IMG/VR virus record: IMGVR_UViG_3300009130_001305
Location: 1 to 64,000 of that record
Direction: 5' to 3' (one strand)
Source: a virus
DNA length: 64,000 nt
Positions 1 to 64,000 of the stretch are shown one piece after another. How positions within the stretch are numbered: the stretch's first letter is position 1; each line of letters begins with the position of its first letter. The notes beneath the pieces are model-generated. The model ran no database searches. It was given only the letters and a program-made list of their open reading frames with translations, and was not told where the DNA came from. The translations under genes were made by a program, and so were the position numbers.

Positions 1-1261
1 CCCTATCGTTTTTTAATTCGTTTTTTAATCTCAATGTCAAAGCATTTGACTGAGTGTGAATTAAACCTTTTACATCTTTATGCTCCTTTAAAATTTGATC
101 TACACATTCAACAACTTTAGGAAAATATCTATCAATATTCTTTTTTGAAAGTTGAATAGTACCAAATACAATTGGTGACAGTTTCGGATCAAACGATGAA
201 GGTAAGTCTATATATTTAAAATCTTGCTCTTCTATGCCTAAGTTTCTCATAACACGTCTATAATCGACGAATGTAGCAGACATAAGAAGTACCTTATCTG
301 CATATCTAAATAAATGCTGCGCTAATACATCAACCTTTTTAGGTATTAATTGTATATATTTTTTATTATAAATAGAAGCCTTATTAACAATATATTCAGA
401 TTGCTGCCAAGTATCAATAATAAGAGACAAGTCGCGCTTTAAATCTGCAATAAATTTAAACTCTTTCTTTACTGCATCACTTATAGTATCAGAATGCTTC
501 TCAAGCATACGTAGCAATTCAACATACCTACCTTCTAACTGATGATGTAAATTAATTAAATTATTATAAAACCGTTTTCTGTTAGATGAATATAATAAGC
601 TAAAATTATACCTGTTTAATTTACCTAACTCAATACTACAACTAAATCGACTAACAATTATATTTTCTAATTCCGACGCCTCGTCGCATACAATAAGCTG
701 TCTATATTTTAAATGATCAGGTTTGTGAAAGAAGCTAGAATAATTTTCCACACTTATTTTTGCGGTTATAGATTTATTTTTAGCTTCATAATAATCACAC
801 CTATTACAATCCCAACATTCTCTTTTTAGTTTAGAACTAAAAGCACATGGAGCAGCATCAGCAGTACTTCGATCATCTAAATTACAAACGTATGAACCTT
901 TACCTTTAAGAGGTTTTATATCTTTAAAATCTTTTGTGTATTGATCTTGTAATGCTTTTGTTGTTGTTAATATTGATGTACCGTAATTCTTATCAATAAA
1001 ATCATCTGCGTATTCATAAACTAATTTACCATTGTCCCATGACGTCTCAAATGCTCTATAATTAGAAACTAATTTTGATAGCCTAGCTGGTAATTTTTGT
1101 AACCCGTTTGCTATTGCTTTTGCAATAAAACTTTTTCCACAGCCAGTAGGTCCTTGCATAACAACAAACTTGTGCTCTTTAAACGCATCAAGTATATTAG
1201 GGATAGCATACTGCTGACTCGAGGATGGAGTGTATCCTTTCGGGAAGTTTTTAATACCCAT
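1..1261 (-). CDS. XPD/DinG-type Fe-S superfamily 2 DNA helicase (C-terminus cut by window edge)
   Basis: The reading frame is open from the ATG at 1259-1261 to the left edge, about 420 residues, and its C-terminus lies outside the window. A Walker A motif (QGPTGCGKS) is near residue 36, a DEAS box (Walker B, DEAH-like) near 193, and an MSATF motif follows. Between the first two, cysteines at about 126, 139, 149, 152 and 155 match the iron-sulphur cluster domain of the XPD/DinG/Rad3 family. Such enzymes are 5'-3' helicases acting on DNA or R-loops. The exact role in the phage is unknown; repair or replication support is likely. A strong sigma70-like promoter lies immediately upstream, inside the end of the preceding gene. 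Confidence 0.85.
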   Translation of the reverse strand, partial: MGIKNFPKGYTPSSSQQYAIPNILDAFKEHKFVVMQGPTGCGKSFIAKAIANGLQKLPARLSKLVSNYRAFETSWDNGKLVYEYADDFIDKNYGTSILTTTKALQDQYTKDFKDIKPLKGKGSYVCNLDDRSTADAAPCAFSSKLKRECWDCNRCDYYEAKNKSITAKISVENYSSFFHKPDHLKYRQLIVCDEASELENIIVSRFSCSIELGKLNRYNFSLLYSSNRKRFYNNLINLHHQLEGRYVELLRMLEKHSDTISDAVKKEFKFIADLKRDLSLIIDTWQQSEYIVNKASIYNKKYIQLIPKKVDVLAQHLFRYADKVLLMSATFVDYRRVMRNLGIEEQDFKYIDLPSSFDPKLSPIVFGTIQLSKKNIDRYFPKVVECVDQILKEHKDVKGLIHTQSNALTLRLKNELKNDR

Positions 1262-1267
1262 TCACAT

Positions 1268-1295
1268 ATTATAATATTTCTATAGAGAGAAGCAA
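1268..1295 (-). promoter_or_regulatory. sigma70-like promoter of the helicase gene
   Basis: TTGCTT (1290-1295), a 16-nt spacer and TATAAT (1268-1273) read on the minus strand. The -10 box ends 6 nt before the ATG at 1261, so the predicted transcript would begin at or next to the start codon. The box lies in the last codons of the upstream gene. Confidence 0.6.
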
Positions 1296-1595
1296 GTCGT
1301 AATATTTGTTACGTTTATTTTTGATCAACCGGTTAAGTCGAGCTTTCCATATAATATCATCTCGATGTATGTGTTGTAAGGTATAATCGAAATATATAAT
1401 TTTCTTTTCAGTAATAATATTAAAAGGATATAATAACTCTACTTTCTTATTATTATTAAAAAATAATTTAATATTAAAATCCTTTATATCATATAACATA
1501 ATTTGACCAGTACCGAGAGTACGTTTTTTCGAAGTAATTTTAACTTCGTGGAGTAATAACTGTTTTAATGTGTTATTAATATCTTCGTACGTCAT
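1269..1595 (-). CDS. hypothetical protein, 108 aa
   Basis: I do not recognise a family. The protein is basic and rich in Lys, Asn and Ile, with alternating hydrophobic stretches that suggest a small beta-rich fold (for example around residues 30-70). It has no membrane segment or signal peptide. The start overlaps the stop of the upstream gene by 4 nt (ATGA type), so it is probably translated together with it. The last codons carry the promoter of the downstream helicase. Confidence 0.6.
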   Translation of the reverse strand: MTYEDINNTLKQLLLHEVKITSKKRTLGTGQIMLYDIKDFNIKLFFNNNKKVELLYPFNIITEKKIIYFDYTLQHIHRDDIIWKARLNRLIKNKRNKYYDLLLSIEIL

Positions 1596-1969
1596 GTATT
1601 CATAAAGGCCATTTTCTCACCTGCAGACATAGGTGCGATTTTTTCATTTATATATACCCAAAATGTTTCATCTGCTTCTAATGTACTAATTAAATCCACT
1701 GTGTCGCAATTTATAGTTCTATAATCTTGCATTATAATATCCCAAACTATAATTAAATTTTCTTGATTAGGATTATAATTAGGAGCTTGTCGTGGTGGGT
1801 CGTAATTTAAAATAGTACGACCCTCTACAGAATTTAAAAGCTGTACATTATTAGTACACAGCATTCGTCTAGTCGCTGGGCGTCCAGGTTTAGGGTTCCG
1901 TCTTACAAACTTTACCTCACATACCTTATCTAATAATATACCTTTAAGATTAGCTAGACTGGTTATCAT
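1592..1969 (-). CDS. small protein, possible SH3-like beta-barrel (DUF2693-like)
   Basis: This is a 125-residue protein. The pattern VCEVKFVRR...TRRMLCTNN (about residues 16-41), followed by IIVWDIIMQDYRTINCDTV (about 74-92), resembles the small SH3-like barrel proteins of T4-like phages, in which a modified-Cys strand is followed by a VWD strand. That match is from memory and is only moderate. The function of such proteins is not established. The gene overlaps the upstream co-chaperonin-like gene by 20 nt and the next gene by 4 nt, so it belongs to one minus-strand operon. Confidence 0.6.
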   Translation of the reverse strand: MITSLANLKGILLDKVCEVKFVRRNPKPGRPATRRMLCTNNVQLLNSVEGRTILNYDPPRQAPNYNPNQENLIIVWDIIMQDYRTINCDTVDLISTLEADETFWVYINEKIAPMSAGEKMAFMNT

Positions 1970-2435
1970 CGTCTTCTAAGTCCTGACAAATTCCGAAAAA
2001 ACGTTGCTCATTTAAAAAGATACAATCCCTAAGAGAATTCTCATAACCTACTACTCGTAAATTATCAACCTTTATTCCCTTGTCGTCTGGAAAACAAACA
2101 ACATCGCCAGGAGATGAATATTCACATCGAGGACCTACTAATATAACCCTAGCTAATCGCCATGTACGTTTAACTTGAGATAATGGAATATGTATACCAT
2201 TCCGTACAACAGACCGACCATCATTTGATAAATCTACATATTGTGCTAAAACAATATCATCCATAACTCTACTCAACTTATATCCCTGAAGACTAAATGT
2301 ATCAGTATCTTGATATGTATCTAAATTAATTAAGCTACGTTTTACATCATGATCCAAAGCGTCTCGTTGACTATCAGTTAGATCTAACTTATCTAATGCT
2401 TTGTCGTAATGTTTTTTCTTTATTTTCTCACTCAT
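1950..2435 (-). CDS. GroES-like co-chaperonin (T4 gp31-like)
   Basis: This is a 161-residue protein. Residues about 55-125 have the layout of a GroES beta-barrel: a first strand DDIVLAQYVD, a long mobile-loop region, then RVILVGPRC, GDVVCFPDD and KGIKV, which recall the GroES pattern of VG, V-x-x-GD and V-x-F. T4 gp31 replaces host GroES so that GroEL can fold the large phage capsid protein. The N-terminal 50 residues are charged and helical and are not part of the barrel. A late-promoter-like GATAAATA box lies 9 nt before the ATG, which fits a capsid-folding role. It could be another barrel protein. Confidence 0.55.
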   Translation of the reverse strand: MSEKIKKKHYDKALDKLDLTDSQRDALDHDVKRSLINLDTYQDTDTFSLQGYKLSRVMDDIVLAQYVDLSNDGRSVVRNGIHIPLSQVKRTWRLARVILVGPRCEYSSPGDVVCFPDDKGIKVDNLRVVGYENSLRDCIFLNEQRFFGICQDLEDDDNQSS

Positions 2436-2808
2436 ATTTTTTAATATTTATCTTAAATGTTTCTGAATACAAATCCACCTCTCTTTGTGAGAGTTCGTAC
2501 TGTTTACATACCCTTTCATATGCGGTTTTATCTTTTTTTATTTTTTTAGTATAGTTAATATATTTCCTTTTTGTTTTTGGAATCAAACAATGCAACAAAT
2601 TATAATGATCAACGTTTATACTAAAAACAGAACCATACATATTAACACTATTGTTTATTAGTGGAACAAACCTAGTATCAGCAAATGTAATATACCTGTT
2701 AACTATATACGGAGAATAAATCTGCGCAGATGTCACGTCTATATCAATTTTATTTTGTTCAAATAAAATGTTAGTTACAAAATCAAAAAAATTATTCGCT
2801 TGTTTCAT
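2428..2808 (-). CDS. 62: clamp-loader small subunit (T4 gp62-like)
   Basis: This 126-residue protein has the features I associate with gp62 of marine T4-like phages: a Tyr-Ser-Pro-Tyr-Ile-Val-Asn-Arg segment near residue 31, a DTR...NNSVNMY segment, a basic KTKRKYINYTKKIK region, and a C-terminal YELSQREVDLY helix. In T4, one gp62 and four gp44 subunits load the gp45 clamp onto primer junctions for gp43. It is shorter than T4 gp62 (187 aa). The gp44 partner is not in the window, while gp45 and gp43 are. It overlaps the downstream gene by 8 nt. Confidence 0.7.
   Translation of the reverse strand: MKQANNFFDFVTNILFEQNKIDIDVTSAQIYSPYIVNRYITFADTRFVPLINNSVNMYGSVFSINVDHYNLLHCLIPKTKRKYINYTKKIKKDKTAYERVCKQYELSQREVDLYSETFKINIKKYE
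2445..2452 (-). promoter_or_regulatory. late-promoter-like GATAAATA box
   Basis: GATAAATA reads on the minus strand and is followed 9 nt later by the ATG of the GroES-like gene at 2435. It differs by one base from the T4 late consensus TATAAATA. It lies inside the 3' end of the upstream gp62-like gene. Confidence 0.45.
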
Positions 2809-2954
2809 ATCTGGAAATCCCTATAAGGTTTTTTTCCCAATTTTTGCAAAAAAAATTTGGACTACGGTCATGATCTAAAAGACCAAAATTACAAATCGCC
2901 AAACAGGGGAATCCCCGGGGTTTTGCGAAAAAAATTTGACCACAGTACGTAACC
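2809..2954. repeat. intergenic segment with an 18-nt direct repeat and GC-rich palindrome
   Basis: This is the longest gene-free stretch in the window. It holds two near-identical 18-nt copies (2842-2859 and 2921-2938, one mismatch) of TTTTGC-A-tract-TTTG, 79 nt apart. Each is followed by a related ACTACGGTCA/ACCACAGTAC sequence. Between them is GGGGAATCCCCGGGG (about 2906-2920), which can fold on either strand and stands out in this AT-rich genome. It could be a terminator for the DUF366-like gene, a regulatory site, or a replication-related element; the sequence alone does not decide. Confidence 0.5.
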
Positions 2955-3542
2955 TCACAGTGTTAATTTCGTTGTCGCGATAAACGCGTCATCCGTCATG
3001 GAATAGTACAAATCCACCACGATTTTCATGAATTCCTCTACTTGATTATCGGTTAAATTGGTGGAAAACGCAAAAGACGGTGCTTTTTGACCAGCTAGTA
3101 CATTAATTGCTGTGTGACCAATCGCAACATTGTCTTTTGAATAGGTTATACTAACACTACATTTACCTTTTGGTTGAATGATACCGTGTTGCTCAAATTC
3201 TTTATGTACGATTAAGTCATCACCATCAACTTCGATGGGAGCTTTCAAATATTTCGTCGACAACAAGTTCGCAATTTGTGTGTTAAATAATCTTTGAAAG
3301 AAAACAGCCCCAAGAGGACATAAATTAGGAAGCTCCCAACAAAAATTAACAGCGTCGTCAGAATAAATAAAATCATTGTTAAGAAGGTCTTCATTATCAA
3401 TCATCCCCTCGGTTTCTACTTTCATCGGAGCGCGGAACGCAACAATATTACCGATTGGGAGTGTTTTTTTACGAAAATATTTATAAGCAAACCGACTGTG
3501 AATCAAATTTCCGTCATAGATATCGATATCTTTTAAAATCAT
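2955..3542 (-). CDS. DUF366 family protein, possible 7-deazaguanine pathway enzyme
   Basis: This 195-residue protein resembles the DUF366 family along its length: YDGNLIHSRFAY near the N-terminus, NIVAFRAPMKV, a MIDNEDLL segment, FFQRLFN, EVDGDDLIVH and KCSVSITYS. I recall DUF366 proteins being proposed as 7-carboxy-7-deazaguanine decarboxylases (DpdL) in phage DNA-modification pathways, but cannot verify this here. That role would fit the folE, queD, queE and queC genes in this genome. It has its own promoter of the same design as queD and folE. It sits alone between a repeat-bearing intergenic region and the glycan island. Confidence 0.65.
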   Translation of the reverse strand: MILKDIDIYDGNLIHSRFAYKYFRKKTLPIGNIVAFRAPMKVETEGMIDNEDLLNNDFIYSDDAVNFCWELPNLCPLGAVFFQRLFNTQIANLLSTKYLKAPIEVDGDDLIVHKEFEQHGIIQPKGKCSVSITYSKDNVAIGHTAINVLAGQKAPSFAFSTNLTDNQVEEFMKIVVDLYYSMTDDAFIATTKLTL

Positions 3543-3549
3543 GCTAAAT

Positions 3550-3577
3550 ATTATAGATTACCCGCAAAATTAATCAA
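3550..3577 (-). promoter_or_regulatory. sigma70-like promoter of the DUF366 gene
   Basis: TTGATT (3572-3577), a 16-nt spacer and TATAAT (3550-3555) read on the minus strand, ending 7 nt before the ATG at 3542. The predicted transcript is leaderless or nearly so. Confidence 0.6.
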
Positions 3578-3578
3578 C

Positions 3579-4463
3579 ATGAAAGTGCAGTTATTTTCAA
3601 TAATTTGTTTAGATGAAGATGAATATCCAGATTTAAATTTATATAGACATTTTATAGATCACTACAAGAGTTTAGGGATAAAAAATGAACACTTTAATAT
3701 TATACCGTGCGGGGTTGATTCTTATAAGGAGAATTTCGAAAAATTTAAAAATATAAACTCCCGTCATAACATACCCACCTTAGAATTGCTCCCTAAAAAA
3801 TATGACATAAAAGAGTCGCATAAAATATACTTAAATTGGCGTGATAAACTAGATCCCGAAGAATGGGTTATTAGACCAGATCCAGATGAATTTAACGACT
3901 ACGGTCCATTCGATAAAATACAAGACTGTGTCCAATATTTGGAAGAAAACAACTATCAAGCACTACAAGGTGAATTAATGGATTGTGTTGCTGAAGATCT
4001 TGTCTTACATAAAGTACAATACCCAGAAAATTTATTCATGCAATTCCCGATCCGCGCCAATATAACAAAATTTTTTATAAACTCACTAACGGACAAGCTC
4101 TTATTATTTAAAGCGAAAGTAGAATTCCAGCAAGGACACCATCATGTTGTATGGAACCCAAAAAGAGAGGCGATGGCAAAATCAGAAGATATTATATGGG
4201 ATGAAAAGGCGTCAATATCTGGTCTAAAAATACGATATAATACATCTGAATATTGGAACCGACCACCGTCACCAACACCGGGAATATATGAAACAAATTT
4301 CAAAGCATTTCATTTTAAATGGACGGACGTATTAGTGCGCAGATTGGAAAACACACAACACAAAAATTTATATATATCCTTTGATGAAGACAGAAAAACA
4401 ACTAACGACATTATAAAGGGAAATAAATTTAATATTGTAATTAAAGAGGTCGAAACCGTGTAA
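3579..4463 (+). CDS. GT2-like glycosyltransferase
   Basis: This 294-residue protein resembles the Glyco_tranf_2_4/GT92-like group. The N-terminus has a YRHFIDHYKSLGI segment, residues 96-105 give WVIRPDPDEF (the DxD-type metal site with following Glu), and FHFKW lies near residue 250. Such GT-A enzymes transfer a sugar from a nucleotide donor in the cytoplasm. It is one of few plus-strand genes in the glycan island, and its 3' end overlaps the convergent next gene by 23 nt. Donor and acceptor cannot be told from sequence. Confidence 0.65.
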   Translation: MKVQLFSIICLDEDEYPDLNLYRHFIDHYKSLGIKNEHFNIIPCGVDSYKENFEKFKNINSRHNIPTLELLPKKYDIKESHKIYLNWRDKLDPEEWVIRPDPDEFNDYGPFDKIQDCVQYLEENNYQALQGELMDCVAEDLVLHKVQYPENLFMQFPIRANITKFFINSLTDKLLLFKAKVEFQQGHHHVVWNPKREAMAKSEDIIWDEKASISGLKIRYNTSEYWNRPPSPTPGIYETNFKAFHFKWTDVLVRRLENTQHKNLYISFDEDRKTTNDIIKGNKFNIVIKEVETV

Positions 4464-5298
4464 AATCATATATCTCATCTTTCGCAAAAGAGGCAGATTT
4501 TTCAACCTTCTCTACTTCTTTTGTCCACGGGACATCAATACCAGAATCTAAACATTTTGCTGTTCTTTCGTAGTATTCATCTTTTGACATCTGTTTGCTG
4601 TTAACACATCGATTACCACCTGGATGATAAAAATATGGTTTCTTGAAATTATAAGTTATATCATCAGTAGTCCAGCTTACATAGTCAGAAATATCAGATC
4701 GTATGTTTTTCAAAGTAGTATATTTTTTTAAGACTGTACCCAACCTCAACTCACTAAACATATGCTCATAAAAATATTTGTTTTTTATAATTTCATTTCT
4801 ATAATTTTTTAATGTACTGTTGTTAAAACTAACACATGTAGTCTGACCACCAGCACCATAATCGTCATCATACATAGAGACATCTCTATGTTGATCTATA
4901 AAGCTTTCGAACTTTTGAATCCAAACCCAAGCTTGACCTGGATTATTATCAACATTACAGCCTAGAAAATCTTCCCCTTCTATGTCGAAAAAGTCTAAAA
5001 CCGGTACGTTGAATATAGTATCATATTCTACGAAGAAATAATAATCATACTTCGGTTTATGTCTATATGCTTCGCAAAATAATAAATCAGCTTCTGACCA
5101 TTCAACTGGAAGGGCACCCTCGATACAAGAATTAGAAGGGTATTTATCCTTTTTCGCAATTAATGACCCTGGTAGTAATTTGTTACCTTTAAAACCGATG
5201 CTATGAATATCCCACTGAGGGTTTAACTTCTGAAGCTTTTTAAATGTATCACGTACAAACTCGTCTTCATAATGGTGTGTGTAAAAAATAGCATTCAC
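4441..5298 (-). CDS. putative glycosyltransferase with EYD motif
   Basis: This is a 285-residue GT-A-like protein. Residues 85-97 read DYYFFVEYDTIFN, a likely DxD-type metal site (EYD at 91-93), followed by a GAGGQTTC segment and a C-terminal YFYHPGGNR motif. Overall layout recalls bacterial proteins of the DUF3405 type, though I am not sure of the family. It converges with the preceding plus-strand gene. A perfect TATAAATA late box lies 54 nt upstream of its ATG. Confidence 0.55.
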   Translation of the reverse strand: MNAIFYTHHYEDEFVRDTFKKLQKLNPQWDIHSIGFKGNKLLPGSLIAKKDKYPSNSCIEGALPVEWSEADLLFCEAYRHKPKYDYYFFVEYDTIFNVPVLDFFDIEGEDFLGCNVDNNPGQAWVWIQKFESFIDQHRDVSMYDDDYGAGGQTTCVSFNNSTLKNYRNEIIKNKYFYEHMFSELRLGTVLKKYTTLKNIRSDISDYVSWTTDDITYNFKKPYFYHPGGNRCVNSKQMSKDEYYERTAKCLDSGIDVPWTKEVEKVEKSASFAKDEIYDFTRFRPL

Positions 5299-5352
5299 AG
5301 TTAATGTAAAAAATAGTATATGTTACTTTAAAATGAAAATCCAGTGATTAAA

Positions 5353-5360
5353 TATTTATA
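5353..5360 (-). promoter_or_regulatory. late-promoter-like TATAAATA box
   Basis: Exact T4 late consensus TATAAATA on the minus strand, 54 nt before the ATG at 5298. It touches the first base of the divergent methyltransferase gene. This position gives a normal untranslated leader, unlike the other late boxes here. Confidence 0.5.
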
Positions 5361-5953
5361 TGTCAGAGACTCCACCATGGGTACCGACCGGTCCATTCGA
5401 TTTAAATAATGTTGTTTTATCTTCTTGGGAATTTATATACGATAACGGAGGGTGGGAGGAACAAGGCTCCGGACCAGGTAGTACAGTAGCTAATAGCACT
5501 GAACTAATAGCTTGGGTAAAAAACTTTATAACTACTAATAACTGTTCTAGTCTAGTTGATATAGGTTGTGGAGATATGCAATGGACAGCTCAAGTCTTAA
5601 AAGCAAACCCCTTGGTAGCATATACTGGTATAGATTGGGTACCTTCTGTATGTAATGCAAATAAAACTAACCACCCAACACATACATTTCTAACTCAAAA
5701 CTTCATACTTTCTACTTTTAGTAATAGTAATACGTATGACATGTTAATATGTAAAGATGTATTACAGCATCAATGGAACGCTGTAGATCAAATAATTACT
5801 AATATAGGAAATATTAACGTTGAACATTCTGTCTTTATTGTACCAACAGTAGCAGATAGTATTCTAGAAAGTAAATTAGTAGCAGCAGGTTATACATTAT
5901 CTACAACAGTATCTTCGGATGAAGAAAAAAGTATATTTATAAAATCTACTTAA
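5360..5953 (+). CDS. class I SAM-dependent methyltransferase
   Basis: This 197-residue protein has the SAM-binding motif I LVDIGCGDMQW at residues 65-75, an acidic GIDW (motif II) about twenty residues later, and a MLICKDVLQH (motif IV-like) segment. This is a Rossmann-fold methyltransferase of the Methyltransf_11/25 type. Its place among glycosyltransferases suggests it methylates a sugar or glycan, but the acceptor is unknown. It is a single plus-strand gene; its stop overlaps the convergent GT25-like gene by 8 nt. Confidence 0.8.
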   Translation: MSETPPWVPTGPFDLNNVVLSSWEFIYDNGGWEEQGSGPGSTVANSTELIAWVKNFITTNNCSSLVDIGCGDMQWTAQVLKANPLVAYTGIDWVPSVCNANKTNHPTHTFLTQNFILSTFSNSNTYDMLICKDVLQHQWNAVDQIITNIGNINVEHSVFIVPTVADSILESKLVAAGYTLSTTVSSDEEKSIFIKST

Positions 5954-6740
5954 AATAACCTGATTGATAATTATCCCGTTTATACCTCTGAGGACGTGTC
6001 ATATACTTTTTACTAATTTGTTTTTCATTATCTATTTGACTTTCAAATATTGTATTGTCACATAGAAATGGTCGAAAGACATATGCATTATAAAATTTTC
6101 TAGCAAAAATATTATTAGAAAGTGATGCAGTGATACCATCAGATGGTAAAATTATAGGATAATACTTCCATAATAAATGCTTTGCTGTTTCTATAGTTAA
6201 AGCGTAGCAAACAGTACCACCATGCTCTCTATAACCGATGTAAAAATAATCATTAAACTGCTTTCTTTTTTTACTTAAGTTCGGTTCACGAGCTCCTTCG
6301 AAATCCCTCCAAGAATGAAAATGAATAATGTCCCAATCATCAGGTATATATTCCTTCCACTCTAATGCATTATTACATAATTCCTCATTAACAATAGCGT
6401 CATCTTCTATTACAAGAAAATTATTTACATTATCATCAATCGCTGTTTTATATGCTTTAAGATGACCGTATGAACAGCATATTTCAGCTAAAGATATTGG
6501 ATGAGGAGAACCAGAAACATGACGCGTGTTGTCATATTTAGCTGATGCCTCCATCCATAATTTCTTAAACCTAAATTTTCGATTTTTTTTACCCTTAACC
6601 GTGAGGTTATCTGGAACGATACTACGAATGAACTTATAGTTTTCTATATTACATTTTTTAAAATGATCCTTAATATACTCTTTACGCATAGGATCTCTAC
6701 CCCACACTACATATATCTTATCAAATAGTGTGTCGAGCAT
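5946..6740 (-). CDS. GT25-family glycosyltransferase (LPS-type)
   Basis: This 264-residue protein has the GT25 signature: SLAEICCSYGHLKAY (about residues 83-97), then FLVIEDDAIV (108-117, EDD metal site), WDIIHFHSW, and a later GTVCYALTIETAKHLL with a PSDG motif. GT25 enzymes (for example LgtB/LpsA) add galactose or related sugars to lipooligosaccharide. The length is normal for the family. The acceptor in this phage is not known; a surface glycan is likely. It is separated by 18 nt from the downstream end of the 159-aa gene. Confidence 0.85.
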   Translation of the reverse strand: MLDTLFDKIYVVWGRDPMRKEYIKDHFKKCNIENYKFIRSIVPDNLTVKGKKNRKFRFKKLWMEASAKYDNTRHVSGSPHPISLAEICCSYGHLKAYKTAIDDNVNNFLVIEDDAIVNEELCNNALEWKEYIPDDWDIIHFHSWRDFEGAREPNLSKKRKQFNDYFYIGYREHGGTVCYALTIETAKHLLWKYYPIILPSDGITASLSNNIFARKFYNAYVFRPFLCDNTIFESQIDNEKQISKKYMTRPQRYKRDNYQSGYFK

Positions 6741-6758
6741 TTTTTAAAAAATAAAAAA

Positions 6759-7238
6759 CTATCGTAATAGAGTTTCTTTATAGCCTAACATTTCCCATGT
6801 ATCAGCTTCCGCGGACCAATAAACGACAATACCAATTGGAAGTTCGGCAGTATCAACAAACTCATCATTAACGATACCTTTTTTAATCTTTGATTTTTCT
6901 ACAAGAAAAACCTTTTCCTTAAAGTAAATAGCTTGACACTTCCGCTTATACTTTATTTCATATGCTTCCTTATCAGGTACTTTAGTCCAGTCCCAGATTA
7001 ACGGATTCCAAAAAACAGAAAGATTAGGTTTAACCTTTGCTTGAATTGTTTTAGTACCTAGAAATGAGATTTCTTGTACATCTTTCTTGCCAGGTTTATA
7101 TGCAGCTCCATTGTAAAAAATATCTACATTTTCGAACATACTATCAGCAAGAGGATCCTTGAGCTCACCTGGATCAACATCCTTTGTGGCGGCTCTCTTT
7201 GTTTTAGGTTTAGTCTTTGTTGTCTTAGTTGCAGTCAT
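6759..7238 (-). CDS. hypothetical protein with basic low-complexity N-terminus
   Basis: This is a 159-residue protein. The first 20 residues are a Lys/Thr-rich low-complexity tail; the rest (about 40-159) is a compact domain with several Trp residues (FWNPLIWDW, VYWSAEADTWEMLGY). No family is recognised. It has no enzyme motif, signal peptide or membrane segment. The basic tail could bind nucleic acid or another phage protein. It is followed on the same strand by the GT25 gene and is divergent from the radical SAM gene. Confidence 0.6.
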   Translation of the reverse strand: MTATKTTKTKPKTKRAATKDVDPGELKDPLADSMFENVDIFYNGAAYKPGKKDVQEISFLGTKTIQAKVKPNLSVFWNPLIWDWTKVPDKEAYEIKYKRKCQAIYFKEKVFLVEKSKIKKGIVNDEFVDTAELPIGIVVYWSAEADTWEMLGYKETLLR

Positions 7239-7281
7239 AATTAGTATTGAAATAAGTGTTCATTCTTGTAATTAATTATAC

Positions 7282-8331
7282 ATGTCAGATGATCTTTCAA
7301 CTAGGTTTTGCGACCGGCCATGGACTTTTTTAGAAATACAAGAAAAAGGATTATATAACTGCTGTCCGCGCTGGGTAAACCTTAACAAAATAGGAGAAAT
7401 TACACCAGATTTAGATTTTGCTAAAGAATGGAATAGTGAAGCTAGTAAAGCATTTCGTCGTAGTATTCTAAATGGTTCTTTTAGTATGTGTAATAAAGAG
7501 GAATGCCCTATGATTCAAAATAAATCACTACCAAAACGTAAAGACGTATTAAATGGATCACACGGTACTAAATTACAACAAACTGTAGAATGGGATTTAG
7601 ATATAGCTGACTTACCTTCTACTATTAATCTATGTTATGATAGATCTTGTAATTTAGAGTGTCCTAGCTGTAGAAAGCAGAAAATTTTCTATAACAAGAA
7701 AAACTATCCCCGTCAATATGAACATGCATTACGAGTTAACGATAAATTACTAAGAATGATTCATAGTAAGCCTCATGACGTTACTCTTAATATTACGGGT
7801 TCTGGTGACCCATTTGGATCACCGTCGTTTTTTGAGTTAATGAAAAAAATTAACCCACGTCTAAACCCAAAAATTACCTTAATGCTACAAACAAACGGTG
7901 TATTATGGGATCGACAGAGATGGTCGAAATTAAAAAATATACATAATTTACAAATAAAAACTATTATTAGTTTAGACGCGGGTATAAAAGAGCATTACGA
8001 TAAAGTTAGAGTAGGGGGAGACTGGGATCGATTAATGAAGAATTTAGAATTTATAAAATCTCTTCAATTACCATGGGTTAGATTAGATATGTGTGTACAA
8101 AAGAATAATTACCAGAGTATACCTGAATTTATTAAGATAGCTGAACATCATAATTTTAATTCTTATACATCTAGAATATTTAATTGGGGAACATTTAAAG
8201 AGGATCAGTTTAACGAACACAATATTTTTGATACAAAGCACCCAGAGCATAAAAAATTACTAGAAATAATAAACAAGGAATATGATAGCCCAAGACATGA
8301 TTGGGGAAATTTGACTGACTTTAGAAAATGA
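7282..8331 (+). CDS. radical SAM protein with N-terminal SPASM-like cysteines
   Basis: This 349-residue protein carries the radical SAM motif CNLECPSC (Cys123, Cys127, Cys130), a following TGSGDPF (GGE-like) segment and a TNG motif. The N-terminus has extra cysteines at 10, 27, 28, 70 and 75 in a C..RPWT.....CCPRW...MCNKEECP arrangement, like a SPASM/twitch domain that holds auxiliary Fe-S clusters. Such enzymes modify peptides or sugars by radical chemistry. Its stop overlaps the start of a GQPRF-family glycosyltransferase (ATGA), so the two are translationally coupled and may act on the same substrate. Confidence 0.8.
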   Translation: MSDDLSTRFCDRPWTFLEIQEKGLYNCCPRWVNLNKIGEITPDLDFAKEWNSEASKAFRRSILNGSFSMCNKEECPMIQNKSLPKRKDVLNGSHGTKLQQTVEWDLDIADLPSTINLCYDRSCNLECPSCRKQKIFYNKKNYPRQYEHALRVNDKLLRMIHSKPHDVTLNITGSGDPFGSPSFFELMKKINPRLNPKITLMLQTNGVLWDRQRWSKLKNIHNLQIKTIISLDAGIKEHYDKVRVGGDWDRLMKNLEFIKSLQLPWVRLDMCVQKNNYQSIPEFIKIAEHHNFNSYTSRIFNWGTFKEDQFNEHNIFDTKHPEHKKLLEIINKEYDSPRHDWGNLTDFRK

Positions 8332-9596
8332 AATTAGCAGTAGTATTATTTGGACAACCTAGATTTTGGGATTTAAGCTATAAGAGTATTATACAAGAAA
8401 CTACTTTCGAAAATAGCACCACGGATTATTATTTTCATTTTTGGGATAAAATAGCGTATAATACTGATGATCCGGAGTATAAATTAACCGATACAGACAA
8501 AGCAAATATAGTAGACGCTTATAAACCCAAAAAATATTCTTTTACTGATTATTCTATATTAGAAGAAACATGCGATGATGTATACCGTATAGTAAAAAAA
8601 CAAAAAAAAGAATTAAACAAATTTTTAGATGAAAAACACGGTACACCAGAAAAAGAATTACTACCAACAGATACTATAGAAGATATTATAAACAATGTTC
8701 AAAAACTTAACAATGATAATATACAGAGACACGCCAGTCGTTTAAGGAAGACTATTTTTGAAGTCACACAACCGAAAAATTTAACATATTTTCTTGGTCA
8801 GTTTGTATCATTACAAGAGGGAGCGAAGTTGGTAGAAGAAGAAGGAGAGGAATATGATTATATTTTTAGATTAAGAACGGATGTATTATTTGTTACTCCT
8901 GACTTATATAAAAATAAAACAGATTACTTAAATGATAAACAATTATTTTATAATAGAATAGAAAATTTAGATAAAGGTATTTTCTGTAGAACTGGGGATT
9001 TGCAAATCTGGGAAGGATCATGTCATTCAGACGATGTAGGTGTAAAAAACAAATTTGGATTACCGAACTACGGACCTAAGGAAAGAATTTTTTGTAGTAA
9101 ATTTAAGTATGCGAATAACAAAATGACAGCAAGGCCACATAAATCGAGCATAACGAAGAAGCTACATACATCGAATAGTAAAAATACAAAATCTTATACA
9201 TATAACCCTGAAACACAATACTTACACATGAAAGACTGGTTTATGGTAGGATCTGGTTCAGAAATGTTATTAAGTATGAAACAATATGTTAACACTATTA
9301 TACATTTAATTAAAAAATCTAAACAATTTCTAATAGAAAATGGTATAGATAATAACTGGGCTGCTGGGGAGCTCGTATGCGGAGAAGTTTTAGGTTTAAA
9401 TGGTATATGTGCTTCAGAATTAGGTTTTGAGCATTATAATAAAATGATTATTCCTAACCGATTTATAAAAATTGCTAATGAACATACTAAAGAATTTATT
9501 TTAAACCGACCTCATGTTAGAGTATTAGCGGATTCTGATATATCGGTAGAGGAACAATATAAAAAATTAATACATACTACTAAAAATTCAGACTAG
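8328..9596 (+). CDS. GQPRF-family putative glycosyltransferase, plus-strand member
   Basis: This 422-residue protein is the longest member of a paralogous family found six times in this window. Shared landmarks are FGQPRF at the N-terminus (8-13), FHFWD at 36-40, YFLGQFVS, and YDYIFRLRTD in the middle. The last is a likely DxD-like sugar-nucleotide site, so I infer a GT-A-type glycosyltransferase. A Lys/Glu-rich insertion (about residues 75-150) sets it apart from the minus-strand paralogs. It is coupled to the radical SAM gene by a 4-nt overlap, and its end overlaps the convergent next gene by 4 nt. Confidence 0.65.
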   Translation: MKLAVVLFGQPRFWDLSYKSIIQETTFENSTTDYYFHFWDKIAYNTDDPEYKLTDTDKANIVDAYKPKKYSFTDYSILEETCDDVYRIVKKQKKELNKFLDEKHGTPEKELLPTDTIEDIINNVQKLNNDNIQRHASRLRKTIFEVTQPKNLTYFLGQFVSLQEGAKLVEEEGEEYDYIFRLRTDVLFVTPDLYKNKTDYLNDKQLFYNRIENLDKGIFCRTGDLQIWEGSCHSDDVGVKNKFGLPNYGPKERIFCSKFKYANNKMTARPHKSSITKKLHTSNSKNTKSYTYNPETQYLHMKDWFMVGSGSEMLLSMKQYVNTIIHLIKKSKQFLIENGIDNNWAAGELVCGEVLGLNGICASELGFEHYNKMIIPNRFIKIANEHTKEFILNRPHVRVLADSDISVEEQYKKLIHTTKNSD

Positions 9597-10429
9597 CGAC
9601 AATTACGAGATGAAAGTGTCACCATATAGAGCCTATACATAAGGTTAATTTTTTTAAAAAAGTCAGTAATTTTTACAAATTTATCATATTGATGTATAAC
9701 ACATGGAATAACACTATTAATATAAATTATATTATTTTTTATTTTAATATCAGGTTGTTCATTACATTGCGTCATTGACGACATTGCACATACTAACCTC
9801 AAATAATTATTCTTAAGAATTTTATATTCAGGACGTGGTTCATTATAGACAAGACTATTAATTACACCTTGATCATTTACTTTTCCCATTCTATTATAAA
9901 CACATCTTTTAAATTTACTGTTATTATTCATACATATGAGTTGATATGATGTATATGCGGATAAAAACTGGAGGAAGTTTGCTAATGTATCAAAATATAT
10001 AGCACCTCCACATATGATATTATTATGTGATATGGTAAATTCGTCTTGCTCTGTGAAGAACACTGTTTTGTTTTTGTTTTCTATTTCATTAAAAATATTT
10101 TTTTGGAAAATTGTATCTTTACTATTACAATGAAAGAATTTATCATTGTTATTAAATCTATGTATATTTTGTTCAATATAGTTTCTATATAAATACCATC
10201 GTTGAACTGGTGAGTACATAACTGGAATCCAGTTACCTCTATTATTAATGTCTACAATTGTAAGGAAGTCTTTATATTTGTGAAATAGATCATCATCATA
10301 CCCATGGTAAAATAAAATTACTCTTATTGTATCATCATTTAATGACTGTATAGAGTCTAAAAGTATATTAATACCGGGATGATGTTTTCCTGTACTGGGT
10401 GTTATATGTTGGGTAAAAATATAATTCAT
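9593..10429 (-). CDS. putative glycosyltransferase-like protein
   Basis: This 278-residue protein is not assigned to a named family. The pattern is of a GT-A-like protein: a beta-alpha start, FFHCNSKDTIFQ near residue 100 as a possible DxD-type site, GGAIYFDT and a MGKVNDQGVINSLVY segment that often follows in nucleotide-sugar transferases, then CVIHQYDKF near the C-terminus (compare HQY/D motifs that bind metal). It follows a tiny basic ORF by 8 nt on the same strand. Glycosyltransferase function is an inference from these and from its neighbours. Confidence 0.5.
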   Translation of the reverse strand: MNYIFTQHITPSTGKHHPGINILLDSIQSLNDDTIRVILFYHGYDDDLFHKYKDFLTIVDINNRGNWIPVMYSPVQRWYLYRNYIEQNIHRFNNNDKFFHCNSKDTIFQKNIFNEIENKNKTVFFTEQDEFTISHNNIICGGAIYFDTLANFLQFLSAYTSYQLICMNNNSKFKRCVYNRMGKVNDQGVINSLVYNEPRPEYKILKNNYLRLVCAMSSMTQCNEQPDIKIKNNIIYINSVIPCVIHQYDKFVKITDFFKKINLMYRLYMVTLSSRNCR

Positions 10430-10437
10430 TCACCAGG

Positions 10438-10551
10438 CTACATAAAAGGATAATTATTACCAGAATCATATCTCTTTTTATGATATTTCTGCAAATACCA
10501 TTGTTTTAAAGACGCAATCTTTAATCGTATTTTTAATAATATTTTTTTCAT
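10438..10551 (-). CDS. small basic protein, 37 aa
   Basis: ATG at 10549-10551 overlaps the stop of the SGNH-like gene as ATGA, and the frame runs for 37 codons to TAG at 10438-10440, leaving 8 nt to the next gene. The product is rich in Lys, Leu, Tyr and Arg, with an N-terminal KKILLKIRLKIASLKQWYL stretch that could form an amphipathic helix. No family is recognised. The coupling and spacing support translation, but it may be chance. Confidence 0.4.
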   Translation of the reverse strand: MKKILLKIRLKIASLKQWYLQKYHKKRYDSGNNYPFM

Positions 10552-11414
10552 AAAAACTGTTTAATTTTTTCTGCTATTAATTTTGCTCCTTCATCATTAG
10601 GATGTCGAGTATCGTTCGTAAGATTATTTAAACGGAACCATTCTGTATTAAAGTTTTTTTCATTTATGTATGTTATATCATTTTTATTACAATAATCTGA
10701 TAAGTCTTTTTTATAAAACGGTTTACAAAACTCATAAATTAACGGCATGCCACTTTCTTCATAGCGTAAGAATATAATTTTTATATTTGGCCATTGTTCT
10801 TTAACTAAACGAACCGCTCTATCTACTTCGTTTATTGCTTTTTTAAAATATTTGTCTTCCGATTTAAATATATCCATAATAAATGAATTAATTGATATAG
10901 CAGTATGTGCTCTTAAAGTACTCCACAAAGTAGCTGGTATACAAAAATTATCCTTAATATGAGTCCATGAAAAATTATCATACGTAAATTTAAAAAAATG
11001 TTTATTATAATCATCTGGCTCAAGTTCAACAACACTGACGACACATTGCTGATTTGGTTTTATGACTCGTTTCTTTTTCATAAAACCTCTCAAGTCTCGA
11101 CCTGCCTTATCAGTCCAATAATTCATTGGAGCTTCAAAAAATTTTTCGTCAGTTAAGTTTAAATACAGGGTTTGTCTTGACGGGCTTGGTATTTGAAAAA
11201 TAAAATGTGTTAATTCGTTATTTAAACTATCAAGCTCGGCCTTCTTTATAAATTTCTCAACACGAGAGGAATCAATACCAGTCCCTGGTTTAGCAATATT
11301 ATATATTTGACCCGGTAAAAAATCACAATAAGATGTTCTGCTTCCATGGTAATTGATTTCTTCATCAGTTACCGATTTTGCAGAATGTGAGCACCCGTCG
11401 TTTAATATCACCAT
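10548..11414 (-). CDS. SGNH/GDSL-like hydrolase
   Basis: This 288-residue protein begins with ILNDGCSHS (residues 3-11), matching block I of the SGNH family (GDS with catalytic Ser), and ends with DTRHPNDEGAKLIAEKI, matching block V (D-x-x-H with catalytic Asp/His). Such enzymes remove or transfer acyl groups on lipids and sugars. Inside a glycan cluster an O-acetyl esterase or transferase for a polysaccharide is a reasonable inference. The middle of the protein (about 70-200) is less typical. A perfect late box lies 11 nt before the ATG. Confidence 0.6.
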   Translation of the reverse strand: MVILNDGCSHSAKSVTDEEINYHGSRTSYCDFLPGQIYNIAKPGTGIDSSRVEKFIKKAELDSLNNELTHFIFQIPSPSRQTLYLNLTDEKFFEAPMNYWTDKAGRDLRGFMKKKRVIKPNQQCVVSVVELEPDDYNKHFFKFTYDNFSWTHIKDNFCIPATLWSTLRAHTAISINSFIMDIFKSEDKYFKKAINEVDRAVRLVKEQWPNIKIIFLRYEESGMPLIYEFCKPFYKKDLSDYCNKNDITYINEKNFNTEWFRLNNLTNDTRHPNDEGAKLIAEKIKQFL

Positions 11415-11425
11415 ATCAATGTAAT

Positions 11426-11433
11426 TATTTATA
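11426..11433 (-). promoter_or_regulatory. late-promoter-like TATAAATA box
   Basis: Exact TATAAATA on the minus strand, with 11 nt to the ATG at 11414. This is the only clean late box inside the middle of the glycan island, so part of the island may be expressed late. Confidence 0.55.
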
Positions 11434-11435
11434 GA

Positions 11436-12338
11436 TTAATGTATTAGACGATAATCTATACCGTCTAAAGGTATTTTAAATTTACACCCTTGACTTGCGA
11501 AAAACTGAGGTATTACCTGATGATCGGTCAACAGACCTAAACGATCGCTTTGTTTGTCAATTGAAAACATCTGTTTGTATATTTTTTCTACATAATTATC
11601 AAAAATACCCTCGACTAAAACGTGTGATGTCGAAAGAAAAAAACAACACTGGAAATGGAGATCCACATATCTTGTATAATAAAATAATGGATCATTATGA
11701 TATTTAATATCTATATTACCAAATGGAAATTGTATTAACATTTTCATTTTTGGACGTGTACAATATGATATAATATCACATTCAGGTAATTTTATTTCTA
11801 TATCAGATCTAGTTCTAATAATTAGATCATATTTTATATTATGGTTTTTTTCGTATTTAAGTCTTAATAATTGACATTTACATAAACTTATTACTTGTGA
11901 TAGAGTAGGGATATTAGTATATTTTACTATATCCCTAAATACCTTTAAATCTTTAAAATAGGAACACCATCCTTTAAAATACGTTGGTTTGATGATAAAG
12001 TCTTTAGTCAGGAAACTGTGAATATAATTAAAACTTTTATCTATTGGGTCGTTTAATTCTTCTTTACTTTCACATACACCTATAGTAGGCTCAAACTCAT
12101 TTTTTAGATCACTTGAATTTGCATATTTTATTTTAACATTATCCCTGTCAAATTCATATTTATATTGCTTATAAATATTTTCTGTTACGGAATCCCAAAA
12201 ATGATAAAATACATCAATATTAACATCTGCTCCATATTGCTTATAACAAAAAGCTTTTAATCTTTTAATACTAGCACTCGATAAATTACTCAATCGCGGC
12301 TCGCCGCTTAAACAAATAGCAATATTACACTTTGACAT
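11436..12338 (-). CDS. GQPRF-family putative glycosyltransferase, diverged member
   Basis: This protein of about 300 residues starts MSKCNIAICLSGEPRL, where GEPRL replaces GQPRF, followed by VFYHFWD and KYDLIIRTRSD (a DxD-like site). The YxGQ motif of the other members is not clear. The start at 12338 is preferred over one nine codons upstream, because the upstream gene ends at 12341 and paralogs start close to the first strand. It lies between the SGNH gene and a GT8-like gene. Glycosyltransferase activity is inferred. Confidence 0.6.
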   Translation of the reverse strand: MSKCNIAICLSGEPRLSNLSSASIKRLKAFCYKQYGADVNIDVFYHFWDSVTENIYKQYKYEFDRDNVKIKYANSSDLKNEFEPTIGVCESKEELNDPIDKSFNYIHSFLTKDFIIKPTYFKGWCSYFKDLKVFRDIVKYTNIPTLSQVISLCKCQLLRLKYEKNHNIKYDLIIRTRSDIEIKLPECDIISYCTRPKMKMLIQFPFGNIDIKYHNDPLFYYTRYVDLHFQCCFFLSTSHVLVEGIFDNYVEKIYKQMFSIDKQSDRLGLLTDHQVIPQFFASQGCKFKIPLDGIDYRLIH

Positions 12339-12340
12339 AT

Positions 12341-13129
12341 TTACTTTTTTCGGGCGTCGCGCCACTGCTGTAGCGCTAAGGAATAATCAAACGATGAATC
12401 GCTAAGTATTACATTTTTTAAAAAATCATATTTCATTTCACCAGTTCTACCAGGTATACCCGTATATAATCCAATATTCTTTTTATTATTTTTACTGTAA
12501 ATATATAAATTATCCGCTAATTCAAAATCTATATGTTTTTGTATATTATGCGTATGCATTAAGTGTGCCAAACTACACTCCTCTCTCAAAAACCCAATAT
12601 CTAATTTCCATAAATTATATATATCATTAAAATTAAATATCTCAGCTAAATTATATTTATAGTTTTTTGTTAAATAAAAAAAACTAGCATTAAAATATGT
12701 ATTAATATCTTTATCTAAAAATTGTCTACATAATTTAATAGGATCATGAACTGTTCTACCGGGTTTCTGAATTTTTCTTTTTATATTAAAACACTCGTCA
12801 TATTTAAATACATCAATATTATAATTTTTAATAAAATGATCACAATCAATATAAATCATCTTATCATAATTACTTTTATAAAATTCACGTATTAAGAAAA
12901 ATTTTGTATTCCATGCTTTATATTCATGCTTTATTTTTTTATTATAAACAATAGATATATCGTTGAGTAAGTTAGTAATGTCGTCGGGTATATCCTTTAT
13001 AATTTTTAAATCAGCACCATGAAAATCGGCATATCTTTTTATAGTTACAAGAGAGCTATTAATACAGCCATTTACTATATCAGAATGTTCATCTTCATAA
13101 CTACAAATAGTATATATAACTTTAGACAT
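12341..13129 (-). CDS. GT8-like nucleotide-diphospho-sugar transferase
   Basis: This protein of about 262 residues begins MSKVIYTICSYEDE. It has YDKMIYIDCDHFIKN near residue 100, where DCD is a DxD metal and nucleotide-sugar site, an NASFFYLTKN segment, and a SLAHLMHTHNIQKH region. The pattern suits GT8-like retaining transferases. The start at 13129 is chosen because it lies just beyond the TAA of the upstream gene (13132-13134); an earlier ATG at 13174 would run inside that gene. Confidence 0.65.
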   Translation of the reverse strand: MSKVIYTICSYEDEHSDIVNGCINSSLVTIKRYADFHGADLKIIKDIPDDITNLLNDISIVYNKKIKHEYKAWNTKFFLIREFYKSNYDKMIYIDCDHFIKNYNIDVFKYDECFNIKRKIQKPGRTVHDPIKLCRQFLDKDINTYFNASFFYLTKNYKYNLAEIFNFNDIYNLWKLDIGFLREECSLAHLMHTHNIQKHIDFELADNLYIYSKNNKKNIGLYTGIPGRTGEMKYDFLKNVILSDSSFDYSLALQQWRDARKK

Positions 13130-13131
13130 TT

Positions 13132-14541
13132 TTACCGGGTACCGAGATACACCCCCTCGCGTTGGCCATCCCAATTATCAAATCTATCAGTGTATTTGGC
13201 CCAATATGTACACTGATTGTCATGTACGATTTTATATTTACCTCCTGCATTTATTATATCAGATATCATAATAAAATCATGAGTGCGACGCTCTCTAGAA
13301 GTTTCTGGAATCGTTCTTAAAAAATCAGTCCTAACAATCACATTACTATGACCTACACTCCCTTTTACAATACCATCATTCTCATTTTTTTCCTTACCTT
13401 TAGACCGAATATACGTTTTACTTTTTCGAGCTCCTCGGCGTGTTCGCGACTCACCGACATAATCATCGAGAATAATCATATCGTAATCAGTATCTTTAAT
13501 ATAAGAAAGATAATTTTCAAAATGATTTTTAGTTATAATATCATCATCACTGAGCCATATAAAATATTCTCCTATAGCATATTTACGTGCAAAATTTATA
13601 ATACCGGTGCCCCACTTGCCGGGGCTTCCTAATATAGGATATTTTTTATAACCATATGGCCCAGATCCTTTCGATCTGTTAAAAAAATGAGGTACCGGGA
13701 GCACACTTTCTCCCCATTGCTTACTTGAATGTATTATATTACCACGTCTTCTGGCTCTGTTTAAGTTTTTATTAACCTCAACATTCGGTATAACTTCTTT
13801 TTCAAACTGTTCGCAACAATCTCCTACTATAAAAGCTTCCCAACTATTAATATTTTGCTTACAAATATTTAAAATTTGTCTTTTAGCTCCATTTGGACGG
13901 TTATAACATGGCATCACGGCAGTAATAACTGGTCTTTTAAGATGACTAACAATAACATTAAAATCGTTAACTAATTTAGTATCAAACCAATGCTGTCTAT
14001 CTCGTTTTCGTTTTTGATTTAGATAAACGTATTCAACTGACTCAGCGGAATCAATAAAACCAATACCGAAGTCTATAAGAGAAATATATCCTGCCTTATT
14101 CACGCAAACATTTGATTGTTTTACGTCTAAATGATAAATATTATTCTTTTTTAAATTATAAATAATATTTTTTATTTGATCGTTAATATTATCTAATACA
14201 TTATTATACTCACTGTGAGATTGTTGTAGCAATGTACAATGATACACGTTTTTAATTGTATTACCACAAAAATTTAACCATAGTTTAGGCTCTGTAGGAT
14301 CATCTTTTATAATTCTAGGGAAAGGATAAAAATTTACATTATACAAATCTTCATAATTTTGTTCCAATAAAGTTAAGCACTTTTTTTCGAATAAGTATTG
14401 CTCGGGACCAGCTACACCTAATTGATTTTTACTACTATAATATCGTTTTTCAACCTGTATATCTAAATTATCATCGTATATCGGTACAATTTCCTTTTTA
14501 GGATTTATTACTTCATCCTTATAAAATATCTTACATCCCAT
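13132..14541 (-). CDS. kinase-like domain fused to a GT2 glycosyltransferase
   Basis: This 469-residue protein has two parts. Residues about 20-195 look like a eukaryotic-type or lipopolysaccharide-type kinase: a possible ATP-binding Lys in VEKRY (30-34), a helix-C Glu, YHLDVKQSN at 136-144 (HxD...K..N catalytic loop) and LIDFG at 155-159 (DFG metal-binding). Residues about 204-469 are a GT-A domain: PVITAVMPCYNRP (start strand and loop of GT2), and YFIWLSDDDI at 326-335 with the acidic metal site. A kinase plus glycosyltransferase in one chain suggests sequential modification of a glycan. The start is close to the overlapping end of the upstream paralog. Confidence 0.75.
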   Translation of the reverse strand: MGCKIFYKDEVINPKKEIVPIYDDNLDIQVEKRYYSSKNQLGVAGPEQYLFEKKCLTLLEQNYEDLYNVNFYPFPRIIKDDPTEPKLWLNFCGNTIKNVYHCTLLQQSHSEYNNVLDNINDQIKNIIYNLKKNNIYHLDVKQSNVCVNKAGYISLIDFGIGFIDSAESVEYVYLNQKRKRDRQHWFDTKLVNDFNVIVSHLKRPVITAVMPCYNRPNGAKRQILNICKQNINSWEAFIVGDCCEQFEKEVIPNVEVNKNLNRARRRGNIIHSSKQWGESVLPVPHFFNRSKGSGPYGYKKYPILGSPGKWGTGIINFARKYAIGEYFIWLSDDDIITKNHFENYLSYIKDTDYDMIILDDYVGESRTRRGARKSKTYIRSKGKEKNENDGIVKGSVGHSNVIVRTDFLRTIPETSRERRTHDFIMISDIINAGGKYKIVHDNQCTYWAKYTDRFDNWDGQREGVYLGTR

Positions 14542-15565
14542 ATTTAAGAATCCATTTGTTACGGTTTAATTGCACTTCTATTTCGTCATATATGTCTGAA
14601 TTTAAATCATCTATAACTATAGTGCCGTGTTTATTTCTTAGCCAAGTTTCCTTACAACTATTTAAATACGCCACCCTAAAATATCTACATCTCTTAATTC
14701 TTTTAACTTCTATGTCAAACAATATAGCAATATCGCCAAACATAGCATCATGTCTTTTGTATATTAATAATTGATCTGTATTATGATTATGTATATCATT
14801 AGCTAATGTACAAAAAGTGGTAGTGAAAAAATACTTAAAAAAGCAATCCGATGCTAATCTGTTAGTCGCTATATTTACATCTCCCATTCTTAAGATATTA
14901 TGTCTATCTCGGTTTTGTACCATACAATCTTTTTTAAAATAATCAATCTTTTTATATGTTGTCCACTGCGGAGGGTCGTTAAATGGAAGCCATTTTTTAT
15001 AAATTATATCAATAGTCTTAGCAAATCTTTTATGTTTATTTTCTTCAAAATTATCTACATAATTTTCTCGCTTCGCAGCTAAATATTCTTCGTCAGATTT
15101 ATAAAACCGTCGATCTTTATAAATAAAATCAGACCGAGCCTTAACTACAACGTCATATTTAAACTTGTTTTCAACCTCATATTCCTCCATTAGGCAATGT
15201 GCATTATACACACTGACATATTGACCTAGATAATATCGATACCCTAGTGGATTAGATACTTCTTTAAAGCTTCCCTTTAATAGAAAGTTATGAACAGTGT
15301 TAAACGTTTTACACAAGACGTCTAAACGTTTATAGTCTTCGATCAACTGTTTTTTTACATTTAATTTAGTTAATCGATCTTTAACTAAACTACAATTATC
15401 AATATACCGTAATTGTTTATCGTCTTTCGGTGAAAAACCAACACCTTTCCAAAAATGAGCGAAAAAATCAAACTCTACACCGGGTAGATTAAACTCTTCT
15501 TTTAAATATTGCCATGTTTGCTCAAAAAAGCGAGGCTGTCCATATAATAAAACTGCTATTCTCAT
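14531..15565 (-). CDS. GQPRF-family putative glycosyltransferase, tandem member
   Basis: This 344-residue protein has the full family layout: MRIAVLLYGQPRF at 1-13, FDFFAHFWKGVG at about 32, YYLGQYVS in the first half and KYDVVVKARSDF (DxD-like) near 140. It matches the next upstream paralog closely in its first 45 residues (for example GVEFxFFAHFW). Translation is probably coupled to that gene (overlap 15562-15565, ATGA), and its 3' end overlaps the kinase-GT2 start by 11 nt. The role as a sugar transferase is inferred from the motif and context. Confidence 0.65.
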   Translation of the reverse strand: MRIAVLLYGQPRFFEQTWQYLKEEFNLPGVEFDFFAHFWKGVGFSPKDDKQLRYIDNCSLVKDRLTKLNVKKQLIEDYKRLDVLCKTFNTVHNFLLKGSFKEVSNPLGYRYYLGQYVSVYNAHCLMEEYEVENKFKYDVVVKARSDFIYKDRRFYKSDEEYLAAKRENYVDNFEENKHKRFAKTIDIIYKKWLPFNDPPQWTTYKKIDYFKKDCMVQNRDRHNILRMGDVNIATNRLASDCFFKYFFTTTFCTLANDIHNHNTDQLLIYKRHDAMFGDIAILFDIEVKRIKRCRYFRVAYLNSCKETWLRNKHGTIVIDDLNSDIYDEIEVQLNRNKWILKYGM

Positions 15566-16491
15566 TTTGATTTCCTTTGGTTTATTGTTAATAATTGTTT
15601 TTGTATTTCTTCTTTAACATTACACTGCAAAGTAGGTAATATAATAGATATATTCTTATCATCTGTAATCCAAAATTTCTTACAATCTTCAAAATTAACT
15701 ACTCTATGACATCTACCAATTCCATAATTTAAAGTAATCTCTTCGACTTGTATGTCGAATAAATTAGCAATTTCTCCAATCATAAAATCGTGCTTTACAT
15801 GTAATTTAATATCTATAGGAACCAAAACATCTTTAATTAAGGCATTAAGATTAGCTAAAAACCAATATTTAAAAAAACAAGGCGCTGCTGGGCGTGTTGC
15901 TATAATATACGGGTCAAAGCTCCTTACATATTCTTTATTATTATAAATTTTCTTATTTACATATGTTGTTCTTATCATTTTTCTGCTCACATCAGAGAAA
16001 AGATAATTTTCTTTCTTTGCCGTAAGATAGTCTAACTCTGATGTATAACAACTCTTATCTTTATATACCCAGTCGCTACGAACTTTTATAACGATATCAT
16101 ATTTTATATCATTATCACGTTCGTATTGCTCCATTAGATTAAAAACCTCTAATAAACTAACATATTGACCGTAATGATACCTATTATCGGGATTAAATGG
16201 TTTTATTGATATATTACCTTTAGCAAGAGATCTAACGACTTCATTTGAAGAAGTAATAGTATTTAATTTGTCGTAATTAGTAATTAAATATTTTTTTATA
16301 TTTAACTGCTCCAATAAAGGAATTAAATCTATAATATTAGTCTCAGTGCTCGCGGGAGTATACCCTACTTTATCCCAAAAATGAGCGAAAAAATTAAACT
16401 CTACACCAGGTAAATTAAACTCTTCTTTTATTCTTTTATAAGTATATTTAAAAAAACGAGGCTGACCGTGTAGTAAAATAGCAATTTTCAT
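15562..16491 (-). CDS. GQPRF-family putative glycosyltransferase, tandem member
   Basis: This 309-residue paralog starts MKIAILLHGQPRF, then FNFFAHFWDKVG, RYHYGQYVSL and KYDIVIKVRSDW. The close match of motif order and spacing to its neighbours indicates recent tandem duplication. It is coupled to the upstream methyltransferase gene by a 4-nt overlap (ATG at 16491; methyltransferase stop at 16488-16490). The acceptor and donor are unknown. Confidence 0.65.
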   Translation of the reverse strand: MKIAILLHGQPRFFKYTYKRIKEEFNLPGVEFNFFAHFWDKVGYTPASTETNIIDLIPLLEQLNIKKYLITNYDKLNTITSSNEVVRSLAKGNISIKPFNPDNRYHYGQYVSLLEVFNLMEQYERDNDIKYDIVIKVRSDWVYKDKSCYTSELDYLTAKKENYLFSDVSRKMIRTTYVNKKIYNNKEYVRSFDPYIIATRPAAPCFFKYWFLANLNALIKDVLVPIDIKLHVKHDFMIGEIANLFDIQVEEITLNYGIGRCHRVVNFEDCKKFWITDDKNISIILPTLQCNVKEEIQKQLLTINQRKSK

Positions 16492-17090
16492 GTTTTAAAC
16501 CACCATGTAGGACCTTTTGTGTTTATTCTACCAGACAAACCATAATGCTGTTCACCGGTAACATTTAAATTTAATTTTTTATCAATTGCGAACTCATTAA
16601 TAATCTCCTGTACGTGTGGATATTGCCAGTCATGACCTGAGAAAATACCTCCTGGAGTTAGTTTAATAAACCAATTTTTTAAATTAAGTCGTAATTGATG
16701 ATGGGCTTTAGCATAACCGTCAATATAAATAAAATCAAAAAAATAATCGTCAAACGATTTAACTACTGTGTTAAAATCAGAGCGAACTACATTAATATTT
16801 GTAATTTTTTTGCGTGATATCTTGCGTTTAAATCGCTCATATTGTTTAGTATCATGTCGCACATCACACCAACTATCAATGCTCCAAAACTGATCAAAAT
16901 ACTTATGTACTTGAAATGTGAAATTACCTTTTGCCACACCTAATTCAACACCACGCTTGTTACAACCTAGTTTTTGACATAATGCTCCTATATCTTTTCG
17001 AGTTTTACATGGACCAATGACTTCTCCTTCTGTTTTATGAGACTCCCATTTAGGAACTTTAGGGACTATTATTATGTCATTTGTTTTCAT
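16488..17090 (-). CDS. class I SAM-dependent methyltransferase (Methyltransf_24 type)
   Basis: This 200-residue protein has GVELGVAKGNF at about 47-57 (motif I with E-x-G-x-x-x-G), FWSIDSW as the second acidic strand, FDFIYIDGYAKAHH (motif IV with IDG) and LTPGGIFSGHDW, a typical Methyltransf_24 ending. That family methylates hydroxyl groups on sugars or small molecules. It sits between two GQPRF paralogs and overlaps the upstream one by 14 nt. A sugar O-methyltransferase is the likely role. Confidence 0.8.
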   Translation of the reverse strand: MKTNDIIIVPKVPKWESHKTEGEVIGPCKTRKDIGALCQKLGCNKRGVELGVAKGNFTFQVHKYFDQFWSIDSWCDVRHDTKQYERFKRKISRKKITNINVVRSDFNTVVKSFDDYFFDFIYIDGYAKAHHQLRLNLKNWFIKLTPGGIFSGHDWQYPHVQEIINEFAIDKKLNLNVTGEQHYGLSGRINTKGPTWWFKT

Positions 17091-18132
17091 GTAAAGCTTG
17101 TTCGATATATTGTGGTATATTACAATTCAAATCCGGTAAGACTATACGACGCCTAGAGTTCACCCATTTTTTCTTACATTTATCCTTTAACATAAGTCGA
17201 TGAATTTTTATACTTGATTTTGAACACTTAAAAGCTTTGATACCATTTATCATACAAATATCGCCTAAAATACGATTAATTTTATTATATGATTTTTCTT
17301 TTTCTTCGAGTATATTTTTTAAAGAACCATAATTATGGGTGTATATGCATTGAAGATAATTATAATAAAATAACCAATCTTTAAAAATATACTTCGCGGC
17401 GCCTCGACTACAATTAATAAAAATATCAGATATAGATATCACACAATTGTGTAGATCAGCCTTTTTACAATCCGCTTTTTTTAAATGATATTCTGTTTTC
17501 GTACGTAAGTCATATTTTTTGAGACTAAGAGTCGTAAGTCGTTTGCATTCGAACTTCATGAAATTAGGTTCAACTAATTTTTCAATATATGCTTTATATT
17601 TTGTAATGGAGTCACTAGGTGAATAGATCCAATCACTACGAACCTTTATAACGACATCATACTTAAAGTTCTTTCGACGTTCAAATTTCTCCATTAAGCA
17701 AAAACATTTATGTAAACTCAAGTGTTGTCCATAATGATACCGGCCTCGTGTATTAGTAACTGGACGGATTCGAGAAATGTCACGGCGCGACTGAGTTAAA
17801 AAATCATATATTATCTTTTGCGAATCACCAAGGAGATCTAACTCAGTATAATCTTCTTGTATATAATCTTTAACCTGTAAATCTATAAGGCACTTCTCTA
17901 CTCTCTCTTTAGTCCTTATATATGTATCTGTATAGTCGTCACCAGGATAAAACCCAACATCTTCCCAGAAATGAGCAAAAAAATCGGTTTCACACCCGTC
18001 TATAGTATACGCCTCTTGTATGTTTTTATATGTATGCTCAAAAAAGCGAGGCTGTCCATATAGTAAAATAGCAATTTTTATTTTTTTTGCTGAACTGTCC
18101 AATCTGATTTTGTTTTTGTTTTTGGTTTCCAT
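17077..18132 (-). CDS. GQPRF-family putative glycosyltransferase with unusual start
   Basis: This member has KIKIAILLYGQPRF, then TDFFAHFWEDVG, YHYGQHLSL and KYDVVIKVRSDW. At the place where the other members have ATG in an ATGA overlap with the upstream stop, the sequence has ATA (18079-18081, in ATAA). Translation may start at the in-frame ATG at 18130-18132, 17 codons upstream inside the previous gene, giving the 351-residue product listed, or at the ATA codon. Family motifs are otherwise intact. Upstream and downstream genes are tightly packed. Confidence 0.6.
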   Translation of the reverse strand: METKNKNKIRLDSSAKKIKIAILLYGQPRFFEHTYKNIQEAYTIDGCETDFFAHFWEDVGFYPGDDYTDTYIRTKERVEKCLIDLQVKDYIQEDYTELDLLGDSQKIIYDFLTQSRRDISRIRPVTNTRGRYHYGQHLSLHKCFCLMEKFERRKNFKYDVVIKVRSDWIYSPSDSITKYKAYIEKLVEPNFMKFECKRLTTLSLKKYDLRTKTEYHLKKADCKKADLHNCVISISDIFINCSRGAAKYIFKDWLFYYNYLQCIYTHNYGSLKNILEEKEKSYNKINRILGDICMINGIKAFKCSKSSIKIHRLMLKDKCKKKWVNSRRRIVLPDLNCNIPQYIEQALHENK

Positions 18133-19205
18133 CTATCCCATATCCAACTATCGAGATCTATTTCATTATTCGACGGTACTACGGCTTTATTAGATAAACT
18201 ATCTTTAGATTTTTCTCCTTCAAGTTTATCTTCTCTGACCAGTTTCATATCTCGTCTATTGACTCTGTTAACTTTAATGTCATTATATAAAGCTATATGA
18301 CCTTGAAGGGTATGATCAGATTGACTTTTATACCAATATCTGTCTTTACGATACAATAAATCTTCTCCATAAGTTATTAAATATGTCTCAAACCATCTAC
18401 CAAAATAATAATGAGCTGCCGCTCGATTAGCGATAATAGTCCAGTCGTTAAAACATAACCGTGTATTTAAATCAAATTTAATAGATTTTTTCTTCTTAGC
18501 ATAATCTTCATCCGGTAAACTATACTTTCCTTTATAAAAACATGATATATCTTGACCTTTCCATGTATTCTCTTTTATCTGTAATCTATTAATACGTAAT
18601 CCTTTAACATTAATACAAGGATAATCCGTAGGAAAATCTGTATAATGTTCTACTTTATGCAAATCATACACCTCTGGAGATTTATATAAATTAGGCGTTC
18701 TATAGACTATATCTGTTCTAATTTTTATTACAATGTCATATTTAAAACCATTTAACTCTTCGTACTGTTCAATTAAATTAAAACATTTTTGTATACTGTA
18801 ATGTTGTCCGAAGAAATACTCCAATCGTTTGGAATTAGGTATAGGAGTATCTCTATTATAACTAACAAAATCATTCATAACACTCCAAGCATTACACAGA
18901 TCTACCAATGAATGTTGATCTTTCCAGCGCCACTTCCTATGTTTTTCAAACATAATCTGACAACCGGTAGATTTGTAATCCTCGAGAATCCACATTTTTG
19001 GATTAAAGCTCTGAACTAGCTTATCAAGATCTGGTACTGTGTCATATGTACTATTAATTGAATCTTCTGGGTTATAACCTACACCTCTCCATAGATGGAA
19101 GAAGTAATCGACATCATGACCGGGTATATTAAATTCCTGCTTAATATATTCATGTGTTAGATCTAAAAATCTAGGCTGACCAAAACATAAAATAGCTATT
19201 TTCAT
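18078..19205 (-). CDS. GQPRF-family putative glycosyltransferase, tandem member
   Basis: This 375-residue protein starts MKIAILCFGQPRF, has DYFFHLWRGVG (HLW in place of HFW), YFFGQHYS and KYDIVIKIRTDI. The central region between about 190 and 290 is longer than in the smallest paralog. Its C-terminal tail is Lys/Thr-rich. The ATG is coupled to the previous gene by a TAATG overlap at 19205. Its 3' end carries the possible start of the next paralog. Confidence 0.65.
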   Translation of the reverse strand: MKIAILCFGQPRFLDLTHEYIKQEFNIPGHDVDYFFHLWRGVGYNPEDSINSTYDTVPDLDKLVQSFNPKMWILEDYKSTGCQIMFEKHRKWRWKDQHSLVDLCNAWSVMNDFVSYNRDTPIPNSKRLEYFFGQHYSIQKCFNLIEQYEELNGFKYDIVIKIRTDIVYRTPNLYKSPEVYDLHKVEHYTDFPTDYPCINVKGLRINRLQIKENTWKGQDISCFYKGKYSLPDEDYAKKKKSIKFDLNTRLCFNDWTIIANRAAAHYYFGRWFETYLITYGEDLLYRKDRYWYKSQSDHTLQGHIALYNDIKVNRVNRRDMKLVREDKLEGEKSKDSLSNKAVVPSNNEIDLDSWIWDRWKPKTKTKSDWTVQQKK

Positions 19206-20050
19206 TATAAAGTACTTACATCAATGTATAGATTTTTAAATGTATTAATTAACTCCGCTCCTTTTTTATATTTTACGTCGTTCAATTGTCTTGGTATATT
19301 AAATTTTTTTATAAAATCTATATAACAATCAAATATTTTAAAAATACAATCTCTATCGAACTGCTTTTTCTCAAAAAAATACTCTCTAATATGCCTAGAT
19401 GTTTTACTAGTACCAGCAATATTTTTCCATAAAGATAAGCTAGTTAAATGATAAAATTGGGTTGTAAAAAAATAGTCATGATAAGAAATATGTACATTTT
19501 TTTCTATTAAACACTCTTTGTATGAATCATAAATAGTATGAGCGCGAATATAACCATATGATTTTATGTTTTGAATAAAATCTGGCTCATTTAACACAAA
19601 ATATATTGCATGATTTGATTGTAATTTTTTAGGAAGAAACGTACAAAAATTATCATCCAATTCATAGTCAAGTCTTTTAGTATTTGTTATATCAATATAA
19701 CTATAATTATAAATGTTCATACCGGGAGATATATGGTCCGGTATAAAGTATAATATATCATCATCGTCTTGACTATATAGCATTATATTATCAATTTTAT
19801 TATTTTTTAAAAAATCACGATACAGTTCATTGTTATATAAAATAACATCAAATTGATTTAATTCTTTAATATAGTTTATAGTCGCTTCTCTTATGCGTAA
19901 TTTAAATTCTTGATACGGTATGTTAAAATATTCTTTCCAACATTTATACATTAAGTCTCTATTTTCTTCTGAAGGACAACCTGAAATTCTAGGAAGATTT
20001 TCATGCTTCCAATATTCCGGTGTACCACGTATATGACATATTTTAATCAT
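19205..20050 (-). CDS. putative glycosyltransferase-like protein
   Basis: This 281-residue protein is not recognised as a named family. The segment IMLYSQDDDDILYFIP near residue 95 looks like a metal site preceded by a hydrophobic strand, as in GT-A enzymes; IRGTPEYWKHENLPRISGCP occupies the N-terminus. The gene is packed between a DUF616-like gene (8-nt overlap) and a GQPRF paralog (TAATG). Glycosyltransferase activity is an inference from context. Other sugar-related functions are possible. Confidence 0.45.
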   Translation of the reverse strand: MIKICHIRGTPEYWKHENLPRISGCPSEENRDLMYKCWKEYFNIPYQEFKLRIREATINYIKELNQFDVILYNNELYRDFLKNNKIDNIMLYSQDDDDILYFIPDHISPGMNIYNYSYIDITNTKRLDYELDDNFCTFLPKKLQSNHAIYFVLNEPDFIQNIKSYGYIRAHTIYDSYKECLIEKNVHISYHDYFFTTQFYHLTSLSLWKNIAGTSKTSRHIREYFFEKKQFDRDCIFKIFDCYIDFIKKFNIPRQLNDVKYKKGAELINTFKNLYIDVSTL

Positions 20051-20720
20051 GCTTGCTTGGGTTAAATTTTATACCTATATTATTACTACTTAATGGTGTT
20101 ACATGCCCTAAAGACTGTTTAATTATGTGATAACTAATTTTTGATTTTTTTATAGCATACGGTCCTGAGATTTGATCACGAGAAGAAAATTTACATATTA
20201 ATTCCCACCAAATTAATCTCATTAACATACTTTCATGACTATTAGTAGTAATAAACATAGAAAATTGTAAGAGCATATCGTCTATGTAATTAGAATTAGA
20301 TAAAAATTCTATATAATTATCTATATTAATTAAATGATCTTTCTTGCGCTTAATTATTTTTTCTATATCATTAAAAATAGTATTATATCTATAATGATAA
20401 AAAAATATAGCGTCAACAGAGTACTGTTCAATTAATTTAACCGGGTCTTCCTTAAAAATACAGTTTGCGTCACACCATATATAATAATCATACCCAGGTA
20501 AAAATAGGTGAGGTAAAATTTTATATATCTTTGCATTTCTCCTATTTGAATAATTATCTATAGTGCTAAAATCATAAATCTTTTTTTGGTTCCATACTTT
20601 TATATTATTATATGTTTTATCGACGAACGCAAAATAATCGATATTAGGATGAACAAATAGCGGATCAACTAATTTAGACCTATCACCCGTAATACTAGTA
20701 ATACAACACGCTTTATACAT
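20043..20720 (-). CDS. DUF616/TOD1-like glycosyltransferase
   Basis: This 225-residue protein has the layout of the DUF616 (TOD1/MUCI70-like) family: CCITSITGDR at the start, RRNAKIYKILPHLFLPGYD in the middle, then YYIWCDANCIF, which carries the DxN/DxD-type metal site, a DDMLLQFSMFI region and later YAIKKS. Members from plants have been linked to glycan synthesis. The family is known mostly from eukaryotes and scattered bacteria and viruses. Tight overlaps on both sides place it in the same operon as a methyltransferase and the putative glycosyltransferase. Confidence 0.65.
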   Translation of the reverse strand: MYKACCITSITGDRSKLVDPLFVHPNIDYFAFVDKTYNNIKVWNQKKIYDFSTIDNYSNRRNAKIYKILPHLFLPGYDYYIWCDANCIFKEDPVKLIEQYSVDAIFFYHYRYNTIFNDIEKIIKRKKDHLINIDNYIEFLSNSNYIDDMLLQFSMFITTNSHESMLMRLIWWELICKFSSRDQISGPYAIKKSKISYHIIKQSLGHVTPLSSNNIGIKFNPSKHD

Positions 20721-21309
20721 CTTTAACTACAAATAAACAACGATCCAACCTGTATATAGATGAATTAGGAATATACTCTTTAAATTTATTAAACCACCAA
20801 CCACGGGATTGCTGTATAAGATGCAAGTTACCGATTTCTTGTATATGCGGATTATTTTTTCCATATTTTGCTGATGCGGCGGTTGAAGATATTTTATGTA
20901 GCATGTATTTTTTTGTTACTCTAGAAAACTCTTTTATTGTTTCTGTTATATCTTCTGGTCTTATATGTTCTAATACATCAAACGAAACCACAAGATCAAC
21001 AGAGTTATCTAGCAATGGTATTTCGTGTGATGTATTTTTAATAAATTTAATATTTTTATTTAAATAATTTGGATTCGGGGTAATAGCAAAATCCAAGCCT
21101 GTAACGTCTTGACATAAATTTTCAATAGCCCAATTACAAAAGTCTCCGCGACCAGTTCCGATATCTAAAACAGAATTAACATTTTTTAATGATTTTACAA
21201 TCGGCAATAATGACTCACCGTGAAAAGATGAACCATAGCGTGTGTGCTGATCGAACCACTCATATGTTTTTCTTACTATATTCGGATCTGTATTATTAAT
21301 AATTTCCAT
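20713..21309 (-). CDS. class I SAM-dependent methyltransferase
   Basis: This 198-residue protein has SVLDIGTGRGDFCNW at about 46-60 (motif I), VTGLDFA (motif II), VDLVVSFDVLEHI (motif IV) and a following EFSRVTKKY helix: a standard Methyltransf_11/25 fold. Small-molecule, lipid or sugar methylation is typical. It lies next to the CMP-sugar synthetase-like gene (6-nt gap), so a modified sugar is a plausible target. Confidence 0.85.
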   Translation of the reverse strand: MEIINNTDPNIVRKTYEWFDQHTRYGSSFHGESLLPIVKSLKNVNSVLDIGTGRGDFCNWAIENLCQDVTGLDFAITPNPNYLNKNIKFIKNTSHEIPLLDNSVDLVVSFDVLEHIRPEDITETIKEFSRVTKKYMLHKISSTAASAKYGKNNPHIQEIGNLHLIQQSRGWWFNKFKEYIPNSSIYRLDRCLFVVKDV

Positions 21310-21315
21310 ATATTC

Positions 21316-21960
21316 TTATAACATGTTCTCTGCTAAACTAAAATCTTCATTTGTATCTAAATCAATACACTCTGCTCTATCATTAATTATATAGAAATAC
21401 GGAGTAGCACCTACACGACATCTAAACCTATCATATGCGCTTTTCGATATACCATATAAACCGGTTGTCTCCTTTATAACAGGTGTAGCATCTTGAGATC
21501 TAGGTAAGATATTAGGCTGATAATTTACAGGTTGATCTTTATACCAAAACCACCCAAATTCTTCTGTAGCTGTAAGTATAGAATCATGCTTTGAACTATG
21601 AGTTAACTTATGTACACATTCTCTAATAGTTTCTGGCTTTAAAAACGGTGCTGTAGCATATAATTGAAAGTAAAAATCGTAATGCCCTATAAAATCTATA
21701 TCATAGTGAAAGACATCATTACCATTTGCAGTGTCTAATGTGAGTTCAGGTTTACGTTTAATGCATATTACCTGATTTTTTACACAATAACTATTAATCT
21801 CAGGACTATCAGTATCTACATATATATCATCAAAACATTCTGCTTGTATGCAATGATCAATAATATACTGATATAAAGGCTTACCTCCTAAATCTTTAAA
21901 ATTCTTATCCTTTACTCTAGTAGAATTACTTTTAATTGGAATTGTCGCGCATACTTTCAT
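21316..21960 (-). CDS. CMP-acylneuraminate synthetase-like cytidylyltransferase (NeuA family)
   Basis: This 214-residue protein begins with ATIPIKSNSTRVKDKNF, the nucleotide-binding P-loop of CTP_transf_3 enzymes (R and K-N positions kept), and has GGKPLYQYIID, an YVDTDS metal segment and LYATAPFLKPETI (QLQPTSPL-like). These enzymes activate sialic, legionaminic, pseudaminic or related keto-deoxy acids with CTP to give CMP-sugars. A second, different copy lies 2.4 kb upstream in the same operon. The particular sugar cannot be predicted. The start overlaps the preceding bifunctional gene by 29 nt. Confidence 0.85.
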   Translation of the reverse strand: MKVCATIPIKSNSTRVKDKNFKDLGGKPLYQYIIDHCIQAECFDDIYVDTDSPEINSYCVKNQVICIKRKPELTLDTANGNDVFHYDIDFIGHYDFYFQLYATAPFLKPETIRECVHKLTHSSKHDSILTATEEFGWFWYKDQPVNYQPNILPRSQDATPVIKETTGLYGISKSAYDRFRCRVGATPYFYIINDRAECIDLDTNEDFSLAENML

Positions 21961-23332
21961 AATTAGATATAAAATTATTCAAATCTTCTGGAGTACCTAG
22001 ACCCCACATTTTCGGTACATCAAAAATTTTAATATTTTTTCCATCTTCTATAGCTTCGTTAAACACAGGACAAACATAAAATTCATTATTTGTCCTAATA
22101 TTTTTATCTATCATTTGCTCAGCATATTTTACATAATCAGACCCTTTAGACCAATAATAAATACCAACTGTAGCAATATTAGATATAGGTTTCTTTTCGG
22201 CGACTTCTGTAACAAACCCGTTATCTCCTAATCTTGCATAACTCCATTTAGGATGTGTAGATTTAAAAGTTAAAATACCACCATCCACGTTATCTCCGAC
22301 CATAGAATACATAAATTCATTACTATCCCAATCTACATATTGATCAGAATTAGCCATAATTAACGGTTTATCATTATTAATAAACTCTTTAGCTAATAGA
22401 GTAGTACATGCCGCGCCCTCTGTTATACCTTCAACTTGTACAATTGTGCATTTCGGTGCTATGTTTTCTAGTACTGTTTGTAAATGATATTTCTCATAAT
22501 GTGATTTTTGGACAATAAAAATATAATTGGCTTCAATATTTAAATTATCGACCACCGTCTGTATCATCGGTTTACCATTTACATCAACTAACGGCTTTGG
22601 AAAGGTGTAACCGGCCTTTTCAAACCGCGTACCAGCACCAGCCATGGGAATTAATACATTCATATCACCACCTAGCCATTTAGGTTTTATTTCTTTCATA
22701 TTCTTATCTTTATTTTTAATAAAATTAGTTATATAATTAAATGTTACTTCTTCTGGTCCTGTAACAGGACATAAATGAGAACCACTTCTAATAGCTCCTT
22801 TTCTTCCAGTATGAGAATCTTCAACAATTACAGTTTCATCTGGATTAGTCTTTGTATGTATCATACATCTCATATACATTTCCGCATTAGGTTTACAGAG
22901 AAACACATCTTCATTAGTTAATACATGATCACAATACCTAAGTACTCCTATTTTATCAAGGCATGTCCACACTGTTTGACGTATTGCATTAGATGCAATA
23001 GATATTTTTAATCCCTCATCTTTTAAAAATTTAAATAACCGTTGTAAGTCTAAATTCTCTTGTAAGGATTGAAGACGTTCGGTTGTAAATTGTTGTTTTA
23101 GATTCCAAATTTCGTCATACTTATCCTCTGGAAGTTGTTTCTCTTTGGTTAGTAATTTAAGTTTTGTGGTAGTAGTATTACCGTCATATGAAGATAAATG
23201 CTCTTCTCTTGAAATAACATAATCCTCACTAATTGAACGTAAGGCATCATTAAATGCGTAATAATGTAAATCTCTACTATCTAGTAAAACACCGTCAAGA
23301 TCAAAAATAACGTGTTTTATATAATTGTACAT
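21932..23332 (-). CDS. bifunctional HAD phosphatase and sugar nucleotidyltransferase
   Basis: This 466-residue fusion has a HAD domain at 1-205: FDLDGVLLDS (9-18, catalytic Asp pair), ASNA (motif II), and KPNAEMY and VEDSHTG (motifs III and IV). From Met224 a nucleotidyltransferase begins: MNVLIPMAGAGTRF, a P-loop of the RmlA/glucose-1-phosphate type, then FPKPLVDVNGKPMI. A phosphatase and an NTP-sugar-forming enzyme in one chain suggests consecutive steps in activated-sugar synthesis. Its 3' end overlaps the NeuA-like gene and its 5' end overlaps the GDPD-like gene by 32 nt. Confidence 0.85.
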   Translation of the reverse strand: MYNYIKHVIFDLDGVLLDSRDLHYYAFNDALRSISEDYVISREEHLSSYDGNTTTTKLKLLTKEKQLPEDKYDEIWNLKQQFTTERLQSLQENLDLQRLFKFLKDEGLKISIASNAIRQTVWTCLDKIGVLRYCDHVLTNEDVFLCKPNAEMYMRCMIHTKTNPDETVIVEDSHTGRKGAIRSGSHLCPVTGPEEVTFNYITNFIKNKDKNMKEIKPKWLGGDMNVLIPMAGAGTRFEKAGYTFPKPLVDVNGKPMIQTVVDNLNIEANYIFIVQKSHYEKYHLQTVLENIAPKCTIVQVEGITEGAACTTLLAKEFINNDKPLIMANSDQYVDWDSNEFMYSMVGDNVDGGILTFKSTHPKWSYARLGDNGFVTEVAEKKPISNIATVGIYYWSKGSDYVKYAEQMIDKNIRTNNEFYVCPVFNEAIEDGKNIKIFDVPKMWGLGTPEDLNNFISNYESMRDNSN

Positions 23333-23738
23333 AGTCGGAGCAAATACCCTTACAATTATAATTAGGAGGATTTTTCGAATTATCTACAATAATGCAATTT
23401 TCTGAAGCGTATTTACCTGGATACGTCCAAATAAATCGCTCCGAAGTAATAGTATATTGATCTGTTTCGTGCCAAAAGCAATGTATATTATGATTCTTTA
23501 ACATCATCTGTAATGCTTCTAAATTTTTAGCATGACACCATAGATGAGGATGTTCAAGTGCATACTCCTTAATACGAATTTTCGGTTCATCATGTCCTAA
23601 TAAATATTCACCGTTTATAAACCAAACATCTATCTCGCAATGAAATCCTAAGTCTAATACCGTTTGAATTTGGAGAGGTTTATTCTCTAATTTAGAATTT
23701 TTACCAGTTAAATTACCTCTATGAGAGATTAAAATCAT
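23301..23738 (-). CDS. glycerophosphodiester phosphodiesterase-like protein
   Basis: This 145-residue protein has ISHRGN near the N-terminus (HRG catalytic motif), ENKPLQI, a GFHCEIDVWFINGEYLLGHDE stretch in which the E-x-D and H-D residues match GDPD metal and catalytic positions, and CHAKN. It is far shorter than cellular GDPD enzymes (about 240 aa), so it keeps only the first part of the barrel or is a trimmed PI-PLC-like domain. I infer a role with a glycerol- or sugar-phosphate unit. It overlaps both neighbours. Confidence 0.7.
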   Translation of the reverse strand: MILISHRGNLTGKNSKLENKPLQIQTVLDLGFHCEIDVWFINGEYLLGHDEPKIRIKEYALEHPHLWCHAKNLEALQMMLKNHNIHCFWHETDQYTITSERFIWTYPGKYASENCIIVDNSKNPPNYNCKGICSDYVQLYKTRYF

Positions 23739-24415
23739 TTTACATCCTCGATCCTCTTTATTCCGTCAATAAGAAAAAGTGTATCCATTGATAAAGCTAA
23801 AAACTCTGAATCCCTGTAAATGTCTAATTGATCTTCAATATTTTTAACTATGTGATAACCAAGTTTATTTCCGACTTTCGATTTTAATTTTTCTATAGCT
23901 GTTTTATATACAGGGGAATCAAAATTACCAACACATCCTAAGCTTGCAGATAAATCATATGGTCCAACCATAAAATAATCAAAATCTACTTCTGCGATAA
24001 TGCTTATATTATCTAAACCTGCCCGTGTTTCTATTTGAGCTACAACTATAGGGTCACGTTTTTTAAAATCTTTATTACCCCACTCATTCTCTCTGACTAA
24101 CCCTTGCCCTCTACTACCTTTAGGTGGATAGAAACAGTAATCATAATACTCTTTAGCTTTAAAATAATTCTGTACTGTTGAAAATATAACTCCTGATACA
24201 CCAGCGTCTAAACTCATTCGAATAACAGTCTTATCTAACCAAGTAACTCTAATAAAACATAATTTGTTTTTAAGTAAACATACCTGTATACAGGTATACA
24301 GCGTCTCATTATTAAAGCATCCATGTTCAAGATCGAAGACTACTCCGTCAAGTGTAGAGTTACATAATATCTCTGTAATTGCTGGACTAGGAAGTTGTTG
24401 CCATAAGAGTCTCAT
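23735..24415 (-). CDS. HpcH/HpaI-family aldolase
   Basis: This 226-residue protein matches the HpcH/HpaI aldolase barrel: DGVVFDLEHG, FIRVTW, ASGVIF-like GVSGVIFSTVQ, YPPKGSRGQG, VAQIETRAGLDN (Glu metal ligand), and VGPYDLSASLG (Asp ligand). These class II aldolases make or cleave 2-keto-3-deoxy acids from pyruvate and an aldehyde. It sits directly between two CMP-sugar synthetase-like genes, so production of a keto-deoxy sugar acid for CMP activation is plausible. It is not NeuB, which uses PEP. The 3' overlap with the next gene is 4 nt. Confidence 0.85.
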   Translation of the reverse strand: MRLLWQQLPSPAITEILCNSTLDGVVFDLEHGCFNNETLYTCIQVCLLKNKLCFIRVTWLDKTVIRMSLDAGVSGVIFSTVQNYFKAKEYYDYCFYPPKGSRGQGLVRENEWGNKDFKKRDPIVVAQIETRAGLDNISIIAEVDFDYFMVGPYDLSASLGCVGNFDSPVYKTAIEKLKSKVGNKLGYHIVKNIEDQLDIYRDSEFLALSMDTLFLIDGIKRIEDVK

Positions 24416-25088
24416 TAATTTTTAAACACTCCTGCCAGTTATCTTCTGTGTCAATATCAAAATTCTCAGGATGATCGACTTTAAAGAAAGCTGGATTTTT
24501 ACCTACCCTATTTTTAATAGTAGTAAATACACTTTTCTTAAACATATAAAAAGCAGAATTCTCTTCATACAGCGTTGGAAGTGATTGAGTTTGTTCTAGT
24601 TTTAGAGGGTTGTGATTTACAGGACAATAACCATATTCTTCCTTTCTCCATAAACGAGAATTTATTAAATTACAACTAACAACAGAATCACACTTATCAT
24701 TTTCAAAAAACTTATACGCCTTCTCTAAAGTTTCTAATTTAAGGAAAGGACTAGTTACATGAATTTGACATACAACATCGCTAGGCTCTATAACTGTTGA
24801 CGTCTCCGCTCCTCCACGCCACATCCCGTTTAAAAGATTATCAATAAGCTTATTTACTGATACATCGTTACCACATAAATAATGAGGTCTCTTAAGAGTA
24901 ACAACATTCCTTAAATTAACATCATTACGAATATTATGAATTATTTCATCACTATCCGTATCAACAAAAACCCTATAATCTTTTAATTTGTAAAGTGTAT
25001 GTTTGTAAAGAGGTAAACCGCTTAATTGCCGAAAATTCTTACCAGGTACTCTCTGAGATTCATGTTTAATTGGTATAAAAATCTTCAT
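24387..25088 (-). CDS. second CMP-sugar synthetase-like cytidylyltransferase (NeuA family)
   Basis: This 233-residue protein starts MKIFIPIKHESQRVPGKNF, the CTP_transf_3 P-loop (R-V-P-x-K-N-F is the strict form), followed by GLPLYKHTL, VFVDTDSDE, CQIHVTSPFLKLETL and FDIDTEDNW. It is only distantly similar to the other copy, so the two may activate different sugars. The start follows a 36-nt gap with a possible promoter (TTGACA at 25114-25119). It overlaps the aldolase start by 29 nt. Confidence 0.85.
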   Translation of the reverse strand: MKIFIPIKHESQRVPGKNFRQLSGLPLYKHTLYKLKDYRVFVDTDSDEIIHNIRNDVNLRNVVTLKRPHYLCGNDVSVNKLIDNLLNGMWRGGAETSTVIEPSDVVCQIHVTSPFLKLETLEKAYKFFENDKCDSVVSCNLINSRLWRKEEYGYCPVNHNPLKLEQTQSLPTLYEENSAFYMFKKSVFTTIKNRVGKNPAFFKVDHPENFDIDTEDNWQECLKINETLMATTS

Positions 25089-25093
25089 CCTTC

Positions 25094-25119
25094 TATATAT
25101 AATTACAATAGTTTGTCAA
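25094..25119 (-). promoter_or_regulatory. possible internal promoter before the second CMP-sugar synthetase-like gene
   Basis: TTGACA (25114-25119) on the minus strand is followed by an AT-rich run with TATATA (25094-25099). A 14-nt spacing is short, and an alternative -10 (TATAGA) would lie only 3 nt before the ATG. The gap here is one of few in the cluster. Weak support. Confidence 0.3.
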
Positions 25120-25124
25120 ATAAT

Positions 25125-26018
25125 CTATAACAAATAATTTTTACCTTTCAAGTCTTCTATATCTTTTTCGAAATACAAATATTTTATAATAGATTTAATT
25201 TTAGATTTTGTTATATCAGGTGGGTTATTAATAAGTTCCGCTGGCCATGCCTTAACCCACTGAGATTTTTCTGGTTTTTTAATCCATGTACCGTTCCATT
25301 TATTAAAAAAATACATCCAAGCATATTCTTTATATATACCAGATCTAGTTTTCCAAATTTCTTGATGCTCGGAGTCATCTGCTCTTCGCTTTAACGTTTC
25401 ATCTCCTCTAAAACCTTGTTCTTTAACAAATACTCGATCAGCTACTGTGTCTAATTCAAGAGCATCAGTGTTATTCAATTCAATACCATGTAGGATGTCA
25501 TTAATACACGATTTTTCTTTATTAAAAATTAAAGCTCGTAACCAATAATCTGCTTCTTTATACTGTACTCCAAAGAAATTTTCATCCCAAATGCCAATCT
25601 TCTTAACAGCTGCTGGTGTATAGCTTACTAAATTATCGCCAAACTTACCTACGATAAAATTATACTTCTTATGCATTTTTAAAAGATTACTACACCAGTT
25701 AGGATGAACACTTGTATCATTTTGCATTGTAACTAGATACTCACAATCTGGTTTATTGAGATCTTTAAACCCATTAATTAAAGCTTGGTTCCAATTTTCA
25801 GCTAAATTACCGTTAGACCAATCTGGTCTAAGGACGTTATGTAATACATTAACCTTGTCTTTAAATTGCGAATTAAGTTTAAAGTCAGTATGATTGTTAA
25901 TTATATTAACTTCTGTATTTGGTATTTGAGAGAAATCAGATTTAAATAATTTTTCTAATGTATCATTTAAAACATCTGATCTCTTATACGTTACTATATA
26001 AATCTTGAGTTTTTTCAT
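25125..26018 (-). CDS. GT2 family glycosyltransferase
   Basis: This 297-residue protein is a standard GT-A: KIYIVTYKRSDVLNDTLEKL at the N-terminus, NTEVNIINNH as the second strand, NLAENWNQAL, and YLVTMQNDTSVHP near residue 95 (N-D-x-x in place of DxD). A later WDENFFGVQYKEADYWLRA (ED-like motif) is typical of GT2. The overlap with the upstream GT29-like gene is 35 nt. It follows a gap to the CMP-synthetase gene. Confidence 0.8.
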   Translation of the reverse strand: MKKLKIYIVTYKRSDVLNDTLEKLFKSDFSQIPNTEVNIINNHTDFKLNSQFKDKVNVLHNVLRPDWSNGNLAENWNQALINGFKDLNKPDCEYLVTMQNDTSVHPNWCSNLLKMHKKYNFIVGKFGDNLVSYTPAAVKKIGIWDENFFGVQYKEADYWLRALIFNKEKSCINDILHGIELNNTDALELDTVADRVFVKEQGFRGDETLKRRADDSEHQEIWKTRSGIYKEYAWMYFFNKWNGTWIKKPEKSQWVKAWPAELINNPPDITKSKIKSIIKYLYFEKDIEDLKGKNYLL

Positions 26019-27582
26019 TAAATTCTTCTCTACTAAGAGTTTTTAAATTTAAAATTTTAGTTAATACGTCGTCTAAAATAACTTTAGGGTTATCTTTTAA
26101 ATGTTTACGAGAATACTCCCATTGATTTACTTGATTATGTCGTTTAGATGCAAAACATTGCTTAGCAAATTCCTCTTCATCTCTCGTACAACCTTCTTTA
26201 TAACCTGGTGTAAAATTATCTAAATAAAAACTAAAGCCAGTAACGTAAAGAGACTCAACACCGCGATTTAACAGATCAAATATCGCTGCAAAACCAGTAT
26301 TAGCTCTACAAGCTACTCCTTTGTTTAGTTCTCCATACAATCTATAATCCATTACGTGAAAGTTAAAATTGTTTGCTATCTTAGTTACGGTTTGTGAATT
26401 GACCATCGGACTTAACCTGTTACTATGGCAATTACCTTTAATATCAGAATGTGGTATTGTACATACCCACTGTATGTTATGATCTTTAAGTCTATTAATA
26501 TCTATTATACCCCCATTATCTTTATGCTCTATAAGACAATTATAAAATACATCTGTTTTAGAGCCGATATATGGTTTGTACTTATCTATGACATCTAACC
26601 CTCTGTTCAATCTTACTACGACGTCAAATTCGTTATCTATTTTTTCACCAAAGCCATGGAACGGCTTAGTAGTAACATACTGTGCTGGGCCAATAATAAT
26701 AACTTTCTTACCTTTTAAAAAGTTAGAATACGATGCCGCCGCATCCTCTACCGCTCTATCCAGTTTTGGGTTTTTATCCGCCTGCTCCTCCTGTTTTTTT
26801 AATTTTTGCAGATAATGCGATTTAAAATCTTCGTAACAACCTTCAATAAACTCTATACTAGAACTAGCTATATGAGGTGTCATGAAAAACTTATCACTTT
26901 TAAATTCAGTAAGCTTACCTGTATACGGCTCTTCCCAAAAAGCATCAAACGCGGCACGCATGTTAGTAATTTTTAAGTGATGGTAAAGATCATCTTCATT
27001 AACTAAAGGACCACGAGCCGTATTAATTAAAATAGCATCAGATTTAAATCTCTTAAGATTTTCTTTATTAATAAAATTTTTATTTTGAGGAGTATAAGGT
27101 ATATGAAGAGTAACTATATCAGCTTTACTGTAATCAGGAGGTCTATCATCATTTAAAATATCATAAGTTAATATATTTTTAATAAACGGAGCCATTTTAT
27201 GTTTAACTCTTTGTCCTATATTACCTAGACCAATAATAAGAAGAGTCTTATTTGTAAGAACGTGTCTTTGAGTACTACTCCATGATGTTAAGTCTCCTAT
27301 ACCATCATATAACATTTTAAATATTAAACTACAAGTAAAATTTGCAGTTTCTTCATAGATGTAATTCTTAGTTTTTACTGAAGGAAACTCTACTTGTATG
27401 TCAGAAGAAAAATTTACATTATCTGTACCAACTCCTGCACGAAAAACAAACTTAACATTAGGGAATAATTTTATATCTATAGGCGGAGCACCTAATATAA
27501 TTGACGTAGCTTTACTTGGAGTAGTTGTTACTAGCTCTTTTGGTAAAAGAGAATCAAAAAGAGATGTATTGGTCCAAATCAT
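25984..27582 (-). CDS. D-2-hydroxyacid dehydrogenase fused to a GT29-like sialyltransferase domain
   Basis: This 532-residue fusion has a dehydrogenase at about 1-255: FRAGVGTDNV (47-56), LLIIGLGNIGQ (NAD-binding GxGxxG at 118-123), INTARGPLVNEDDL with Arg190, and TPHIAS with His237. From about 290 a second domain begins: VIIIGPAQYV, GEKIDNEFDVVVRLNRG (312-328) recalls sialylmotif L; NTGFAAIFDLLNRGVESLYVTGFSF (428-452) recalls sialylmotif S. The order and spacing suit a GT29-type sialyltransferase, and the same cluster has CMP-sugar synthetase-like genes. It starts 1 nt before the end of the upstream gene. The family match is from motifs, not from an alignment. Confidence 0.75.
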   Translation of the reverse strand: MIWTNTSLFDSLLPKELVTTTPSKATSIILGAPPIDIKLFPNVKFVFRAGVGTDNVNFSSDIQVEFPSVKTKNYIYEETANFTCSLIFKMLYDGIGDLTSWSSTQRHVLTNKTLLIIGLGNIGQRVKHKMAPFIKNILTYDILNDDRPPDYSKADIVTLHIPYTPQNKNFINKENLKRFKSDAILINTARGPLVNEDDLYHHLKITNMRAAFDAFWEEPYTGKLTEFKSDKFFMTPHIASSSIEFIEGCYEDFKSHYLQKLKKQEEQADKNPKLDRAVEDAAASYSNFLKGKKVIIIGPAQYVTTKPFHGFGEKIDNEFDVVVRLNRGLDVIDKYKPYIGSKTDVFYNCLIEHKDNGGIIDINRLKDHNIQWVCTIPHSDIKGNCHSNRLSPMVNSQTVTKIANNFNFHVMDYRLYGELNKGVACRANTGFAAIFDLLNRGVESLYVTGFSFYLDNFTPGYKEGCTRDEEEFAKQCFASKRHNQVNQWEYSRKHLKDNPKVILDDVLTKILNLKTLSREEFNEKTQDLYSNV

Positions 27583-28325
27583 TAATATTCAAGATAATTC
27601 TCTAAGCAATACTGTAATGCTGAATCGAGATTTTTTTGTTTATGATGCATATGAAGAATTCTCTCTCTAAGATGCTCATGACCAAATTCATGATGAAACG
27701 TTCTTTGTTTTTCTCTGTTCTGTTTACTCCTAGCATTATACTCTGGAGGTAAAATATATAATCTAGCTTTTGATTCCCATAAAGAAACTCTAAATGTAGG
27801 TTGATCATATGGACAAACATTGTAATACTTACGATAATATTTCGGCCAAAGATCAAATAAGTTATCTATATTATCACACTTTTTAAATCCTAAAACACCA
27901 GTATTAACTTCTGAAAAAGCATATGGGATGTTTTTATATTCAGGTATACATTTTGAATATTTTTCTCTCTTTCTAGCCAAACAGTGAGTAATAACTAGCT
28001 CATATTCATCTAACATATCAAATATGTCGTATACATTATAGTTAAAAACCGTGTCTGTATCAAGGAACAATGTCTTTTCATATGGAGAATGTTTAAGTAC
28101 ATCGACCTTTGCTCTTAATATCTGGCAATTAATTTGTATACATTCATCAATACCTGGTACTAACTTTAATAACTCATCTGGCTTCATATCAGAAAAGCAA
28201 GTAATATGAAGATCAGGATGAAATTTTCTAAAAGACTCTACAGAGATACTTAATTCTCTAAAAAATTCCATATTACCCAGTGCATTATAAACTGTATAAA
28301 TTATACCTTTATCTCTTTTTTGCAT
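27582..28325 (-). CDS. nucleotide-diphospho-sugar transferase (GT8/GT77-like)
   Basis: This 247-residue protein has YEKTLFLDTDTVFNYNVYDIF at about 83-103 (DTD metal site), FSEVNTGVLGF and CPYDQPTFRVSLWE, the order seen in nucleotide-diphospho-sugar transferases, and MHHK near the C-terminus. The donor sugar is not predictable. It overlaps the GXM-like methyltransferase gene by 17 nt and abuts the fused dehydrogenase gene. Confidence 0.75.
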   Translation of the reverse strand: MQKRDKGIIYTVYNALGNMEFFRELSISVESFRKFHPDLHITCFSDMKPDELLKLVPGIDECIQINCQILRAKVDVLKHSPYEKTLFLDTDTVFNYNVYDIFDMLDEYELVITHCLARKREKYSKCIPEYKNIPYAFSEVNTGVLGFKKCDNIDNLFDLWPKYYRKYYNVCPYDQPTFRVSLWESKARLYILPPEYNARSKQNREKQRTFHHEFGHEHLRERILHMHHKQKNLDSALQYCLENYLEY

Positions 28326-28941
28326 TTTTAAAAAAACCTACCTTTCCTTCTACCATTTTAAATAAATTTTCTTTCCCAAAATAATGATCTGAATATGTTT
28401 TTTCAATACCTCTATTATAATCATCTATAACAATAATGCCATCTTCTTTTATCAATGAATAAGCGGAAAAAATACTACTCATCCGACCTGGTCCATTATA
28501 TGGCCGTGGTGGTTGATGACCTAACGGGCCATCTACAATTATAAAATCCCATAAAACATCCGTAACTTCAGAGGGTAAATCAATTTTAATTTCTTCCTCG
28601 TCAAAAAATGAATCATCTCTAACACCCAGATTTATTTGATGATAATCTTGTATCTTTGTTTTATAATTTATATGATGTACCGTTAATTCATTAGTACTCT
28701 CAAAATATGAACAATCTTCTGTGCTTTTATTTAAAATTTTATCTATCCAAGATTGATCATCTTCTAAAAAAACTGTTACACCGTTAATGTTTAAGTTTTG
28801 CCATAGATGAGAATCGTCTCCTAAACCGAAAACTAGTAAATTACAAGGACAGTGTGGCTCTAACTCTTTAGCTATTTCAGTATACTGAACATGACTCATT
28901 AAACCACGGCCATATTTTGAAACTAATTCTTTATAACTCAT
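28309..28941 (-). CDS. glucuronoxylan 4-O-methyltransferase-like protein (GXM/IRX15 family)
   Basis: This 210-residue protein matches the GXM/IRX15 family layout: CNLLVFGLGDDSHLWQNLN (34-52, SAM-binding region), VTVFLEDDQSWI, a central YKTKI-like segment, LWDFIIVDGPLGHQPPRPYN and GRMSSIFSAYSLIKEDGIIVIDDYNR. In plants the family methylates glucuronic acid on xylan. It is unexpected in a phage and suggests that a glucuronic-acid-like or other uronic sugar is O-methylated. Related proteins exist in some bacteria, so bacterial origin is possible. Confidence 0.7.
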   Translation of the reverse strand: MSYKELVSKYGRGLMSHVQYTEIAKELEPHCPCNLLVFGLGDDSHLWQNLNINGVTVFLEDDQSWIDKILNKSTEDCSYFESTNELTVHHINYKTKIQDYHQINLGVRDDSFFDEEEIKIDLPSEVTDVLWDFIIVDGPLGHQPPRPYNGPGRMSSIFSAYSLIKEDGIIVIDDYNRGIEKTYSDHYFGKENLFKMVEGKVGFFKNAKKR

Positions 28942-29896
28942 TTAGCTGTGTATATATTCTCTTCGCCCATACTAACGGATCATAAAGCCTGTCAAATTCT
29001 TGTTTCGCCTTTAATGCCATTTCGTTTCTGTTATTAGAAGATGATAGCTGTCTAAATGCCTTTAGCCACCCGTCTTTATCTGCGGCAATTAAACCATGTT
29101 CAGGGTTTCCTAGAATATGTAAGTTGCTGGGAGTAAGATCTGTTACAACAGGTAACCCTAATTGATGAAAAACAAACGCTCTACCAGCGTTAGATTTATT
29201 TTTAAACCTAACTACATAATCCGTATCATATGCTCCAGTATCAATAACCTGATCTCGCTTATAATCATCTATATATGTAGCATTAGGGCATAATCCTATA
29301 TCAGCCGATAAAATATCCTGAGCTATTGTACCTGCATTCCATTGTTTATATTTTATTTTTATATCTGGTCGACCTATTTGCCAGTCAAACTCCGGATGTC
29401 CGTGAATAATAAGCAGCTCAATTTCTCTCTCTTTGGAAAATTCTTCTAATGCTAGTTTAACATGCGGGTCAAACTTAGCTAAATGAGGGTAGTGACCATG
29501 AAAGCAAAAGCGTAATACGTCTGTATCAGTGTGTTCTTTTATATCTTTATTTTGAAATAGCTCTTCAATTAGTGGATATAGTAATACGTTTTTGTTTGTC
29601 GATAAACTCGCCTGTTCTTCTATTGACCCTACGATAAGAAAATCACAGTAGTCATAAGTATCTACTTTCGGATTTATCAACCCTACCTTTTTCCACGGGC
29701 ATTGTTGTTTTACAGCACGTGCTATGTTTATCTCACCCTTTACAACAATAACAATCTCTTCATCTCCAATATCATGAGCAATCTGAGAGGGTATATTTAA
29801 TTGTTGAAAATAATTATTAAGATCATGAATCCAGATCCTGTAAGAACCTGTGTTGAAGTCTCGATGATTTGTAAGAAATGTTATTCTTTTCTCCAT
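28931..29896 (-). CDS. GT-B glycosyltransferase (GT4-like)
   Basis: This 321-residue protein has a two-domain GT-B layout: an N-terminal Rossmann-like half (ITFLTNHRDFNTGSYRIW), VLLYPLIEE as the linker, and a C-terminal half with HGHPEFDW, ILSADIGLCPN, NKSNAGRAFVFHQLGLPVVTDLTPS and a final LYDPLVWAKRIYTQL helix. This is the usual GT4-type end. Its acceptor is unknown. It overlaps both neighbours by 11-16 nt. Confidence 0.75.
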   Translation of the reverse strand: MEKRITFLTNHRDFNTGSYRIWIHDLNNYFQQLNIPSQIAHDIGDEEIVIVVKGEINIARAVKQQCPWKKVGLINPKVDTYDYCDFLIVGSIEEQASLSTNKNVLLYPLIEELFQNKDIKEHTDTDVLRFCFHGHYPHLAKFDPHVKLALEEFSKEREIELLIIHGHPEFDWQIGRPDIKIKYKQWNAGTIAQDILSADIGLCPNATYIDDYKRDQVIDTGAYDTDYVVRFKNKSNAGRAFVFHQLGLPVVTDLTPSNLHILGNPEHGLIAADKDGWLKAFRQLSSSNNRNEMALKAKQEFDRLYDPLVWAKRIYTQLNEL

Positions 29897-30480
29897 AGTA
29901 TGTTAACTTTTTTATTATTATCAGGGTTATCAAATATTTTTACAATAGTCAGACCGTAACCATAAGGTAATGTTGTTCCGTCGTGTTTATATTTTTTAAT
30001 TAAATCGCTATTTGCTAGACCTCGTCTCATTTCAGGACCGAGATCATAATGAGCTGTATCATGTACTAAAACTAATCCTCCACTCTTAACATATGGAGCT
30101 ATATTATTTAAATCTTTAGTAACTTCTACATCAGTATGAGAACCGTCGTGTAGTACAACATCATAACATTCACTATGATCTAAAGTAGGTACAACATCTA
30201 AAGAGTCTCCTAGGCAAAACGACCATATATCCTTACTATCAGCTACAAAATCATCAGGAATATCTTCTCGCTCAGATAAAGGCCTTTTATCTACACTGGT
30301 TATCTTACCACCAGTTACCTTTAACGCTTCAACCATTGATCGAGTCGAAAAACCACAACCAAATTCAAATACATTCTTGGACTCCATTCCTAAAACAATA
30401 GAATATAAGGTGAGATAATGTCTTGTTAATCCTGTATCATTTAAATGATGCTTTTCTACTATAAAATTTAAATCATGCAT
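29881..30480 (-). CDS. class I SAM-dependent methyltransferase
   Basis: This 199-residue protein has NVFEFGCGFSTRSMVEALK (36-54, motif I with E-F-G-C-G), a KITSVDKRP acidic strand, CYDVVLHDGSHTDVEVTKDL (motif IV with HDGSH) and GGLVLVHDTAHYDLG. The Methyltransf_24-like pattern suits O-methylation of a sugar or secondary metabolite. It precedes the GT-B gene on the same transcript, overlapping by 16 nt. Confidence 0.85.
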   Translation of the reverse strand: MHDLNFIVEKHHLNDTGLTRHYLTLYSIVLGMESKNVFEFGCGFSTRSMVEALKVTGGKITSVDKRPLSEREDIPDDFVADSKDIWSFCLGDSLDVVPTLDHSECYDVVLHDGSHTDVEVTKDLNNIAPYVKSGGLVLVHDTAHYDLGPEMRRGLANSDLIKKYKHDGTTLPYGYGLTIVKIFDNPDNNKKVNILWRKE

Positions 30481-30487
30481 ATTATTT

Positions 30488-32155
30488 TTATGTTTTTTTA
30501 ATTAAAACCTCTTTGTTAAGTGTTAGAAATTCTTGATAAGTAATATCACTCTCATTAATCACTTCTGTATTAGGAGGTAATAGATCAAAAAAATCAGTTT
30601 GAATGTTTTTTATGTCATAAACAGCATACTTATCATTATCCATAAAAAGCTGTAAATGCAATAACGCAAAACCTCCTGGCTTTAATACCCGTATCATCTC
30701 AGAGCAAAATTTTGAAGGATATAATGCATGATCAAGAACATTAGTAAAAATAAAATCAAATGTCTCGTCTTTAAAATCTAAATTATGAAAGTCACCTTCA
30801 ATAACTAATGGCTCACATGCAACTAAATCTACACCTATTGCATCTTTATTTAAATCCTTTAAAGCTTGAACCTCCTGACCTGTTCTCGCACCAATACATA
30901 AACACTTATTACCAATATACTTTATATTTTTATCAAAAATTTTTCTAAACCCTGAAGTTTTATAATCCCATTCTTTGGTTAACCAGGTTTTTCTTTTTTC
31001 AGGGTCATTAGTTTTCTCTTTCTGTAACTCTACGTAATCTTCATACTTATTAAAAGATCGATTTGTGTGAGGAGCGCGAATTTGTTCTAATAAATTTACA
31101 ACACGTGTAGCATATTGTTCTTGAGTAAAGTCTCGAGTATACTCAAGACCTTTCTTAACAAGTTTATTTCTCTCTTCATCGTTTTCTAAATAGTAAACAA
31201 GCTTTTTAATAATTTCCTGATCAGACATTTGCATGTTTATTTCAATTAAAAATGATTTTAATTTTTTAACATCTTCAGGATGATCATCATACAAATCTCC
31301 CGCTAAAGCAGTACCACACATAGGTACTTCTATATACTTTCCAAATCTAGAATTAGGTGCTCCGCTATCAGTAATAATAATTTTAGCTGAATTTATTTTA
31401 TTAGCAAAATCAATTGCATACTTATCGGTATATGCATCGGAGTGTGAGCCACCGACATGAGGAATAACACCACACTTATACTTAGACGGCATAAGATTGA
31501 GTAATCTTGCCATTCTAGCTCGTAGAGGGTAATGTTCCCCTAACATAGTTGTAACGTTTGTTGCACCTACTAACGCAACATCATATTTCTTCTCTATTTC
31601 AGGTTTAGGTTTAAATATACTCGCTTCAGCACTATGAGGAATCCACGTCATACATTTAATATTTTTAAATAATTTTGAATATAGTGTAGCATGTTCTGGG
31701 GAGGACTTAAAAAACTCTAATAATCTTCTATATTCTACGTAATCATTATAATGATGACATATAACAACATTAGCATTACTGTCGGTTATTTCTTTTAACG
31801 TCCATTCTTTGTCGTACATTTCATTATATCGAATACATTTATAAAACTTTATTTCTTCAAAACCAGATATCTCTAAAGGTTTATACCCGATAACCAAATG
31901 ACAAACTCTAACCTGTTGATTAGTTCCTTCAATACGCTTTCCTTCAATAATATTATAAATATTATCTTGTGGAGATAAATTAGAATCCCAATTATCCCAT
32001 CCAGGACCGGTATATATCCCGTTGACATTAGTATGGTTAAACAGAGCGCGTATAGAATGGAATCTAATACGAGACATTTTAGTATCGAAATACTCTTTTT
32101 TAATTAAAAATACTATATTATACTGATCAGTTTGTTCTTCTAATGTCAACAGCAT
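30488..32155 (-). CDS. GT-B glycosyltransferase fused to a methyltransferase
   Basis: This 555-residue fusion has a GT-B-like N-terminal part of about 370 residues: MSRIRFHSIRALF, WIPHSAEASIF, YDVALVGATN, YPLRARMARLL and SRFGKYIEVPMCGTALAGD (CgeB/GT1_2-type end). From about 430 a SAM-dependent methyltransferase follows: CLCIGARTGQEVQALK (motif I), AIGVDLV (motif II), FDFIFTNVLDHALYPSKF and LKPGGFALLH. One chain that adds and then methylates a sugar is the natural reading. Confidence 0.8.
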   Translation of the reverse strand: MLLTLEEQTDQYNIVFLIKKEYFDTKMSRIRFHSIRALFNHTNVNGIYTGPGWDNWDSNLSPQDNIYNIIEGKRIEGTNQQVRVCHLVIGYKPLEISGFEEIKFYKCIRYNEMYDKEWTLKEITDSNANVVICHHYNDYVEYRRLLEFFKSSPEHATLYSKLFKNIKCMTWIPHSAEASIFKPKPEIEKKYDVALVGATNVTTMLGEHYPLRARMARLLNLMPSKYKCGVIPHVGGSHSDAYTDKYAIDFANKINSAKIIITDSGAPNSRFGKYIEVPMCGTALAGDLYDDHPEDVKKLKSFLIEINMQMSDQEIIKKLVYYLENDEERNKLVKKGLEYTRDFTQEQYATRVVNLLEQIRAPHTNRSFNKYEDYVELQKEKTNDPEKRKTWLTKEWDYKTSGFRKIFDKNIKYIGNKCLCIGARTGQEVQALKDLNKDAIGVDLVACEPLVIEGDFHNLDFKDETFDFIFTNVLDHALYPSKFCSEMIRVLKPGGFALLHLQLFMDNDKYAVYDIKNIQTDFFDLLPPNTEVINESDITYQEFLTLNKEVLIKKT

Positions 32156-32876
32156 CGTACTTTTGTTTTAATTGTTCATAAATTGATGTTTCAGGGAATT
32201 GTCCGTGCTTATCTATACCTAACCTACGCCATGCTTCATTCCATAAATGTAATCCGTATATACTATTACTAGGCTTCATTACTTTACCTGGAGTGATGAA
32301 TAAATTTGATCTAAAGGGAGCAATAAAACAAAAAGTATGTATAGGTTTAATATACTCATTATAATTAAATTTGTTTACAGCTTCATTCAATAACCTAGGA
32401 CCGACAATTCCCCACTCTAATGTTTTTTTATCTTTCTTTAAACACTCATTATAACAATAATCCATTAACTTATCTCCCTTCGGACATTTAATGGCTCCTG
32501 TGTTTAATATAGGTTTATGTGTATCGTAGTCTTCCTCTGAGCAAAATACATATTCATCTTCAAAGTCCCATGGTTGTAAGCAGACCATATCAGTATCAAC
32601 CCACCAGCCTCCCTTTTCGTACAATAGTTTATACCGAAAATAATTAGAAAAAGCAGAATATGAACCCTTACCAGGCCCTACTTGATAAGCAAAAACATCT
32701 TCTTTAGGAAGAATATCCTTACCGTCTTTTATGATAACACCATCTGGTACATTCTTTATGTCTTCATAACAATATAAATGAATTTCCATATCGTTTTTAA
32801 CAAACGAATTTAAAGACAAAATCTCCATACATGAAAGTGTATCTCCGATCCATAATGTTTGAATAATATTGCTCAT
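32127..32876 (-). CDS. GT32-type glycosyltransferase
   Basis: This protein of about 249 residues begins MSNIIQTLWIGDTLS and has YSAFSNYFRYKLLYEKGGWW near residue 75-95 followed by VDTDMVCLQPWDF, the DXD motif of the GT32/capsular polysaccharide family; then ILNTGAIKCPKG and IVGPRLLNEAV. The start at 32876 is preferred because ATG forms an ATGA overlap with the stop of the upstream gene. It lies in the last cluster of GT-B enzymes. Confidence 0.85.
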   Translation of the reverse strand: MSNIIQTLWIGDTLSCMEILSLNSFVKNDMEIHLYCYEDIKNVPDGVIIKDGKDILPKEDVFAYQVGPGKGSYSAFSNYFRYKLLYEKGGWWVDTDMVCLQPWDFEDEYVFCSEEDYDTHKPILNTGAIKCPKGDKLMDYCYNECLKKDKKTLEWGIVGPRLLNEAVNKFNYNEYIKPIHTFCFIAPFRSNLFITPGKVMKPSNSIYGLHLWNEAWRRLGIDKHGQFPETSIYEQLKQKYDAVDIRRTN

Positions 32877-33676
32877 AACTCTAATTGATCTCTCCAAATC
32901 CTTAAAATACCAACATTCGACCACAAACTTTGTTCTATAATATTTTCATTACCATGAAAATTTACATCAGTTAACTTACACTCATCAGATACAAGAGAGG
33001 CATTTTCGGATAATGACGAATGATACACGTCAGTTATGGTATCATATATTGTTTGTTTCTCTTCTACATAACCAATTAGTTTAACTTGTTTAGAATATTT
33101 CTCAATAACAGGTCTTACATCACTTTCATAATAATCAGGGTCATTAATTGTACCGTATATTCGAATATCAGTATGACCGTCTTTTATGGCTCTCTCTATA
33201 GAAACATGTACTTGTTTATTTTTATCGATACTGCCTATAATACCGGCAATTTTTTGTTTAGGTTTGTTACAGGGTTTTAAATCTTCATTTACATTACCAC
33301 AAATAAACCAAGATAAATTTTTTATTGTATGAGCTTCGTGCCATAGTAACTGCTGTTTATTTAAAAAATGTATTTTATCAAAAATATGAACAGGTGTTTG
33401 CTTTAACGGATATAGATCTTTTTCGTGTAAACTTAAAATAAATTTATCAACATTAGGTCTAGTTTTTCTTACATGTAAAAAGTGATATATAACTTTATCT
33501 GATTCTTTCGTGGTCGCAGTCTGTAACTTTGCACCATTACATTTATCGAGATGCCAGTCGTGAGGACCGTACATTATACATTCATGACCGTTGTTATTAA
33601 ATAAGTTGCATAAATTAATAAATGCTGTAGTAGAACCACCGGGATTACTCCATCCTGTAAATATCTTTATCACCAA
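32873..33676 (-). CDS. GT-B glycosyltransferase
   Basis: This is a 267-residue protein. The N-terminal half begins VIKIFTGWSNPGGSTTAFIN (GGSTT loop seen in GT4-type enzymes), a middle AGIIGSIDKNKQVHV, and a C-terminal VKLIGYVEEKQTIYDTITDVYHSSLSE segment that reads as a donor-binding half. Start codon is TTG at 33674-33676 or GTG at 33671-33673; no ATG exists nearby. It is the first gene of the long minus-strand cluster, divergent from phoH. Confidence 0.7.
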   Translation of the reverse strand: MVIKIFTGWSNPGGSTTAFINLCNLFNNNGHECIMYGPHDWHLDKCNGAKLQTATTKESDKVIYHFLHVRKTRPNVDKFILSLHEKDLYPLKQTPVHIFDKIHFLNKQQLLWHEAHTIKNLSWFICGNVNEDLKPCNKPKQKIAGIIGSIDKNKQVHVSIERAIKDGHTDIRIYGTINDPDYYESDVRPVIEKYSKQVKLIGYVEEKQTIYDTITDVYHSSLSENASLVSDECKLTDVNFHGNENIIEQSLWSNVGILRIWRDQLEL

Positions 33677-33713
33677 TAACTGTTAATTATTGATTTCGAT
33701 CTAGGTAAATTGC

Positions 33714-33721
33714 AATAAATA
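33714..33721 (+). promoter_or_regulatory. late-promoter-like AATAAATA box before phoH
   Basis: AATAAATA on the plus strand with 9 nt to the ATG at 33731. It matches the T4 late consensus TATAAATA in seven of eight positions. No good sigma70 -10 box at the leaderless distance was seen here. Confidence 0.4.
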
Positions 33722-33730
33722 TTTAAAGAT

Positions 33731-34531
33731 ATGGCTAGAAAAGGACGTTCCGCGTCGGTTTCTAACTCAACTAAAAAGACTGCATTAAGTGGCAGACGAG
33801 TTAGTAAGAAAAAATTAGTTAACAATAAGGAAATTAAAGAAAGTATAGAAAAAAATACATTCCTAAATTTTGATGTTAAACAAAAATATGAAATAACACC
33901 CGTTCACGAACAATTCCTTGAGACATGTTTTAAGGATATATGTAGAATGGCGTTAGTCGACGGACCTGCCGGGTCGGCAAAGACATATTTATCAGTATAT
34001 GTCGCATTACAATTATTACGTACACAAAAAGTACAAGAAATTATCTACATACGAAGTATTGTAGAGTCAGCATCAAAAAGCATGGGGTCGTTACCAGGAG
34101 AAGTTGATGATAAATTTTTACCGTGGTGTTTTCCGTTATTTGAAAAATTAAATGAATTTTTAGATAAGTCTTTATCTTCTAGCCTAATAACTGAACAATA
34201 TATTAAATGTGTACCGGTAAACTACGTACGTGGTTTAACGTTTAATAACGCTTGTGTTTTAATTGATGAAGCGCAAAACTTAACCTCCGGGGAATTAACT
34301 ACAATTTTAACACGGTTTGGCGAAAATACGAAATATATAATAACCGGAGATACACAGCAAAGTGATATAGGAAGTAAGACTGGATTTAAATCGATTTTAA
34401 ATGCATTTAATACAGAGGAGTCCTATAAACACGGTATATGTACATTTAAATTTAATGAGTTAGATATTGTACGGTCTGAAATATTAAAATATATTGTAAA
34501 AGTGTTGAGAGACTTAAAGATGGAAGCTTAA
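33731..34531 (+). CDS. phoH: PhoH-like P-loop ATPase
   Basis: This 266-residue protein has Walker A DGPAGSAKT near residue 80, IRSIVESASKSMGSLPGEVDDKF, a Walker B-containing CVLIDEAQNLTSGEL segment and GDTQQSDIGSKTGF. These are diagnostic of the PhoH family, widespread in marine phages as well as bacteria. The function is not settled; RNA or DNA helicase-type activity and phosphate-starvation links have been proposed. It has a basic N-terminal tail of about 50 residues. It is a lone plus-strand gene between two minus-strand blocks and ends inside the convergent small gene. Confidence 0.93.
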   Translation: MARKGRSASVSNSTKKTALSGRRVSKKKLVNNKEIKESIEKNTFLNFDVKQKYEITPVHEQFLETCFKDICRMALVDGPAGSAKTYLSVYVALQLLRTQKVQEIIYIRSIVESASKSMGSLPGEVDDKFLPWCFPLFEKLNEFLDKSLSSSLITEQYIKCVPVNYVRGLTFNNACVLIDEAQNLTSGELTTILTRFGENTKYIITGDTQQSDIGSKTGFKSILNAFNTEESYKHGICTFKFNELDIVRSEILKYIVKVLRDLKMEA

Positions 34532-34705
34532 AGCTTTACGAATTCTTTCTAATAATGTTTTTTTGTTTTGACCGCTTTCAGCTAATCGAGAATATTCTAA
34601 TTTAAATGCATCAATAAATTCTTGTGATAATTCAAATTTACGTGGATAAAATGAACGCACCTGTCTAGTCATATATCGTTCACATAATTTATCATAATCC
34701 GTCAT
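34514..34705 (-). CDS. hypothetical protein, 63 aa
   Basis: This short protein is basic and helical (CERYMTRQVRSFYPRKFELSQ...). I do not recognise a family. Its 3' end overlaps phoH by 18 nt on the opposite strand. An AATAAATA box lies 5 nt before its ATG, inside the end of the upstream gene, and it follows that gene by 4 nt. This placement supports a real gene. Confidence 0.6.
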   Translation of the reverse strand: MTDYDKLCERYMTRQVRSFYPRKFELSQEFIDAFKLEYSRLAESGQNKKTLLERIRKALSFHL

Positions 34706-34709
34706 ATAA

Positions 34710-35468
34710 TTATTTATTCATACGACTCTCCTTATCTTTCTTAATTTGTTCTTCCATGGCTTTTCGTAAGTGAGAATGTTCTGTAGGATCTACGTCTGCC
34801 CACGCTCCACTTAATGCTTTCATATCAGATAGCATATCTTCATCAATAAGATCTCCACCAGGATGTATATCTCCTTCGGCATCAATATAAAGTTTAAGTA
34901 TTTGTATGCGTTCTCTCTGACTGCCAAATACTTCTATAATACCAGGTTTATCATCTTTAATAAAAAACACACTTGAATCATTATTCATGTATTCTCGGTG
35001 CATAGCTTTAAAGATATTATCTACTTCCTCTATAACTTTAAGGTTAGTATCACGTAAATCATCTTCTGTTAATTCAACAGGAGCGACCTTTGTTATAGGT
35101 GTGAAAAATATAATATCTAAATCACGAAAACTCTCTCTAACAATAGGAATACATTCTTGTACAAAAGCCTCGTCTATATCTAACTCAGGCTGCTCAGTGG
35201 CCCACATACTATACACAAGATTATCTAACGGACATCTATCAAAAATTACATTATCAGAGCTACGATATTTCTTTTGCTCTTTAATCATAAAATCTAATAT
35301 TTTCTTTTGTGTTTTTTTATTAGTCTTCGATGAATGTTCGAGATCATTTTCCTTAATAATGTCTCTATAGGTCTTTTTAGGGGTAGTGTAGCTCGGCCAT
35401 TGCTCTAAGAAGTCTTTAATTAAAGTAGTTTTACCCTGACACGCAGTTCCACTAATTGCAATCCTCAT
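34710..35468 (-). CDS. P-loop nucleotide kinase-like ATPase (AAA_28 type)
   Basis: This 252-residue protein has Walker A GTACQGKTTL (residues 7-16), a NVIFDRCPLDNLVY segment near 73-86, which carries the Asp-Arg and Asp typical of NadR/thymidylate-kinase-like proteins, and FRDLDIIFFTP. The family phosphorylates nucleosides, nicotinamide riboside or related molecules; the substrate is not clear. The C-terminal third (about 170-252) is acidic then basic and not typical. A late-type box TATAAATA lies 9 nt before the start. It precedes the 63-aa gene by 4 nt. Confidence 0.7.
   Translation of the reverse strand: MRIAISGTACQGKTTLIKDFLEQWPSYTTPKKTYRDIIKENDLEHSSKTNKKTQKKILDFMIKEQKKYRSSDNVIFDRCPLDNLVYSMWATEQPELDIDEAFVQECIPIVRESFRDLDIIFFTPITKVAPVELTEDDLRDTNLKVIEEVDNIFKAMHREYMNNDSSVFFIKDDKPGIIEVFGSQRERIQILKLYIDAEGDIHPGGDLIDEDMLSDMKALSGAWADVDPTEHSHLRKAMEEQIKKDKESRMNK
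34711..34718 (-). promoter_or_regulatory. late-promoter-like AATAAATA box
   Basis: AATAAATA on the minus strand, 5 nt before the ATG at 34705. It overlaps the end of the upstream kinase-like gene. Weaker than the TATAAATA sites. Confidence 0.35.
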
Positions 35469-35477
35469 ATTAATTAA

Positions 35478-35485
35478 TATTTATA
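35478..35485 (-). promoter_or_regulatory. late-promoter-like TATAAATA box
   Basis: Perfect TATAAATA on the minus strand, 9 nt before the ATG at 35468, in the 20-nt gap between this kinase-like gene and queE. Confidence 0.55.
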
Positions 35486-35488
35486 TAG

Positions 35489-36250
35489 TTATACTTTTAA
35501 GGCCATATCCCATACTAGTAAATGTAGTCTAGGACTAAAATTAAAGTGATGCTTTTTAGCTAACTCTGCAACCATAGGAGCAACTTCAATATGCTCTTTT
35601 CTACTACCAGCGCAAGGCATTAACCAAACACGACCTGTAGGTATATCAAACTTATCAACATACTTTTCCATCACTTCATCTAAATCTGATTCTTTACTTA
35701 TAACAAATTTAAAACCAGATCCGTGATTTGCATGCCATTCTAATACTTTAGGTTTATATCTCCTATCTTCTGGATCACCGTTATTACTGAGCTTAGGAGA
35801 AGTAGTAAATGTAGCACCAACTCTAACCCATTCGTTATCTGGTATAATAGTAGCGTTGGTTTCAAAATCAATTCTAGGAACCCAACCCCATTCTACCTCC
35901 ATATATGCTAAAAATCTAAGTAATGCAGGCTGCTGTACTAAAGGTTCACCACCTGTAATCTTCCATATAGCTCCGTTATATAAATGCTTTTCAAACCCTT
36001 CTTGTTCTAAGTGTTGTAGTAAATCGGCATTTGTAATTCTATTCTTTACACTCCAAGATACATAACTATCACAACCATGCGGAGAGTCATCTGAAGCGAA
36101 ACCCTGACATGTAAGGTTACACATAGATAATCGCATAAAGACCGAAGGATATCCTATAAACTCTCCTTCTCCTTCTACAGTATAAAATACTTTATCATCA
36201 GATAATAGTATTGTCTTATCACTAAGATCTTGTTTATAGAGATTTGTCAT
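35489..36250 (-). CDS. queE: 7-carboxy-7-deazaguanine synthase (QueE)
   Basis: This 253-residue protein has FYTVEGEGEFIGYPSVF (22-38), CNLTC with Cys44 and Cys48 and a third Cys at 60 after an 11-residue insertion, KITGGEPL (the SAM-binding GGE motif) and FETNATI. This is a radical SAM enzyme that converts carboxytetrahydropterin to 7-carboxy-7-deazaguanine, the third step to preQ0. The gapped cysteine motif is normal for some QueE subgroups. It is in the same operon as the 49-aa gene and queD. QueC lies in another operon at 51.5 kb. Confidence 0.95.
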   Translation of the reverse strand: MTNLYKQDLSDKTILLSDDKVFYTVEGEGEFIGYPSVFMRLSMCNLTCQGFASDDSPHGCDSYVSWSVKNRITNADLLQHLEQEGFEKHLYNGAIWKITGGEPLVQQPALLRFLAYMEVEWGWVPRIDFETNATIIPDNEWVRVGATFTTSPKLSNNGDPEDRRYKPKVLEWHANHGSGFKFVISKESDLDEVMEKYVDKFDIPTGRVWLMPCAGSRKEHIEVAPMVAELAKKHHFNFSPRLHLLVWDMALKV

Positions 36251-36383
36251 TTAAATATAAATCTTTTACGTCACGAGCCTTTGGTTCTACTTCCTTTTTC
36301 TTAGGCTTATCCCATTTTATGTCATCCCAGTTATCATTAATTTTACCGGTATCCTCTTTTCGACGCTTACTACCTTTACTCAT
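36234..36383 (-). CDS. small basic/acidic protein, 49 aa
   Basis: The likely start is ATG at 36381-36383, two nt after the stop of queD, giving MSKGSKRRKEDTGKINDNWD and so on; an ATG eleven codons upstream would run inside queD. The product is highly charged, with Lys-rich and Asp/Trp segments (DNWDDIKWDKPKKK), and no known motif. It overlaps queE by 17 nt, and so is translated with the two deazaguanine genes. Similar short proteins occur in marine T4-like phages, but a function is not known to me. Confidence 0.55.
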   Translation of the reverse strand: MSKGSKRRKEDTGKINDNWDDIKWDKPKKKEVEPKARDVKDLYLNDKSL

Positions 36384-36385
36384 TA

Positions 36386-36865
36386 TTAATCCACTGTAGC
36401 TGAAAGGGCAGACCATACTGCAGTTGTATCTTCTACTTCATAAATAGCAGAATTATTTTCATGTTCGAAAACTTCTACTCTTTTACACCAACATCTATCA
36501 TCAGTTAGTTCTTTTACATACTCGTCAGCAGTTCGCCAGCAATATTCAGCAAATTTTTCAATACCAACACCATCCATAATTCTTAAATCTACAATATCAT
36601 CATCGTTTAACATCTTAAAGGCTCTTATTGCAGGGTCGTCAGCGGTAATTACAGTGGTGTGATCGAATTGATGTTGGAGTTTCTTTTTAAGATCTTTTAA
36701 TCCACCAAAGTCAACAACCCAATTATTCTCATCTAACTCTTTAGCTCCAAACCAAAATTTACCAACCAACCGATAACCGTGTACAAACCGGCAATGCGAT
36801 GTAGCTTTAGGCTGTCTGAACGCACAACTACCTAATTCAATAATTTTAGTACTAGAAAAACTCAT
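36386..36865 (-). CDS. queD: QueD-like 6-carboxytetrahydropterin synthase
   Basis: This 159-residue protein has the QueD/PTPS fold signals: CRFVHGYRLVGKFWF (25-39), VVDFGGLKDLKKKLQHQFDH, and a late EVFEHENNSAIYE. The usual zinc motif HGH is HGY here (Tyr31), so the third zinc ligand is changed. QueD converts dihydroneopterin triphosphate to carboxytetrahydropterin, the second step of preQ0 synthesis after FolE. A consensus promoter directly precedes the gene, which leads the queD-queE operon. Confidence 0.9.
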   Translation of the reverse strand: MSFSSTKIIELGSCAFRQPKATSHCRFVHGYRLVGKFWFGAKELDENNWVVDFGGLKDLKKKLQHQFDHTTVITADDPAIRAFKMLNDDDIVDLRIMDGVGIEKFAEYCWRTADEYVKELTDDRCWCKRVEVFEHENNSAIYEVEDTTAVWSALSATVD

Positions 36866-36871
36866 AAAATA

Positions 36872-36899
36872 ATTATATGTTATTTTTCTTTTTTGTCAA
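36872..36899 (-). promoter_or_regulatory. consensus sigma70 promoter of queD
   Basis: TTGACA (36894-36899), a 16-nt spacer and TATAAT (36872-36877), both perfect, read on the minus strand. The -10 box is 6 nt before the ATG at 36865. It lies within the last codons of the upstream membrane-protein gene. This is the strongest promoter in the window. Confidence 0.75.
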
Positions 36900-37128
36900 G
36901 CTTTAATTCTATGGATTGTAAGACGTTATTAAAATTGTCAACAACCCAACACACACCGGCACTAACAAACGGAAACAATATATAATCATTTTTACTTACG
37001 AAGTATACAATAACACCTGACCAGAAACCTAAACATAAGCTACATTTAAATAACTCTCGTAAAAACGGTATTTTAGTAAGAATTTTTCTAGGAAAATTAA
37101 GTATTGTACCGTATTTAAGAATAAACAT
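36880..37128 (-). CDS. small membrane protein with CSLCLGFWSG motif
   Basis: This 82-residue protein begins with a hydrophobic-plus-basic segment, then has CSLCLGFWSGVIVYFVSK (30-47) and LFPFVSAGVCWVVDNF (51-66), probably two transmembrane helices. CxxC-x-GFWxG recalls DUF1360-type phage and bacterial membrane proteins. Function unknown; inner-membrane location is likely. The last codons carry the queD promoter. Confidence 0.6.
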   Translation of the reverse strand: MFILKYGTILNFPRKILTKIPFLRELFKCSLCLGFWSGVIVYFVSKNDYILFPFVSAGVCWVVDNFNNVLQSIELKLDKKEK

Positions 37129-37163
37129 TAACCCGACACACGCTAATATATCAATAATGATTG

Positions 37164-37337
37164 TTATTTACCCTCCTTTAAAAGGTCGTTTAAAGCTTTA
37201 TCAATTAATTTAGCTTGTGAAACATCCATTTTTACAATATTATTATCGTCATCTGTAATCTGAACGGTTTTTTTATCTTCTAGTAAAGATAATGTAGGGC
37301 AGCACGCTTTACCGCCGCACAGTAGGATAGATTTCAT
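37164..37337 (-). CDS. small Cys-rich protein, 57 aa
   Basis: ATG at 37335-37337 opens a 57-codon frame ending in TAA at 37164-37166. It starts MKSILLCGGKACCP, with a CGG and a double Cys, then TVQITDDDNNIVKMDV and an acidic/basic helix to LLKEGK. This is the usual look of short T4-like phage proteins with N-terminal CGGKxCC, but no function is known to me. A late-like AATAAATA box lies 5 nt before the start. The next minus-strand gene follows after 35 nt. Confidence 0.65.
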   Translation of the reverse strand: MKSILLCGGKACCPTLSLLEDKKTVQITDDDNNIVKMDVSQAKLIDKALNDLLKEGK

Positions 37338-37342
37338 GTAAC

Positions 37343-37350
37343 TATTTATT
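37343..37350 (-). promoter_or_regulatory. late-promoter-like AATAAATA box
   Basis: AATAAATA on the minus strand, 5 nt before the ATG at 37337. It lies in the divergent region with the folE promoter. Confidence 0.35.
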
Positions 37351-37377
37351 TCTATTTACCAAAAAGACTATAATGAG

Positions 37378-37405
37378 TTGATTTATAATTCAAATATGTT
37401 ATAAT
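37378..37405 (+). promoter_or_regulatory. sigma70-like promoter of folE
   Basis: TTGATT (37378-37383), a 16-nt spacer and TATAAT (37400-37405) on the plus strand, with 7 nt to ATG at 37413. A second TATAAT at 37369-37374 has no good -35 element. The -10 overlaps an in-frame ATG at 37404, so the ATG at 37413 is the likely start. Confidence 0.55.
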
Positions 37406-37412
37406 GATTCAT

Positions 37413-38051
37413 ATGAATGAGGATTTACTTCAATACGCTAACGGTAACAAGCCACGAACACAAGAAGAAAAAGAGGCGATAATTAATAAAGCCGCAGCTG
37501 CGTATGAAAAATATATGGATGCATTAGGTTTTGATTGGAGAAATGATCCTAATAGCGCAGACACTCCAAGACGAGTCGCTAAAGCGTTTGTTAACGATCT
37601 AGCAGAAGGATGTTATAGTAATTCACCGAAAATTACAGCATTTGATAATGTTGATAAGTACGATGGTTTAGTATTTCAAGGTAATATTAAAGTTAATTCT
37701 TTTTGCTCACATCATCACTTACCGTTTATTGGTCAAGCTCATGTATCTTATATACCTGGGAAAGATGGTAAGGTAATTGGTTTAAGTAAAATTAATCGTA
37801 TTGTTGAATGGTTTTCAAGACGACCACAAGTACAGGAAAACTTAACTATGCAGATTCATAATTATATGAATGAAGTATGTAAAGAAAATAAAGGCGTTGC
37901 AGTTTTAGTATCAGCTAATCATACATGCGCCGGTCTTAGAGGTGTTAAGCATGATAGTATTATGAAAACTGCTAGAATGTCAGGAGCGTTTTTAGATAAA
38001 ACAGATTTAACTCGTCAAGAGTTTTATGACTTTGTCAGAGATTTAAAATAA
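37413..38051 (+). CDS. folE: GTP cyclohydrolase I
   Basis: This 212-residue enzyme has FCSHHHLPFIGQAHVSYIP and, near the C-terminus, NHTCAGLRGVKH, which hold the zinc ligands Cys, His and Cys of FolE type I. It converts GTP to dihydroneopterin triphosphate, the first step toward preQ0 or folate. With queD, queE and queC in the same genome its role is probably 7-deazaguanine synthesis. The start at 37413 (not 37404) is preferred because the promoter -10 ends at 37405. The stop overlaps the next start as TAATG. Confidence 0.95.
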   Translation: MNEDLLQYANGNKPRTQEEKEAIINKAAAAYEKYMDALGFDWRNDPNSADTPRRVAKAFVNDLAEGCYSNSPKITAFDNVDKYDGLVFQGNIKVNSFCSHHHLPFIGQAHVSYIPGKDGKVIGLSKINRIVEWFSRRPQVQENLTMQIHNYMNEVCKENKGVAVLVSANHTCAGLRGVKHDSIMKTARMSGAFLDKTDLTRQEFYDFVRDLK

Positions 38052-38206
38052 TGAACTATATAGATAAAATGAATAATATTAGTAATTGTGCAACTGGATT
38101 GTGTGAATGTCCAGAGCATAAAGTTAACACTCTAGTATGGATAGTTCCTATTATATTAGGAATTTATTTACTTAATAAGGTGTATAATAAATGTACTAAT
38201 TATTGA
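38051..38206 (+). CDS. small single-pass membrane protein, 51 aa
   Basis: ATG at 38051 is coupled to the folE stop (TAATG). The frame reads 51 codons to TGA at 38204-38206. The N-terminus has three Cys in NNISNCATGLCECPEH, followed by a hydrophobic helix (about 26-45, VNTLVWIVPIILGIYLL) and a basic tail. I recognise no family. The last 7 nt overlap the convergent next gene. Coupling to folE favours a real gene. Confidence 0.55.
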   Translation: MNYIDKMNNISNCATGLCECPEHKVNTLVWIVPIILGIYLLNKVYNKCTNY

Positions 38207-39366
38207 AGAGAATCAAAAACTTGTTTAACTTCCTCAGGACTGACGTGCTCCGGTATGTCAGTCCTTATTTTTTCAAAATCGTCAAAGTTATCTCTAATAT
38301 TACTAGCACTATAAGGACGACCAGATGCATTTGTAGTAACATTAACAGCAGTCTCTTCCGGATCAAGAATATTTAAACCTAATTCCTCTTTCTCAGCCCA
38401 TGGACGTGCATATGACCAACGCTTCCAATCGTTATCTTTTGTACTAGCTCCTAAAACTACCGTTGTTCCAGCATCTAACGTCTTAAGAGATTCATACGCT
38501 GCAGTAACTGGGGACGGGTATTCAGAAATACTTACTGTTACATTATTAAGAGGTTGAACGTATAGTTCAAAAATCTGCGCGGCAGCAGATGGAGTAATTA
38601 CTTTACCGTCTTTAGTCCTTCTCTCGCTCTTAGCAGACGGTGCAGAAATTAAAACATGTACATGACCATCAGGATAGGCTCGGCTATAATGTTCGACCAT
38701 TTCATAATGACCTTTATGAGGTGGTTTAAAGCTACCAGGAACAAGAACAACTACTTTATCGTTTTTTTTTAATAGATCCTCAAGGAGCATGTCAGCTTTA
38801 TTAACAAAACTTTCAGTATATCCTTGATCGACTAGTATCTTGTGTACAATTTTAGCTACCTTTTTAGCAGTTTCAGGTTCAGCATCTTTATTAATAAGCT
38901 CTCTATCGGCATCTGATAGTAATACATCATCTAAATCAATATGTAATGCTTTGCGAGCAAGGTTTACTAAAAATGTTTCTCCTTCTGTCGTTAACGGTTC
39001 AGCCGGTTCTTGTACAGGATCTGGTAACGGTGGAACTCCAACTCCAGGAGGCGGAATAGCTGGTTCAAAATCACCGCCAGTTGGTGGTCCTTGTCTGGGA
39101 ACAAATTCATCTCCTGGAGCCTCGATGAGTGTTGAATTAATTACTTCTGTTGAAGAATTTAAGGCCTGTATATCCTGTTGAACCTTGGTTTGGAGCTTTT
39201 TAGTTCTTTCATCATCATCTTTTAATGCTTGCTTTTCATCATCAGTAAGATCATTAGGTGTCTCCTTCTGCTTTTTTCTTAGGTTAGCGAGGGTTTGAGT
39301 CTCAGTAGAGTGTGTATCATCATGACCTGTTGTCAATTCAGCGATTTTTTTAAGAAACTTACTCAT
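38200..39366 (-). CDS. Pro-rich protein with C-terminal nucleotidyltransferase domain
   Basis: This 388-residue protein has a helical acidic N-terminal part (1-85), a Pro/Gly-rich linker of about 40 residues (86-125), then from about 205 a HxGH nucleotidyltransferase: VVVLVPGSFKPPHKGHYEMV (HKGH), HVHVLISAPSAKS, GASTKDNDW and the SASNIRD (ISSTxIR-like) signature. This type transfers NMP to a phosphate of NMN, choline or other molecules. The substrate is unknown. A perfect late box, 6 nt before the ATG, and the linker suggest a late, possibly virion-linked protein. Confidence 0.7.
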   Translation of the reverse strand: MSKFLKKIAELTTGHDDTHSTETQTLANLRKKQKETPNDLTDDEKQALKDDDERTKKLQTKVQQDIQALNSSTEVINSTLIEAPGDEFVPRQGPPTGGDFEPAIPPPGVGVPPLPDPVQEPAEPLTTEGETFLVNLARKALHIDLDDVLLSDADRELINKDAEPETAKKVAKIVHKILVDQGYTESFVNKADMLLEDLLKKNDKVVVLVPGSFKPPHKGHYEMVEHYSRAYPDGHVHVLISAPSAKSERRTKDGKVITPSAAAQIFELYVQPLNNVTVSISEYPSPVTAAYESLKTLDAGTTVVLGASTKDNDWKRWSYARPWAEKEELGLNILDPEETAVNVTTNASGRPYSASNIRDNFDDFEKIRTDIPEHVSPEEVKQVFDSLQ

Positions 39367-39372
39367 CTTAAT

Positions 39373-39380
39373 TATTTATA
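39373..39380 (-). promoter_or_regulatory. late-promoter-like TATAAATA box
   Basis: Perfect TATAAATA on the minus strand followed by 6 nt and the ATG at 39366. With a T4-type +1 about 6 nt after the box, the mRNA would begin at the start codon. Confidence 0.6.
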
Positions 39381-39918
39381 GCAGCGAAAGCTTATTTCTT
39401 ATATCATTGAAATATGTTTTATCTAAAAATGTTAACTCATAACGCTTACAAAAATATTGTAACTTACTAAAATAAAACTTACCGATTTGTATCTTTTTAA
39501 GTTTTCTCATTAACAATATAATTAACTCTGTTGAAACACCATCACATTTAAGTGTTTTCTTAAATTCTTTAAAGGATAATGGTTCGCGTATTATAATAAC
39601 CGGAAATTTCTTCGCAAAAACGTTTAAAAAAGGAATATACTCTTTATTAAGTGTGTTAGTAACATCGAAATATATTACCGGTTTTTTCTTATTATTACAA
39701 ATTTTTAATACTTCACAAGTATAATGTATAAAATAATGAAATATATATTTTTTATGCTGTTTATTATTAAGCTTTAACTCACTATCAAATTCAGATATCT
39801 TATCAATCGATGAATTATGAATATATTCTATTACCGGAGTAAAATTAACAATATTGAAAAAAGAATTAGGTAACTTATAACTCTGGTGGTGGATTTTCGT
39901 TAAGTTTTCTAATTGCAT
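39376..39918 (-). CDS. hypothetical protein, 180 aa
   Basis: I do not recognise this protein. It has alternating beta-alpha pattern: KPVIYFDVTNTLN, FPVIIIREPLSFKEFKK, and GVSTELIILLMRKLKKI, with a basic C-terminus. It is encoded directly after the resolvase-like gene and overlaps it by 44 nt, so a role with DNA metabolism is possible but unproven. The gene end overlaps the late box of the next gene. Confidence 0.55.
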   Translation of the reverse strand: MQLENLTKIHHQSYKLPNSFFNIVNFTPVIEYIHNSSIDKISEFDSELKLNNKQHKKYIFHYFIHYTCEVLKICNNKKKPVIYFDVTNTLNKEYIPFLNVFAKKFPVIIIREPLSFKEFKKTLKCDGVSTELIILLMRKLKKIQIGKFYFSKLQYFCKRYELTFLDKTYFNDIRNKLSLL

Positions 39919-40378
39919 CTACATTATTCTTCCAAAAATTATCATACTTAATTATAATATAATTCTTTGTATAACGCAAGTAATTTTCAAAACGGAAATA
40001 ATGAGCTATATCTTTGTGAAATAGTAAATAGCTACCTTTTCTGGTTACTTTAATTATTAAAAACCATAACCTACCGCTCTCTGCTTGTTTAATCCATTTA
40101 TCTAATGTTTTATTTTCAGTAAATAACCTATGATATTCAAACGTTTTATAATTCTTACATTCTAATTTAAATTTAGACATGCACGGAGGTACCATTATAT
40201 CTCCATCCATCATACGTTTTTGATCTTCGGTTAATTGATCAAGTCGGTGAAAATTAGCGCCTCCAGTATAGGCTCCGGAATTTGGAACTCTAATAAAATT
40301 TTCATTAAAAACTTCACTTAAATCCTTAGCAACTTCTCTCTCCCATGCGTTACCCTTCTGTTTGGCTGCGCTAGGCAT
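39875..40378 (-). CDS. RecU-like Holliday junction resolvase / PD-(D/E)XK nuclease
   Basis: This 167-residue protein has KGNAWEREVAKDLSEVF (helix with Glu) at 8-24, a VPNSGAYTGGANFHR loop, GDIMVPP (catalytic Asp) near 59 and FKLECKNYK (E-x-K) near 70, the standard order of PD-(D/E)XK resolvases related to RecU/Penelope-like enzymes. These cut branched DNA during recombination and packaging. T4 uses endonuclease VII for this job, so this may replace it. It has a GATAAGTA box 7 nt upstream, a weak late-type site. Confidence 0.7.
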   Translation of the reverse strand: MPSAAKQKGNAWEREVAKDLSEVFNENFIRVPNSGAYTGGANFHRLDQLTEDQKRMMDGDIMVPPCMSKFKLECKNYKTFEYHRLFTENKTLDKWIKQAESGRLWFLIIKVTRKGSYLLFHKDIAHYFRFENYLRYTKNYIIIKYDNFWKNNVDAIRKLNENPPPEL

Positions 40379-40413
40379 ATATAGTTACTTATCAATTAGC
40401 TAGAATTTGCAAG

Positions 40414-40947
40414 TTAAATTGTAAAATTTTTAATAATACCATGATATTCGAATGTACTATTATCATCAATTACATTTTCGTCATTATACAATTTGTTTAA
40501 ATTTAAAGTGTTAATAGGAATAGATAAAACAACAATTTGTTTTAACCAAGAATCTGGAACTATATCGCTTGTTTCAGCATAACTATAAGCAACATCAGGG
40601 TCTTTAGCTAAATAAACCACCCCAGGCTTACTATCTTCCCATTTCGCTTGAACTCTAGATCCTCCTAAACCGTTTTTTTGTATACTCTTTAATAAAGGTT
40701 TATACGTTGCGTGATACAATATATCATTACTTTCGTTTAGTTTTTTTTTACGCTTCTTTTTTGCTTTACCTTTACGTGTAATAGTATCACCTAATATCTT
40801 AGGCATTCTTGCATCACCAGGGGCATATGAATCTGCAGTAGTAAAATCTCCTGCGCCTTGCGCTCCCGTCGGACCTATATTAGCAGACGCAACGGTATTA
40901 TCAGTTAGATATTGTGTAACTGCTTGATCGAATAACTTAAGAGGCAT
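40414..40947 (-). CDS. ADP-ribosyltransferase-like domain protein
   Basis: This 177-residue protein has a Gly/Thr-rich N-terminus (GPTGAQGAGDF) and a basic stretch KAKKKRKKK (61-69), then ILYHATYKPLLKSIQKNGL (77-94) with His79, VVYLAKDPDVAYSYAE (110-125) and TFEYHGII with Glu167. The H-Y-E arrangement matches ADP-ribosyltransferase or KptA-like folds (a Y-H-x-T start, then a Y-L strand, then E). A late GATAAATA box lies 6 nt before the ATG. T4 injects ADP-ribosyltransferases with its DNA, so a similar injected or late effector is possible; this is inference. Confidence 0.55.
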   Translation of the reverse strand: MPLKLFDQAVTQYLTDNTVASANIGPTGAQGAGDFTTADSYAPGDARMPKILGDTITRKGKAKKKRKKKLNESNDILYHATYKPLLKSIQKNGLGGSRVQAKWEDSKPGVVYLAKDPDVAYSYAETSDIVPDSWLKQIVVLSIPINTLNLNKLYNDENVIDDNSTFEYHGIIKNFTI

Positions 40948-40953
40948 ATTAAG

Positions 40954-40961
40954 TATTTATC
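40954..40961 (-). promoter_or_regulatory. late-promoter-like GATAAATA box
   Basis: GATAAATA on the minus strand, then 6 nt and the ATG at 40947. It has the same spacing as the box at 39373-39380. Confidence 0.5.
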
Positions 40962-40978
40962 GCATAACGGTTAATAAG

Positions 40979-41005
40979 TTGACTTTTTTTAAAAAACGGT
41001 ATAAT
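40979..41005 (+). promoter_or_regulatory. sigma70-like promoter of the uvsY-uvsW operon
   Basis: TTGACT (40979-40984), a 15-nt spacer and TATAAT (41000-41005). The -10 box ends 6 nt before the ATG at 41012. The spacer is short by one base relative to the others. Confidence 0.55.
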
Positions 41006-41011
41006 AAATAA

Positions 41012-41416
41012 ATGGAGATTGGTGATATTATCAATCAGTATCTTAAAGAAGCAAGTATAGATACAAATTTAGATCGATTAGAAGTTACATCTACGCAAGA
41101 ACAGCTAGTTGCTAATAAGCATAAGTGGTCGGCTAGATTAATTAATCATAAAATTAAATTAAATAATTTTAAATCTGAAAGATCTACTCTCCTAGAAAAA
41201 TATATAACTGATTATCAAGATAAAGAACCCGTACGAGTAAATAAATCAATTGCTCAAAAAGCCGTTGAGAATAAAAAAGAAATTAAAAGTATAGATCGGA
41301 AAATTGAAAATGAAATTCTGATTATTAGTTTCTTAGAAAATATATATAAAAACATAAGCTTCGCAACAAATGATATAAAAAATTTAGTAGAGTTAATGAA
41401 ACTCGAAACTCAATGA
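41012..41416 (+). CDS. uvsY: UvsY-like recombination mediator
   Basis: This 134-residue protein has the length and layout of T4 UvsY (137 aa): an N-terminal IDTNLDRLEVTSTQEQLVANKHKW, a central basic heptad region (KLNNFKSERSTLLEKYITDYQDK), and a C-terminal ISFLENIYKNISFATNDIKNLVEL, matching the FAIK-like end of UvsY. UvsY loads UvsX onto ssDNA covered by gp32. The gene is first in an operon with uvsW, gp55, gp47 and gp46. Identity is from length and pattern only. Confidence 0.7.
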   Translation: MEIGDIINQYLKEASIDTNLDRLEVTSTQEQLVANKHKWSARLINHKIKLNNFKSERSTLLEKYITDYQDKEPVRVNKSIAQKAVENKKEIKSIDRKIENEILIISFLENIYKNISFATNDIKNLVELMKLETQ

Positions 41417-42864
41417 TTGATATAACATTAAATTCAAACTCTCAAGCTGTATTAAAGGGACCTGAGTTAGATATTATTAGAGAGCATTTTAGTGTAAAAA
41501 ATGAAAATGCGCATTTTCAAAGAAGATTTGGAAGGTTTGTACCTCCACGAACTTATGTAATTACTCAACAAGGAAAAACTGATGTTGGTCTTTTGGCTGA
41601 AATTGCAAAGCTTTGCAAAACAAAAGATATAAAAATTAATTTTTCTAAAGATATAAAAAATTCACTTATACCAACATTACGTAAAGATAATATTATTGAT
41701 TATGATTTAAATTTAAAATTTAGAGATTATCAACAGGATATAATTACTAAATGTATTAATCAAGGACGTGGTACAATAATATTAGCTACTGCAGGAGGTA
41801 AGACTTTAACCATGGCAGGGCTATTAGAATTTTATTATCAAAATTACAGTAAAAATTTTAAAGGGTTAATTATTGTACCTGATTTAGGATTAGTAAATCA
41901 AACAACTTCTGATTTCGAAGAATATGGAGTATCCTTTTCGACTACCAAATATACAGGTAAAGATGAATTAATATTGTCTCGCAATATTATTATAGCTAAT
42001 CTAGGCATACTACAAAGTTCGAAGCAAGATATTTCATGGATAGAGCATATTGATTTTTTAATTGTAGATGAAGTACATAAAGTAAGGAGAGGTAATAAAA
42101 TAAATAATATTCTTAAAAAAATTACTACTCCTCACCGCTTCGGTTTCACAGGAACGTTACCAGATGATCTACTCGACAAATGGAATATTCTAGGAAAGAT
42201 AGGGCCGCAATTATTCGAAAAGAAAGCTCATGAATTAAGAGATGAAAATTATGTTGTACCAGCAAAGGTACATGTCTTAGAATTAACTTATAACACTCCC
42301 TCTACTGAAATCTATCAAGGAAATAATTCCAATGCGTATTATTTACAAGAGAGTGAATTTATACGAAGGAATTCTTTTAGGAACAATTTGTTAGCTAAAT
42401 TAGCAGATAAATTAGATAATAATGCATTAATTCTAATCGATTATATAGAACATGGTGAGTTATTGCTTAATACCTTAACAGATATTTGTAAAAATAAACA
42501 AATATATTTTATTAGGGGTGACGTGGAAGTAAAAGAGCGTAAAAAAATACAAGAATTAATGGAGCGCCAAAAAGATATAATAATCGTCGCTATATCAAAA
42601 ATATTTTCTACAGGTATTAATATTAAAAATTTACATTATTTAGTGTTTGCTAGCGGTGGAAAAGCAAAGATAAAAATTATACAAAGTATAGGTCGAGGCC
42701 TGCGCTTGCATAATGATAAGAAAGAGCTTATAATCTTTGATATCGCTGATAATCTACGTTATGGTCAACGTCATGTAGAGCAACGGTTATCATTGTATGA
42801 CAGCGAACACATAAAATATAAATTTACCCAGTATCATGAAACCAAAGACAAAGAAACCAAATAA
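41413..42864 (+). CDS. uvsW: UvsW-like superfamily 2 DNA helicase
   Basis: This 483-residue protein has the T4 UvsW domains: an N-terminal cap, RDYQQDIITKCINQGRG (Q motif), ILATAGGKT (Walker A), LIVDEVHKV (DEVH), GFTGTL, and the C-terminal SISG-like and QSIGRGLRL motif VI. UvsW remodels stalled forks, recombination intermediates and R-loops. It overlaps uvsY by 4 nt and the gp55 start by 29 nt. The order uvsY-uvsW is near that of T4. Confidence 0.93.
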   Translation: MIDITLNSNSQAVLKGPELDIIREHFSVKNENAHFQRRFGRFVPPRTYVITQQGKTDVGLLAEIAKLCKTKDIKINFSKDIKNSLIPTLRKDNIIDYDLNLKFRDYQQDIITKCINQGRGTIILATAGGKTLTMAGLLEFYYQNYSKNFKGLIIVPDLGLVNQTTSDFEEYGVSFSTTKYTGKDELILSRNIIIANLGILQSSKQDISWIEHIDFLIVDEVHKVRRGNKINNILKKITTPHRFGFTGTLPDDLLDKWNILGKIGPQLFEKKAHELRDENYVVPAKVHVLELTYNTPSTEIYQGNNSNAYYLQESEFIRRNSFRNNLLAKLADKLDNNALILIDYIEHGELLLNTLTDICKNKQIYFIRGDVEVKERKKIQELMERQKDIIIVAISKIFSTGINIKNLHYLVFASGGKAKIKIIQSIGRGLRLHNDKKELIIFDIADNLRYGQRHVEQRLSLYDSEHIKYKFTQYHETKDKETK

Positions 42865-43276
42865 AAAAACATATTACGTTAATCCAAAACAATTTTTACA
42901 ACAACTAACAGAATATTATAGCACGGATGATTTAATTGACGAACTAGCTGAGTCAGTTTATAAAATCGCTGTCGGTTTAAGTTATTCTCCAAACTTTATA
43001 AACTATAGTTATAAAGACGAAATGATAGGTGATGCTGTTGTAAAAATGATAGCAGCTGTAAAAAATAAAAAATTTAATCTTGATTCTGAGTCAAATCCGT
43101 TTTCATATTTTACTACTATTGCATATCACGCATTTATTAATAGAATAAAGAAGGAAAAAAAATATAGAGAAACAATTAGTGATTATCAAGAACAAGTATA
43201 TGGATCTTTAGCTGATGAAGAAAGAATTGCTAATAAACAACCAGTTAAAGACTACGATCGAGAATTATACACATAA
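42836..43276 (+). CDS. 55: late RNA polymerase sigma factor (T4 gp55-like)
   Basis: This 146-residue protein resembles T4 gp55 (185 aa): YYVNPKQFLQQLTEYY near the N-terminus, KDEMIGDAVVKMIAAV (helix with the EMI motif), NPFSYFTTIAYHAFINRIKKEKKYRE, the region that holds sigma-2-like contacts. It directs host RNA polymerase to the late promoter TATAAATA; several such boxes exist in this window. The C-terminus is short and lacks a clear clamp-binding SLDFL motif. It shares one nt with the gp47 start. Confidence 0.93.
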   Translation: MKPKTKKPNKKTYYVNPKQFLQQLTEYYSTDDLIDELAESVYKIAVGLSYSPNFINYSYKDEMIGDAVVKMIAAVKNKKFNLDSESNPFSYFTTIAYHAFINRIKKEKKYRETISDYQEQVYGSLADEERIANKQPVKDYDRELYT

Positions 43277-44322
43277 TGGTAACTGAAAACAATAAAAAAA
43301 TCGGCTTCTTCTCCGATTTGCATATTGGCATACATCAAAACAGTGAAAAATGGCATGATGTAGCATTTGAATGGGCAAAATGGTTTACGACGGAGTTAAG
43401 AAAGGAAAAAATCACTAAAATAATATTTGGCGGGGATTTTTTTCACTATAGAGACGAAATAAACGTTAAATCTTTACATTTTGCAAATAATTTACTAGAC
43501 TTATTTAATGATTTTGAAATATTCATGATTCCTGGTAATCATGACGCATATTATAAAGATAACTCGAATGTACATTCACTATCTATTTTAAGTAATAGGA
43601 ACAATATTCATATTATTAATGAACCGAGCGTGCAAAATATGTTCGGGTTTAATATTTGTTTTTGTCCATGGGGAACTAGTATAGGTGAGATTTCAGAATC
43701 TGATTTAATAATCGGACATTTTGAAATTGAAAATTTCAATTTTAATAGCTTTAAAGTATGTGAATCGGGCGTTCAATCGTGTGACTTACTAACAAAATCT
43801 AATCTTATAATTTCTGGTCACTTTCACAAACGTCAGCGTCGAAAATATTCAAATGGAGAGATAATTTATGCAGGAAATCCGTTTGAAATGGATTTTAACG
43901 ATATACAAGACCAGAAAGGTTTTTATATTCTTGATCTTAGTGGGCAAGACATAGAGTATACTTTCATTGAAAATAAAATATCACCTATTCATGTAAAAGT
44001 AAACTTAAGTGAACTTGAAAAACTAAAAACAATCGCAAAGGAGGTCGGTTGGTCGAAGTTAGCTATAAAAATTGTTATTGATAAGGATATAAAGACAAAC
44101 ATACTCGATAAAATAATAGCATCTATAAATTTTGAAGCACCTTTCTCATTAGTAACAGATTATTTACATAAATTTAGTATCGGTGATAATATCGCAATAA
44201 CGAACGAGTTAGGAGACTTGAATATTAAGCAATGTATTATAGAATATATTGAGTCCTTAGATATAGACAACAAGGAAGAAGTAGTAAGGAGAACCGTACA
44301 TTTGTATAATCAATTTGTATGA
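43276..44322 (+). CDS. 47: recombination nuclease subunit (T4 gp47, SbcD/Mre11-like)
   Basis: This 348-residue protein has all metallophosphoesterase motifs of the Mre11/SbcD family: GFFSDLHIGIH (D-x-H), FGGDFFH, IPGNHDAYY, and ISGHFHKRQ (GHFH). With gp46 it forms the nuclease/ATPase that resects DNA ends for recombination-dependent replication. The overlap with gp46 (4 nt, ATGA) means stoichiometric translation. Confidence 0.95.
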   Translation: MVTENNKKIGFFSDLHIGIHQNSEKWHDVAFEWAKWFTTELRKEKITKIIFGGDFFHYRDEINVKSLHFANNLLDLFNDFEIFMIPGNHDAYYKDNSNVHSLSILSNRNNIHIINEPSVQNMFGFNICFCPWGTSIGEISESDLIIGHFEIENFNFNSFKVCESGVQSCDLLTKSNLIISGHFHKRQRRKYSNGEIIYAGNPFEMDFNDIQDQKGFYILDLSGQDIEYTFIENKISPIHVKVNLSELEKLKTIAKEVGWSKLAIKIVIDKDIKTNILDKIIASINFEAPFSLVTDYLHKFSIGDNIAITNELGDLNIKQCIIEYIESLDIDNKEEVVRRTVHLYNQFV

Positions 44323-46139
44323 AGTATATAAATTTCAATTCAATAAAAATTAGTAATTTCTTATCAATCGGAAAAGAGCCGATCGAAATTAATTTCAAAA
44401 CAGGCCTAAACATAATTACCGGTGTTAATAGAGATAAACAAGATAGAAGAAACGGAGTTGGTAAGTCAACAATTGCTGATGCAATACATTTTGCTATTTT
44501 TGGTGAGACTATACGTGAAGTGTCGAAAGACTTTATTGTAAATTCTGTAAATAAGAAAAATACATATGTTGAAGTACATTTTTCAATAAATGAAAACAAT
44601 AAAACAGATAACTATCGCATTATACGTAAATTAAAACCTACAAAATGTTATCTGTATGCTAATGACGTTGATGTAACAGAAAGTACAATACCTAACACTA
44701 GTAAAAAAATAAAAAACATACTTAGTTGCTCTCCTGAGGTATTTCAAAACTGTGTTATAATGTCACTCAACACTACGTTGCCTTTTATGGCACAAAAGAA
44801 GGTTGAAAAAAGAAAATTTATTGAAGGTATTTTAAATTTAGAAATTTTCTCCGATATGTTATTAAGAGCACGGTCTGAATATAATGACGTACAGAAAAAA
44901 TATGAGCACATTACAAAAGACTTTGATCATGCAACTAATATCTTTAAACTTCTCAACGACCAAAAAGAAAAAATAGTAACTAATATTATTGAGAGGAAAA
45001 ATAAAATAAATGATAGAATAAAAATTATAAATGAAGAAATAGAGCAAAATAAAACAAAAATTAAAAAAATAAATAAAGACTTATACAACAAAAGCAAAGA
45101 AAAACTAAAATTTATAAAAAATAAACTAACAGATATTCAAAATCAATTAGACTCTATTTCAAATAAAATTACTCAACATCAAACTGAAATTAAATTTTAT
45201 AAAAAACAAACCTCTAGCATGGGCACGGAGGGGGACAGTTGTCCTGTCTGCTTACGACAAATTACTAGTGAAGATAGAGATCATATCTTACAGGAAAAAA
45301 ATAAAATTAAAAAAGATATCGATAATTGTGAACAAGATATTGAAAGCTTATTACAACAACAAAAAAATATTTTTAATTTAAAGGAAAATAATATTACCGC
45401 CGAGTCTCAACTTAATGAATATATTTCTACTATAAAAACAGTTCATAATAACAACAGATTAACCACGGTACATATTAATAGTCTTGAAAATGATCGAGGT
45501 GAAAATGAAAGCGAATTACAAGAACTAACAAAAAGAGAAACGAGTTTAGAAGTAAAAGAACTAAACAATAAATTAAAAGTAAAAGCAAAAGAAGTTGACG
45601 AATTAGAAGAGGTATCAAATAATATACATTCTGATTTAGAAATATTAGAAGTGGTAAAATATATTTTATCAGAAGAAGGTGTCAAATCATTTATTGTAAA
45701 AAAGATTTTAGATATTTTAAACACACGATTATTATATTATCTACAAAAAATGGACGCAAATTGTATCTGTAGATTTAATGAATATTTTGAAGAAGAAATT
45801 GTAAATGAAAAAAATGAACAGTGCTCATATTTTAATTTTTCTGGTGCTGAGAGAAAAAATATAGATCTTGCTATTTTATTCACATTTATAGATATGAGAA
45901 GGTTACAAGGTGACGTAGCGTATAATCTATTAATGTTCGATGAATTATTAGATAGTTCACTTGATGAGAAGGGAGTAGAACTAGTGTTAAATATAATTAA
46001 TGAACGAGTAGATAAACATCATGAAAGCATATATGTTATCTCTCATAGAAAAGAATCCGTTAAGGCAGCTTCAGGTGAAGTTATTATGCTAGAAAAGAAA
46101 AATAGCGTTACAACGCGTGTGGATTTATCCAATAATTAG
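44319..46139 (+). CDS. 46: recombination nuclease ATPase subunit (T4 gp46, SbcC/Rad50-like)
   Basis: This 606-residue protein has an N-terminal ATP-binding P-loop (GVNRDK...GVGKST), long coiled coils either side of a zinc hook DSCPVCLRQI (CPVC), and a C-terminal signature FNFSGAERKNIDLAIL (LSGGE-like, SGAE) and LLMFDELLDSSLD. It is a somewhat longer version of T4 gp46 (560 aa). It is the ATPase of the gp46/gp47 complex. It is followed 15 nt later by a GT-B glycosyltransferase. Confidence 0.95.
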   Translation: MKYINFNSIKISNFLSIGKEPIEINFKTGLNIITGVNRDKQDRRNGVGKSTIADAIHFAIFGETIREVSKDFIVNSVNKKNTYVEVHFSINENNKTDNYRIIRKLKPTKCYLYANDVDVTESTIPNTSKKIKNILSCSPEVFQNCVIMSLNTTLPFMAQKKVEKRKFIEGILNLEIFSDMLLRARSEYNDVQKKYEHITKDFDHATNIFKLLNDQKEKIVTNIIERKNKINDRIKIINEEIEQNKTKIKKINKDLYNKSKEKLKFIKNKLTDIQNQLDSISNKITQHQTEIKFYKKQTSSMGTEGDSCPVCLRQITSEDRDHILQEKNKIKKDIDNCEQDIESLLQQQKNIFNLKENNITAESQLNEYISTIKTVHNNNRLTTVHINSLENDRGENESELQELTKRETSLEVKELNNKLKVKAKEVDELEEVSNNIHSDLEILEVVKYILSEEGVKSFIVKKILDILNTRLLYYLQKMDANCICRFNEYFEEEIVNEKNEQCSYFNFSGAERKNIDLAILFTFIDMRRLQGDVAYNLLMFDELLDSSLDEKGVELVLNIINERVDKHHESIYVISHRKESVKAASGEVIMLEKKNSVTTRVDLSNN

Positions 46140-46154
46140 CAATAAATTTATATA

Positions 46155-47375
46155 ATGATTTCTCATTACAATCATATACCTCGCTTGCCATTCGCACCAC
46201 CGCCGACGGGTAATCCGTCTTTAGCTCTACCTCGACATAAAAACGAACGTCCTAAGACAGATAGTGCTGCACCAGATCTTCCCCGAGGTTTAAATTTTTA
46301 CGCAGATTATTCAGGATGTGGTCATTGGAGAATGATCTGGCCAGAGTTGCTGCTTAACTGCTATAATAAAGCAAACGTACAGGGGGGTACGGTAATGATT
46401 GGAGATAAGGCTTTTTATAGTGGAGTTAAAACAGTTCGAATTCAACGACAAGCAACTCAAACTCAAGCAAGTTATATAAAATGGTTAAAAGAATTAGCCA
46501 AAGAATTACATTTTAACGTCATATACGAAATAGACGATATAATATTTAAAGAAGATATACCACATTATAATAAATTTAGATTTGCGTTTGAAGATCCAAA
46601 AATTAGACAAACTAGTATGGAAATCATGGCTGCATGTGATGAAATTACTGTAACCAATAAGTTTATGAAGGAGTACTATATGGAAAAAACCGGTAACAAA
46701 CAAGTAACCGTTGTGCCTAATTTTATTCCTAGATTTTGGATGGATAGATATTTTGATCTTACAAAAATTAAAGAAAATTTTCAAAAATTTAAACATAAAC
46801 CAAGAGTAGTATATTGCGGTAGCGGCGCTCATTTCGATATTGAAAATAGAATCAAACAGAAAGATGATTTTTTCCATATTAACGATGTAATAAGAAAAAC
46901 AGTAGACAAATTCCAATGGGTATTTATAGGCGGGTTTCCATTAACACTAAGAGATTTAATATCACAAAAAAAGATTGAATATCATGAATGGACTAATTTA
47001 GTAGATTACCCTGCGTATATAAACAGTAAGAACCCTACAGTCTTTTACGCTCCATTAGAAAATAGTACTTTTAATAAAGCTAAAAGTGATTTAAAATTTA
47101 TTGAAGGGTGTGCGCTAGGGATTCCGACTATCTGTCAAGACTTATGCACATATGATACTGCATTTCATAAATTCACTACCGGAGATGACTTAATAGATAA
47201 AATAAAATATCTAACTAGTGATTATAAAAAATATATAAAAGAGGTAAGACGAGCTCGAGAGTATATGAAATCCAGATGGATGGAAGATAATATTAACTTC
47301 TACACTGAGTTATATTCATTTCCGTACGGTGATCCAAAGAGAAAAAATCTTAATCGCTTAAACGGAATTAGTTGA
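46155..47375 (+). CDS. GT-B glycosyltransferase inside the replication module
   Basis: This 406-residue protein has a Pro-rich N-terminal tail of about 45 residues and then a GT-B fold: GLNFYADYSGCGHWRMIWP, VIYEIDDIIF, EITVTNKFMKEYY, VTVVPNFIP, RVVYCGSGAHFDI, WVFIGGFP, and FYAPLENSTFNKAKSDLKFIEGC (the donor-binding end with ES/K-like motif). It lies between gp46 and gp43, where T4 has DNA-glucosylating enzymes in nearby regions. Modification of phage DNA or another phage molecule is possible but not shown by sequence. Confidence 0.8.
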   Translation: MISHYNHIPRLPFAPPPTGNPSLALPRHKNERPKTDSAAPDLPRGLNFYADYSGCGHWRMIWPELLLNCYNKANVQGGTVMIGDKAFYSGVKTVRIQRQATQTQASYIKWLKELAKELHFNVIYEIDDIIFKEDIPHYNKFRFAFEDPKIRQTSMEIMAACDEITVTNKFMKEYYMEKTGNKQVTVVPNFIPRFWMDRYFDLTKIKENFQKFKHKPRVVYCGSGAHFDIENRIKQKDDFFHINDVIRKTVDKFQWVFIGGFPLTLRDLISQKKIEYHEWTNLVDYPAYINSKNPTVFYAPLENSTFNKAKSDLKFIEGCALGIPTICQDLCTYDTAFHKFTTGDDLIDKIKYLTSDYKKYIKEVRRAREYMKSRWMEDNINFYTELYSFPYGDPKRKNLNRLNGIS

Positions 47376-47400
47376 TTTATTGCTTCATATTCTTTATACT
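47372..47400 (+). promoter_or_regulatory. sigma70-like promoter of the DNA polymerase gene
   Basis: TTGATT (47372-47377), a 17-nt spacer and TATACT (47395-47400), then 7 nt to the GTG start at 47408. It lies in the 32-nt gap after the GT-B gene. Confidence 0.55.
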
Positions 47401-47407
47401 ATAAAGA

Positions 47408-50065
47408 GTGTATAGAAACTTAGCGTACATACCAAATCAGCGCATTATGCGGCTGTATACATGGGACGAGAATGGAGTTAGAATTGAAACTGATTGTCCG
47501 TATCGTCCATATTTTTATTCTGAAACGAATTCAAATCGATACGACGCAACTTCATTGTATGGTACAAAACTTCGAAGACATATTGCAAACAGCGAGCTAG
47601 ATAGAAGAAAAAAAATCGAAGATCTTAATGATCATAAAATTTATGAAAATATTTCTCCCTACCAACAATTTTTAGTTGATAGGTTTTGGGAAGTAAACGA
47701 AACAGACGAATTTAGCAAGTTCCCTCTTAAGATATGGTTCTTTGATATTGAGACATATTCCCCTGACGAGTTTCCAAAACCAGACGAAGCCAGTCATATG
47801 ATTAATGTAATTACTATCTATGACACCGTCGAAAAAATGTATTTTACGTGGGGTATTAATCCATATAAACCAAAATCTGATGACGTAAAATATATTCACT
47901 GCAAGTCTGAGGTTGAATTATTACAAAAGTTTTTAGATTTTTACTGCAAGGATCGACCTGATATTTTATCTGGTTGGGCTAGTGAGACTTTTGATATACC
48001 ATATGTAATTAATCGAGTTAGAAACTTATTAGGAGAAGACGCTACCCGGTTATTTTCACCCGTACATGATGAAATTATGAAGCCAATTTACCAACGTGTG
48101 TACCGTGGTAATTTCGGTCAACAAACATCAAAATACGTAGTTGAAGGGGTATCAATGTTAGATTATCTAGATGTGTATAAAACCTTCAGCATGGGCATGA
48201 AAGATAGTTATAAGTTAGATAATATAGCTCATATAGAACTAGGAGAGAACAAGGTAGATATAGGAGAAACTAACCTTGCAACACTGTCTATAGAAGATTG
48301 GGACAAATTTGTTGATTACAATATTCATGACGTAAGATTGTTAGTAAAACTGGATGCTAAGCTCATGTATATGGATTTAGCAAGAATGCTGTCTTACATA
48401 GGGTTAACTCCATTTAACGCGGCATTAGGTACTATTAGTACAGTTAATGGTCGTGCTATCGTTGAAGCGAGAAAGTCAGACCCACCTAGAGTTATACCAA
48501 CTTTTATAAAAGGAGATGACAGATCTGGTAAGTATGAGGGAGCGTATGTAGGTGAACCTCAGCGTGGATTTCAAAAAAATATTATATCATTTGATGCTAA
48601 CTCACTATATCCGAGTGTGATGGTAACTCTTAATTTAAGCCCGGAAACAAAGATCGGTAGTATTGTAGGCACAGATAATGGTAAGGTATATATAAAGACA
48701 ATAAACAATAAAGATATTGAAATGTCTTATGGGGATTTTAATAAATGGTGCGCTAAAAATGAAATAGCAGTAACAAGAGCTAAGAAGCTTTTTTCACAAA
48801 AGAACAAAGGAATTTTTCCTAGAATTACAGATCACTTTTATGCTATACGATCAGGAAAAAAACAAGAATGGAACGAAGCTCGTGAAGAATTACATCAACT
48901 ATCAGTAAAATTAGAAAAAGAAACTAACAACGAATCAAAGAAAATTTTACAACAAAAGATAAATGACACTAAATTTAAAATTGATCAATTATGGATCTGG
49001 CAATTTACGTTAAAAATTCTTATTAACAGGATTTATGGATATTTTGGTAATAAAAACTCCGCCATGGCTGATGGTGATATTGCACGGTCAATTACGCTAA
49101 CTGGACGAGATGTAATTAAACAAAGCAATATTATTCTAAGAAATTATATAAAAAGAGTAACAGGATTATCTGATAGAGAACTAGATAATAACGATCCTAT
49201 TATTTATAATGATACAGATAGTTCGTATTGTACAATAACTCCGATCCTCGAGAATTTAAATATCCCGCTGCATGAAAATAATAAAATAGATGATAGGGTT
49301 TATAAATTAGTACAAGACATCGAAGACGATTTAAATGTTCATATTGAAAAATGGGCGAGAGAAACATTACTAACTAAAGATCCTAGATTTGTTTTTAAGC
49401 GAGAGTCTATTTGTGATAAAGGTATATTTTTACAAAAGAAGCGATACGTCTTACACAAACTAGATGATGAAGGAGTTGTTTGTAATAAATTTAAATACAC
49501 TGGAGTAGAAGTAGTTCGAACTACTATGCCCAATGCAATAAAACCATATGTAAAGAAAATTATCGAACATATGATTATGACTGAAAATCAAGTCACTACA
49601 AATGAAATTTTTGAAGAGACATATGAGATTTTTAAATCATTACCTATAAGAGATATTGCGTTTGTTATGGGTGTTAAAGAATACGAAAAATATAGTATAT
49701 ATGCTAAAGACTGGACAGTTAAAAAAGGAACACCGATTCATGTAAAATCTTCTATATATTATAATAAACTTTTAGATCATTATAACATCTCTAATAACCA
49801 CGAATATATTAGCTCCGGTGATAAGATAAGATATTTTTATACAGTTTCTCCTAACAAGTTTGGTTTGAATTCGTTAGGTTTTAAGTACGACATACCACCG
49901 GAATTTGAACAAGATTTTAAAATAGACTATGAAAAAATGTTTGATAAAATCGTTTATAGTGTTATTGATAGGTTTTATGACAACGTAAACTGGAAGTCGT
50001 TTCGACCCGGGGAAGCTGTTAATACGGATTTATTTGATTTCTTTAAAATACCCGTTGCAAATTAA
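47408..50065 (+). CDS. 43: family B DNA polymerase (T4 gp43-like)
   Basis: This 885-residue enzyme is close to T4 gp43 (898 aa). The exonuclease domain has FDIET (Exo I), DILSGWASETFDIPYVINR (Exo II region) and YNIHDVRLL (Exo III). The polymerase domain has DANSLYPSVM (motif A), KILINRIYGYFGNKNS (motif B) and YNDTDSSYC (motif C). It replicates phage DNA with proofreading. The start codon is GTG at 47408, with a promoter directly upstream and no clear Shine-Dalgarno sequence. Confidence 0.97.
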   Translation: MYRNLAYIPNQRIMRLYTWDENGVRIETDCPYRPYFYSETNSNRYDATSLYGTKLRRHIANSELDRRKKIEDLNDHKIYENISPYQQFLVDRFWEVNETDEFSKFPLKIWFFDIETYSPDEFPKPDEASHMINVITIYDTVEKMYFTWGINPYKPKSDDVKYIHCKSEVELLQKFLDFYCKDRPDILSGWASETFDIPYVINRVRNLLGEDATRLFSPVHDEIMKPIYQRVYRGNFGQQTSKYVVEGVSMLDYLDVYKTFSMGMKDSYKLDNIAHIELGENKVDIGETNLATLSIEDWDKFVDYNIHDVRLLVKLDAKLMYMDLARMLSYIGLTPFNAALGTISTVNGRAIVEARKSDPPRVIPTFIKGDDRSGKYEGAYVGEPQRGFQKNIISFDANSLYPSVMVTLNLSPETKIGSIVGTDNGKVYIKTINNKDIEMSYGDFNKWCAKNEIAVTRAKKLFSQKNKGIFPRITDHFYAIRSGKKQEWNEAREELHQLSVKLEKETNNESKKILQQKINDTKFKIDQLWIWQFTLKILINRIYGYFGNKNSAMADGDIARSITLTGRDVIKQSNIILRNYIKRVTGLSDRELDNNDPIIYNDTDSSYCTITPILENLNIPLHENNKIDDRVYKLVQDIEDDLNVHIEKWARETLLTKDPRFVFKRESICDKGIFLQKKRYVLHKLDDEGVVCNKFKYTGVEVVRTTMPNAIKPYVKKIIEHMIMTENQVTTNEIFEETYEIFKSLPIRDIAFVMGVKEYEKYSIYAKDWTVKKGTPIHVKSSIYYNKLLDHYNISNNHEYISSGDKIRYFYTVSPNKFGLNSLGFKYDIPPEFEQDFKIDYEKMFDKIVYSVIDRFYDNVNWKSFRPGEAVNTDLFDFFKIPVAN

Positions 50066-50082
50066 TTTTTTGATAATATAAT
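50055..50082 (+). promoter_or_regulatory. sigma70-like promoter upstream of the uvsX operon
   Basis: TTGCAA (50055-50060), a 16-nt spacer and TATAAT (50077-50082), then 6 nt to the ATG at 50089. The -35 box lies in the last codons of the polymerase gene. Confidence 0.55.
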
Positions 50083-50088
50083 AATTAC

Positions 50089-50445
50089 ATGGATATCATT
50101 ACATACATTGATAGTATAGGTAGGACGTGTTTCGGAGAGCTAGTAGAGCAAACAGATTCACTTTTAAGAGTTAAAGCACCAGCGATGATTATGGTAACGC
50201 CCAATGACGCTGCTAATATGAAAGTTGATGTTATGCCGTTATTCTTTACTGAATTTTCTAGCGGTGAAGCGCCAATATTTAAATATCTAAACACTCAATA
50301 CACAGAAGTCGAGGTTACTATTTCCGATAAAATATTAGTTCATTATAATGCTAAGATTAATGTTAAGGAAGAAGCGAACCCTGAACCAGCAGCAGCCCCG
50401 CTATCTGACGAGAACATACCCGAAGTAACATTATTCGAGGAATAA
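50089..50445 (+). CDS. conserved phage protein, 118 aa
   Basis: This protein begins MDIITYIDSIGRTCFGELVEQ, has VKAPAMIMVTPNDAANMKVDVMPLFF in the middle and an acidic Pro/Ala-rich tail (about 95-118). The same layout, with a strand-rich core and PLFF motif, occurs in other marine T4-like phages, from memory. The fold suggests a small beta-barrel; function unknown. It starts the uvsX-queC operon and ends 1 nt before uvsX. Confidence 0.6.
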   Translation: MDIITYIDSIGRTCFGELVEQTDSLLRVKAPAMIMVTPNDAANMKVDVMPLFFTEFSSGEAPIFKYLNTQYTEVEVTISDKILVHYNAKINVKEEANPEPAAAPLSDENIPEVTLFEE

Positions 50446-50446
50446 T

Positions 50447-51535
50447 ATGTCAAAACTGGTTGATAAGGCATTTGCTAAGCTCCAAAAGCTTAACAGCAAT
50501 GCTACTACTTTAGAGAAAAACACTCTGAGTAATGTAACAGAGTGGATTGATACAGGTTGTTTAGTATTAAATTCTATCCTATCTGGGTCACTACATGGTG
50601 GCGTACCTAAGGGTAGAATTACAATTTTCGCTGGAGAGTCTCAATGCGGTAAGACTTTTATTTTAAATAAAATTCTCGCTAAAGCTCAAAAGCAAGGAAT
50701 GATACCTATAATATTTGACACAGAGGTCGCTATTGAAAAAGAAGGTGCAGAAAATGTAGGTCTAGATGTTTCTAATGTAAAGTATGTTCCAATAGATACT
50801 GTAGAAAACTGTCGTAATCAAATAATGGCATTTTTAGATGAAGTAGAAAATGAACCAGAACTTCACGGAAAATTTATTATATCAATAGATTCATTAGGTA
50901 ATTTAGCATCATCAAAAGAAATTCTTGATGCTGAGTCTAATAAAGGAGCCATGGACATGGGGCTGCGGGCCAAACAGCTAAAATCCATGATGCGTATTAT
51001 TACATATAAAGCCGCGGTGACCGGTACAACTATTATATGTAGTAATCATACATATGCTGATCCTGGTGCACTCCATCCTACCTTAGTCAAGCAACAAGCT
51101 GGTGGGTCGGGTCCTATGTACATGGCTTCTTTATTAGTTCAAATGGCAGCTAAAAAAGAAAGAACTGATGCTTCAAACGACAACGATGAGGCACTATCAG
51201 AAAGTAGAAACTACTCTGGAGTTACTCTTCGAATGCTTACTGTAAAAAATAGATTTATTCCAGCATTTTTACAAGCTGAAGCATATTTAAATTTCAAAAC
51301 AGGTCTAGAAAAATATTCTGGATTAAAAGATATTGCCGTATCTCACGGTATTGTACAACAAAATGGTTCTACATATAGTATGGGAGATAAAAAATTAGGT
51401 TATTATAAGAATTGGCGCAATGACGAAGAGACGTGGAAATCTATATTACCTAAGTTAGAATCTTCTATAAATGAAAAATACCGGTATGGTAAATCATTAG
51501 AAGAGGGTGCTATATTAGAACAAGAAGATGAGTAA
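50447..51535 (+). CDS. uvsX: UvsX-like RecA recombinase
   Basis: This 362-residue protein has TGCLVLNSILSGS, FAGESQCGKT (Walker A), a following Glu-rich strand PIIFDTEVAIE, FIISIDSLGNLAS (Walker B) and a C-terminal QQAGGSGPMYMAS loop 2-like segment. Length is as for T4 UvsX (391 aa) less a shorter tail. It forms presynaptic filaments with UvsY and gp32 for strand exchange. A GAGGA Shine-Dalgarno sequence lies 6 nt before the ATG. The stop overlaps queC by 8 nt. Confidence 0.95.
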   Translation: MSKLVDKAFAKLQKLNSNATTLEKNTLSNVTEWIDTGCLVLNSILSGSLHGGVPKGRITIFAGESQCGKTFILNKILAKAQKQGMIPIIFDTEVAIEKEGAENVGLDVSNVKYVPIDTVENCRNQIMAFLDEVENEPELHGKFIISIDSLGNLASSKEILDAESNKGAMDMGLRAKQLKSMMRIITYKAAVTGTTIICSNHTYADPGALHPTLVKQQAGGSGPMYMASLLVQMAAKKERTDASNDNDEALSESRNYSGVTLRMLTVKNRFIPAFLQAEAYLNFKTGLEKYSGLKDIAVSHGIVQQNGSTYSMGDKKLGYYKNWRNDEETWKSILPKLESSINEKYRYGKSLEEGAILEQEDE

Positions 51536-52238
51536 AGCAGTTGTACCTATTTCAGGAGGCTTAGATAGTTCAGTAATCTTAAGTGTTGCATCGCAAAAAC
51601 ACGACGAGGTATACGCATTAACATACAACTACGGTCAAAAGCACAATAAAGAAATTGAATATGCTAAGCTTCAAGTTGAGCGTTATAATCGACAGCTAGA
51701 TGGTCTGAATAATAATATTAAAGAGCATAAGATTATAGATATAACTTTTTTTAGAGATATTGCTCCAACCTCCTCACTCACAAACAATAATATAAAAGTA
51801 GCACATGCTCGAGATGTATTAGGAGACGCTCAGACTGTAAACTATGTACCGTTTCGTAATATGATGATGTTGTCTATTGCATGTTCATATGCTGAAGCAG
51901 TCGGTGCTGATACTGTTTATCATGGATCAGCTTTAGTAGATAGTCAAGCTGGGTACTGGGATGGTAGTAAGGAATTTTTAACTGAAATTAATAGCGTTAC
52001 GAGTTTAAATAGAAAAAATCTAATTAAAATAGAGGCACCATTAATTGAACTATCTAAGAGAGAAATCATAAAGATAGGATTAGATAATGGTGTGTGTTTC
52101 GAAGATACTTGGACTTGTTATGAAGGTGAAGAAATTGCATGTGGTTATTGTACTGCTTGTAGTTCACGTATACAAGGATTTTTAGAGAATAAAATTAAAG
52201 ACCCAATTAAATATGAGCGAACAGATATACCATGGTAA
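51528..52238 (+). CDS. queC: 7-cyano-7-deazaguanine synthase (QueC)
   Basis: This 236-residue enzyme has VVPISGGLDSSVIL (PP-loop ATP site), ALTYNYGQKHNKEIEYA, NYVPFRNMMMLSIACSYAEAVGA and a C-terminal zinc motif WTCYEGEEIACGYCTACSSR. QueC uses ATP and ammonia to convert 7-carboxy-7-deazaguanine through the amide to preQ0. It is the last step of the folE-queD-queE-queC set. Being in the uvsX operon, rather than with queD and queE, means it is expressed with replication genes. Confidence 0.96.
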   Translation: MSKAVVPISGGLDSSVILSVASQKHDEVYALTYNYGQKHNKEIEYAKLQVERYNRQLDGLNNNIKEHKIIDITFFRDIAPTSSLTNNNIKVAHARDVLGDAQTVNYVPFRNMMMLSIACSYAEAVGADTVYHGSALVDSQAGYWDGSKEFLTEINSVTSLNRKNLIKIEAPLIELSKREIIKIGLDNGVCFEDTWTCYEGEEIACGYCTACSSRIQGFLENKIKDPIKYERTDIPW

Positions 52239-53169
52239 AGAGCTAGAATATTCTGATATCTTATTAGTACCAGGATATAGTCAATTAGATACTCGAAACA
52301 ACGCTGACACATCTTTTAAATTAGGTAAGTTTACATTTAATCTACCGGTTGTTCCATCTAATATGGAAACGGTAATAGATCTAAAACTTTGTAAGCAATT
52401 GGATGATAATAATTATTTTTATATTATGCATCGATTTCATGATGTATTTGAAACCGTACGACAACTTAATGAGCTTAATTGTAATTGTGTAAGCGTCAGT
52501 ATAGGGGTAAATGAAAAATCATATCAAGAATTAGAAGCAGTTATAGATAATAATTATAAAGTTGATATTATTACAATTGATGTTGCGCATGGTCATCATC
52601 AAAAAGTCGGTAATATGATTAGATATGTTAAAAAGAATCTACCTGATACTATAATTATTGCTGGTAATGTTGGAACATACGAAGGATTTCATTTCTTAGA
52701 AGACGCTGGTGCTGACGTTGTTAAAGTAGGAATTGGATCTGGAGTTATTTGTACTACGAGATATAAAACAGGTTTTGGTACACCAATGTTTTCAACATTA
52801 TTAAAAATTACCTCACATAAAACAAAAGCTAAAATAATGGCTGATGGTGGTTGTCGAGAATTTGGAGATGTTGCGAAGGCATTAGCCGCTGGAGCAGATT
52901 GTGTAATGGCTGGTTCTTTCTTCGCAGGATGTGTAGACTCACCAGCTAAAATTGTTGACGGGTTTAAAGAGTATTATGGAAGCACGTCATATACACAAAA
53001 GGGAGATAAATTAAATTTCGTTGAAGGGAGACAAATAGAAATAGACTTAGCTCCAGAGTATAATATTAGATTAAGAGAGATTGAAAAGGCTCTTAAAAGC
53101 TCCATTTCGTACGCTGGGTGCAAAGATTTAAGTTGCCTAAGCGTTACAAAGTTCATACAATTAAAATAA
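52213..53169 (+). CDS. GMP reductase/IMP dehydrogenase family enzyme
   Basis: This 318-residue TIM-barrel protein has SNMETV, IIAGNVGTYEG, GADVVKVGIGSGVICTTRYKTGFG with active-site Cys180, IMADGGCREFGDVAKALAAGADCVMAGS and YYGSTS. There is no CBS pair, and the layout is nearer to GMP reductase (GuaC) than to IMP dehydrogenase. GMP reductase converts GMP to IMP with NADPH. In a phage that alters guanine, a role in balancing guanine nucleotides is plausible but unproven. It overlaps queC by 26 nt and lies between queC and an amidotransferase. Confidence 0.85.
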   Translation: MSEQIYHGKELEYSDILLVPGYSQLDTRNNADTSFKLGKFTFNLPVVPSNMETVIDLKLCKQLDDNNYFYIMHRFHDVFETVRQLNELNCNCVSVSIGVNEKSYQELEAVIDNNYKVDIITIDVAHGHHQKVGNMIRYVKKNLPDTIIIAGNVGTYEGFHFLEDAGADVVKVGIGSGVICTTRYKTGFGTPMFSTLLKITSHKTKAKIMADGGCREFGDVAKALAAGADCVMAGSFFAGCVDSPAKIVDGFKEYYGSTSYTQKGDKLNFVEGRQIEIDLAPEYNIRLREIEKALKSSISYAGCKDLSCLSVTKFIQLK

Positions 53170-53170
53170 T

Positions 53171-53809
53171 ATGTGTGGTATTTTCGGTTCAACAGATATT
53201 AAAACGTTTAGAGAGCTATATACAAAGAACTCAGAAAGAGGTAATTTTGTACGTAGTGTAACAATGATATTCCCTAGCGGGCTGAAAGATAATGTTCGTG
53301 TAATGACGAAATACGAACAAGACTTTGATAGACATATAGAAGAACACCCATTTTGTTTATATTATCTAGGACATGTACAGTCTCCTACGACAGAAGTTAG
53401 AACATTTAGTACTGATACATCACATCCATTTTCATATAAAAACACATACTTAGCGCATAACGGAGTACTGCAAAATTTTGATAAATTAAAAGAAAAATAC
53501 GCACTATCAGGTAAAGTCAATAAAGTAGATAGTAGTATAATATTACCGTTGATATATATGTCTGGTATACAAAACGCTTTATCAGAAATTGAAGGTACAT
53601 TTGGATGTTGGATGTATGAACCAGATATGGGTAGGTTACGTATTTTTAGATCAGGTTCTACATTATTTACTGATAATAAATCATTTAGTTCTGCGCCGTT
53701 TTCAGAATGGGATATGGCGGAGGAGGGAACAATATATGAATTTAATTTTAGTAAAAATAACTTTACTAAAACTGAAACATTTAAATTAAATTCTCCATTT
53801 TTTATATGA
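53171..53809 (+). CDS. class II glutamine amidotransferase
   Basis: This 212-residue protein starts MCGIFG, with the N-terminal Cys2 nucleophile of class II (Ntn) amidotransferases, and has HVQSPTTEV, TDTSHPF and LAHNGVLQN (the glutamine-binding segment) and VDSSIILPL. It is a glutaminase domain that releases ammonia for a partner. In archaea, a fusion of such a domain with QueC (Gat-QueC) makes archaeosine from preQ0. Here the domain is a separate protein one gene after queC, which suggests a split version, though this is inference. It overlaps the next gene by 4 nt. Confidence 0.85.
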   Translation: MCGIFGSTDIKTFRELYTKNSERGNFVRSVTMIFPSGLKDNVRVMTKYEQDFDRHIEEHPFCLYYLGHVQSPTTEVRTFSTDTSHPFSYKNTYLAHNGVLQNFDKLKEKYALSGKVNKVDSSIILPLIYMSGIQNALSEIEGTFGCWMYEPDMGRLRIFRSGSTLFTDNKSFSSAPFSEWDMAEEGTIYEFNFSKNNFTKTETFKLNSPFFI

Positions 53810-54507
53810 AAACTTTAATCGCAGTTGCAACGAAACATAGTAATTCAGGCTTTACGCGAACTAAACTATCTCAAAGTTTAACCTATCACGAAAACAACAC
53901 TATTACCACGTTTGACCTCGAACCTACATATAAAAATACTGATGGTTTATGCTCCGTATATAATGACTATTTGTCATCAAATAATCTAAAAAAATATGAT
54001 TGTATTTTATTTGTTCACGATGATGTGTTTATTGATAGTATAAATTTTTTAAAACAAATCCGTACTCAATTCCAACAAGGGTTTGACGTAGTAGGATTAG
54101 CTGGTGGTAGTAAGTTGCGAGTTCGAAAACCTTGTTTATGGCATTTAATGTGTAATCCAACTAGCTTATCTGGAATAGTATCACATTATACAAAAGCTAC
54201 AGAATATGCACCAACTATATTTGGACCAACTCCACGAGAAGTAATCTTACTTGACGGGTTGTTTTTCGCTGTACGTACTAAATCCATCGTACAACAGAAA
54301 ATAAGATTTGATAATAATCTTAAGGGATTTCATCATTATGATTTGAAGTTTTGTTTAGACTGTCATTTAGCAGGGTTGCGATTAACTACTGCTCCTATTC
54401 ATGTTATTCATGAATCACCCGGTCTTCTCAACCACACAGAGGAGTATAGCAAATCAGAAGATTACTTCTATAATACTGTCGTTAAATATGCTAACAAACG
54501 AAAGTAA
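53806..54507 (+). CDS. GT2-like glycosyltransferase in the replication/modification operon
   Basis: This 233-residue protein has CILFVHDDVFID (HDD, DxD-like metal site) near 66-76, DVVGLAGGS, LLDGLFFAVRT and GFHHYDLKFCLDCHLAGLRL, matching the Glyco_tranf_2_5-type GT-A layout, with a final VIHESPG. It sits between the class II amidotransferase and gp41, so it may glycosylate a DNA base, a phage protein or another molecule. It is coupled to the amidotransferase by a 4-nt overlap. Confidence 0.7.
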   Translation: MKTLIAVATKHSNSGFTRTKLSQSLTYHENNTITTFDLEPTYKNTDGLCSVYNDYLSSNNLKKYDCILFVHDDVFIDSINFLKQIRTQFQQGFDVVGLAGGSKLRVRKPCLWHLMCNPTSLSGIVSHYTKATEYAPTIFGPTPREVILLDGLFFAVRTKSIVQQKIRFDNNLKGFHHYDLKFCLDCHLAGLRLTTAPIHVIHESPGLLNHTEEYSKSEDYFYNTVVKYANKRK

Positions 54508-55840
54508 TTACTTAGACATAGATTTAGAGTATTTAGAAAAGGTAGTTTTTAAGAACTGTCTAGAAGATGAAATTTATCTAAATTCTATTATTGATAATCT
54601 TAATTATAAATTTTTTAAGAATAAAGACTTTCAGCAAATAATTAAAATCATTCAAGCACTTTATCGGAAGAATAATAGACGTCCGACTATTACTGAATTA
54701 CAATTATATTTAAACACACCACAACTTAAACAGCATTATGAAGCAAGTAAAAAAATCATTGATGTTTTAGAAGTAGAATTATCTAATGACTTATTACTAT
54801 CTTACACAGAAAAGTTTTTACAAGAACAAGCTGTGTTTAATACATTTTTAGAAATTGTTGATAATAAAGAAAGAGATGTAAAAAGCATTCATGATAAATT
54901 CTCAAAAGCATGTAACATCTCTATTACGACAAATATAGGTCATAATTATTTTAAAGACGTAGAACAACATATTACTGACCTAACGACACGGGAAGAAAAA
55001 ATTAAAACAGGCTGGGATTGGCTTGATACTAGATTAGGAGGAGGGTTCCTCGAACAAGGGCGTAGTATGTATATTTTTGCTGGTCCTACTAACGTTGGAA
55101 AATCTATATTCTTGAGTAATATAGCAAGTAACGCTGCAGCAGCAGATAAAAATGTTTTAGTTGTTTCTCTTGAAATGTCAGAAATGATTTATTGTAAACG
55201 AATTACATCTAAGCTTACTGGGTTACCTATAAATCATTTAGATGATCATGTCGAAGAATTGAGAGATAGAGTAGGTAAATTCAAAATAACACACCCTCGA
55301 GGAAATATTATAATTAAAGAATTTGCTCCGAGTTCAATTACACCTCCACAATTAGAAGGTTTTATAAAAAAACTAATAAACAAAAAATTTAAACCTGATA
55401 TTATTGTACTTGATTATTTAAACTTAATGGCAAGTACATATGGTAATAATTCGTATGAACGAATAAAAAGTATATCTGAACAAGTAAGAGCAATGTCATA
55501 TACTTTTGAATGTCCAATTGTATCTGCAACACAAGTAAATAGAACAGGATACGGTACGGGTAATAATGCCGGTGGACCTGGGTTAGATGCTATTGGTGAG
55601 AGTTATGGTCTAGGAGCTACTGCAGACGCAATAGTTAGTATATGGAGAACAGAAGAGGACGAAGAAGATGATGCTCTTCATATAGGTATTATTAAAAATC
55701 GATTTGGCTCTAACACAGGTAGTACTCGAGTGTCAATAGACTATAACACTCTTACTCTTACAGAGAATAACGATTTGAATATAAATGAAGATGTGAACGC
55801 TGCGGAAGATGACGCTGTACAATTCGGAAGAGTGATGTAA
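54488..55840 (+). CDS. 41: replicative DNA helicase (T4 gp41, DnaB-like)
   Basis: This protein of 450 residues has IFAGPTNVGKSIFLSNIA (Walker A), LVVSLEMSEM (motif H2-like), FKPDIIVLDYLNLM (Walker B) and PIVSATQVNRTG, the hallmarks of hexameric DnaB-family helicases. The start at 54488 (Met-Leu-Thr-Asn-Glu) is preferred: a longer frame from 54401 would run far into the previous gene. It unwinds the fork with the primase gp61 in the T4 primosome. It overlaps the previous gene by 20 nt. Confidence 0.95.
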   Translation: MLTNESNYLDIDLEYLEKVVFKNCLEDEIYLNSIIDNLNYKFFKNKDFQQIIKIIQALYRKNNRRPTITELQLYLNTPQLKQHYEASKKIIDVLEVELSNDLLLSYTEKFLQEQAVFNTFLEIVDNKERDVKSIHDKFSKACNISITTNIGHNYFKDVEQHITDLTTREEKIKTGWDWLDTRLGGGFLEQGRSMYIFAGPTNVGKSIFLSNIASNAAAADKNVLVVSLEMSEMIYCKRITSKLTGLPINHLDDHVEELRDRVGKFKITHPRGNIIIKEFAPSSITPPQLEGFIKKLINKKFKPDIIVLDYLNLMASTYGNNSYERIKSISEQVRAMSYTFECPIVSATQVNRTGYGTGNNAGGPGLDAIGESYGLGATADAIVSIWRTEEDEEDDALHIGIIKNRFGSNTGSTRVSIDYNTLTLTENNDLNINEDVNAAEDDAVQFGRVM

Positions 55841-55849
55841 ATATATAAA

Positions 55850-56002
55850 ATGTCTGAGGATAACAATAAACAAAGACCAAAGATATATGAACGCAATCCC
55901 GATACTAATGTAATACGTTGGAGATATTTAGGAGAACATCCAGAAGATTACGGTTGGCCTCATTATGGTAATATTTTAACAGAAGAAGAACTAGATGAAT
56001 AA
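55850..56002 (+). CDS. small protein, 50 aa
   Basis: ATG at 55850 opens a 50-codon frame with TAA at 56000-56002, overlapping the start of the next gene (ATG 55995) by 8 nt. The sequence is rich in charge, with PKIYERNPDTNVIRWRYLG, a motif I recall from short marine phage proteins with no known function. Translational linkage with the DHH gene supports it. Confidence 0.55.
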   Translation: MSEDNNKQRPKIYERNPDTNVIRWRYLGEHPEDYGWPHYGNILTEEELDE

Positions 56003-56894
56003 TAAGGATGAAATAATTTTTACTGACCTAGATCTAGACGGTTGCTGCAGTTACTTAATTTATACATGGTTTAAACAAACTAAACCAAAAGCTGTTACTT
56101 TAAAAGTTTCTAATATACGTGAAAAATTATTAGGATGGCTCAATTATAATAAAATTGAAGATTATAAGAGAGTGTATTTCTTTGATTTAGATACAACAGA
56201 AATTAAAGATTTAATAGACAAAAAAAATGTAGTTATTTTTGATCATCATAAATCTCATGAAGATGATTATTCTTTAGCTAAAACATATATTGACGTAGAT
56301 CAAACATCATGCAGTAAACATTTATATCAAATATTAAATCATATATATCCAAATGTAAATCTTACTAAGGAACAGAAAAAATTAATTACATTTGCAAATG
56401 ATTATGATTGTTACGAATTAAAATACCCTGAGAGTAATAAATTAAATTTTTATCTATGGTACAAAAACGGTGATAAGCTGCAAAACTTTATTAACGATTT
56501 TGAAAATGGTTTCTTCGGATTTACAAACGAACAAAATAAAATAATTAGTTATCATTTTTATAAATTTAAAAAAATGAGGGAAACCATAGATTTATTTAAA
56601 GCAAAATTATCTATAGGTGGAAAAGAATATAATTTTATTAGTACATTTGCAAATGAATATATTAACGACTTAGGTCAATATATAGTTGATACTTATGATT
56701 GCGATGTATGTATGATGATTAATTTAAAAAACAAAAGAGTATATCTCCGAAGAAACAGAAATATAGATTTTAATTTAAGTACTTTTGCTAAGAAGATATG
56801 TGATGGTGGTGGCCATGAATATGCAGCCGGTGGTATGTTAAACGATAATGTGCTTTCTTTGAGCAAGCAATTCGAACCACTAGATACAAAATGA
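55995..56894 (+). CDS. DHH-family phosphoesterase (nanoRNase/RecJ-like)
   Basis: This 299-residue protein has FTDLDLDGCCSY (D-x-D-x-D-G at 11-16), VVIFDHHKS (DHH), FANDYDCYE and the DHHA1 signature CDGGGHEYAAGG. These are the two domains of NrnA/RecJ-like phosphoesterases, which hydrolyse short oligonucleotides, pAp or cyclic dinucleotides. A role in recycling oligonucleotides after host DNA and RNA breakdown, or in removing signalling dinucleotides, is possible. It lies between gp41 and genes before gp32. Confidence 0.85.
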   Translation: MNNKDEIIFTDLDLDGCCSYLIYTWFKQTKPKAVTLKVSNIREKLLGWLNYNKIEDYKRVYFFDLDTTEIKDLIDKKNVVIFDHHKSHEDDYSLAKTYIDVDQTSCSKHLYQILNHIYPNVNLTKEQKKLITFANDYDCYELKYPESNKLNFYLWYKNGDKLQNFINDFENGFFGFTNEQNKIISYHFYKFKKMRETIDLFKAKLSIGGKEYNFISTFANEYINDLGQYIVDTYDCDVCMMINLKNKRVYLRRNRNIDFNLSTFAKKICDGGGHEYAAGGMLNDNVLSLSKQFEPLDTK

Positions 56895-57169
56895 CAGACA
56901 GTCCGTATACAATTTTAGAACGAAAAGATATTGTACATATTTTCTTGACATTATGTAGTTTTGTTTCAATTTGCGAGAACCGAAAAATTAATCTCGCCAA
57001 TGTATTTTTATTAGTTCTTAAAGAAGAAAAGTATAGAGAATTATTTAAAAAGTCGTTATTATTAGATAGTAATTTTGAATTAGTTAAATTATTTTTACAA
57101 CATGATCCTTATTTATATAAAAGTAAATATATAACTAAATATCTCAAAAAAAATTCTATTGATTTATGA
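56891..57169 (+). CDS. small helical protein; position of T4 gp33
   Basis: This 92-residue protein is mostly helical (ILERKDIVHIFLTLCSFVSICEN, then LANVFLLVLKEEKYRELFKKSLLL) and ends SIDL. I do not recognise a family. In T4 the order is 33-59-32, and this gene is two before gp32, in the place of gp33, the late-transcription co-activator (112 aa). Sequence similarity is not evident to me, so the assignment is only positional. It overlaps both neighbours by 4 nt. Confidence 0.4.
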   Translation: MTDSPYTILERKDIVHIFLTLCSFVSICENRKINLANVFLLVLKEEKYRELFKKSLLLDSNFELVKLFLQHDPYLYKSKYITKYLKKNSIDL

Positions 57170-57807
57170 GCGAATTATCAGTTTTTGAAAAAAATATATA
57201 TAATCTTTATCTGAAGACTTCTAGAAATAAAAAAGGATTCACACCAAGAAAAGATTTTCAAAAACTAGACGATACAAAATACGTTCTATTAAAAAAAATA
57301 TCACGTACTTTAAAAAATAAAAACATAGATCCAGATATATTTTTTAATGCACCATATAAATTATATTCAGAAAAATATGTGCCTTTAGATTTCTACAGTT
57401 CATTTAATGCTATTTCTACATATAAAAAATACGTAACAGAATTAGAATTAACAGAACCTGATCACGAATTTAATATTGTTAAATTAAGAGATAGCTTTAA
57501 ATTTATTTACGATACCTGTGTCAAGAATAATCTTACAACTTGTAATGAATACCTACAGGTAGAATCAGGTATGTATCCAAATTTTATTTTAGATTTAAAA
57601 AACAGAGACATCAGTTATTATAGTTTATTAGCGCTTAACGTATCAGAGAAAAATATTAAGCTAGAAAAAAATATAGTTGAATTTGTATGCAGTAGTTTTT
57701 ATAATACTTTAAGTAGTTTGAGATCGAAATATACATTTTCGAAAAAAATCAAACCATTGGGAATAAAATTAACGAAAACCATTAACGAAATATTAAAAAG
57801 AAAATGA
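57166..57807 (+). CDS. possible helicase loader (T4 gp59-like)
   Basis: This 213-residue protein has the size of T4 gp59 (217 aa), lies directly before gp32 as in T4, and is basic and helical, with YNLYLKTSRNKKGFTPRKDFQKL at the N-terminus and a C-terminal YTFSKKIKPLGIKL helix-turn. gp59 loads gp41 onto forks and binds gp32. Sequence resemblance is weak, so I rely on size and position. It overlaps the gp32 start by 4 nt. Confidence 0.5.
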   Translation: MSELSVFEKNIYNLYLKTSRNKKGFTPRKDFQKLDDTKYVLLKKISRTLKNKNIDPDIFFNAPYKLYSEKYVPLDFYSSFNAISTYKKYVTELELTEPDHEFNIVKLRDSFKFIYDTCVKNNLTTCNEYLQVESGMYPNFILDLKNRDISYYSLLALNVSEKNIKLEKNIVEFVCSSFYNTLSSLRSKYTFSKKIKPLGIKLTKTINEILKRK

Positions 57808-58673
57808 CAACGAAAAATATGTTTGAATCGATTAGAGGAGCAATGGCTCAAGACACGCAAAAGACATCTACTGGTAATATTATGCGATTGAAACCAGGTA
57901 ATACATATGTATTGCGTCTTGTACCGTTTGTAAAAGACCCTAGTAAGACGTTTTTTCATTATTACTCACACGGTTGGGTGAGTGAAATGACTGGGCAATT
58001 TCAGAGTGCAATTAGTCCACAAACGTGGGGAGAAAGAGATCCTATTGCAGAAGCACGATATAGAATCTCACGCACTGGTTCTGAAGAAGAGAAGGACAAG
58101 GCAAAAGCTTTAAACCGTAAAGAGAACTGGCTTGTAAATGTTTATGTAGTAAAGGATCCTGATAACCCAGAGAATGAAGGTAAGGTGAAGATTCTTAGGT
58201 TCGGTCGTCAATTACATAAGATTGTAATGGAAGCTATGGAAGGAGAAGATGCTGATGAATTTGGTGAAAAGATTTTTGACCTATCAAAGGAAGGTTGTAA
58301 CTTTAGAGTTAAAGTTGAAGAGCAAGGTGGGTACCCGACATATGTAAGTTCTCGTTTTGCATCACCTTCTCAAATCTCAGGAGTAACAGGTGATACTATT
58401 AAAGATATCTACGAACAGACATTTGACCTAGAAAATGTTTTTCCTGTTAAGAGTTATGACGAACTGCAAACAATGCTTAATGAGCATTATCATGGTGTTA
58501 CAGAAGACCCCGGTCAAGAGACTGCTGCAGTACCATCCGCGGTCTCTTCAGATGACGACGATGATGATGATTTGAATTTTGATGATTTAGATGCTACTAC
58601 ATCAAAAGACGATTCTAAATCAGCTGCTATTGATGATGATAAAGTCAAAGAACTACTTGATACTTTAGATTAA
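57804..58673 (+). CDS. 32: single-stranded DNA-binding protein (T4 gp32-like)
   Basis: This 289-residue protein has a basic N-terminus, an OB-fold core with YVLRLVPFVKDPSKTFFHYYSHGW, SPQTWGERDPIAEARYR and a long acidic tail from about 240 with DDDDDDDLNFDDLD, as in gp32. The tail binds helicase loader, primase and recombinase. The T4 zinc site (His-Cys-Cys-Cys) is missing: the core has one Cys only, near residue 166. It covers ssDNA during replication and recombination. Confidence 0.95.
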   Translation: MTTKNMFESIRGAMAQDTQKTSTGNIMRLKPGNTYVLRLVPFVKDPSKTFFHYYSHGWVSEMTGQFQSAISPQTWGERDPIAEARYRISRTGSEEEKDKAKALNRKENWLVNVYVVKDPDNPENEGKVKILRFGRQLHKIVMEAMEGEDADEFGEKIFDLSKEGCNFRVKVEEQGGYPTYVSSRFASPSQISGVTGDTIKDIYEQTFDLENVFPVKSYDELQTMLNEHYHGVTEDPGQETAAVPSAVSSDDDDDDDLNFDDLDATTSKDDSKSAAIDDDKVKELLDTLD

Positions 58674-58674
58674 A

Positions 58675-59097
58675 ATGGAAGACGAAGTTGCACTAAAAAT
58701 GTTCATTCATCAAATGAATGATCAAGCTAAGGACCTGAACAAGAATATTGTTCAAAAAAGCGCTACAATGCAGGATATTCCTGTAGAAAAAGGAATATAT
58801 AAAAAGAAGAATAATAAGGCGAATGCTCAGCAATTAGCTGCACAGCAACAAATGCTTATTCAACAGCAACAGCAATTAGCTGCACAGCAACAAGTCGTTC
58901 CTCAACAAGTTATCCCTCAACAACAAGTGACTGGAGATCCCGCTCTGTTAAACAATTTAATAGAGCGGGTGTCTTCCGTTGAGAAACAACTTACAAAATT
59001 CCTGACTCTAATTGAACGTAGACTTGCAAAGAACGCAAAAGAAATTAATATACGAATCAAATTGAACGAAGATAATGATTCTACCAATAAAGAATAA
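58675..59097 (+). CDS. glutamine-rich low-complexity protein with internal repeat
   Basis: This 140-residue protein has a charged N-terminus, then a Gln-rich region (about 52-86) with the unit QQLAAQQQ twice, encoded by a perfect 24-nt direct repeat at 58828-58851 and 58870-58893. The C-terminal 45 residues form a likely coiled coil (NNLIERVSSVEKQLTKFLTLIERRLAKN), carried by codons that include a strong hairpin (58939-58969). A trimeric or dimeric coiled-coil tether is a reasonable guess. I know no family. It directly follows gp32 by 1 nt. Confidence 0.6.
   Translation: MEDEVALKMFIHQMNDQAKDLNKNIVQKSATMQDIPVEKGIYKKKNNKANAQQLAAQQQMLIQQQQQLAAQQQVVPQQVIPQQQVTGDPALLNNLIERVSSVEKQLTKFLTLIERRLAKNAKEINIRIKLNEDNDSTNKE
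58828..58893 (+). repeat. perfect 24-nt direct repeat, two copies
   Basis: CAGCAATTAGCTGCACAGCA plus four more bases occurs at 58828-58851 and again at 58870-58893, separated by 18 nt. It encodes the QQLAAQQQ unit of the Gln-rich protein. This kind of repeat is prone to expansion and deletion. Confidence 0.8.
58939..58969 (+). repeat. 31-nt RNA hairpin, 14-bp stem, CAA loop
   Basis: CCCGCTCTGTTAAA, loop CAA, TTTAATAGAGCGGG: 13 Watson-Crick pairs and one G-U pair on the plus-strand transcript. It lies inside a coding region and has no U-run after it, so it is not a normal terminator. On the minus strand the wobble would be an A-C mismatch, so a plus-strand RNA function, such as processing or stability of the gp32-downstream message, is more likely. 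Confidence 0.6.
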
Positions 59098-59806
59098 AGA
59101 TAATTTTATTCAAAATTTTCTTAATCCAGTCTCGCGATTAGACTCATCTGTAACACTAGATATAAATGACAATATATCTACTATAGTACATAATAATTCT
59201 AATATTTTTCTTAAAGCAGAATATAAGATTAACTGGGTGGAGCAACCCGATCGAAATAATATATGTTTACCAGATACAGTAAAACTAATTAAAATTTTAT
59301 CATGTTTAGATGAAGATAATATTGATCTAGAAATACAGACTAATTGTATAAAATATAATAGCAGTGCTAATCGATTTACATATCATTTATTTGATAGTAG
59401 CATAGCTAAAAACGGTGTATTTAATTTTGATAAAATTGATGACATTACATTTAGTACTAACTTTAAACTGACAAAAGAAAAGAACAGCGCAATATTAAAA
59501 GCACTACCGTTCGTTACCGAATCAAGTAAACTATATCTTAAAACCGAAAACACAAATGTGTACGCCGAACTGTCAGATAAAAAACTACAAAACGTTGACA
59601 GTTATACTACAATACTCGCCGAAGGGTATGAAGGAGATAAATTAGATTATGAATTAATTTTAGATATAGAGCTATTTAGACTAATATCCATATTGAGCTT
59701 TTCCGAAGCAACGATATATATAAATAACGAGTATAAAATGCTTATGATTAAACTTCAATTAGAAGGCAGTAATCTTACATTTGTCAGTACTAGTTATAAA
59801 AATTAA
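59075..59806 (+). CDS. 45: sliding clamp (T4 gp45-like)
   Basis: This 243-residue protein has the pattern of T4 gp45 (228 aa): NFIQNFLNPVSRLDSSVTLDIND at the start, IFLKAEYKINW, LPDTVKLIKILSCL, then FKLTKEKNSAILKALPFV, a second domain and a final LEGSNLTFVSTSYKN, with alternating strands as in PCNA-like clamps. It would form the ring that tethers gp43 and is loaded by gp44/gp62. Confidence rests on fold pattern, length and location among replication genes. It overlaps the previous gene by 23 nt. Confidence 0.75.
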   Translation: MILPIKNKDNFIQNFLNPVSRLDSSVTLDINDNISTIVHNNSNIFLKAEYKINWVEQPDRNNICLPDTVKLIKILSCLDEDNIDLEIQTNCIKYNSSANRFTYHLFDSSIAKNGVFNFDKIDDITFSTNFKLTKEKNSAILKALPFVTESSKLYLKTENTNVYAELSDKKLQNVDSYTTILAEGYEGDKLDYELILDIELFRLISILSFSEATIYINNEYKMLMIKLQLEGSNLTFVSTSYKN

Positions 59807-60120
59807 TGAAAAATAAAGTCACAACTTGTGGTTATTTTATCAAGCGCTTAAGAGATAACGGTTATAAGGTCAATAGAATTTTTTCTGATTATACTTCTGA
59901 AGACCCGAGACGCTGGACAATAATGATTAATCCAGAAAAGGCAGCCTTATTTATAACGTGTTATGTTAATTATGACTGGACAGGTGACTTTAAATTCGAA
60001 TTACATGATGGTGTGTTATTTAAAAATCTTCAATTAAAAACAGATAGTATGGAGGTTATTATGACTAAATTAATCGAAAAAAATATTACACCTAATGAAA
60101 AAACAAATGCCAAAACCTAA
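59806..60120 (+). CDS. conserved phage protein, 104 aa
   Basis: This protein has TTCGYFIKRLRDNGYKVNRIFSDYTSEDPRRWTIMINPEKAALFITCYVNYDW, an arrangement I have seen in other marine T4-like phages without a known function. The core is strand-rich with conserved Gly, Tyr, Asp-Pro-Arg and Trp. A nucleic-acid-binding or regulatory role is possible. It shares one nt with gp45 and overlaps the next gene by 26 nt. Confidence 0.6.
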   Translation: MKNKVTTCGYFIKRLRDNGYKVNRIFSDYTSEDPRRWTIMINPEKAALFITCYVNYDWTGDFKFELHDGVLFKNLQLKTDSMEVIMTKLIEKNITPNEKTNAKT

Positions 60121-60388
60121 AAATTTTGATAATCTATTAAAATCCAGCATTAACGCAGCCGAGTCTGTTGAATCTATGGAAGAACAAGATATGTCGTTTA
60201 TTAATGATTATCTTGCTGAGCATCTAAAATCATTTATATTACTCGGATATGACCTTAAAGGAGAAAGTGTAGTAATTGTTTCAGGTAAGAATCCTCAAGA
60301 TTATGACGCTATTGAAACATTATTACGACGAGTAAGTAACATAGACTTTTTTAAAGACATACAAGAACAAACAAATACAAATGAATAA
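60095..60388 (+). CDS. small protein, 97 aa
   Basis: This protein has a Lys-rich start, an acidic VESMEEQDMSFINDYLAEHL and SFILLGYDLKGESVVIVSG, NPQDYDAIETLLRRV. No family is recognised. The alternative start Met at 60107 would give a product four residues shorter. It lies between the clamp group and rmlD, overlapping both neighbours, so it is in the same operon. Confidence 0.55.
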   Translation: MKKQMPKPKNFDNLLKSSINAAESVESMEEQDMSFINDYLAEHLKSFILLGYDLKGESVVIVSGKNPQDYDAIETLLRRVSNIDFFKDIQEQTNTNE

Positions 60389-61289
60389 AATAATTGTCTT
60401 AGGTAACGGTTATATTGGTAAGAAGGCTTATAAGCATTTTGAAGAGAACTTAGAAGGTATATACGATGTAGTTCGCTTGTCGAACTATCCATATACTTCA
60501 CCCGAGGAGTTAAAGGAAACATTATTTACTAATTTAATATCCGAGTTCCGAGGATCACAAACCAAATGGATAATTAATTGTGTTGGTTTTACTGGTTCTC
60601 CAAATGTAGACGCATGCGAAGAACAAAAACAAACATGCTGGGATTTGAACGTAACACTACCTACTATGTTAGCTCAATTCTGCACTCAACATAACGCAAA
60701 ACTTATTAATGTAAGCTCTGGGTGTATATATGATACATTAGACGTGTTTGACACAGTGTCGTTTACTGAAGAAGACGAGCCAAATTTCGGGTTAACTAAC
60801 CCTGATAGTAGTTGGTACAGTAAGACAAAACATGCAGCAGAATTATGTTTAAACAACTTTGACAATGTTTATACTCTACGCATAAGAATGCCTATTTGTA
60901 ATGATTTTAATTCACAAAAAAACTACTTAAGTAAGATTTTAAAATACAATAACGTCTTAAATGATGTAAACTCTAAAACTGTTATTGAGGACTTACTAAT
61001 CGTAATTAATAAAATAATTAATATCGAAGGCTTACCCGGTGGTGTTTATAATTGTGTAAACCCTGAACCTCTCCAAACGTCTGAAGTTTGTAGCATTTTA
61101 GATGATCATGGTTTGTGGAATCCTCATTGGAAGTTTATTACTTACAATGAATTAAAACAACATATTGTTGCTAATAGATCTAATTGCGTTTTATCAATAG
61201 ACAAATTAAAAGCACATGGGTTAGATATGCCAACGGAGCGAGAATCATTATTTAGAATATTGGGTGAAAAAGAAGCATATGAAACATAA
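60381..61289 (+). CDS. RmlD-like dTDP-sugar reductase (extended SDR family)
   Basis: This 302-residue protein has IIVLGNGYIGKKAY (Rossmann GxGxxG), WIINCVGFTGSPNVDACE, LINVSSGCIYD (Ser of the SDR triad), WYSKTKHAAELCL (YxxxK), then YNCVNPEPLQTSEVC. RmlD reduces dTDP-4-dehydrorhamnose to dTDP-rhamnose; this protein could alternatively be another NDP-sugar reductase. It is followed by an RmlB-like gene. Both are encoded among replication genes, away from the main glycan island. Confidence 0.85.
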   Translation: MNKIIVLGNGYIGKKAYKHFEENLEGIYDVVRLSNYPYTSPEELKETLFTNLISEFRGSQTKWIINCVGFTGSPNVDACEEQKQTCWDLNVTLPTMLAQFCTQHNAKLINVSSGCIYDTLDVFDTVSFTEEDEPNFGLTNPDSSWYSKTKHAAELCLNNFDNVYTLRIRMPICNDFNSQKNYLSKILKYNNVLNDVNSKTVIEDLLIVINKIINIEGLPGGVYNCVNPEPLQTSEVCSILDDHGLWNPHWKFITYNELKQHIVANRSNCVLSIDKLKAHGLDMPTERESLFRILGEKEAYET

Positions 61290-62286
61290 AAACATCCTAG
61301 TAACAGGTGGCTTGGGATTTATTGGAAGTCATTTTGTTGAATTACTTTATGATAAATGTACTAATTGTAAGGTAACTATAGTAGATAATTATAGTTATTG
61401 TGTATCTCAAAAAACCGAAAATCATTTATGGGACTTATATAAACATACCCCTGGTCATAATAACGAAATAGATATATGGTATTGCCCTATTTCAGATTTT
61501 AAACTAGACAAACAATATGACTATATTGTAAATTTCGCAGCTGAATCACACGTAGATAATAGTATTAATGACGGGGATGTTTTTATTGATAGTAATTATG
61601 TAGGTGTGTATGAATTATTAAAACAGTTACCTGACAATACGAGATTTCTCCAAGTAGGTACAGATGAAGTATATGGTAGTTTACAATTTGATTCGAATCC
61701 TAGTGAAGAGCATGACCTATTAGAACCGTCTTCTATATACTCTGCAACAAAAGCAGGAGCTGATTTATTAGCATTATCTTTTTATAAGACATATAAGAAA
61801 GATATTATTGTAACAAGATGTACAAATAATTTTGGTCCTAGGCAATACCCCGAGAAACTTATTCCAGTTATCGCTCAAAAAGCTACTAATGACGAACAGA
61901 TACCGGTATACGGTAAAGGTGATAACATACGTCAATGGATATACGTCAAAGATCATTGCGAAAAAATATATAACGTGTTAAAACTAGGAACCTCAGGAAC
62001 AATATATAACCTTGCTCCCGACTCGGAATATAAATCAGAAATACCTAATATTGAAATTGTAAATCTCATATTAGACATACTCGATAAACCTAAAAAATTA
62101 ATTAGTTTTGTTGAGGATAGAAAAGGTCATGATCTTAGATACAGCTTAAGTGATTCAATATATAAGGCGATGATAGTTAAAGCAGGAGACCAATTAGAAT
62201 TTTCTGAAACCAAAAAAACATTTGCCGATGATTTGAAATATACTATAATGTGGTATATTAAAAATGAAAAATGGTGGGACAAATAA
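61279..62286 (+). CDS. rmlB: dTDP-glucose 4,6-dehydratase (RmlB-like)
   Basis: This protein of about 335 residues has ILVTGGLGFIGSHFVE, NFAAESHVDNSI, FLQVGTDEVYGSL, IYSATKAGADLLAL (YxxxK), TRCTNNFGPRQYPEKLIP, and FVEDRKGHDLRYSL, which are strict RmlB marks. It converts dTDP-glucose to dTDP-4-dehydro-6-deoxyglucose, entry to rhamnose and other 6-deoxy sugars. ATG at 61279 is preferred over GTG at 61264. No RmlC was found in the window; an RmlA-like domain occurs in the fusion gene at 21932-23332. Confidence 0.92.
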   Translation: MKHKNILVTGGLGFIGSHFVELLYDKCTNCKVTIVDNYSYCVSQKTENHLWDLYKHTPGHNNEIDIWYCPISDFKLDKQYDYIVNFAAESHVDNSINDGDVFIDSNYVGVYELLKQLPDNTRFLQVGTDEVYGSLQFDSNPSEEHDLLEPSSIYSATKAGADLLALSFYKTYKKDIIVTRCTNNFGPRQYPEKLIPVIAQKATNDEQIPVYGKGDNIRQWIYVKDHCEKIYNVLKLGTSGTIYNLAPDSEYKSEIPNIEIVNLILDILDKPKKLISFVEDRKGHDLRYSLSDSIYKAMIVKAGDQLEFSETKKTFADDLKYTIMWYIKNEKWWDK

Positions 62287-63166
62287 TCTCATAATTGATG
62301 GTAATAATCTCTTATACCGAATATTCTGGACTAATAATTTTAAACTAGATGAAAAAGATAGTCCTGGTCAAGTGTTTTTATTTTTACGATCTTTAAAATC
62401 TTATGTAGATAAGTTTCAACCGAAACAGATTTATTGTACGTGGGATAAGAAATTAGAATGGCCTTCATCTAATTTTAGAACCGAAGTTATTACTGTAGAG
62501 TATAAAGCAAATAGAGACGATGACAAATTCAAAGAAGTTCATCAATACTCAGAAAAAATACAAGAAATTATTTCCTTATTAGGGGTACATAATATGTTCC
62601 CATTAAGAATGGAGGCTGACGATTTAATGTCTTGGTTGTCATCTAGCCTACCTGGTAAAAGTGTTATAGTAACAACTGATAAAGACCTACTACAAACAAT
62701 CTCTGTTGATACAAGAATCTATAGCCCTATAAAAAAGAAAATAGTTACACTACAAAACTTCGAAGAATATACAGGAGTAACTAAAGATCAATATTTAAAT
62801 TACAGAGCAGTAACAGGTGATAAATCTGATAATATACCTGGAATACCTAGATACGGTCTTGCTAGATTTAAAAAATTAGATTTAAATAAACTAACAGAAG
62901 AACAACAAGTTATTTACGAGAGGAATTTAAAATTAATGGACTTAACTACAGGTTATGATTACTACCCTGATGAAGTACCTGTATATGAAGAACAATTAAA
63001 AAAAAGCAAGAATCACAAAAGTGACTATAAAAAATTTATAGAAGAAGCGAAGAAATTGAATATGTGGTCTATTGTAAGAAACTATTCTTCATGGCGCGAA
63101 TCGTTTAATAATAACGAAAATATAATAAATATTATTAACAAGGCGATTAAAAATGCGAAAAGTTGA
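62264..63166 (+). CDS. rnh: 5'-3' exonuclease (T4 RNase H-like, FEN superfamily)
   Basis: This 300-residue protein has NLIIDGNNLLYRI, a YCTWDKKLEWPSS segment, LRMEADDLMSWL (E-A-D-D), VTTDKDLLQ and VTGDKSDNIPGI, the metal-binding motifs of the PIN-like 5' nuclease family. It removes RNA primers and processes Okazaki fragments, and works with gp32. It is the same length as T4 RNase H (305 aa). It overlaps rmlB by 23 nt. Confidence 0.95.
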   Translation: MKNGGTNNLIIDGNNLLYRIFWTNNFKLDEKDSPGQVFLFLRSLKSYVDKFQPKQIYCTWDKKLEWPSSNFRTEVITVEYKANRDDDKFKEVHQYSEKIQEIISLLGVHNMFPLRMEADDLMSWLSSSLPGKSVIVTTDKDLLQTISVDTRIYSPIKKKIVTLQNFEEYTGVTKDQYLNYRAVTGDKSDNIPGIPRYGLARFKKLDLNKLTEEQQVIYERNLKLMDLTTGYDYYPDEVPVYEEQLKKSKNHKSDYKKFIEEAKKLNMWSIVRNYSSWRESFNNNENIINIINKAIKNAKS

Positions 63167-63347
63167 ATATAAAAAAAATCCGAATAACATAATGGGCCCA
63201 GCAGGTAATACAATTACACCTACGATGAGAGAGGTTAGAATGGGTAATGAAATACGTACGGAAGCGCATTATAACGATCCTCATACTGGTCAATTTATTA
63301 CAAAACAAATAGTAGATGTCCGACCAGTAAAAGATGAGCCTAAGTGA
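63153..63347 (+). CDS. small protein, 64 aa
   Basis: This short protein is encoded between the 5' nuclease and the primase, overlapping each by 14 nt, with NIMGPAGNTITPTMREVRMGNEIRTEAHYNDPHTGQF. The sequence looks like a small basic beta-rich protein, possibly tail- or capsid-type, but I recognise no family. The tight overlaps make it a real gene in all likelihood. Confidence 0.6.
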   Translation: MRKVEYKKNPNNIMGPAGNTITPTMREVRMGNEIRTEAHYNDPHTGQFITKQIVDVRPVKDEPK

Positions 63348-64000
63348 CGTTATACCGCAGGAGTATATAGTAGAAAAATTTTATCAATACGCAGGGTATC
63401 CTAAGTATAAAAAATTAACTAATGTATACGAAGGCGGTTGCCCGGTCTGTAGAGAAGGTAAATCTTGGAATAAAAAAAGAAGACTTTACTATATAGTAAA
63501 AGAAAATCATATTTTCTGTCATAATTGTGGTTGGAGTGGTTCACCTGTAAAGTGGGTTCAAGAGGTAACAGGTAAAAATTACATTGATATAATTAATGAA
63601 TGTAAGAATGTAAATGTATTTAATATTCCTATTGAAAAGGACATTCCCATAACTCCGGAGAAACCGCCACAGTCTCTTCCCGGTGATTGTGTTAATTTAT
63701 ATGATAAAGTACAGTGTAGTTTTTATAATCATGAACCTATGGTAAATCATGCTATAATTACATGCAAAGAAAGGAGATTACTAACTGCAATTAATAAACC
63801 TAAAACGTTGTGGTTTAGTAGAAATGATTTCGTCCATAAAAATAGAATAATAATACCTTTCTATGACGACAATAAAATTATATTTTATCAATCGAGAAAA
63901 TTAAAACAAAATAAAAAAGATACAAAGCCAAAATATCTTTCAAAAATAGGAGCCGATAAAACAATATTTAATATTGATAAAATAGATAACGATTTAGATT
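63334..64000 (+). CDS. 61: DNA primase (T4 gp61-like), cut by the right edge
   Basis: The frame is open from ATG at 63334 to the right edge, 222 full codons. Residues 36-65 form a zinc ribbon with CPVC (Cys36, Cys39) and CHNC (Cys62, Cys65), the DNA-binding finger of DnaG/gp61 primases. Further on, RIIIPFYDDNKIIFYQSRKL fits the start of the TOPRIM domain with an acidic FYDD. gp61 makes RNA primers with gp41. The C-terminal half is outside the window. Confidence 0.85.
   Translation, partial: MSLSDVIPQEYIVEKFYQYAGYPKYKKLTNVYEGGCPVCREGKSWNKKRRLYYIVKENHIFCHNCGWSGSPVKWVQEVTGKNYIDIINECKNVNVFNIPIEKDIPITPEKPPQSLPGDCVNLYDKVQCSFYNHEPMVNHAIITCKERRLLTAINKPKTLWFSRNDFVHKNRIIIPFYDDNKIIFYQSRKLKQNKKDTKPKYLSKIGADKTIFNIDKIDNDLD

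Follow-up and report, generated by a model that had tools for sequence, protein, structure and literature searches.

A conserved glycosyltransferase gene beside the DNA polymerase gene of uncultured T4-like phages, and its possible part in DNA modification

What a glycosyltransferase might do in the middle of a phage replication operon is a question raised by a 64,000-nucleotide stretch of viral DNA (the window; positions 1 to 64,000 of IMG/VR record IMGVR_UViG_3300009130_001305, itself a fragment of 67.8 kb). A first-pass annotation had noticed a glycosyltransferase gene there, here called GT1, and had asked whether the phage glycosylates modified bases in its DNA. Circumstantial support for that idea is now stronger, as GT1, a second glycosyltransferase (GT2), QueC, a glutamine amidotransferase (GAT) and RmlB/RmlD-like enzymes are locked into one operon, and a DpdA-like protein occurs in relatives. 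The suggested likeness to T4, however, is limited to gene place and fold.

GT1 and its place beside the polymerase gene

The GT1 reading frame (46155-47375, plus strand) begins with ATG and encodes 406 amino acids. The protein matches phrog_7162 'glycosyltransferase' (E 7.9e-22), and its Pfam matches are weak: PF13524 at E 0.015 (15.7 bits; cut-off 25) and PF13439 at E 0.054 (14 bits; cut-off 28.5). Because these domains fall below their curated cut-offs, the protein is called GT4-like. An AlphaFold2 model, for which an alignment of 36 GT1 relatives (A1) served as input, predicts a GT-B fold (pLDDT 84.8, pTM 0.81) with residues 1-35 disordered. The best PDB matches of the model are GT-B enzymes of the GT4 type, among them 6kih, BshA, MshA, PimA and SPS (Z 21-25 over 282-322 residues), which places the predicted fold closest to GT4 enzymes. 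Known acceptors of these fold neighbours are small molecules, lipids and glycans. Across 58 GT1 sequences, 57 columns are at least 98% conserved, with K310, S311 and E317 among them. The EX7E-type motif is a signature of GT4 glycosyltransferases; in GT1, its second glutamate may correspond to E317, while the position eight residues earlier (309) holds Ala, Ser or Cys-like small residues and not Glu.

The disordered N-terminal tail (window 46155-46260) carries a conserved PF motif, found in 95 of 99 distinct tails against a mean of 35 after shuffling; three of the four tails that lack it look truncated by the start-codon rule applied. It is possible that the motif serves for docking. Isoelectric point was considered as a hint of DNA binding and set aside as not discriminating, with medians of 8.99 for the GT1 family and 8.66 for 18 glycosyltransferase-like proteins of the glycan island, and values of 6.11 for T4 AGT and 9.05 for BGT.

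The gene lies, as the first-pass annotation had it, between gp46 and gp43, in the core replication operon and outside the glycan island; family, fold and place all uphold that description. The order is UvsW, gp55, gp47, gp46, GT1, gp43, UvsX, QueC, ..., gp41, gp32, gp45, and the genes are tightly packed or overlapping. Upstream of GT1 on the plus strand are a gp47-like (SbcD) subunit (43276-44322; phrog_100, E 5.4e-59) and, directly before GT1, a gp46-like recombination nuclease subunit (44319-46139), named by reading its sequence and by its place after gp47. Only 15 nt separate the end of gp46 from the start of GT1, and 32 nt lie between the GT1 stop and the start of the family-B DNA polymerase gene gp43 (47408-50065, plus strand; tblastn to T4-like phage DNA polymerases, best about 31%). 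The glycan island occupies window positions 3579-33676, separate from GT1, and contains genes that read as glycosyltransferases, methyltransferases and nucleotide-sugar enzymes. A late-promoter word, TATAAATA, was also tried as a signal and rejected, being no more frequent than chance would give in this AT-rich window (20 seen vs 25 expected).

The constancy of this place was examined in viral loci gathered by three scans: one seeded with GT1 (best 80 of 197 relatives, from 200 pattern matches), one with a distant GT1 member (53 loci) and one with a distant gp43 (best 80 of 331 relatives, from 344 matches), the last seed being used so that loci would not be chosen by GT1. Among those best 80 gp43 relatives, GT1 was found upstream of gp43 in 59 of the 60 loci with more than 1 kb of upstream DNA. 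The sole exception, L206, has 2 kb of upstream DNA. In the related locus L205, about 3 kb lie between the GT1 match and gp43; since L205 carries such an insert, L206 may simply end inside one. Wherever all three genes were present, they followed the order gp46-GT1-gp43 on one strand (71/71, 43/43 and 51/51 loci in the three sets, which share some contigs; 149 of 212 loci compared have the GT1 core, 108 of them differing from one another in DNA). Two distant matches differ. In L143 (GT1 about 35% identical), four small open reading frames separate gp43 from the GT1 gene upstream of it, and no QueC was found in its 19 kb; in L144 (27-29%), the GT1 match adjoins packaging genes. GT1 thus has a constant position in an uncultured T4-like clade, to a degree far beyond chance.

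Among close relatives, median identity is 74.8% for GT1 (57 loci), 86.4% for gp43 and 73.3% for gp46; in the deep set (51 loci), it is 54.4% for GT1, 48.1% for gp43, 44.0% for gp46 and 47.9% for UvsX. Paired comparisons have GT1 more conserved than gp43 in 40 of 41 cases in the deep set, but never in the two closer sets (0 of 44 and 0 of 12). With identity levels beside those of gp43, gp46 and UvsX, GT1 behaves like a core gene of the replication region. Its base composition resembles that of the neighbouring genes, and hence gives no sign of recent import. Outside the clade, matches are scarce: none of 65 pattern matches in 84,980 prokaryote genomes (genome_contigs) proved to be a relative, just three of 50,697 phage records gave a match, with 22-25% identity, and the one plasmid match (26%) is in a megaplasmid. 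Together, these observations support a replication-linked role for GT1.

Genes that accompany GT1

Downstream of gp43, the plus strand encodes the UvsX recombinase (50447-51535; phrog_97, E 1.6e-59), a QueC-like 7-cyano-7-deazaguanine synthase (51528-52238; phrog_1550, E 6.5e-58; PF06508), an IMPDH/GMP-reductase-like protein (52213-53169; PF00478, E 1.5e-60), the class-II (Ntn) glutamine amidotransferase GAT (53171-53809; PF13522, E 1.2e-10) and GT2 (53806-54507; PF13712, E 9.2e-14). In the window, the four genes from QueC to GT2 run nearly gapless into that of the gp41 replicative helicase (54488-55840, plus strand; phrog_19, E 9.7e-77), whose gene probably begins inside GT2, with a 20-nt overlap. 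The earlier reading of GT2 as a second glycosyltransferase stands, but it does not adjoin queC: it is three genes further on, directly after GAT, with the IMPDH-like gene and GAT between. The IMPDH-like gene belongs to part of the clade only, being missing from the QueC-GAT interval in several relatives, while the other members of the series are constant. QueC follows UvsX in every locus with room for it (26/26, 19/19 and 27/27), GAT follows QueC in 21/21 and 16/16 loci, and GT2 follows GAT in 21/21 and 8/8. Freshwater-type relatives have a GNAT-like acetyltransferase gene between GAT and GT2 (L252:4619-5095, L102, L109, L136, L137).

Further along the same strand are a gene for what we take, from its sequence and its place in the operon, to be a gp45-like sliding clamp (59075-59806), with homologues in the regions of all seven relatives, and two sugar-nucleotide genes. 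The first of these encodes an RmlD-like NAD-dependent sugar-nucleotide reductase (60381-61289, plus strand; PF04321, E 1.8e-12; TIGR01214, E 3.6e-11, below cut-off) and the second an RmlB-like dTDP-glucose 4,6-dehydratase (61264-62286, plus strand; TIGR01181, E 3.1e-94, 315.7 bits vs a cut-off of 365.1). In the window, as in the regions read from all seven relatives, the two are placed after gp45 and before RNase H/gp61. In L258, the RmlB match is spread over two open reading frames, so this copy may be broken or mis-assembled. L253 and L254 have RmlA-like genes in this operon as well, and G003, the record of a near relative, has one at another place. The best phage matches of RmlB fall in the Stephanstirmvirinae (ESCO5 group).

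The remaining genes for making preQ0 are also present in the window, which encodes QueE (35489-36250, minus strand; phrog_2076, E 7.5e-46), QueD (36386-36865, minus strand; phrog_2389, E 2.5e-35) and the GTP cyclohydrolase FolE (37404-38051, plus strand; phrog_2197, E 1.2e-58) in addition to QueC. QueC was detected in 12 of 12 records of the clade (PF06508). Vibrio and Pseudomonas phages have QueC-GAT pairs too. The pair adjoins DpdA2 and QueF in Vibrio phage 1.081.O and the DNA polymerase gene in pf16, and Vibrio 2.275.O has it close to QueF and FolE. Since such pairs accompany DpdA2, QueF and FolE in other phages, the pair belongs to the 7-deazaguanine pathway.

A search of the 12 records with the PF01702 HMM for DpdA, the transglycosylase of that pathway, gave no match. 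Reading the open reading frames of G003 (200,819 bases with an end repeat of about 119 bases; GT1 97% identical) nevertheless led to a diverged DpdA-like protein, supported by tblastn and by fold. It shares 46% identity with a protein annotated as DNA guanine transglycosylase in Flavobacterium phage immuto, and about 40% with proteins of Campylobacter firehammerviruses. The protein occurs in 10 of 19 relatives' records, including all four of at least 185 kb; the nine misses are fragments of 19.7-132 kb. Five models built from an alignment ranged in pLDDT from 55 to 82, the best reaching 82.3. The matches of the model include tRNA-guanine transglycosylases (TGTs) at E ~1e-7 and, in rank 41, the crystal structure of DpdA, 7ui4 (E 1.2e-6), so that relatives of the window phage are predicted to encode a DpdA-like protein with a TGT fold.

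The same TGT-fold family is present, unannotated, in Campylobacter firehammerviruses (CP21 record NC_019507, 41312-42088; relative L082:12802-13617, minus strand). Campylobacter phages with dADG in their DNA are listed as having no DpdA (PMC6884629), and the firehammervirus protein may fill that gap as their transglycosylase. After the DpdA-like gene, G003, G010 and immuto have formyltransferase-like (PF00551 in G003) and thymidylate-kinase-like genes (L082 ~11333-13617; L262; L156:19998-22002), while in L259-L261 the thymidylate-kinase-like gene follows with no formyltransferase-like gene. The formyltransferase-like neighbour hints at a formylated base. G003 also encodes a large protein that reads as a carbamoyltransferase (48504-50294).

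Comparison with known systems

Three families of DNA glycosyltransferases are described: alpha-GT (PF11440), beta-GT (PF09198) and TAGT (PF20691) (PMC13216743). GT1 lies outside all three, as a Pfam scan at E <= 1 returned only PF13524 and PF13439. When alignment A1 was compared with T4 AGT and BGT by hhalign, just 21-25 columns aligned at E ~0.05, scarcely better than the E 0.11 of the unrelated gp46 control; the templates were single sequences, and a remote kinship could therefore still exist. Neither T4 enzyme is among the 50 PDB matches listed for the GT1 model. In a library of viral structures, two proteins that bear the name DNA alpha-GT or alpha-glucosyltransferase rank 18th and 26th (TM ~0.5), far behind the uncharacterised phage glycosyltransferases that hold ranks 1-3 (TM 0.89, 0.70 and 0.69).

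The comparison with T4 that had been suggested at the outset therefore succeeds in part: gene place and GT-B fold are shared, and no sequence kinship was detected. The statement that the T4 DNA glucosylating genes lie near 47/55 holds for a-gt, beside 47.1 towards 55, but not for b-gt, which is found between 42 and segA/uvsX. Both T4 and the present clade have a T4-type replication region, in which a glycosyltransferase gene lies close to gp46/47 and a further sugar gene close to uvsX/gp41. They differ in the probable chemistry. The T4 enzymes use UDP-glucose as donor, whereas the operon of the clade has dTDP-sugar enzymes. Moreover, the thymidylate-synthase family PF00303, which includes dCMP hydroxymethylase, was detected in just one of 12 records (G015), with no match in G003, which has end repeats, or in the window's own 67.8 kb fragment. 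With no such enzyme in 11 of the 12 records and no kinship of GT1 to the T4 enzymes, glucosylation of hydroxymethylcytosine (hmC) of the T4 type was rejected as a likely route. Consequently, if the DNA does carry a sugar, the base concerned would be a different one, perhaps a 7-deazaguanine. Sharing place and fold but not sequence with the T4 enzymes, GT1 may work like the known DNA glycosyltransferases without being one of them. T4 alpha-GT is reported to bind, and to co-purify with, the clamp gp45 (PMC13216743).

A second parallel is the arabinosyl-hmC system of RB69 (ORF003c, ORF53_52c, ORF055c), also from a T4-like phage, in which a glycosyltransferase and candidate sugar-donor genes, the latter near uvsX, are reported in the replication region (PMC6024577). 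The RB69 system is described as acting on hmC (PMC6024577), and its likeness to the system of the clade is one of gene place.

With the phage 7-deazaguanine DNA pathway (FolE, QueD, QueE, QueC, GAT/QueF/ArcS and DpdA; Hutinet 2019, PMC6884629), the clade shares FolE, QueD, QueE, QueC and GAT in the window and the DpdA-like protein in relatives. The pathway as known has no glycosyltransferase, whereas the clade adds GT1, GT2 and RmlB/RmlD-like enzymes. Phages with QueC-GAT and preQ0 genes, such as Vibrio 1.081.O and pf16, gave no GT1 match in the search of 50,697 records, and the sugar is thus not part of the known pathway. The same is true of immuto and the firehammerviruses, which have the DpdA-like family (40-46% identical) and, in immuto, the adjoining formyltransferase and kinase genes, but no GT1 match among those records. 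In the titles and abstract openings of the papers that literature searches listed, neither a glycosylated 7-deazaguanine in DNA nor this gene arrangement was found described.

The clade may correspond to the Far-T4 phages, uncultured aquatic T4-like viruses reported to have Que genes and a T4-type replication module (PMC4360716, PMC7198788). The string 'glycosyl', however, occurs 0 times in the main texts of these two papers.

Candidate acceptors of GT1

The fixed place beside gp43, together with GT2, sugar-nucleotide genes and 7-deazaguanine genes in one operon, makes DNA the leading candidate acceptor. That GT1 and GT2 together attach a sugar to the freshly replicated DNA of the phage itself is accordingly the reading preferred here, put forward tentatively as one that falls slightly short of being probable. 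The donor would probably be a dTDP-6-deoxyhexose from the RmlB/RmlD-like enzymes of the operon. The acceptor is probably not hydroxymethylcytosine, and the best candidate would be a 7-deazaguanine made by FolE, QueD, QueE and QueC (with GAT) and then inserted into the DNA through the DpdA-like transglycosylase. In the most specific version of this reading, GT1 and GT2 would act at the replisome on the inserted base, using the phage-made dTDP-sugar. The purpose may be to evade nucleases.

To our knowledge, the 7-deazaguanines of DNA (preQ0, preQ1, G+ and ADG) have no side-chain hydroxyl for a sugar and offer nitrogen, not oxygen. A glycosylated 7-deazaguanine in DNA, in which an amino, amide or amidine group might carry a 6-deoxyhexose, would be a previously undescribed hypermodification, and as a specific structure it is rather unlikely. 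In huimycin, the 2-amino group of a preQ0-type base is the site at which a glycosyltransferase is proposed to attach GlcNAc (PMC7439116). There are also real counter-points to a DNA acceptor in general: GT1 has no kinship to known DNA glycosyltransferases and its fold neighbours have other acceptors, other phages with 7-deazaguanine genes gave no GT1 match among the records searched, the ESCO5/phi92-like groups are reported to be sensitive to restriction, GT1 is less conserved than gp43 throughout the two closer sets, and the GT1 matches of L143 and L144 are outside the operon.

The strongest rival has GT1 and GT2 glycosylating a protein, either of the virion or an early replication or transcription protein, with the operon place reflecting expression timing only. 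SdgB, a GT4-type enzyme whose acceptor we take to be a protein, is among the fold matches of GT1. Phapecoctavirus ESCO5 (Stephanstirmvirinae; NC_047776, 107401-110545) has four glycosyltransferase genes, one of them a distant GT1 relative (about 26%), beside primase/helicase, DNA methyltransferase and DNA polymerase I genes. It belongs to a group, the Vequintavirinae and relatives including phi92-like phages with putative dTDP-glycosylation machinery, that is reported to be exceptionally susceptible to restriction (PMC8594841), and so replication-side glycosyltransferase genes need not act on DNA. A protein acceptor leaves the invariable linkage with QueC and GAT unexplained, however, and with a virion target one would expect GT1 to lie near structural genes, a linkage that the clade does not show. 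This explanation therefore appears rather unlikely, though it deserves serious weight.

Improbable, by comparison, is a part for GT1 in a surface-glycan programme, that is, remodelling of host LPS or capsule, or superinfection exclusion. The same phage does have a large, glycosyltransferase-rich glycan island (3.6-33.7 kb), and RmlA, RmlB and RmlD normally feed O-antigen rhamnose. Yet GT1 is apart from the island, is conserved throughout the clade in a constant position, unlike typical host-specific surface glycosyltransferases, and has no close cellular relative among the 84,980 prokaryote genomes. There is equally little to recommend action on a small molecule (a pterin, or a free deazaguanine from FolE, QueD, QueE and QueC) or on tRNA queuosine: the UDP-glucose:tetrahydrobiopterin glucosyltransferase 5zes (Z 21.1) and the small-acceptor enzymes BshA and MshA are fold neighbours, and the sugar of huimycin is on a free base (PMC7439116), but dozens of other GT4 enzymes rank at least as well as 5zes, and the DpdA-like protein suggests that the base enters DNA.

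If the preferred reading is true, with a glycosylated 7-deazaguanine as the product, pyrimidine sugars and 7-deazaguanines, two big strategies by which phages mask their DNA, would be joined in one base. The clade concerned is common in the aquatic viromes of IMG/VR. A core gene of an uncultured lineage would thereby be explained, and it would represent a new class of DNA glycosyltransferase.
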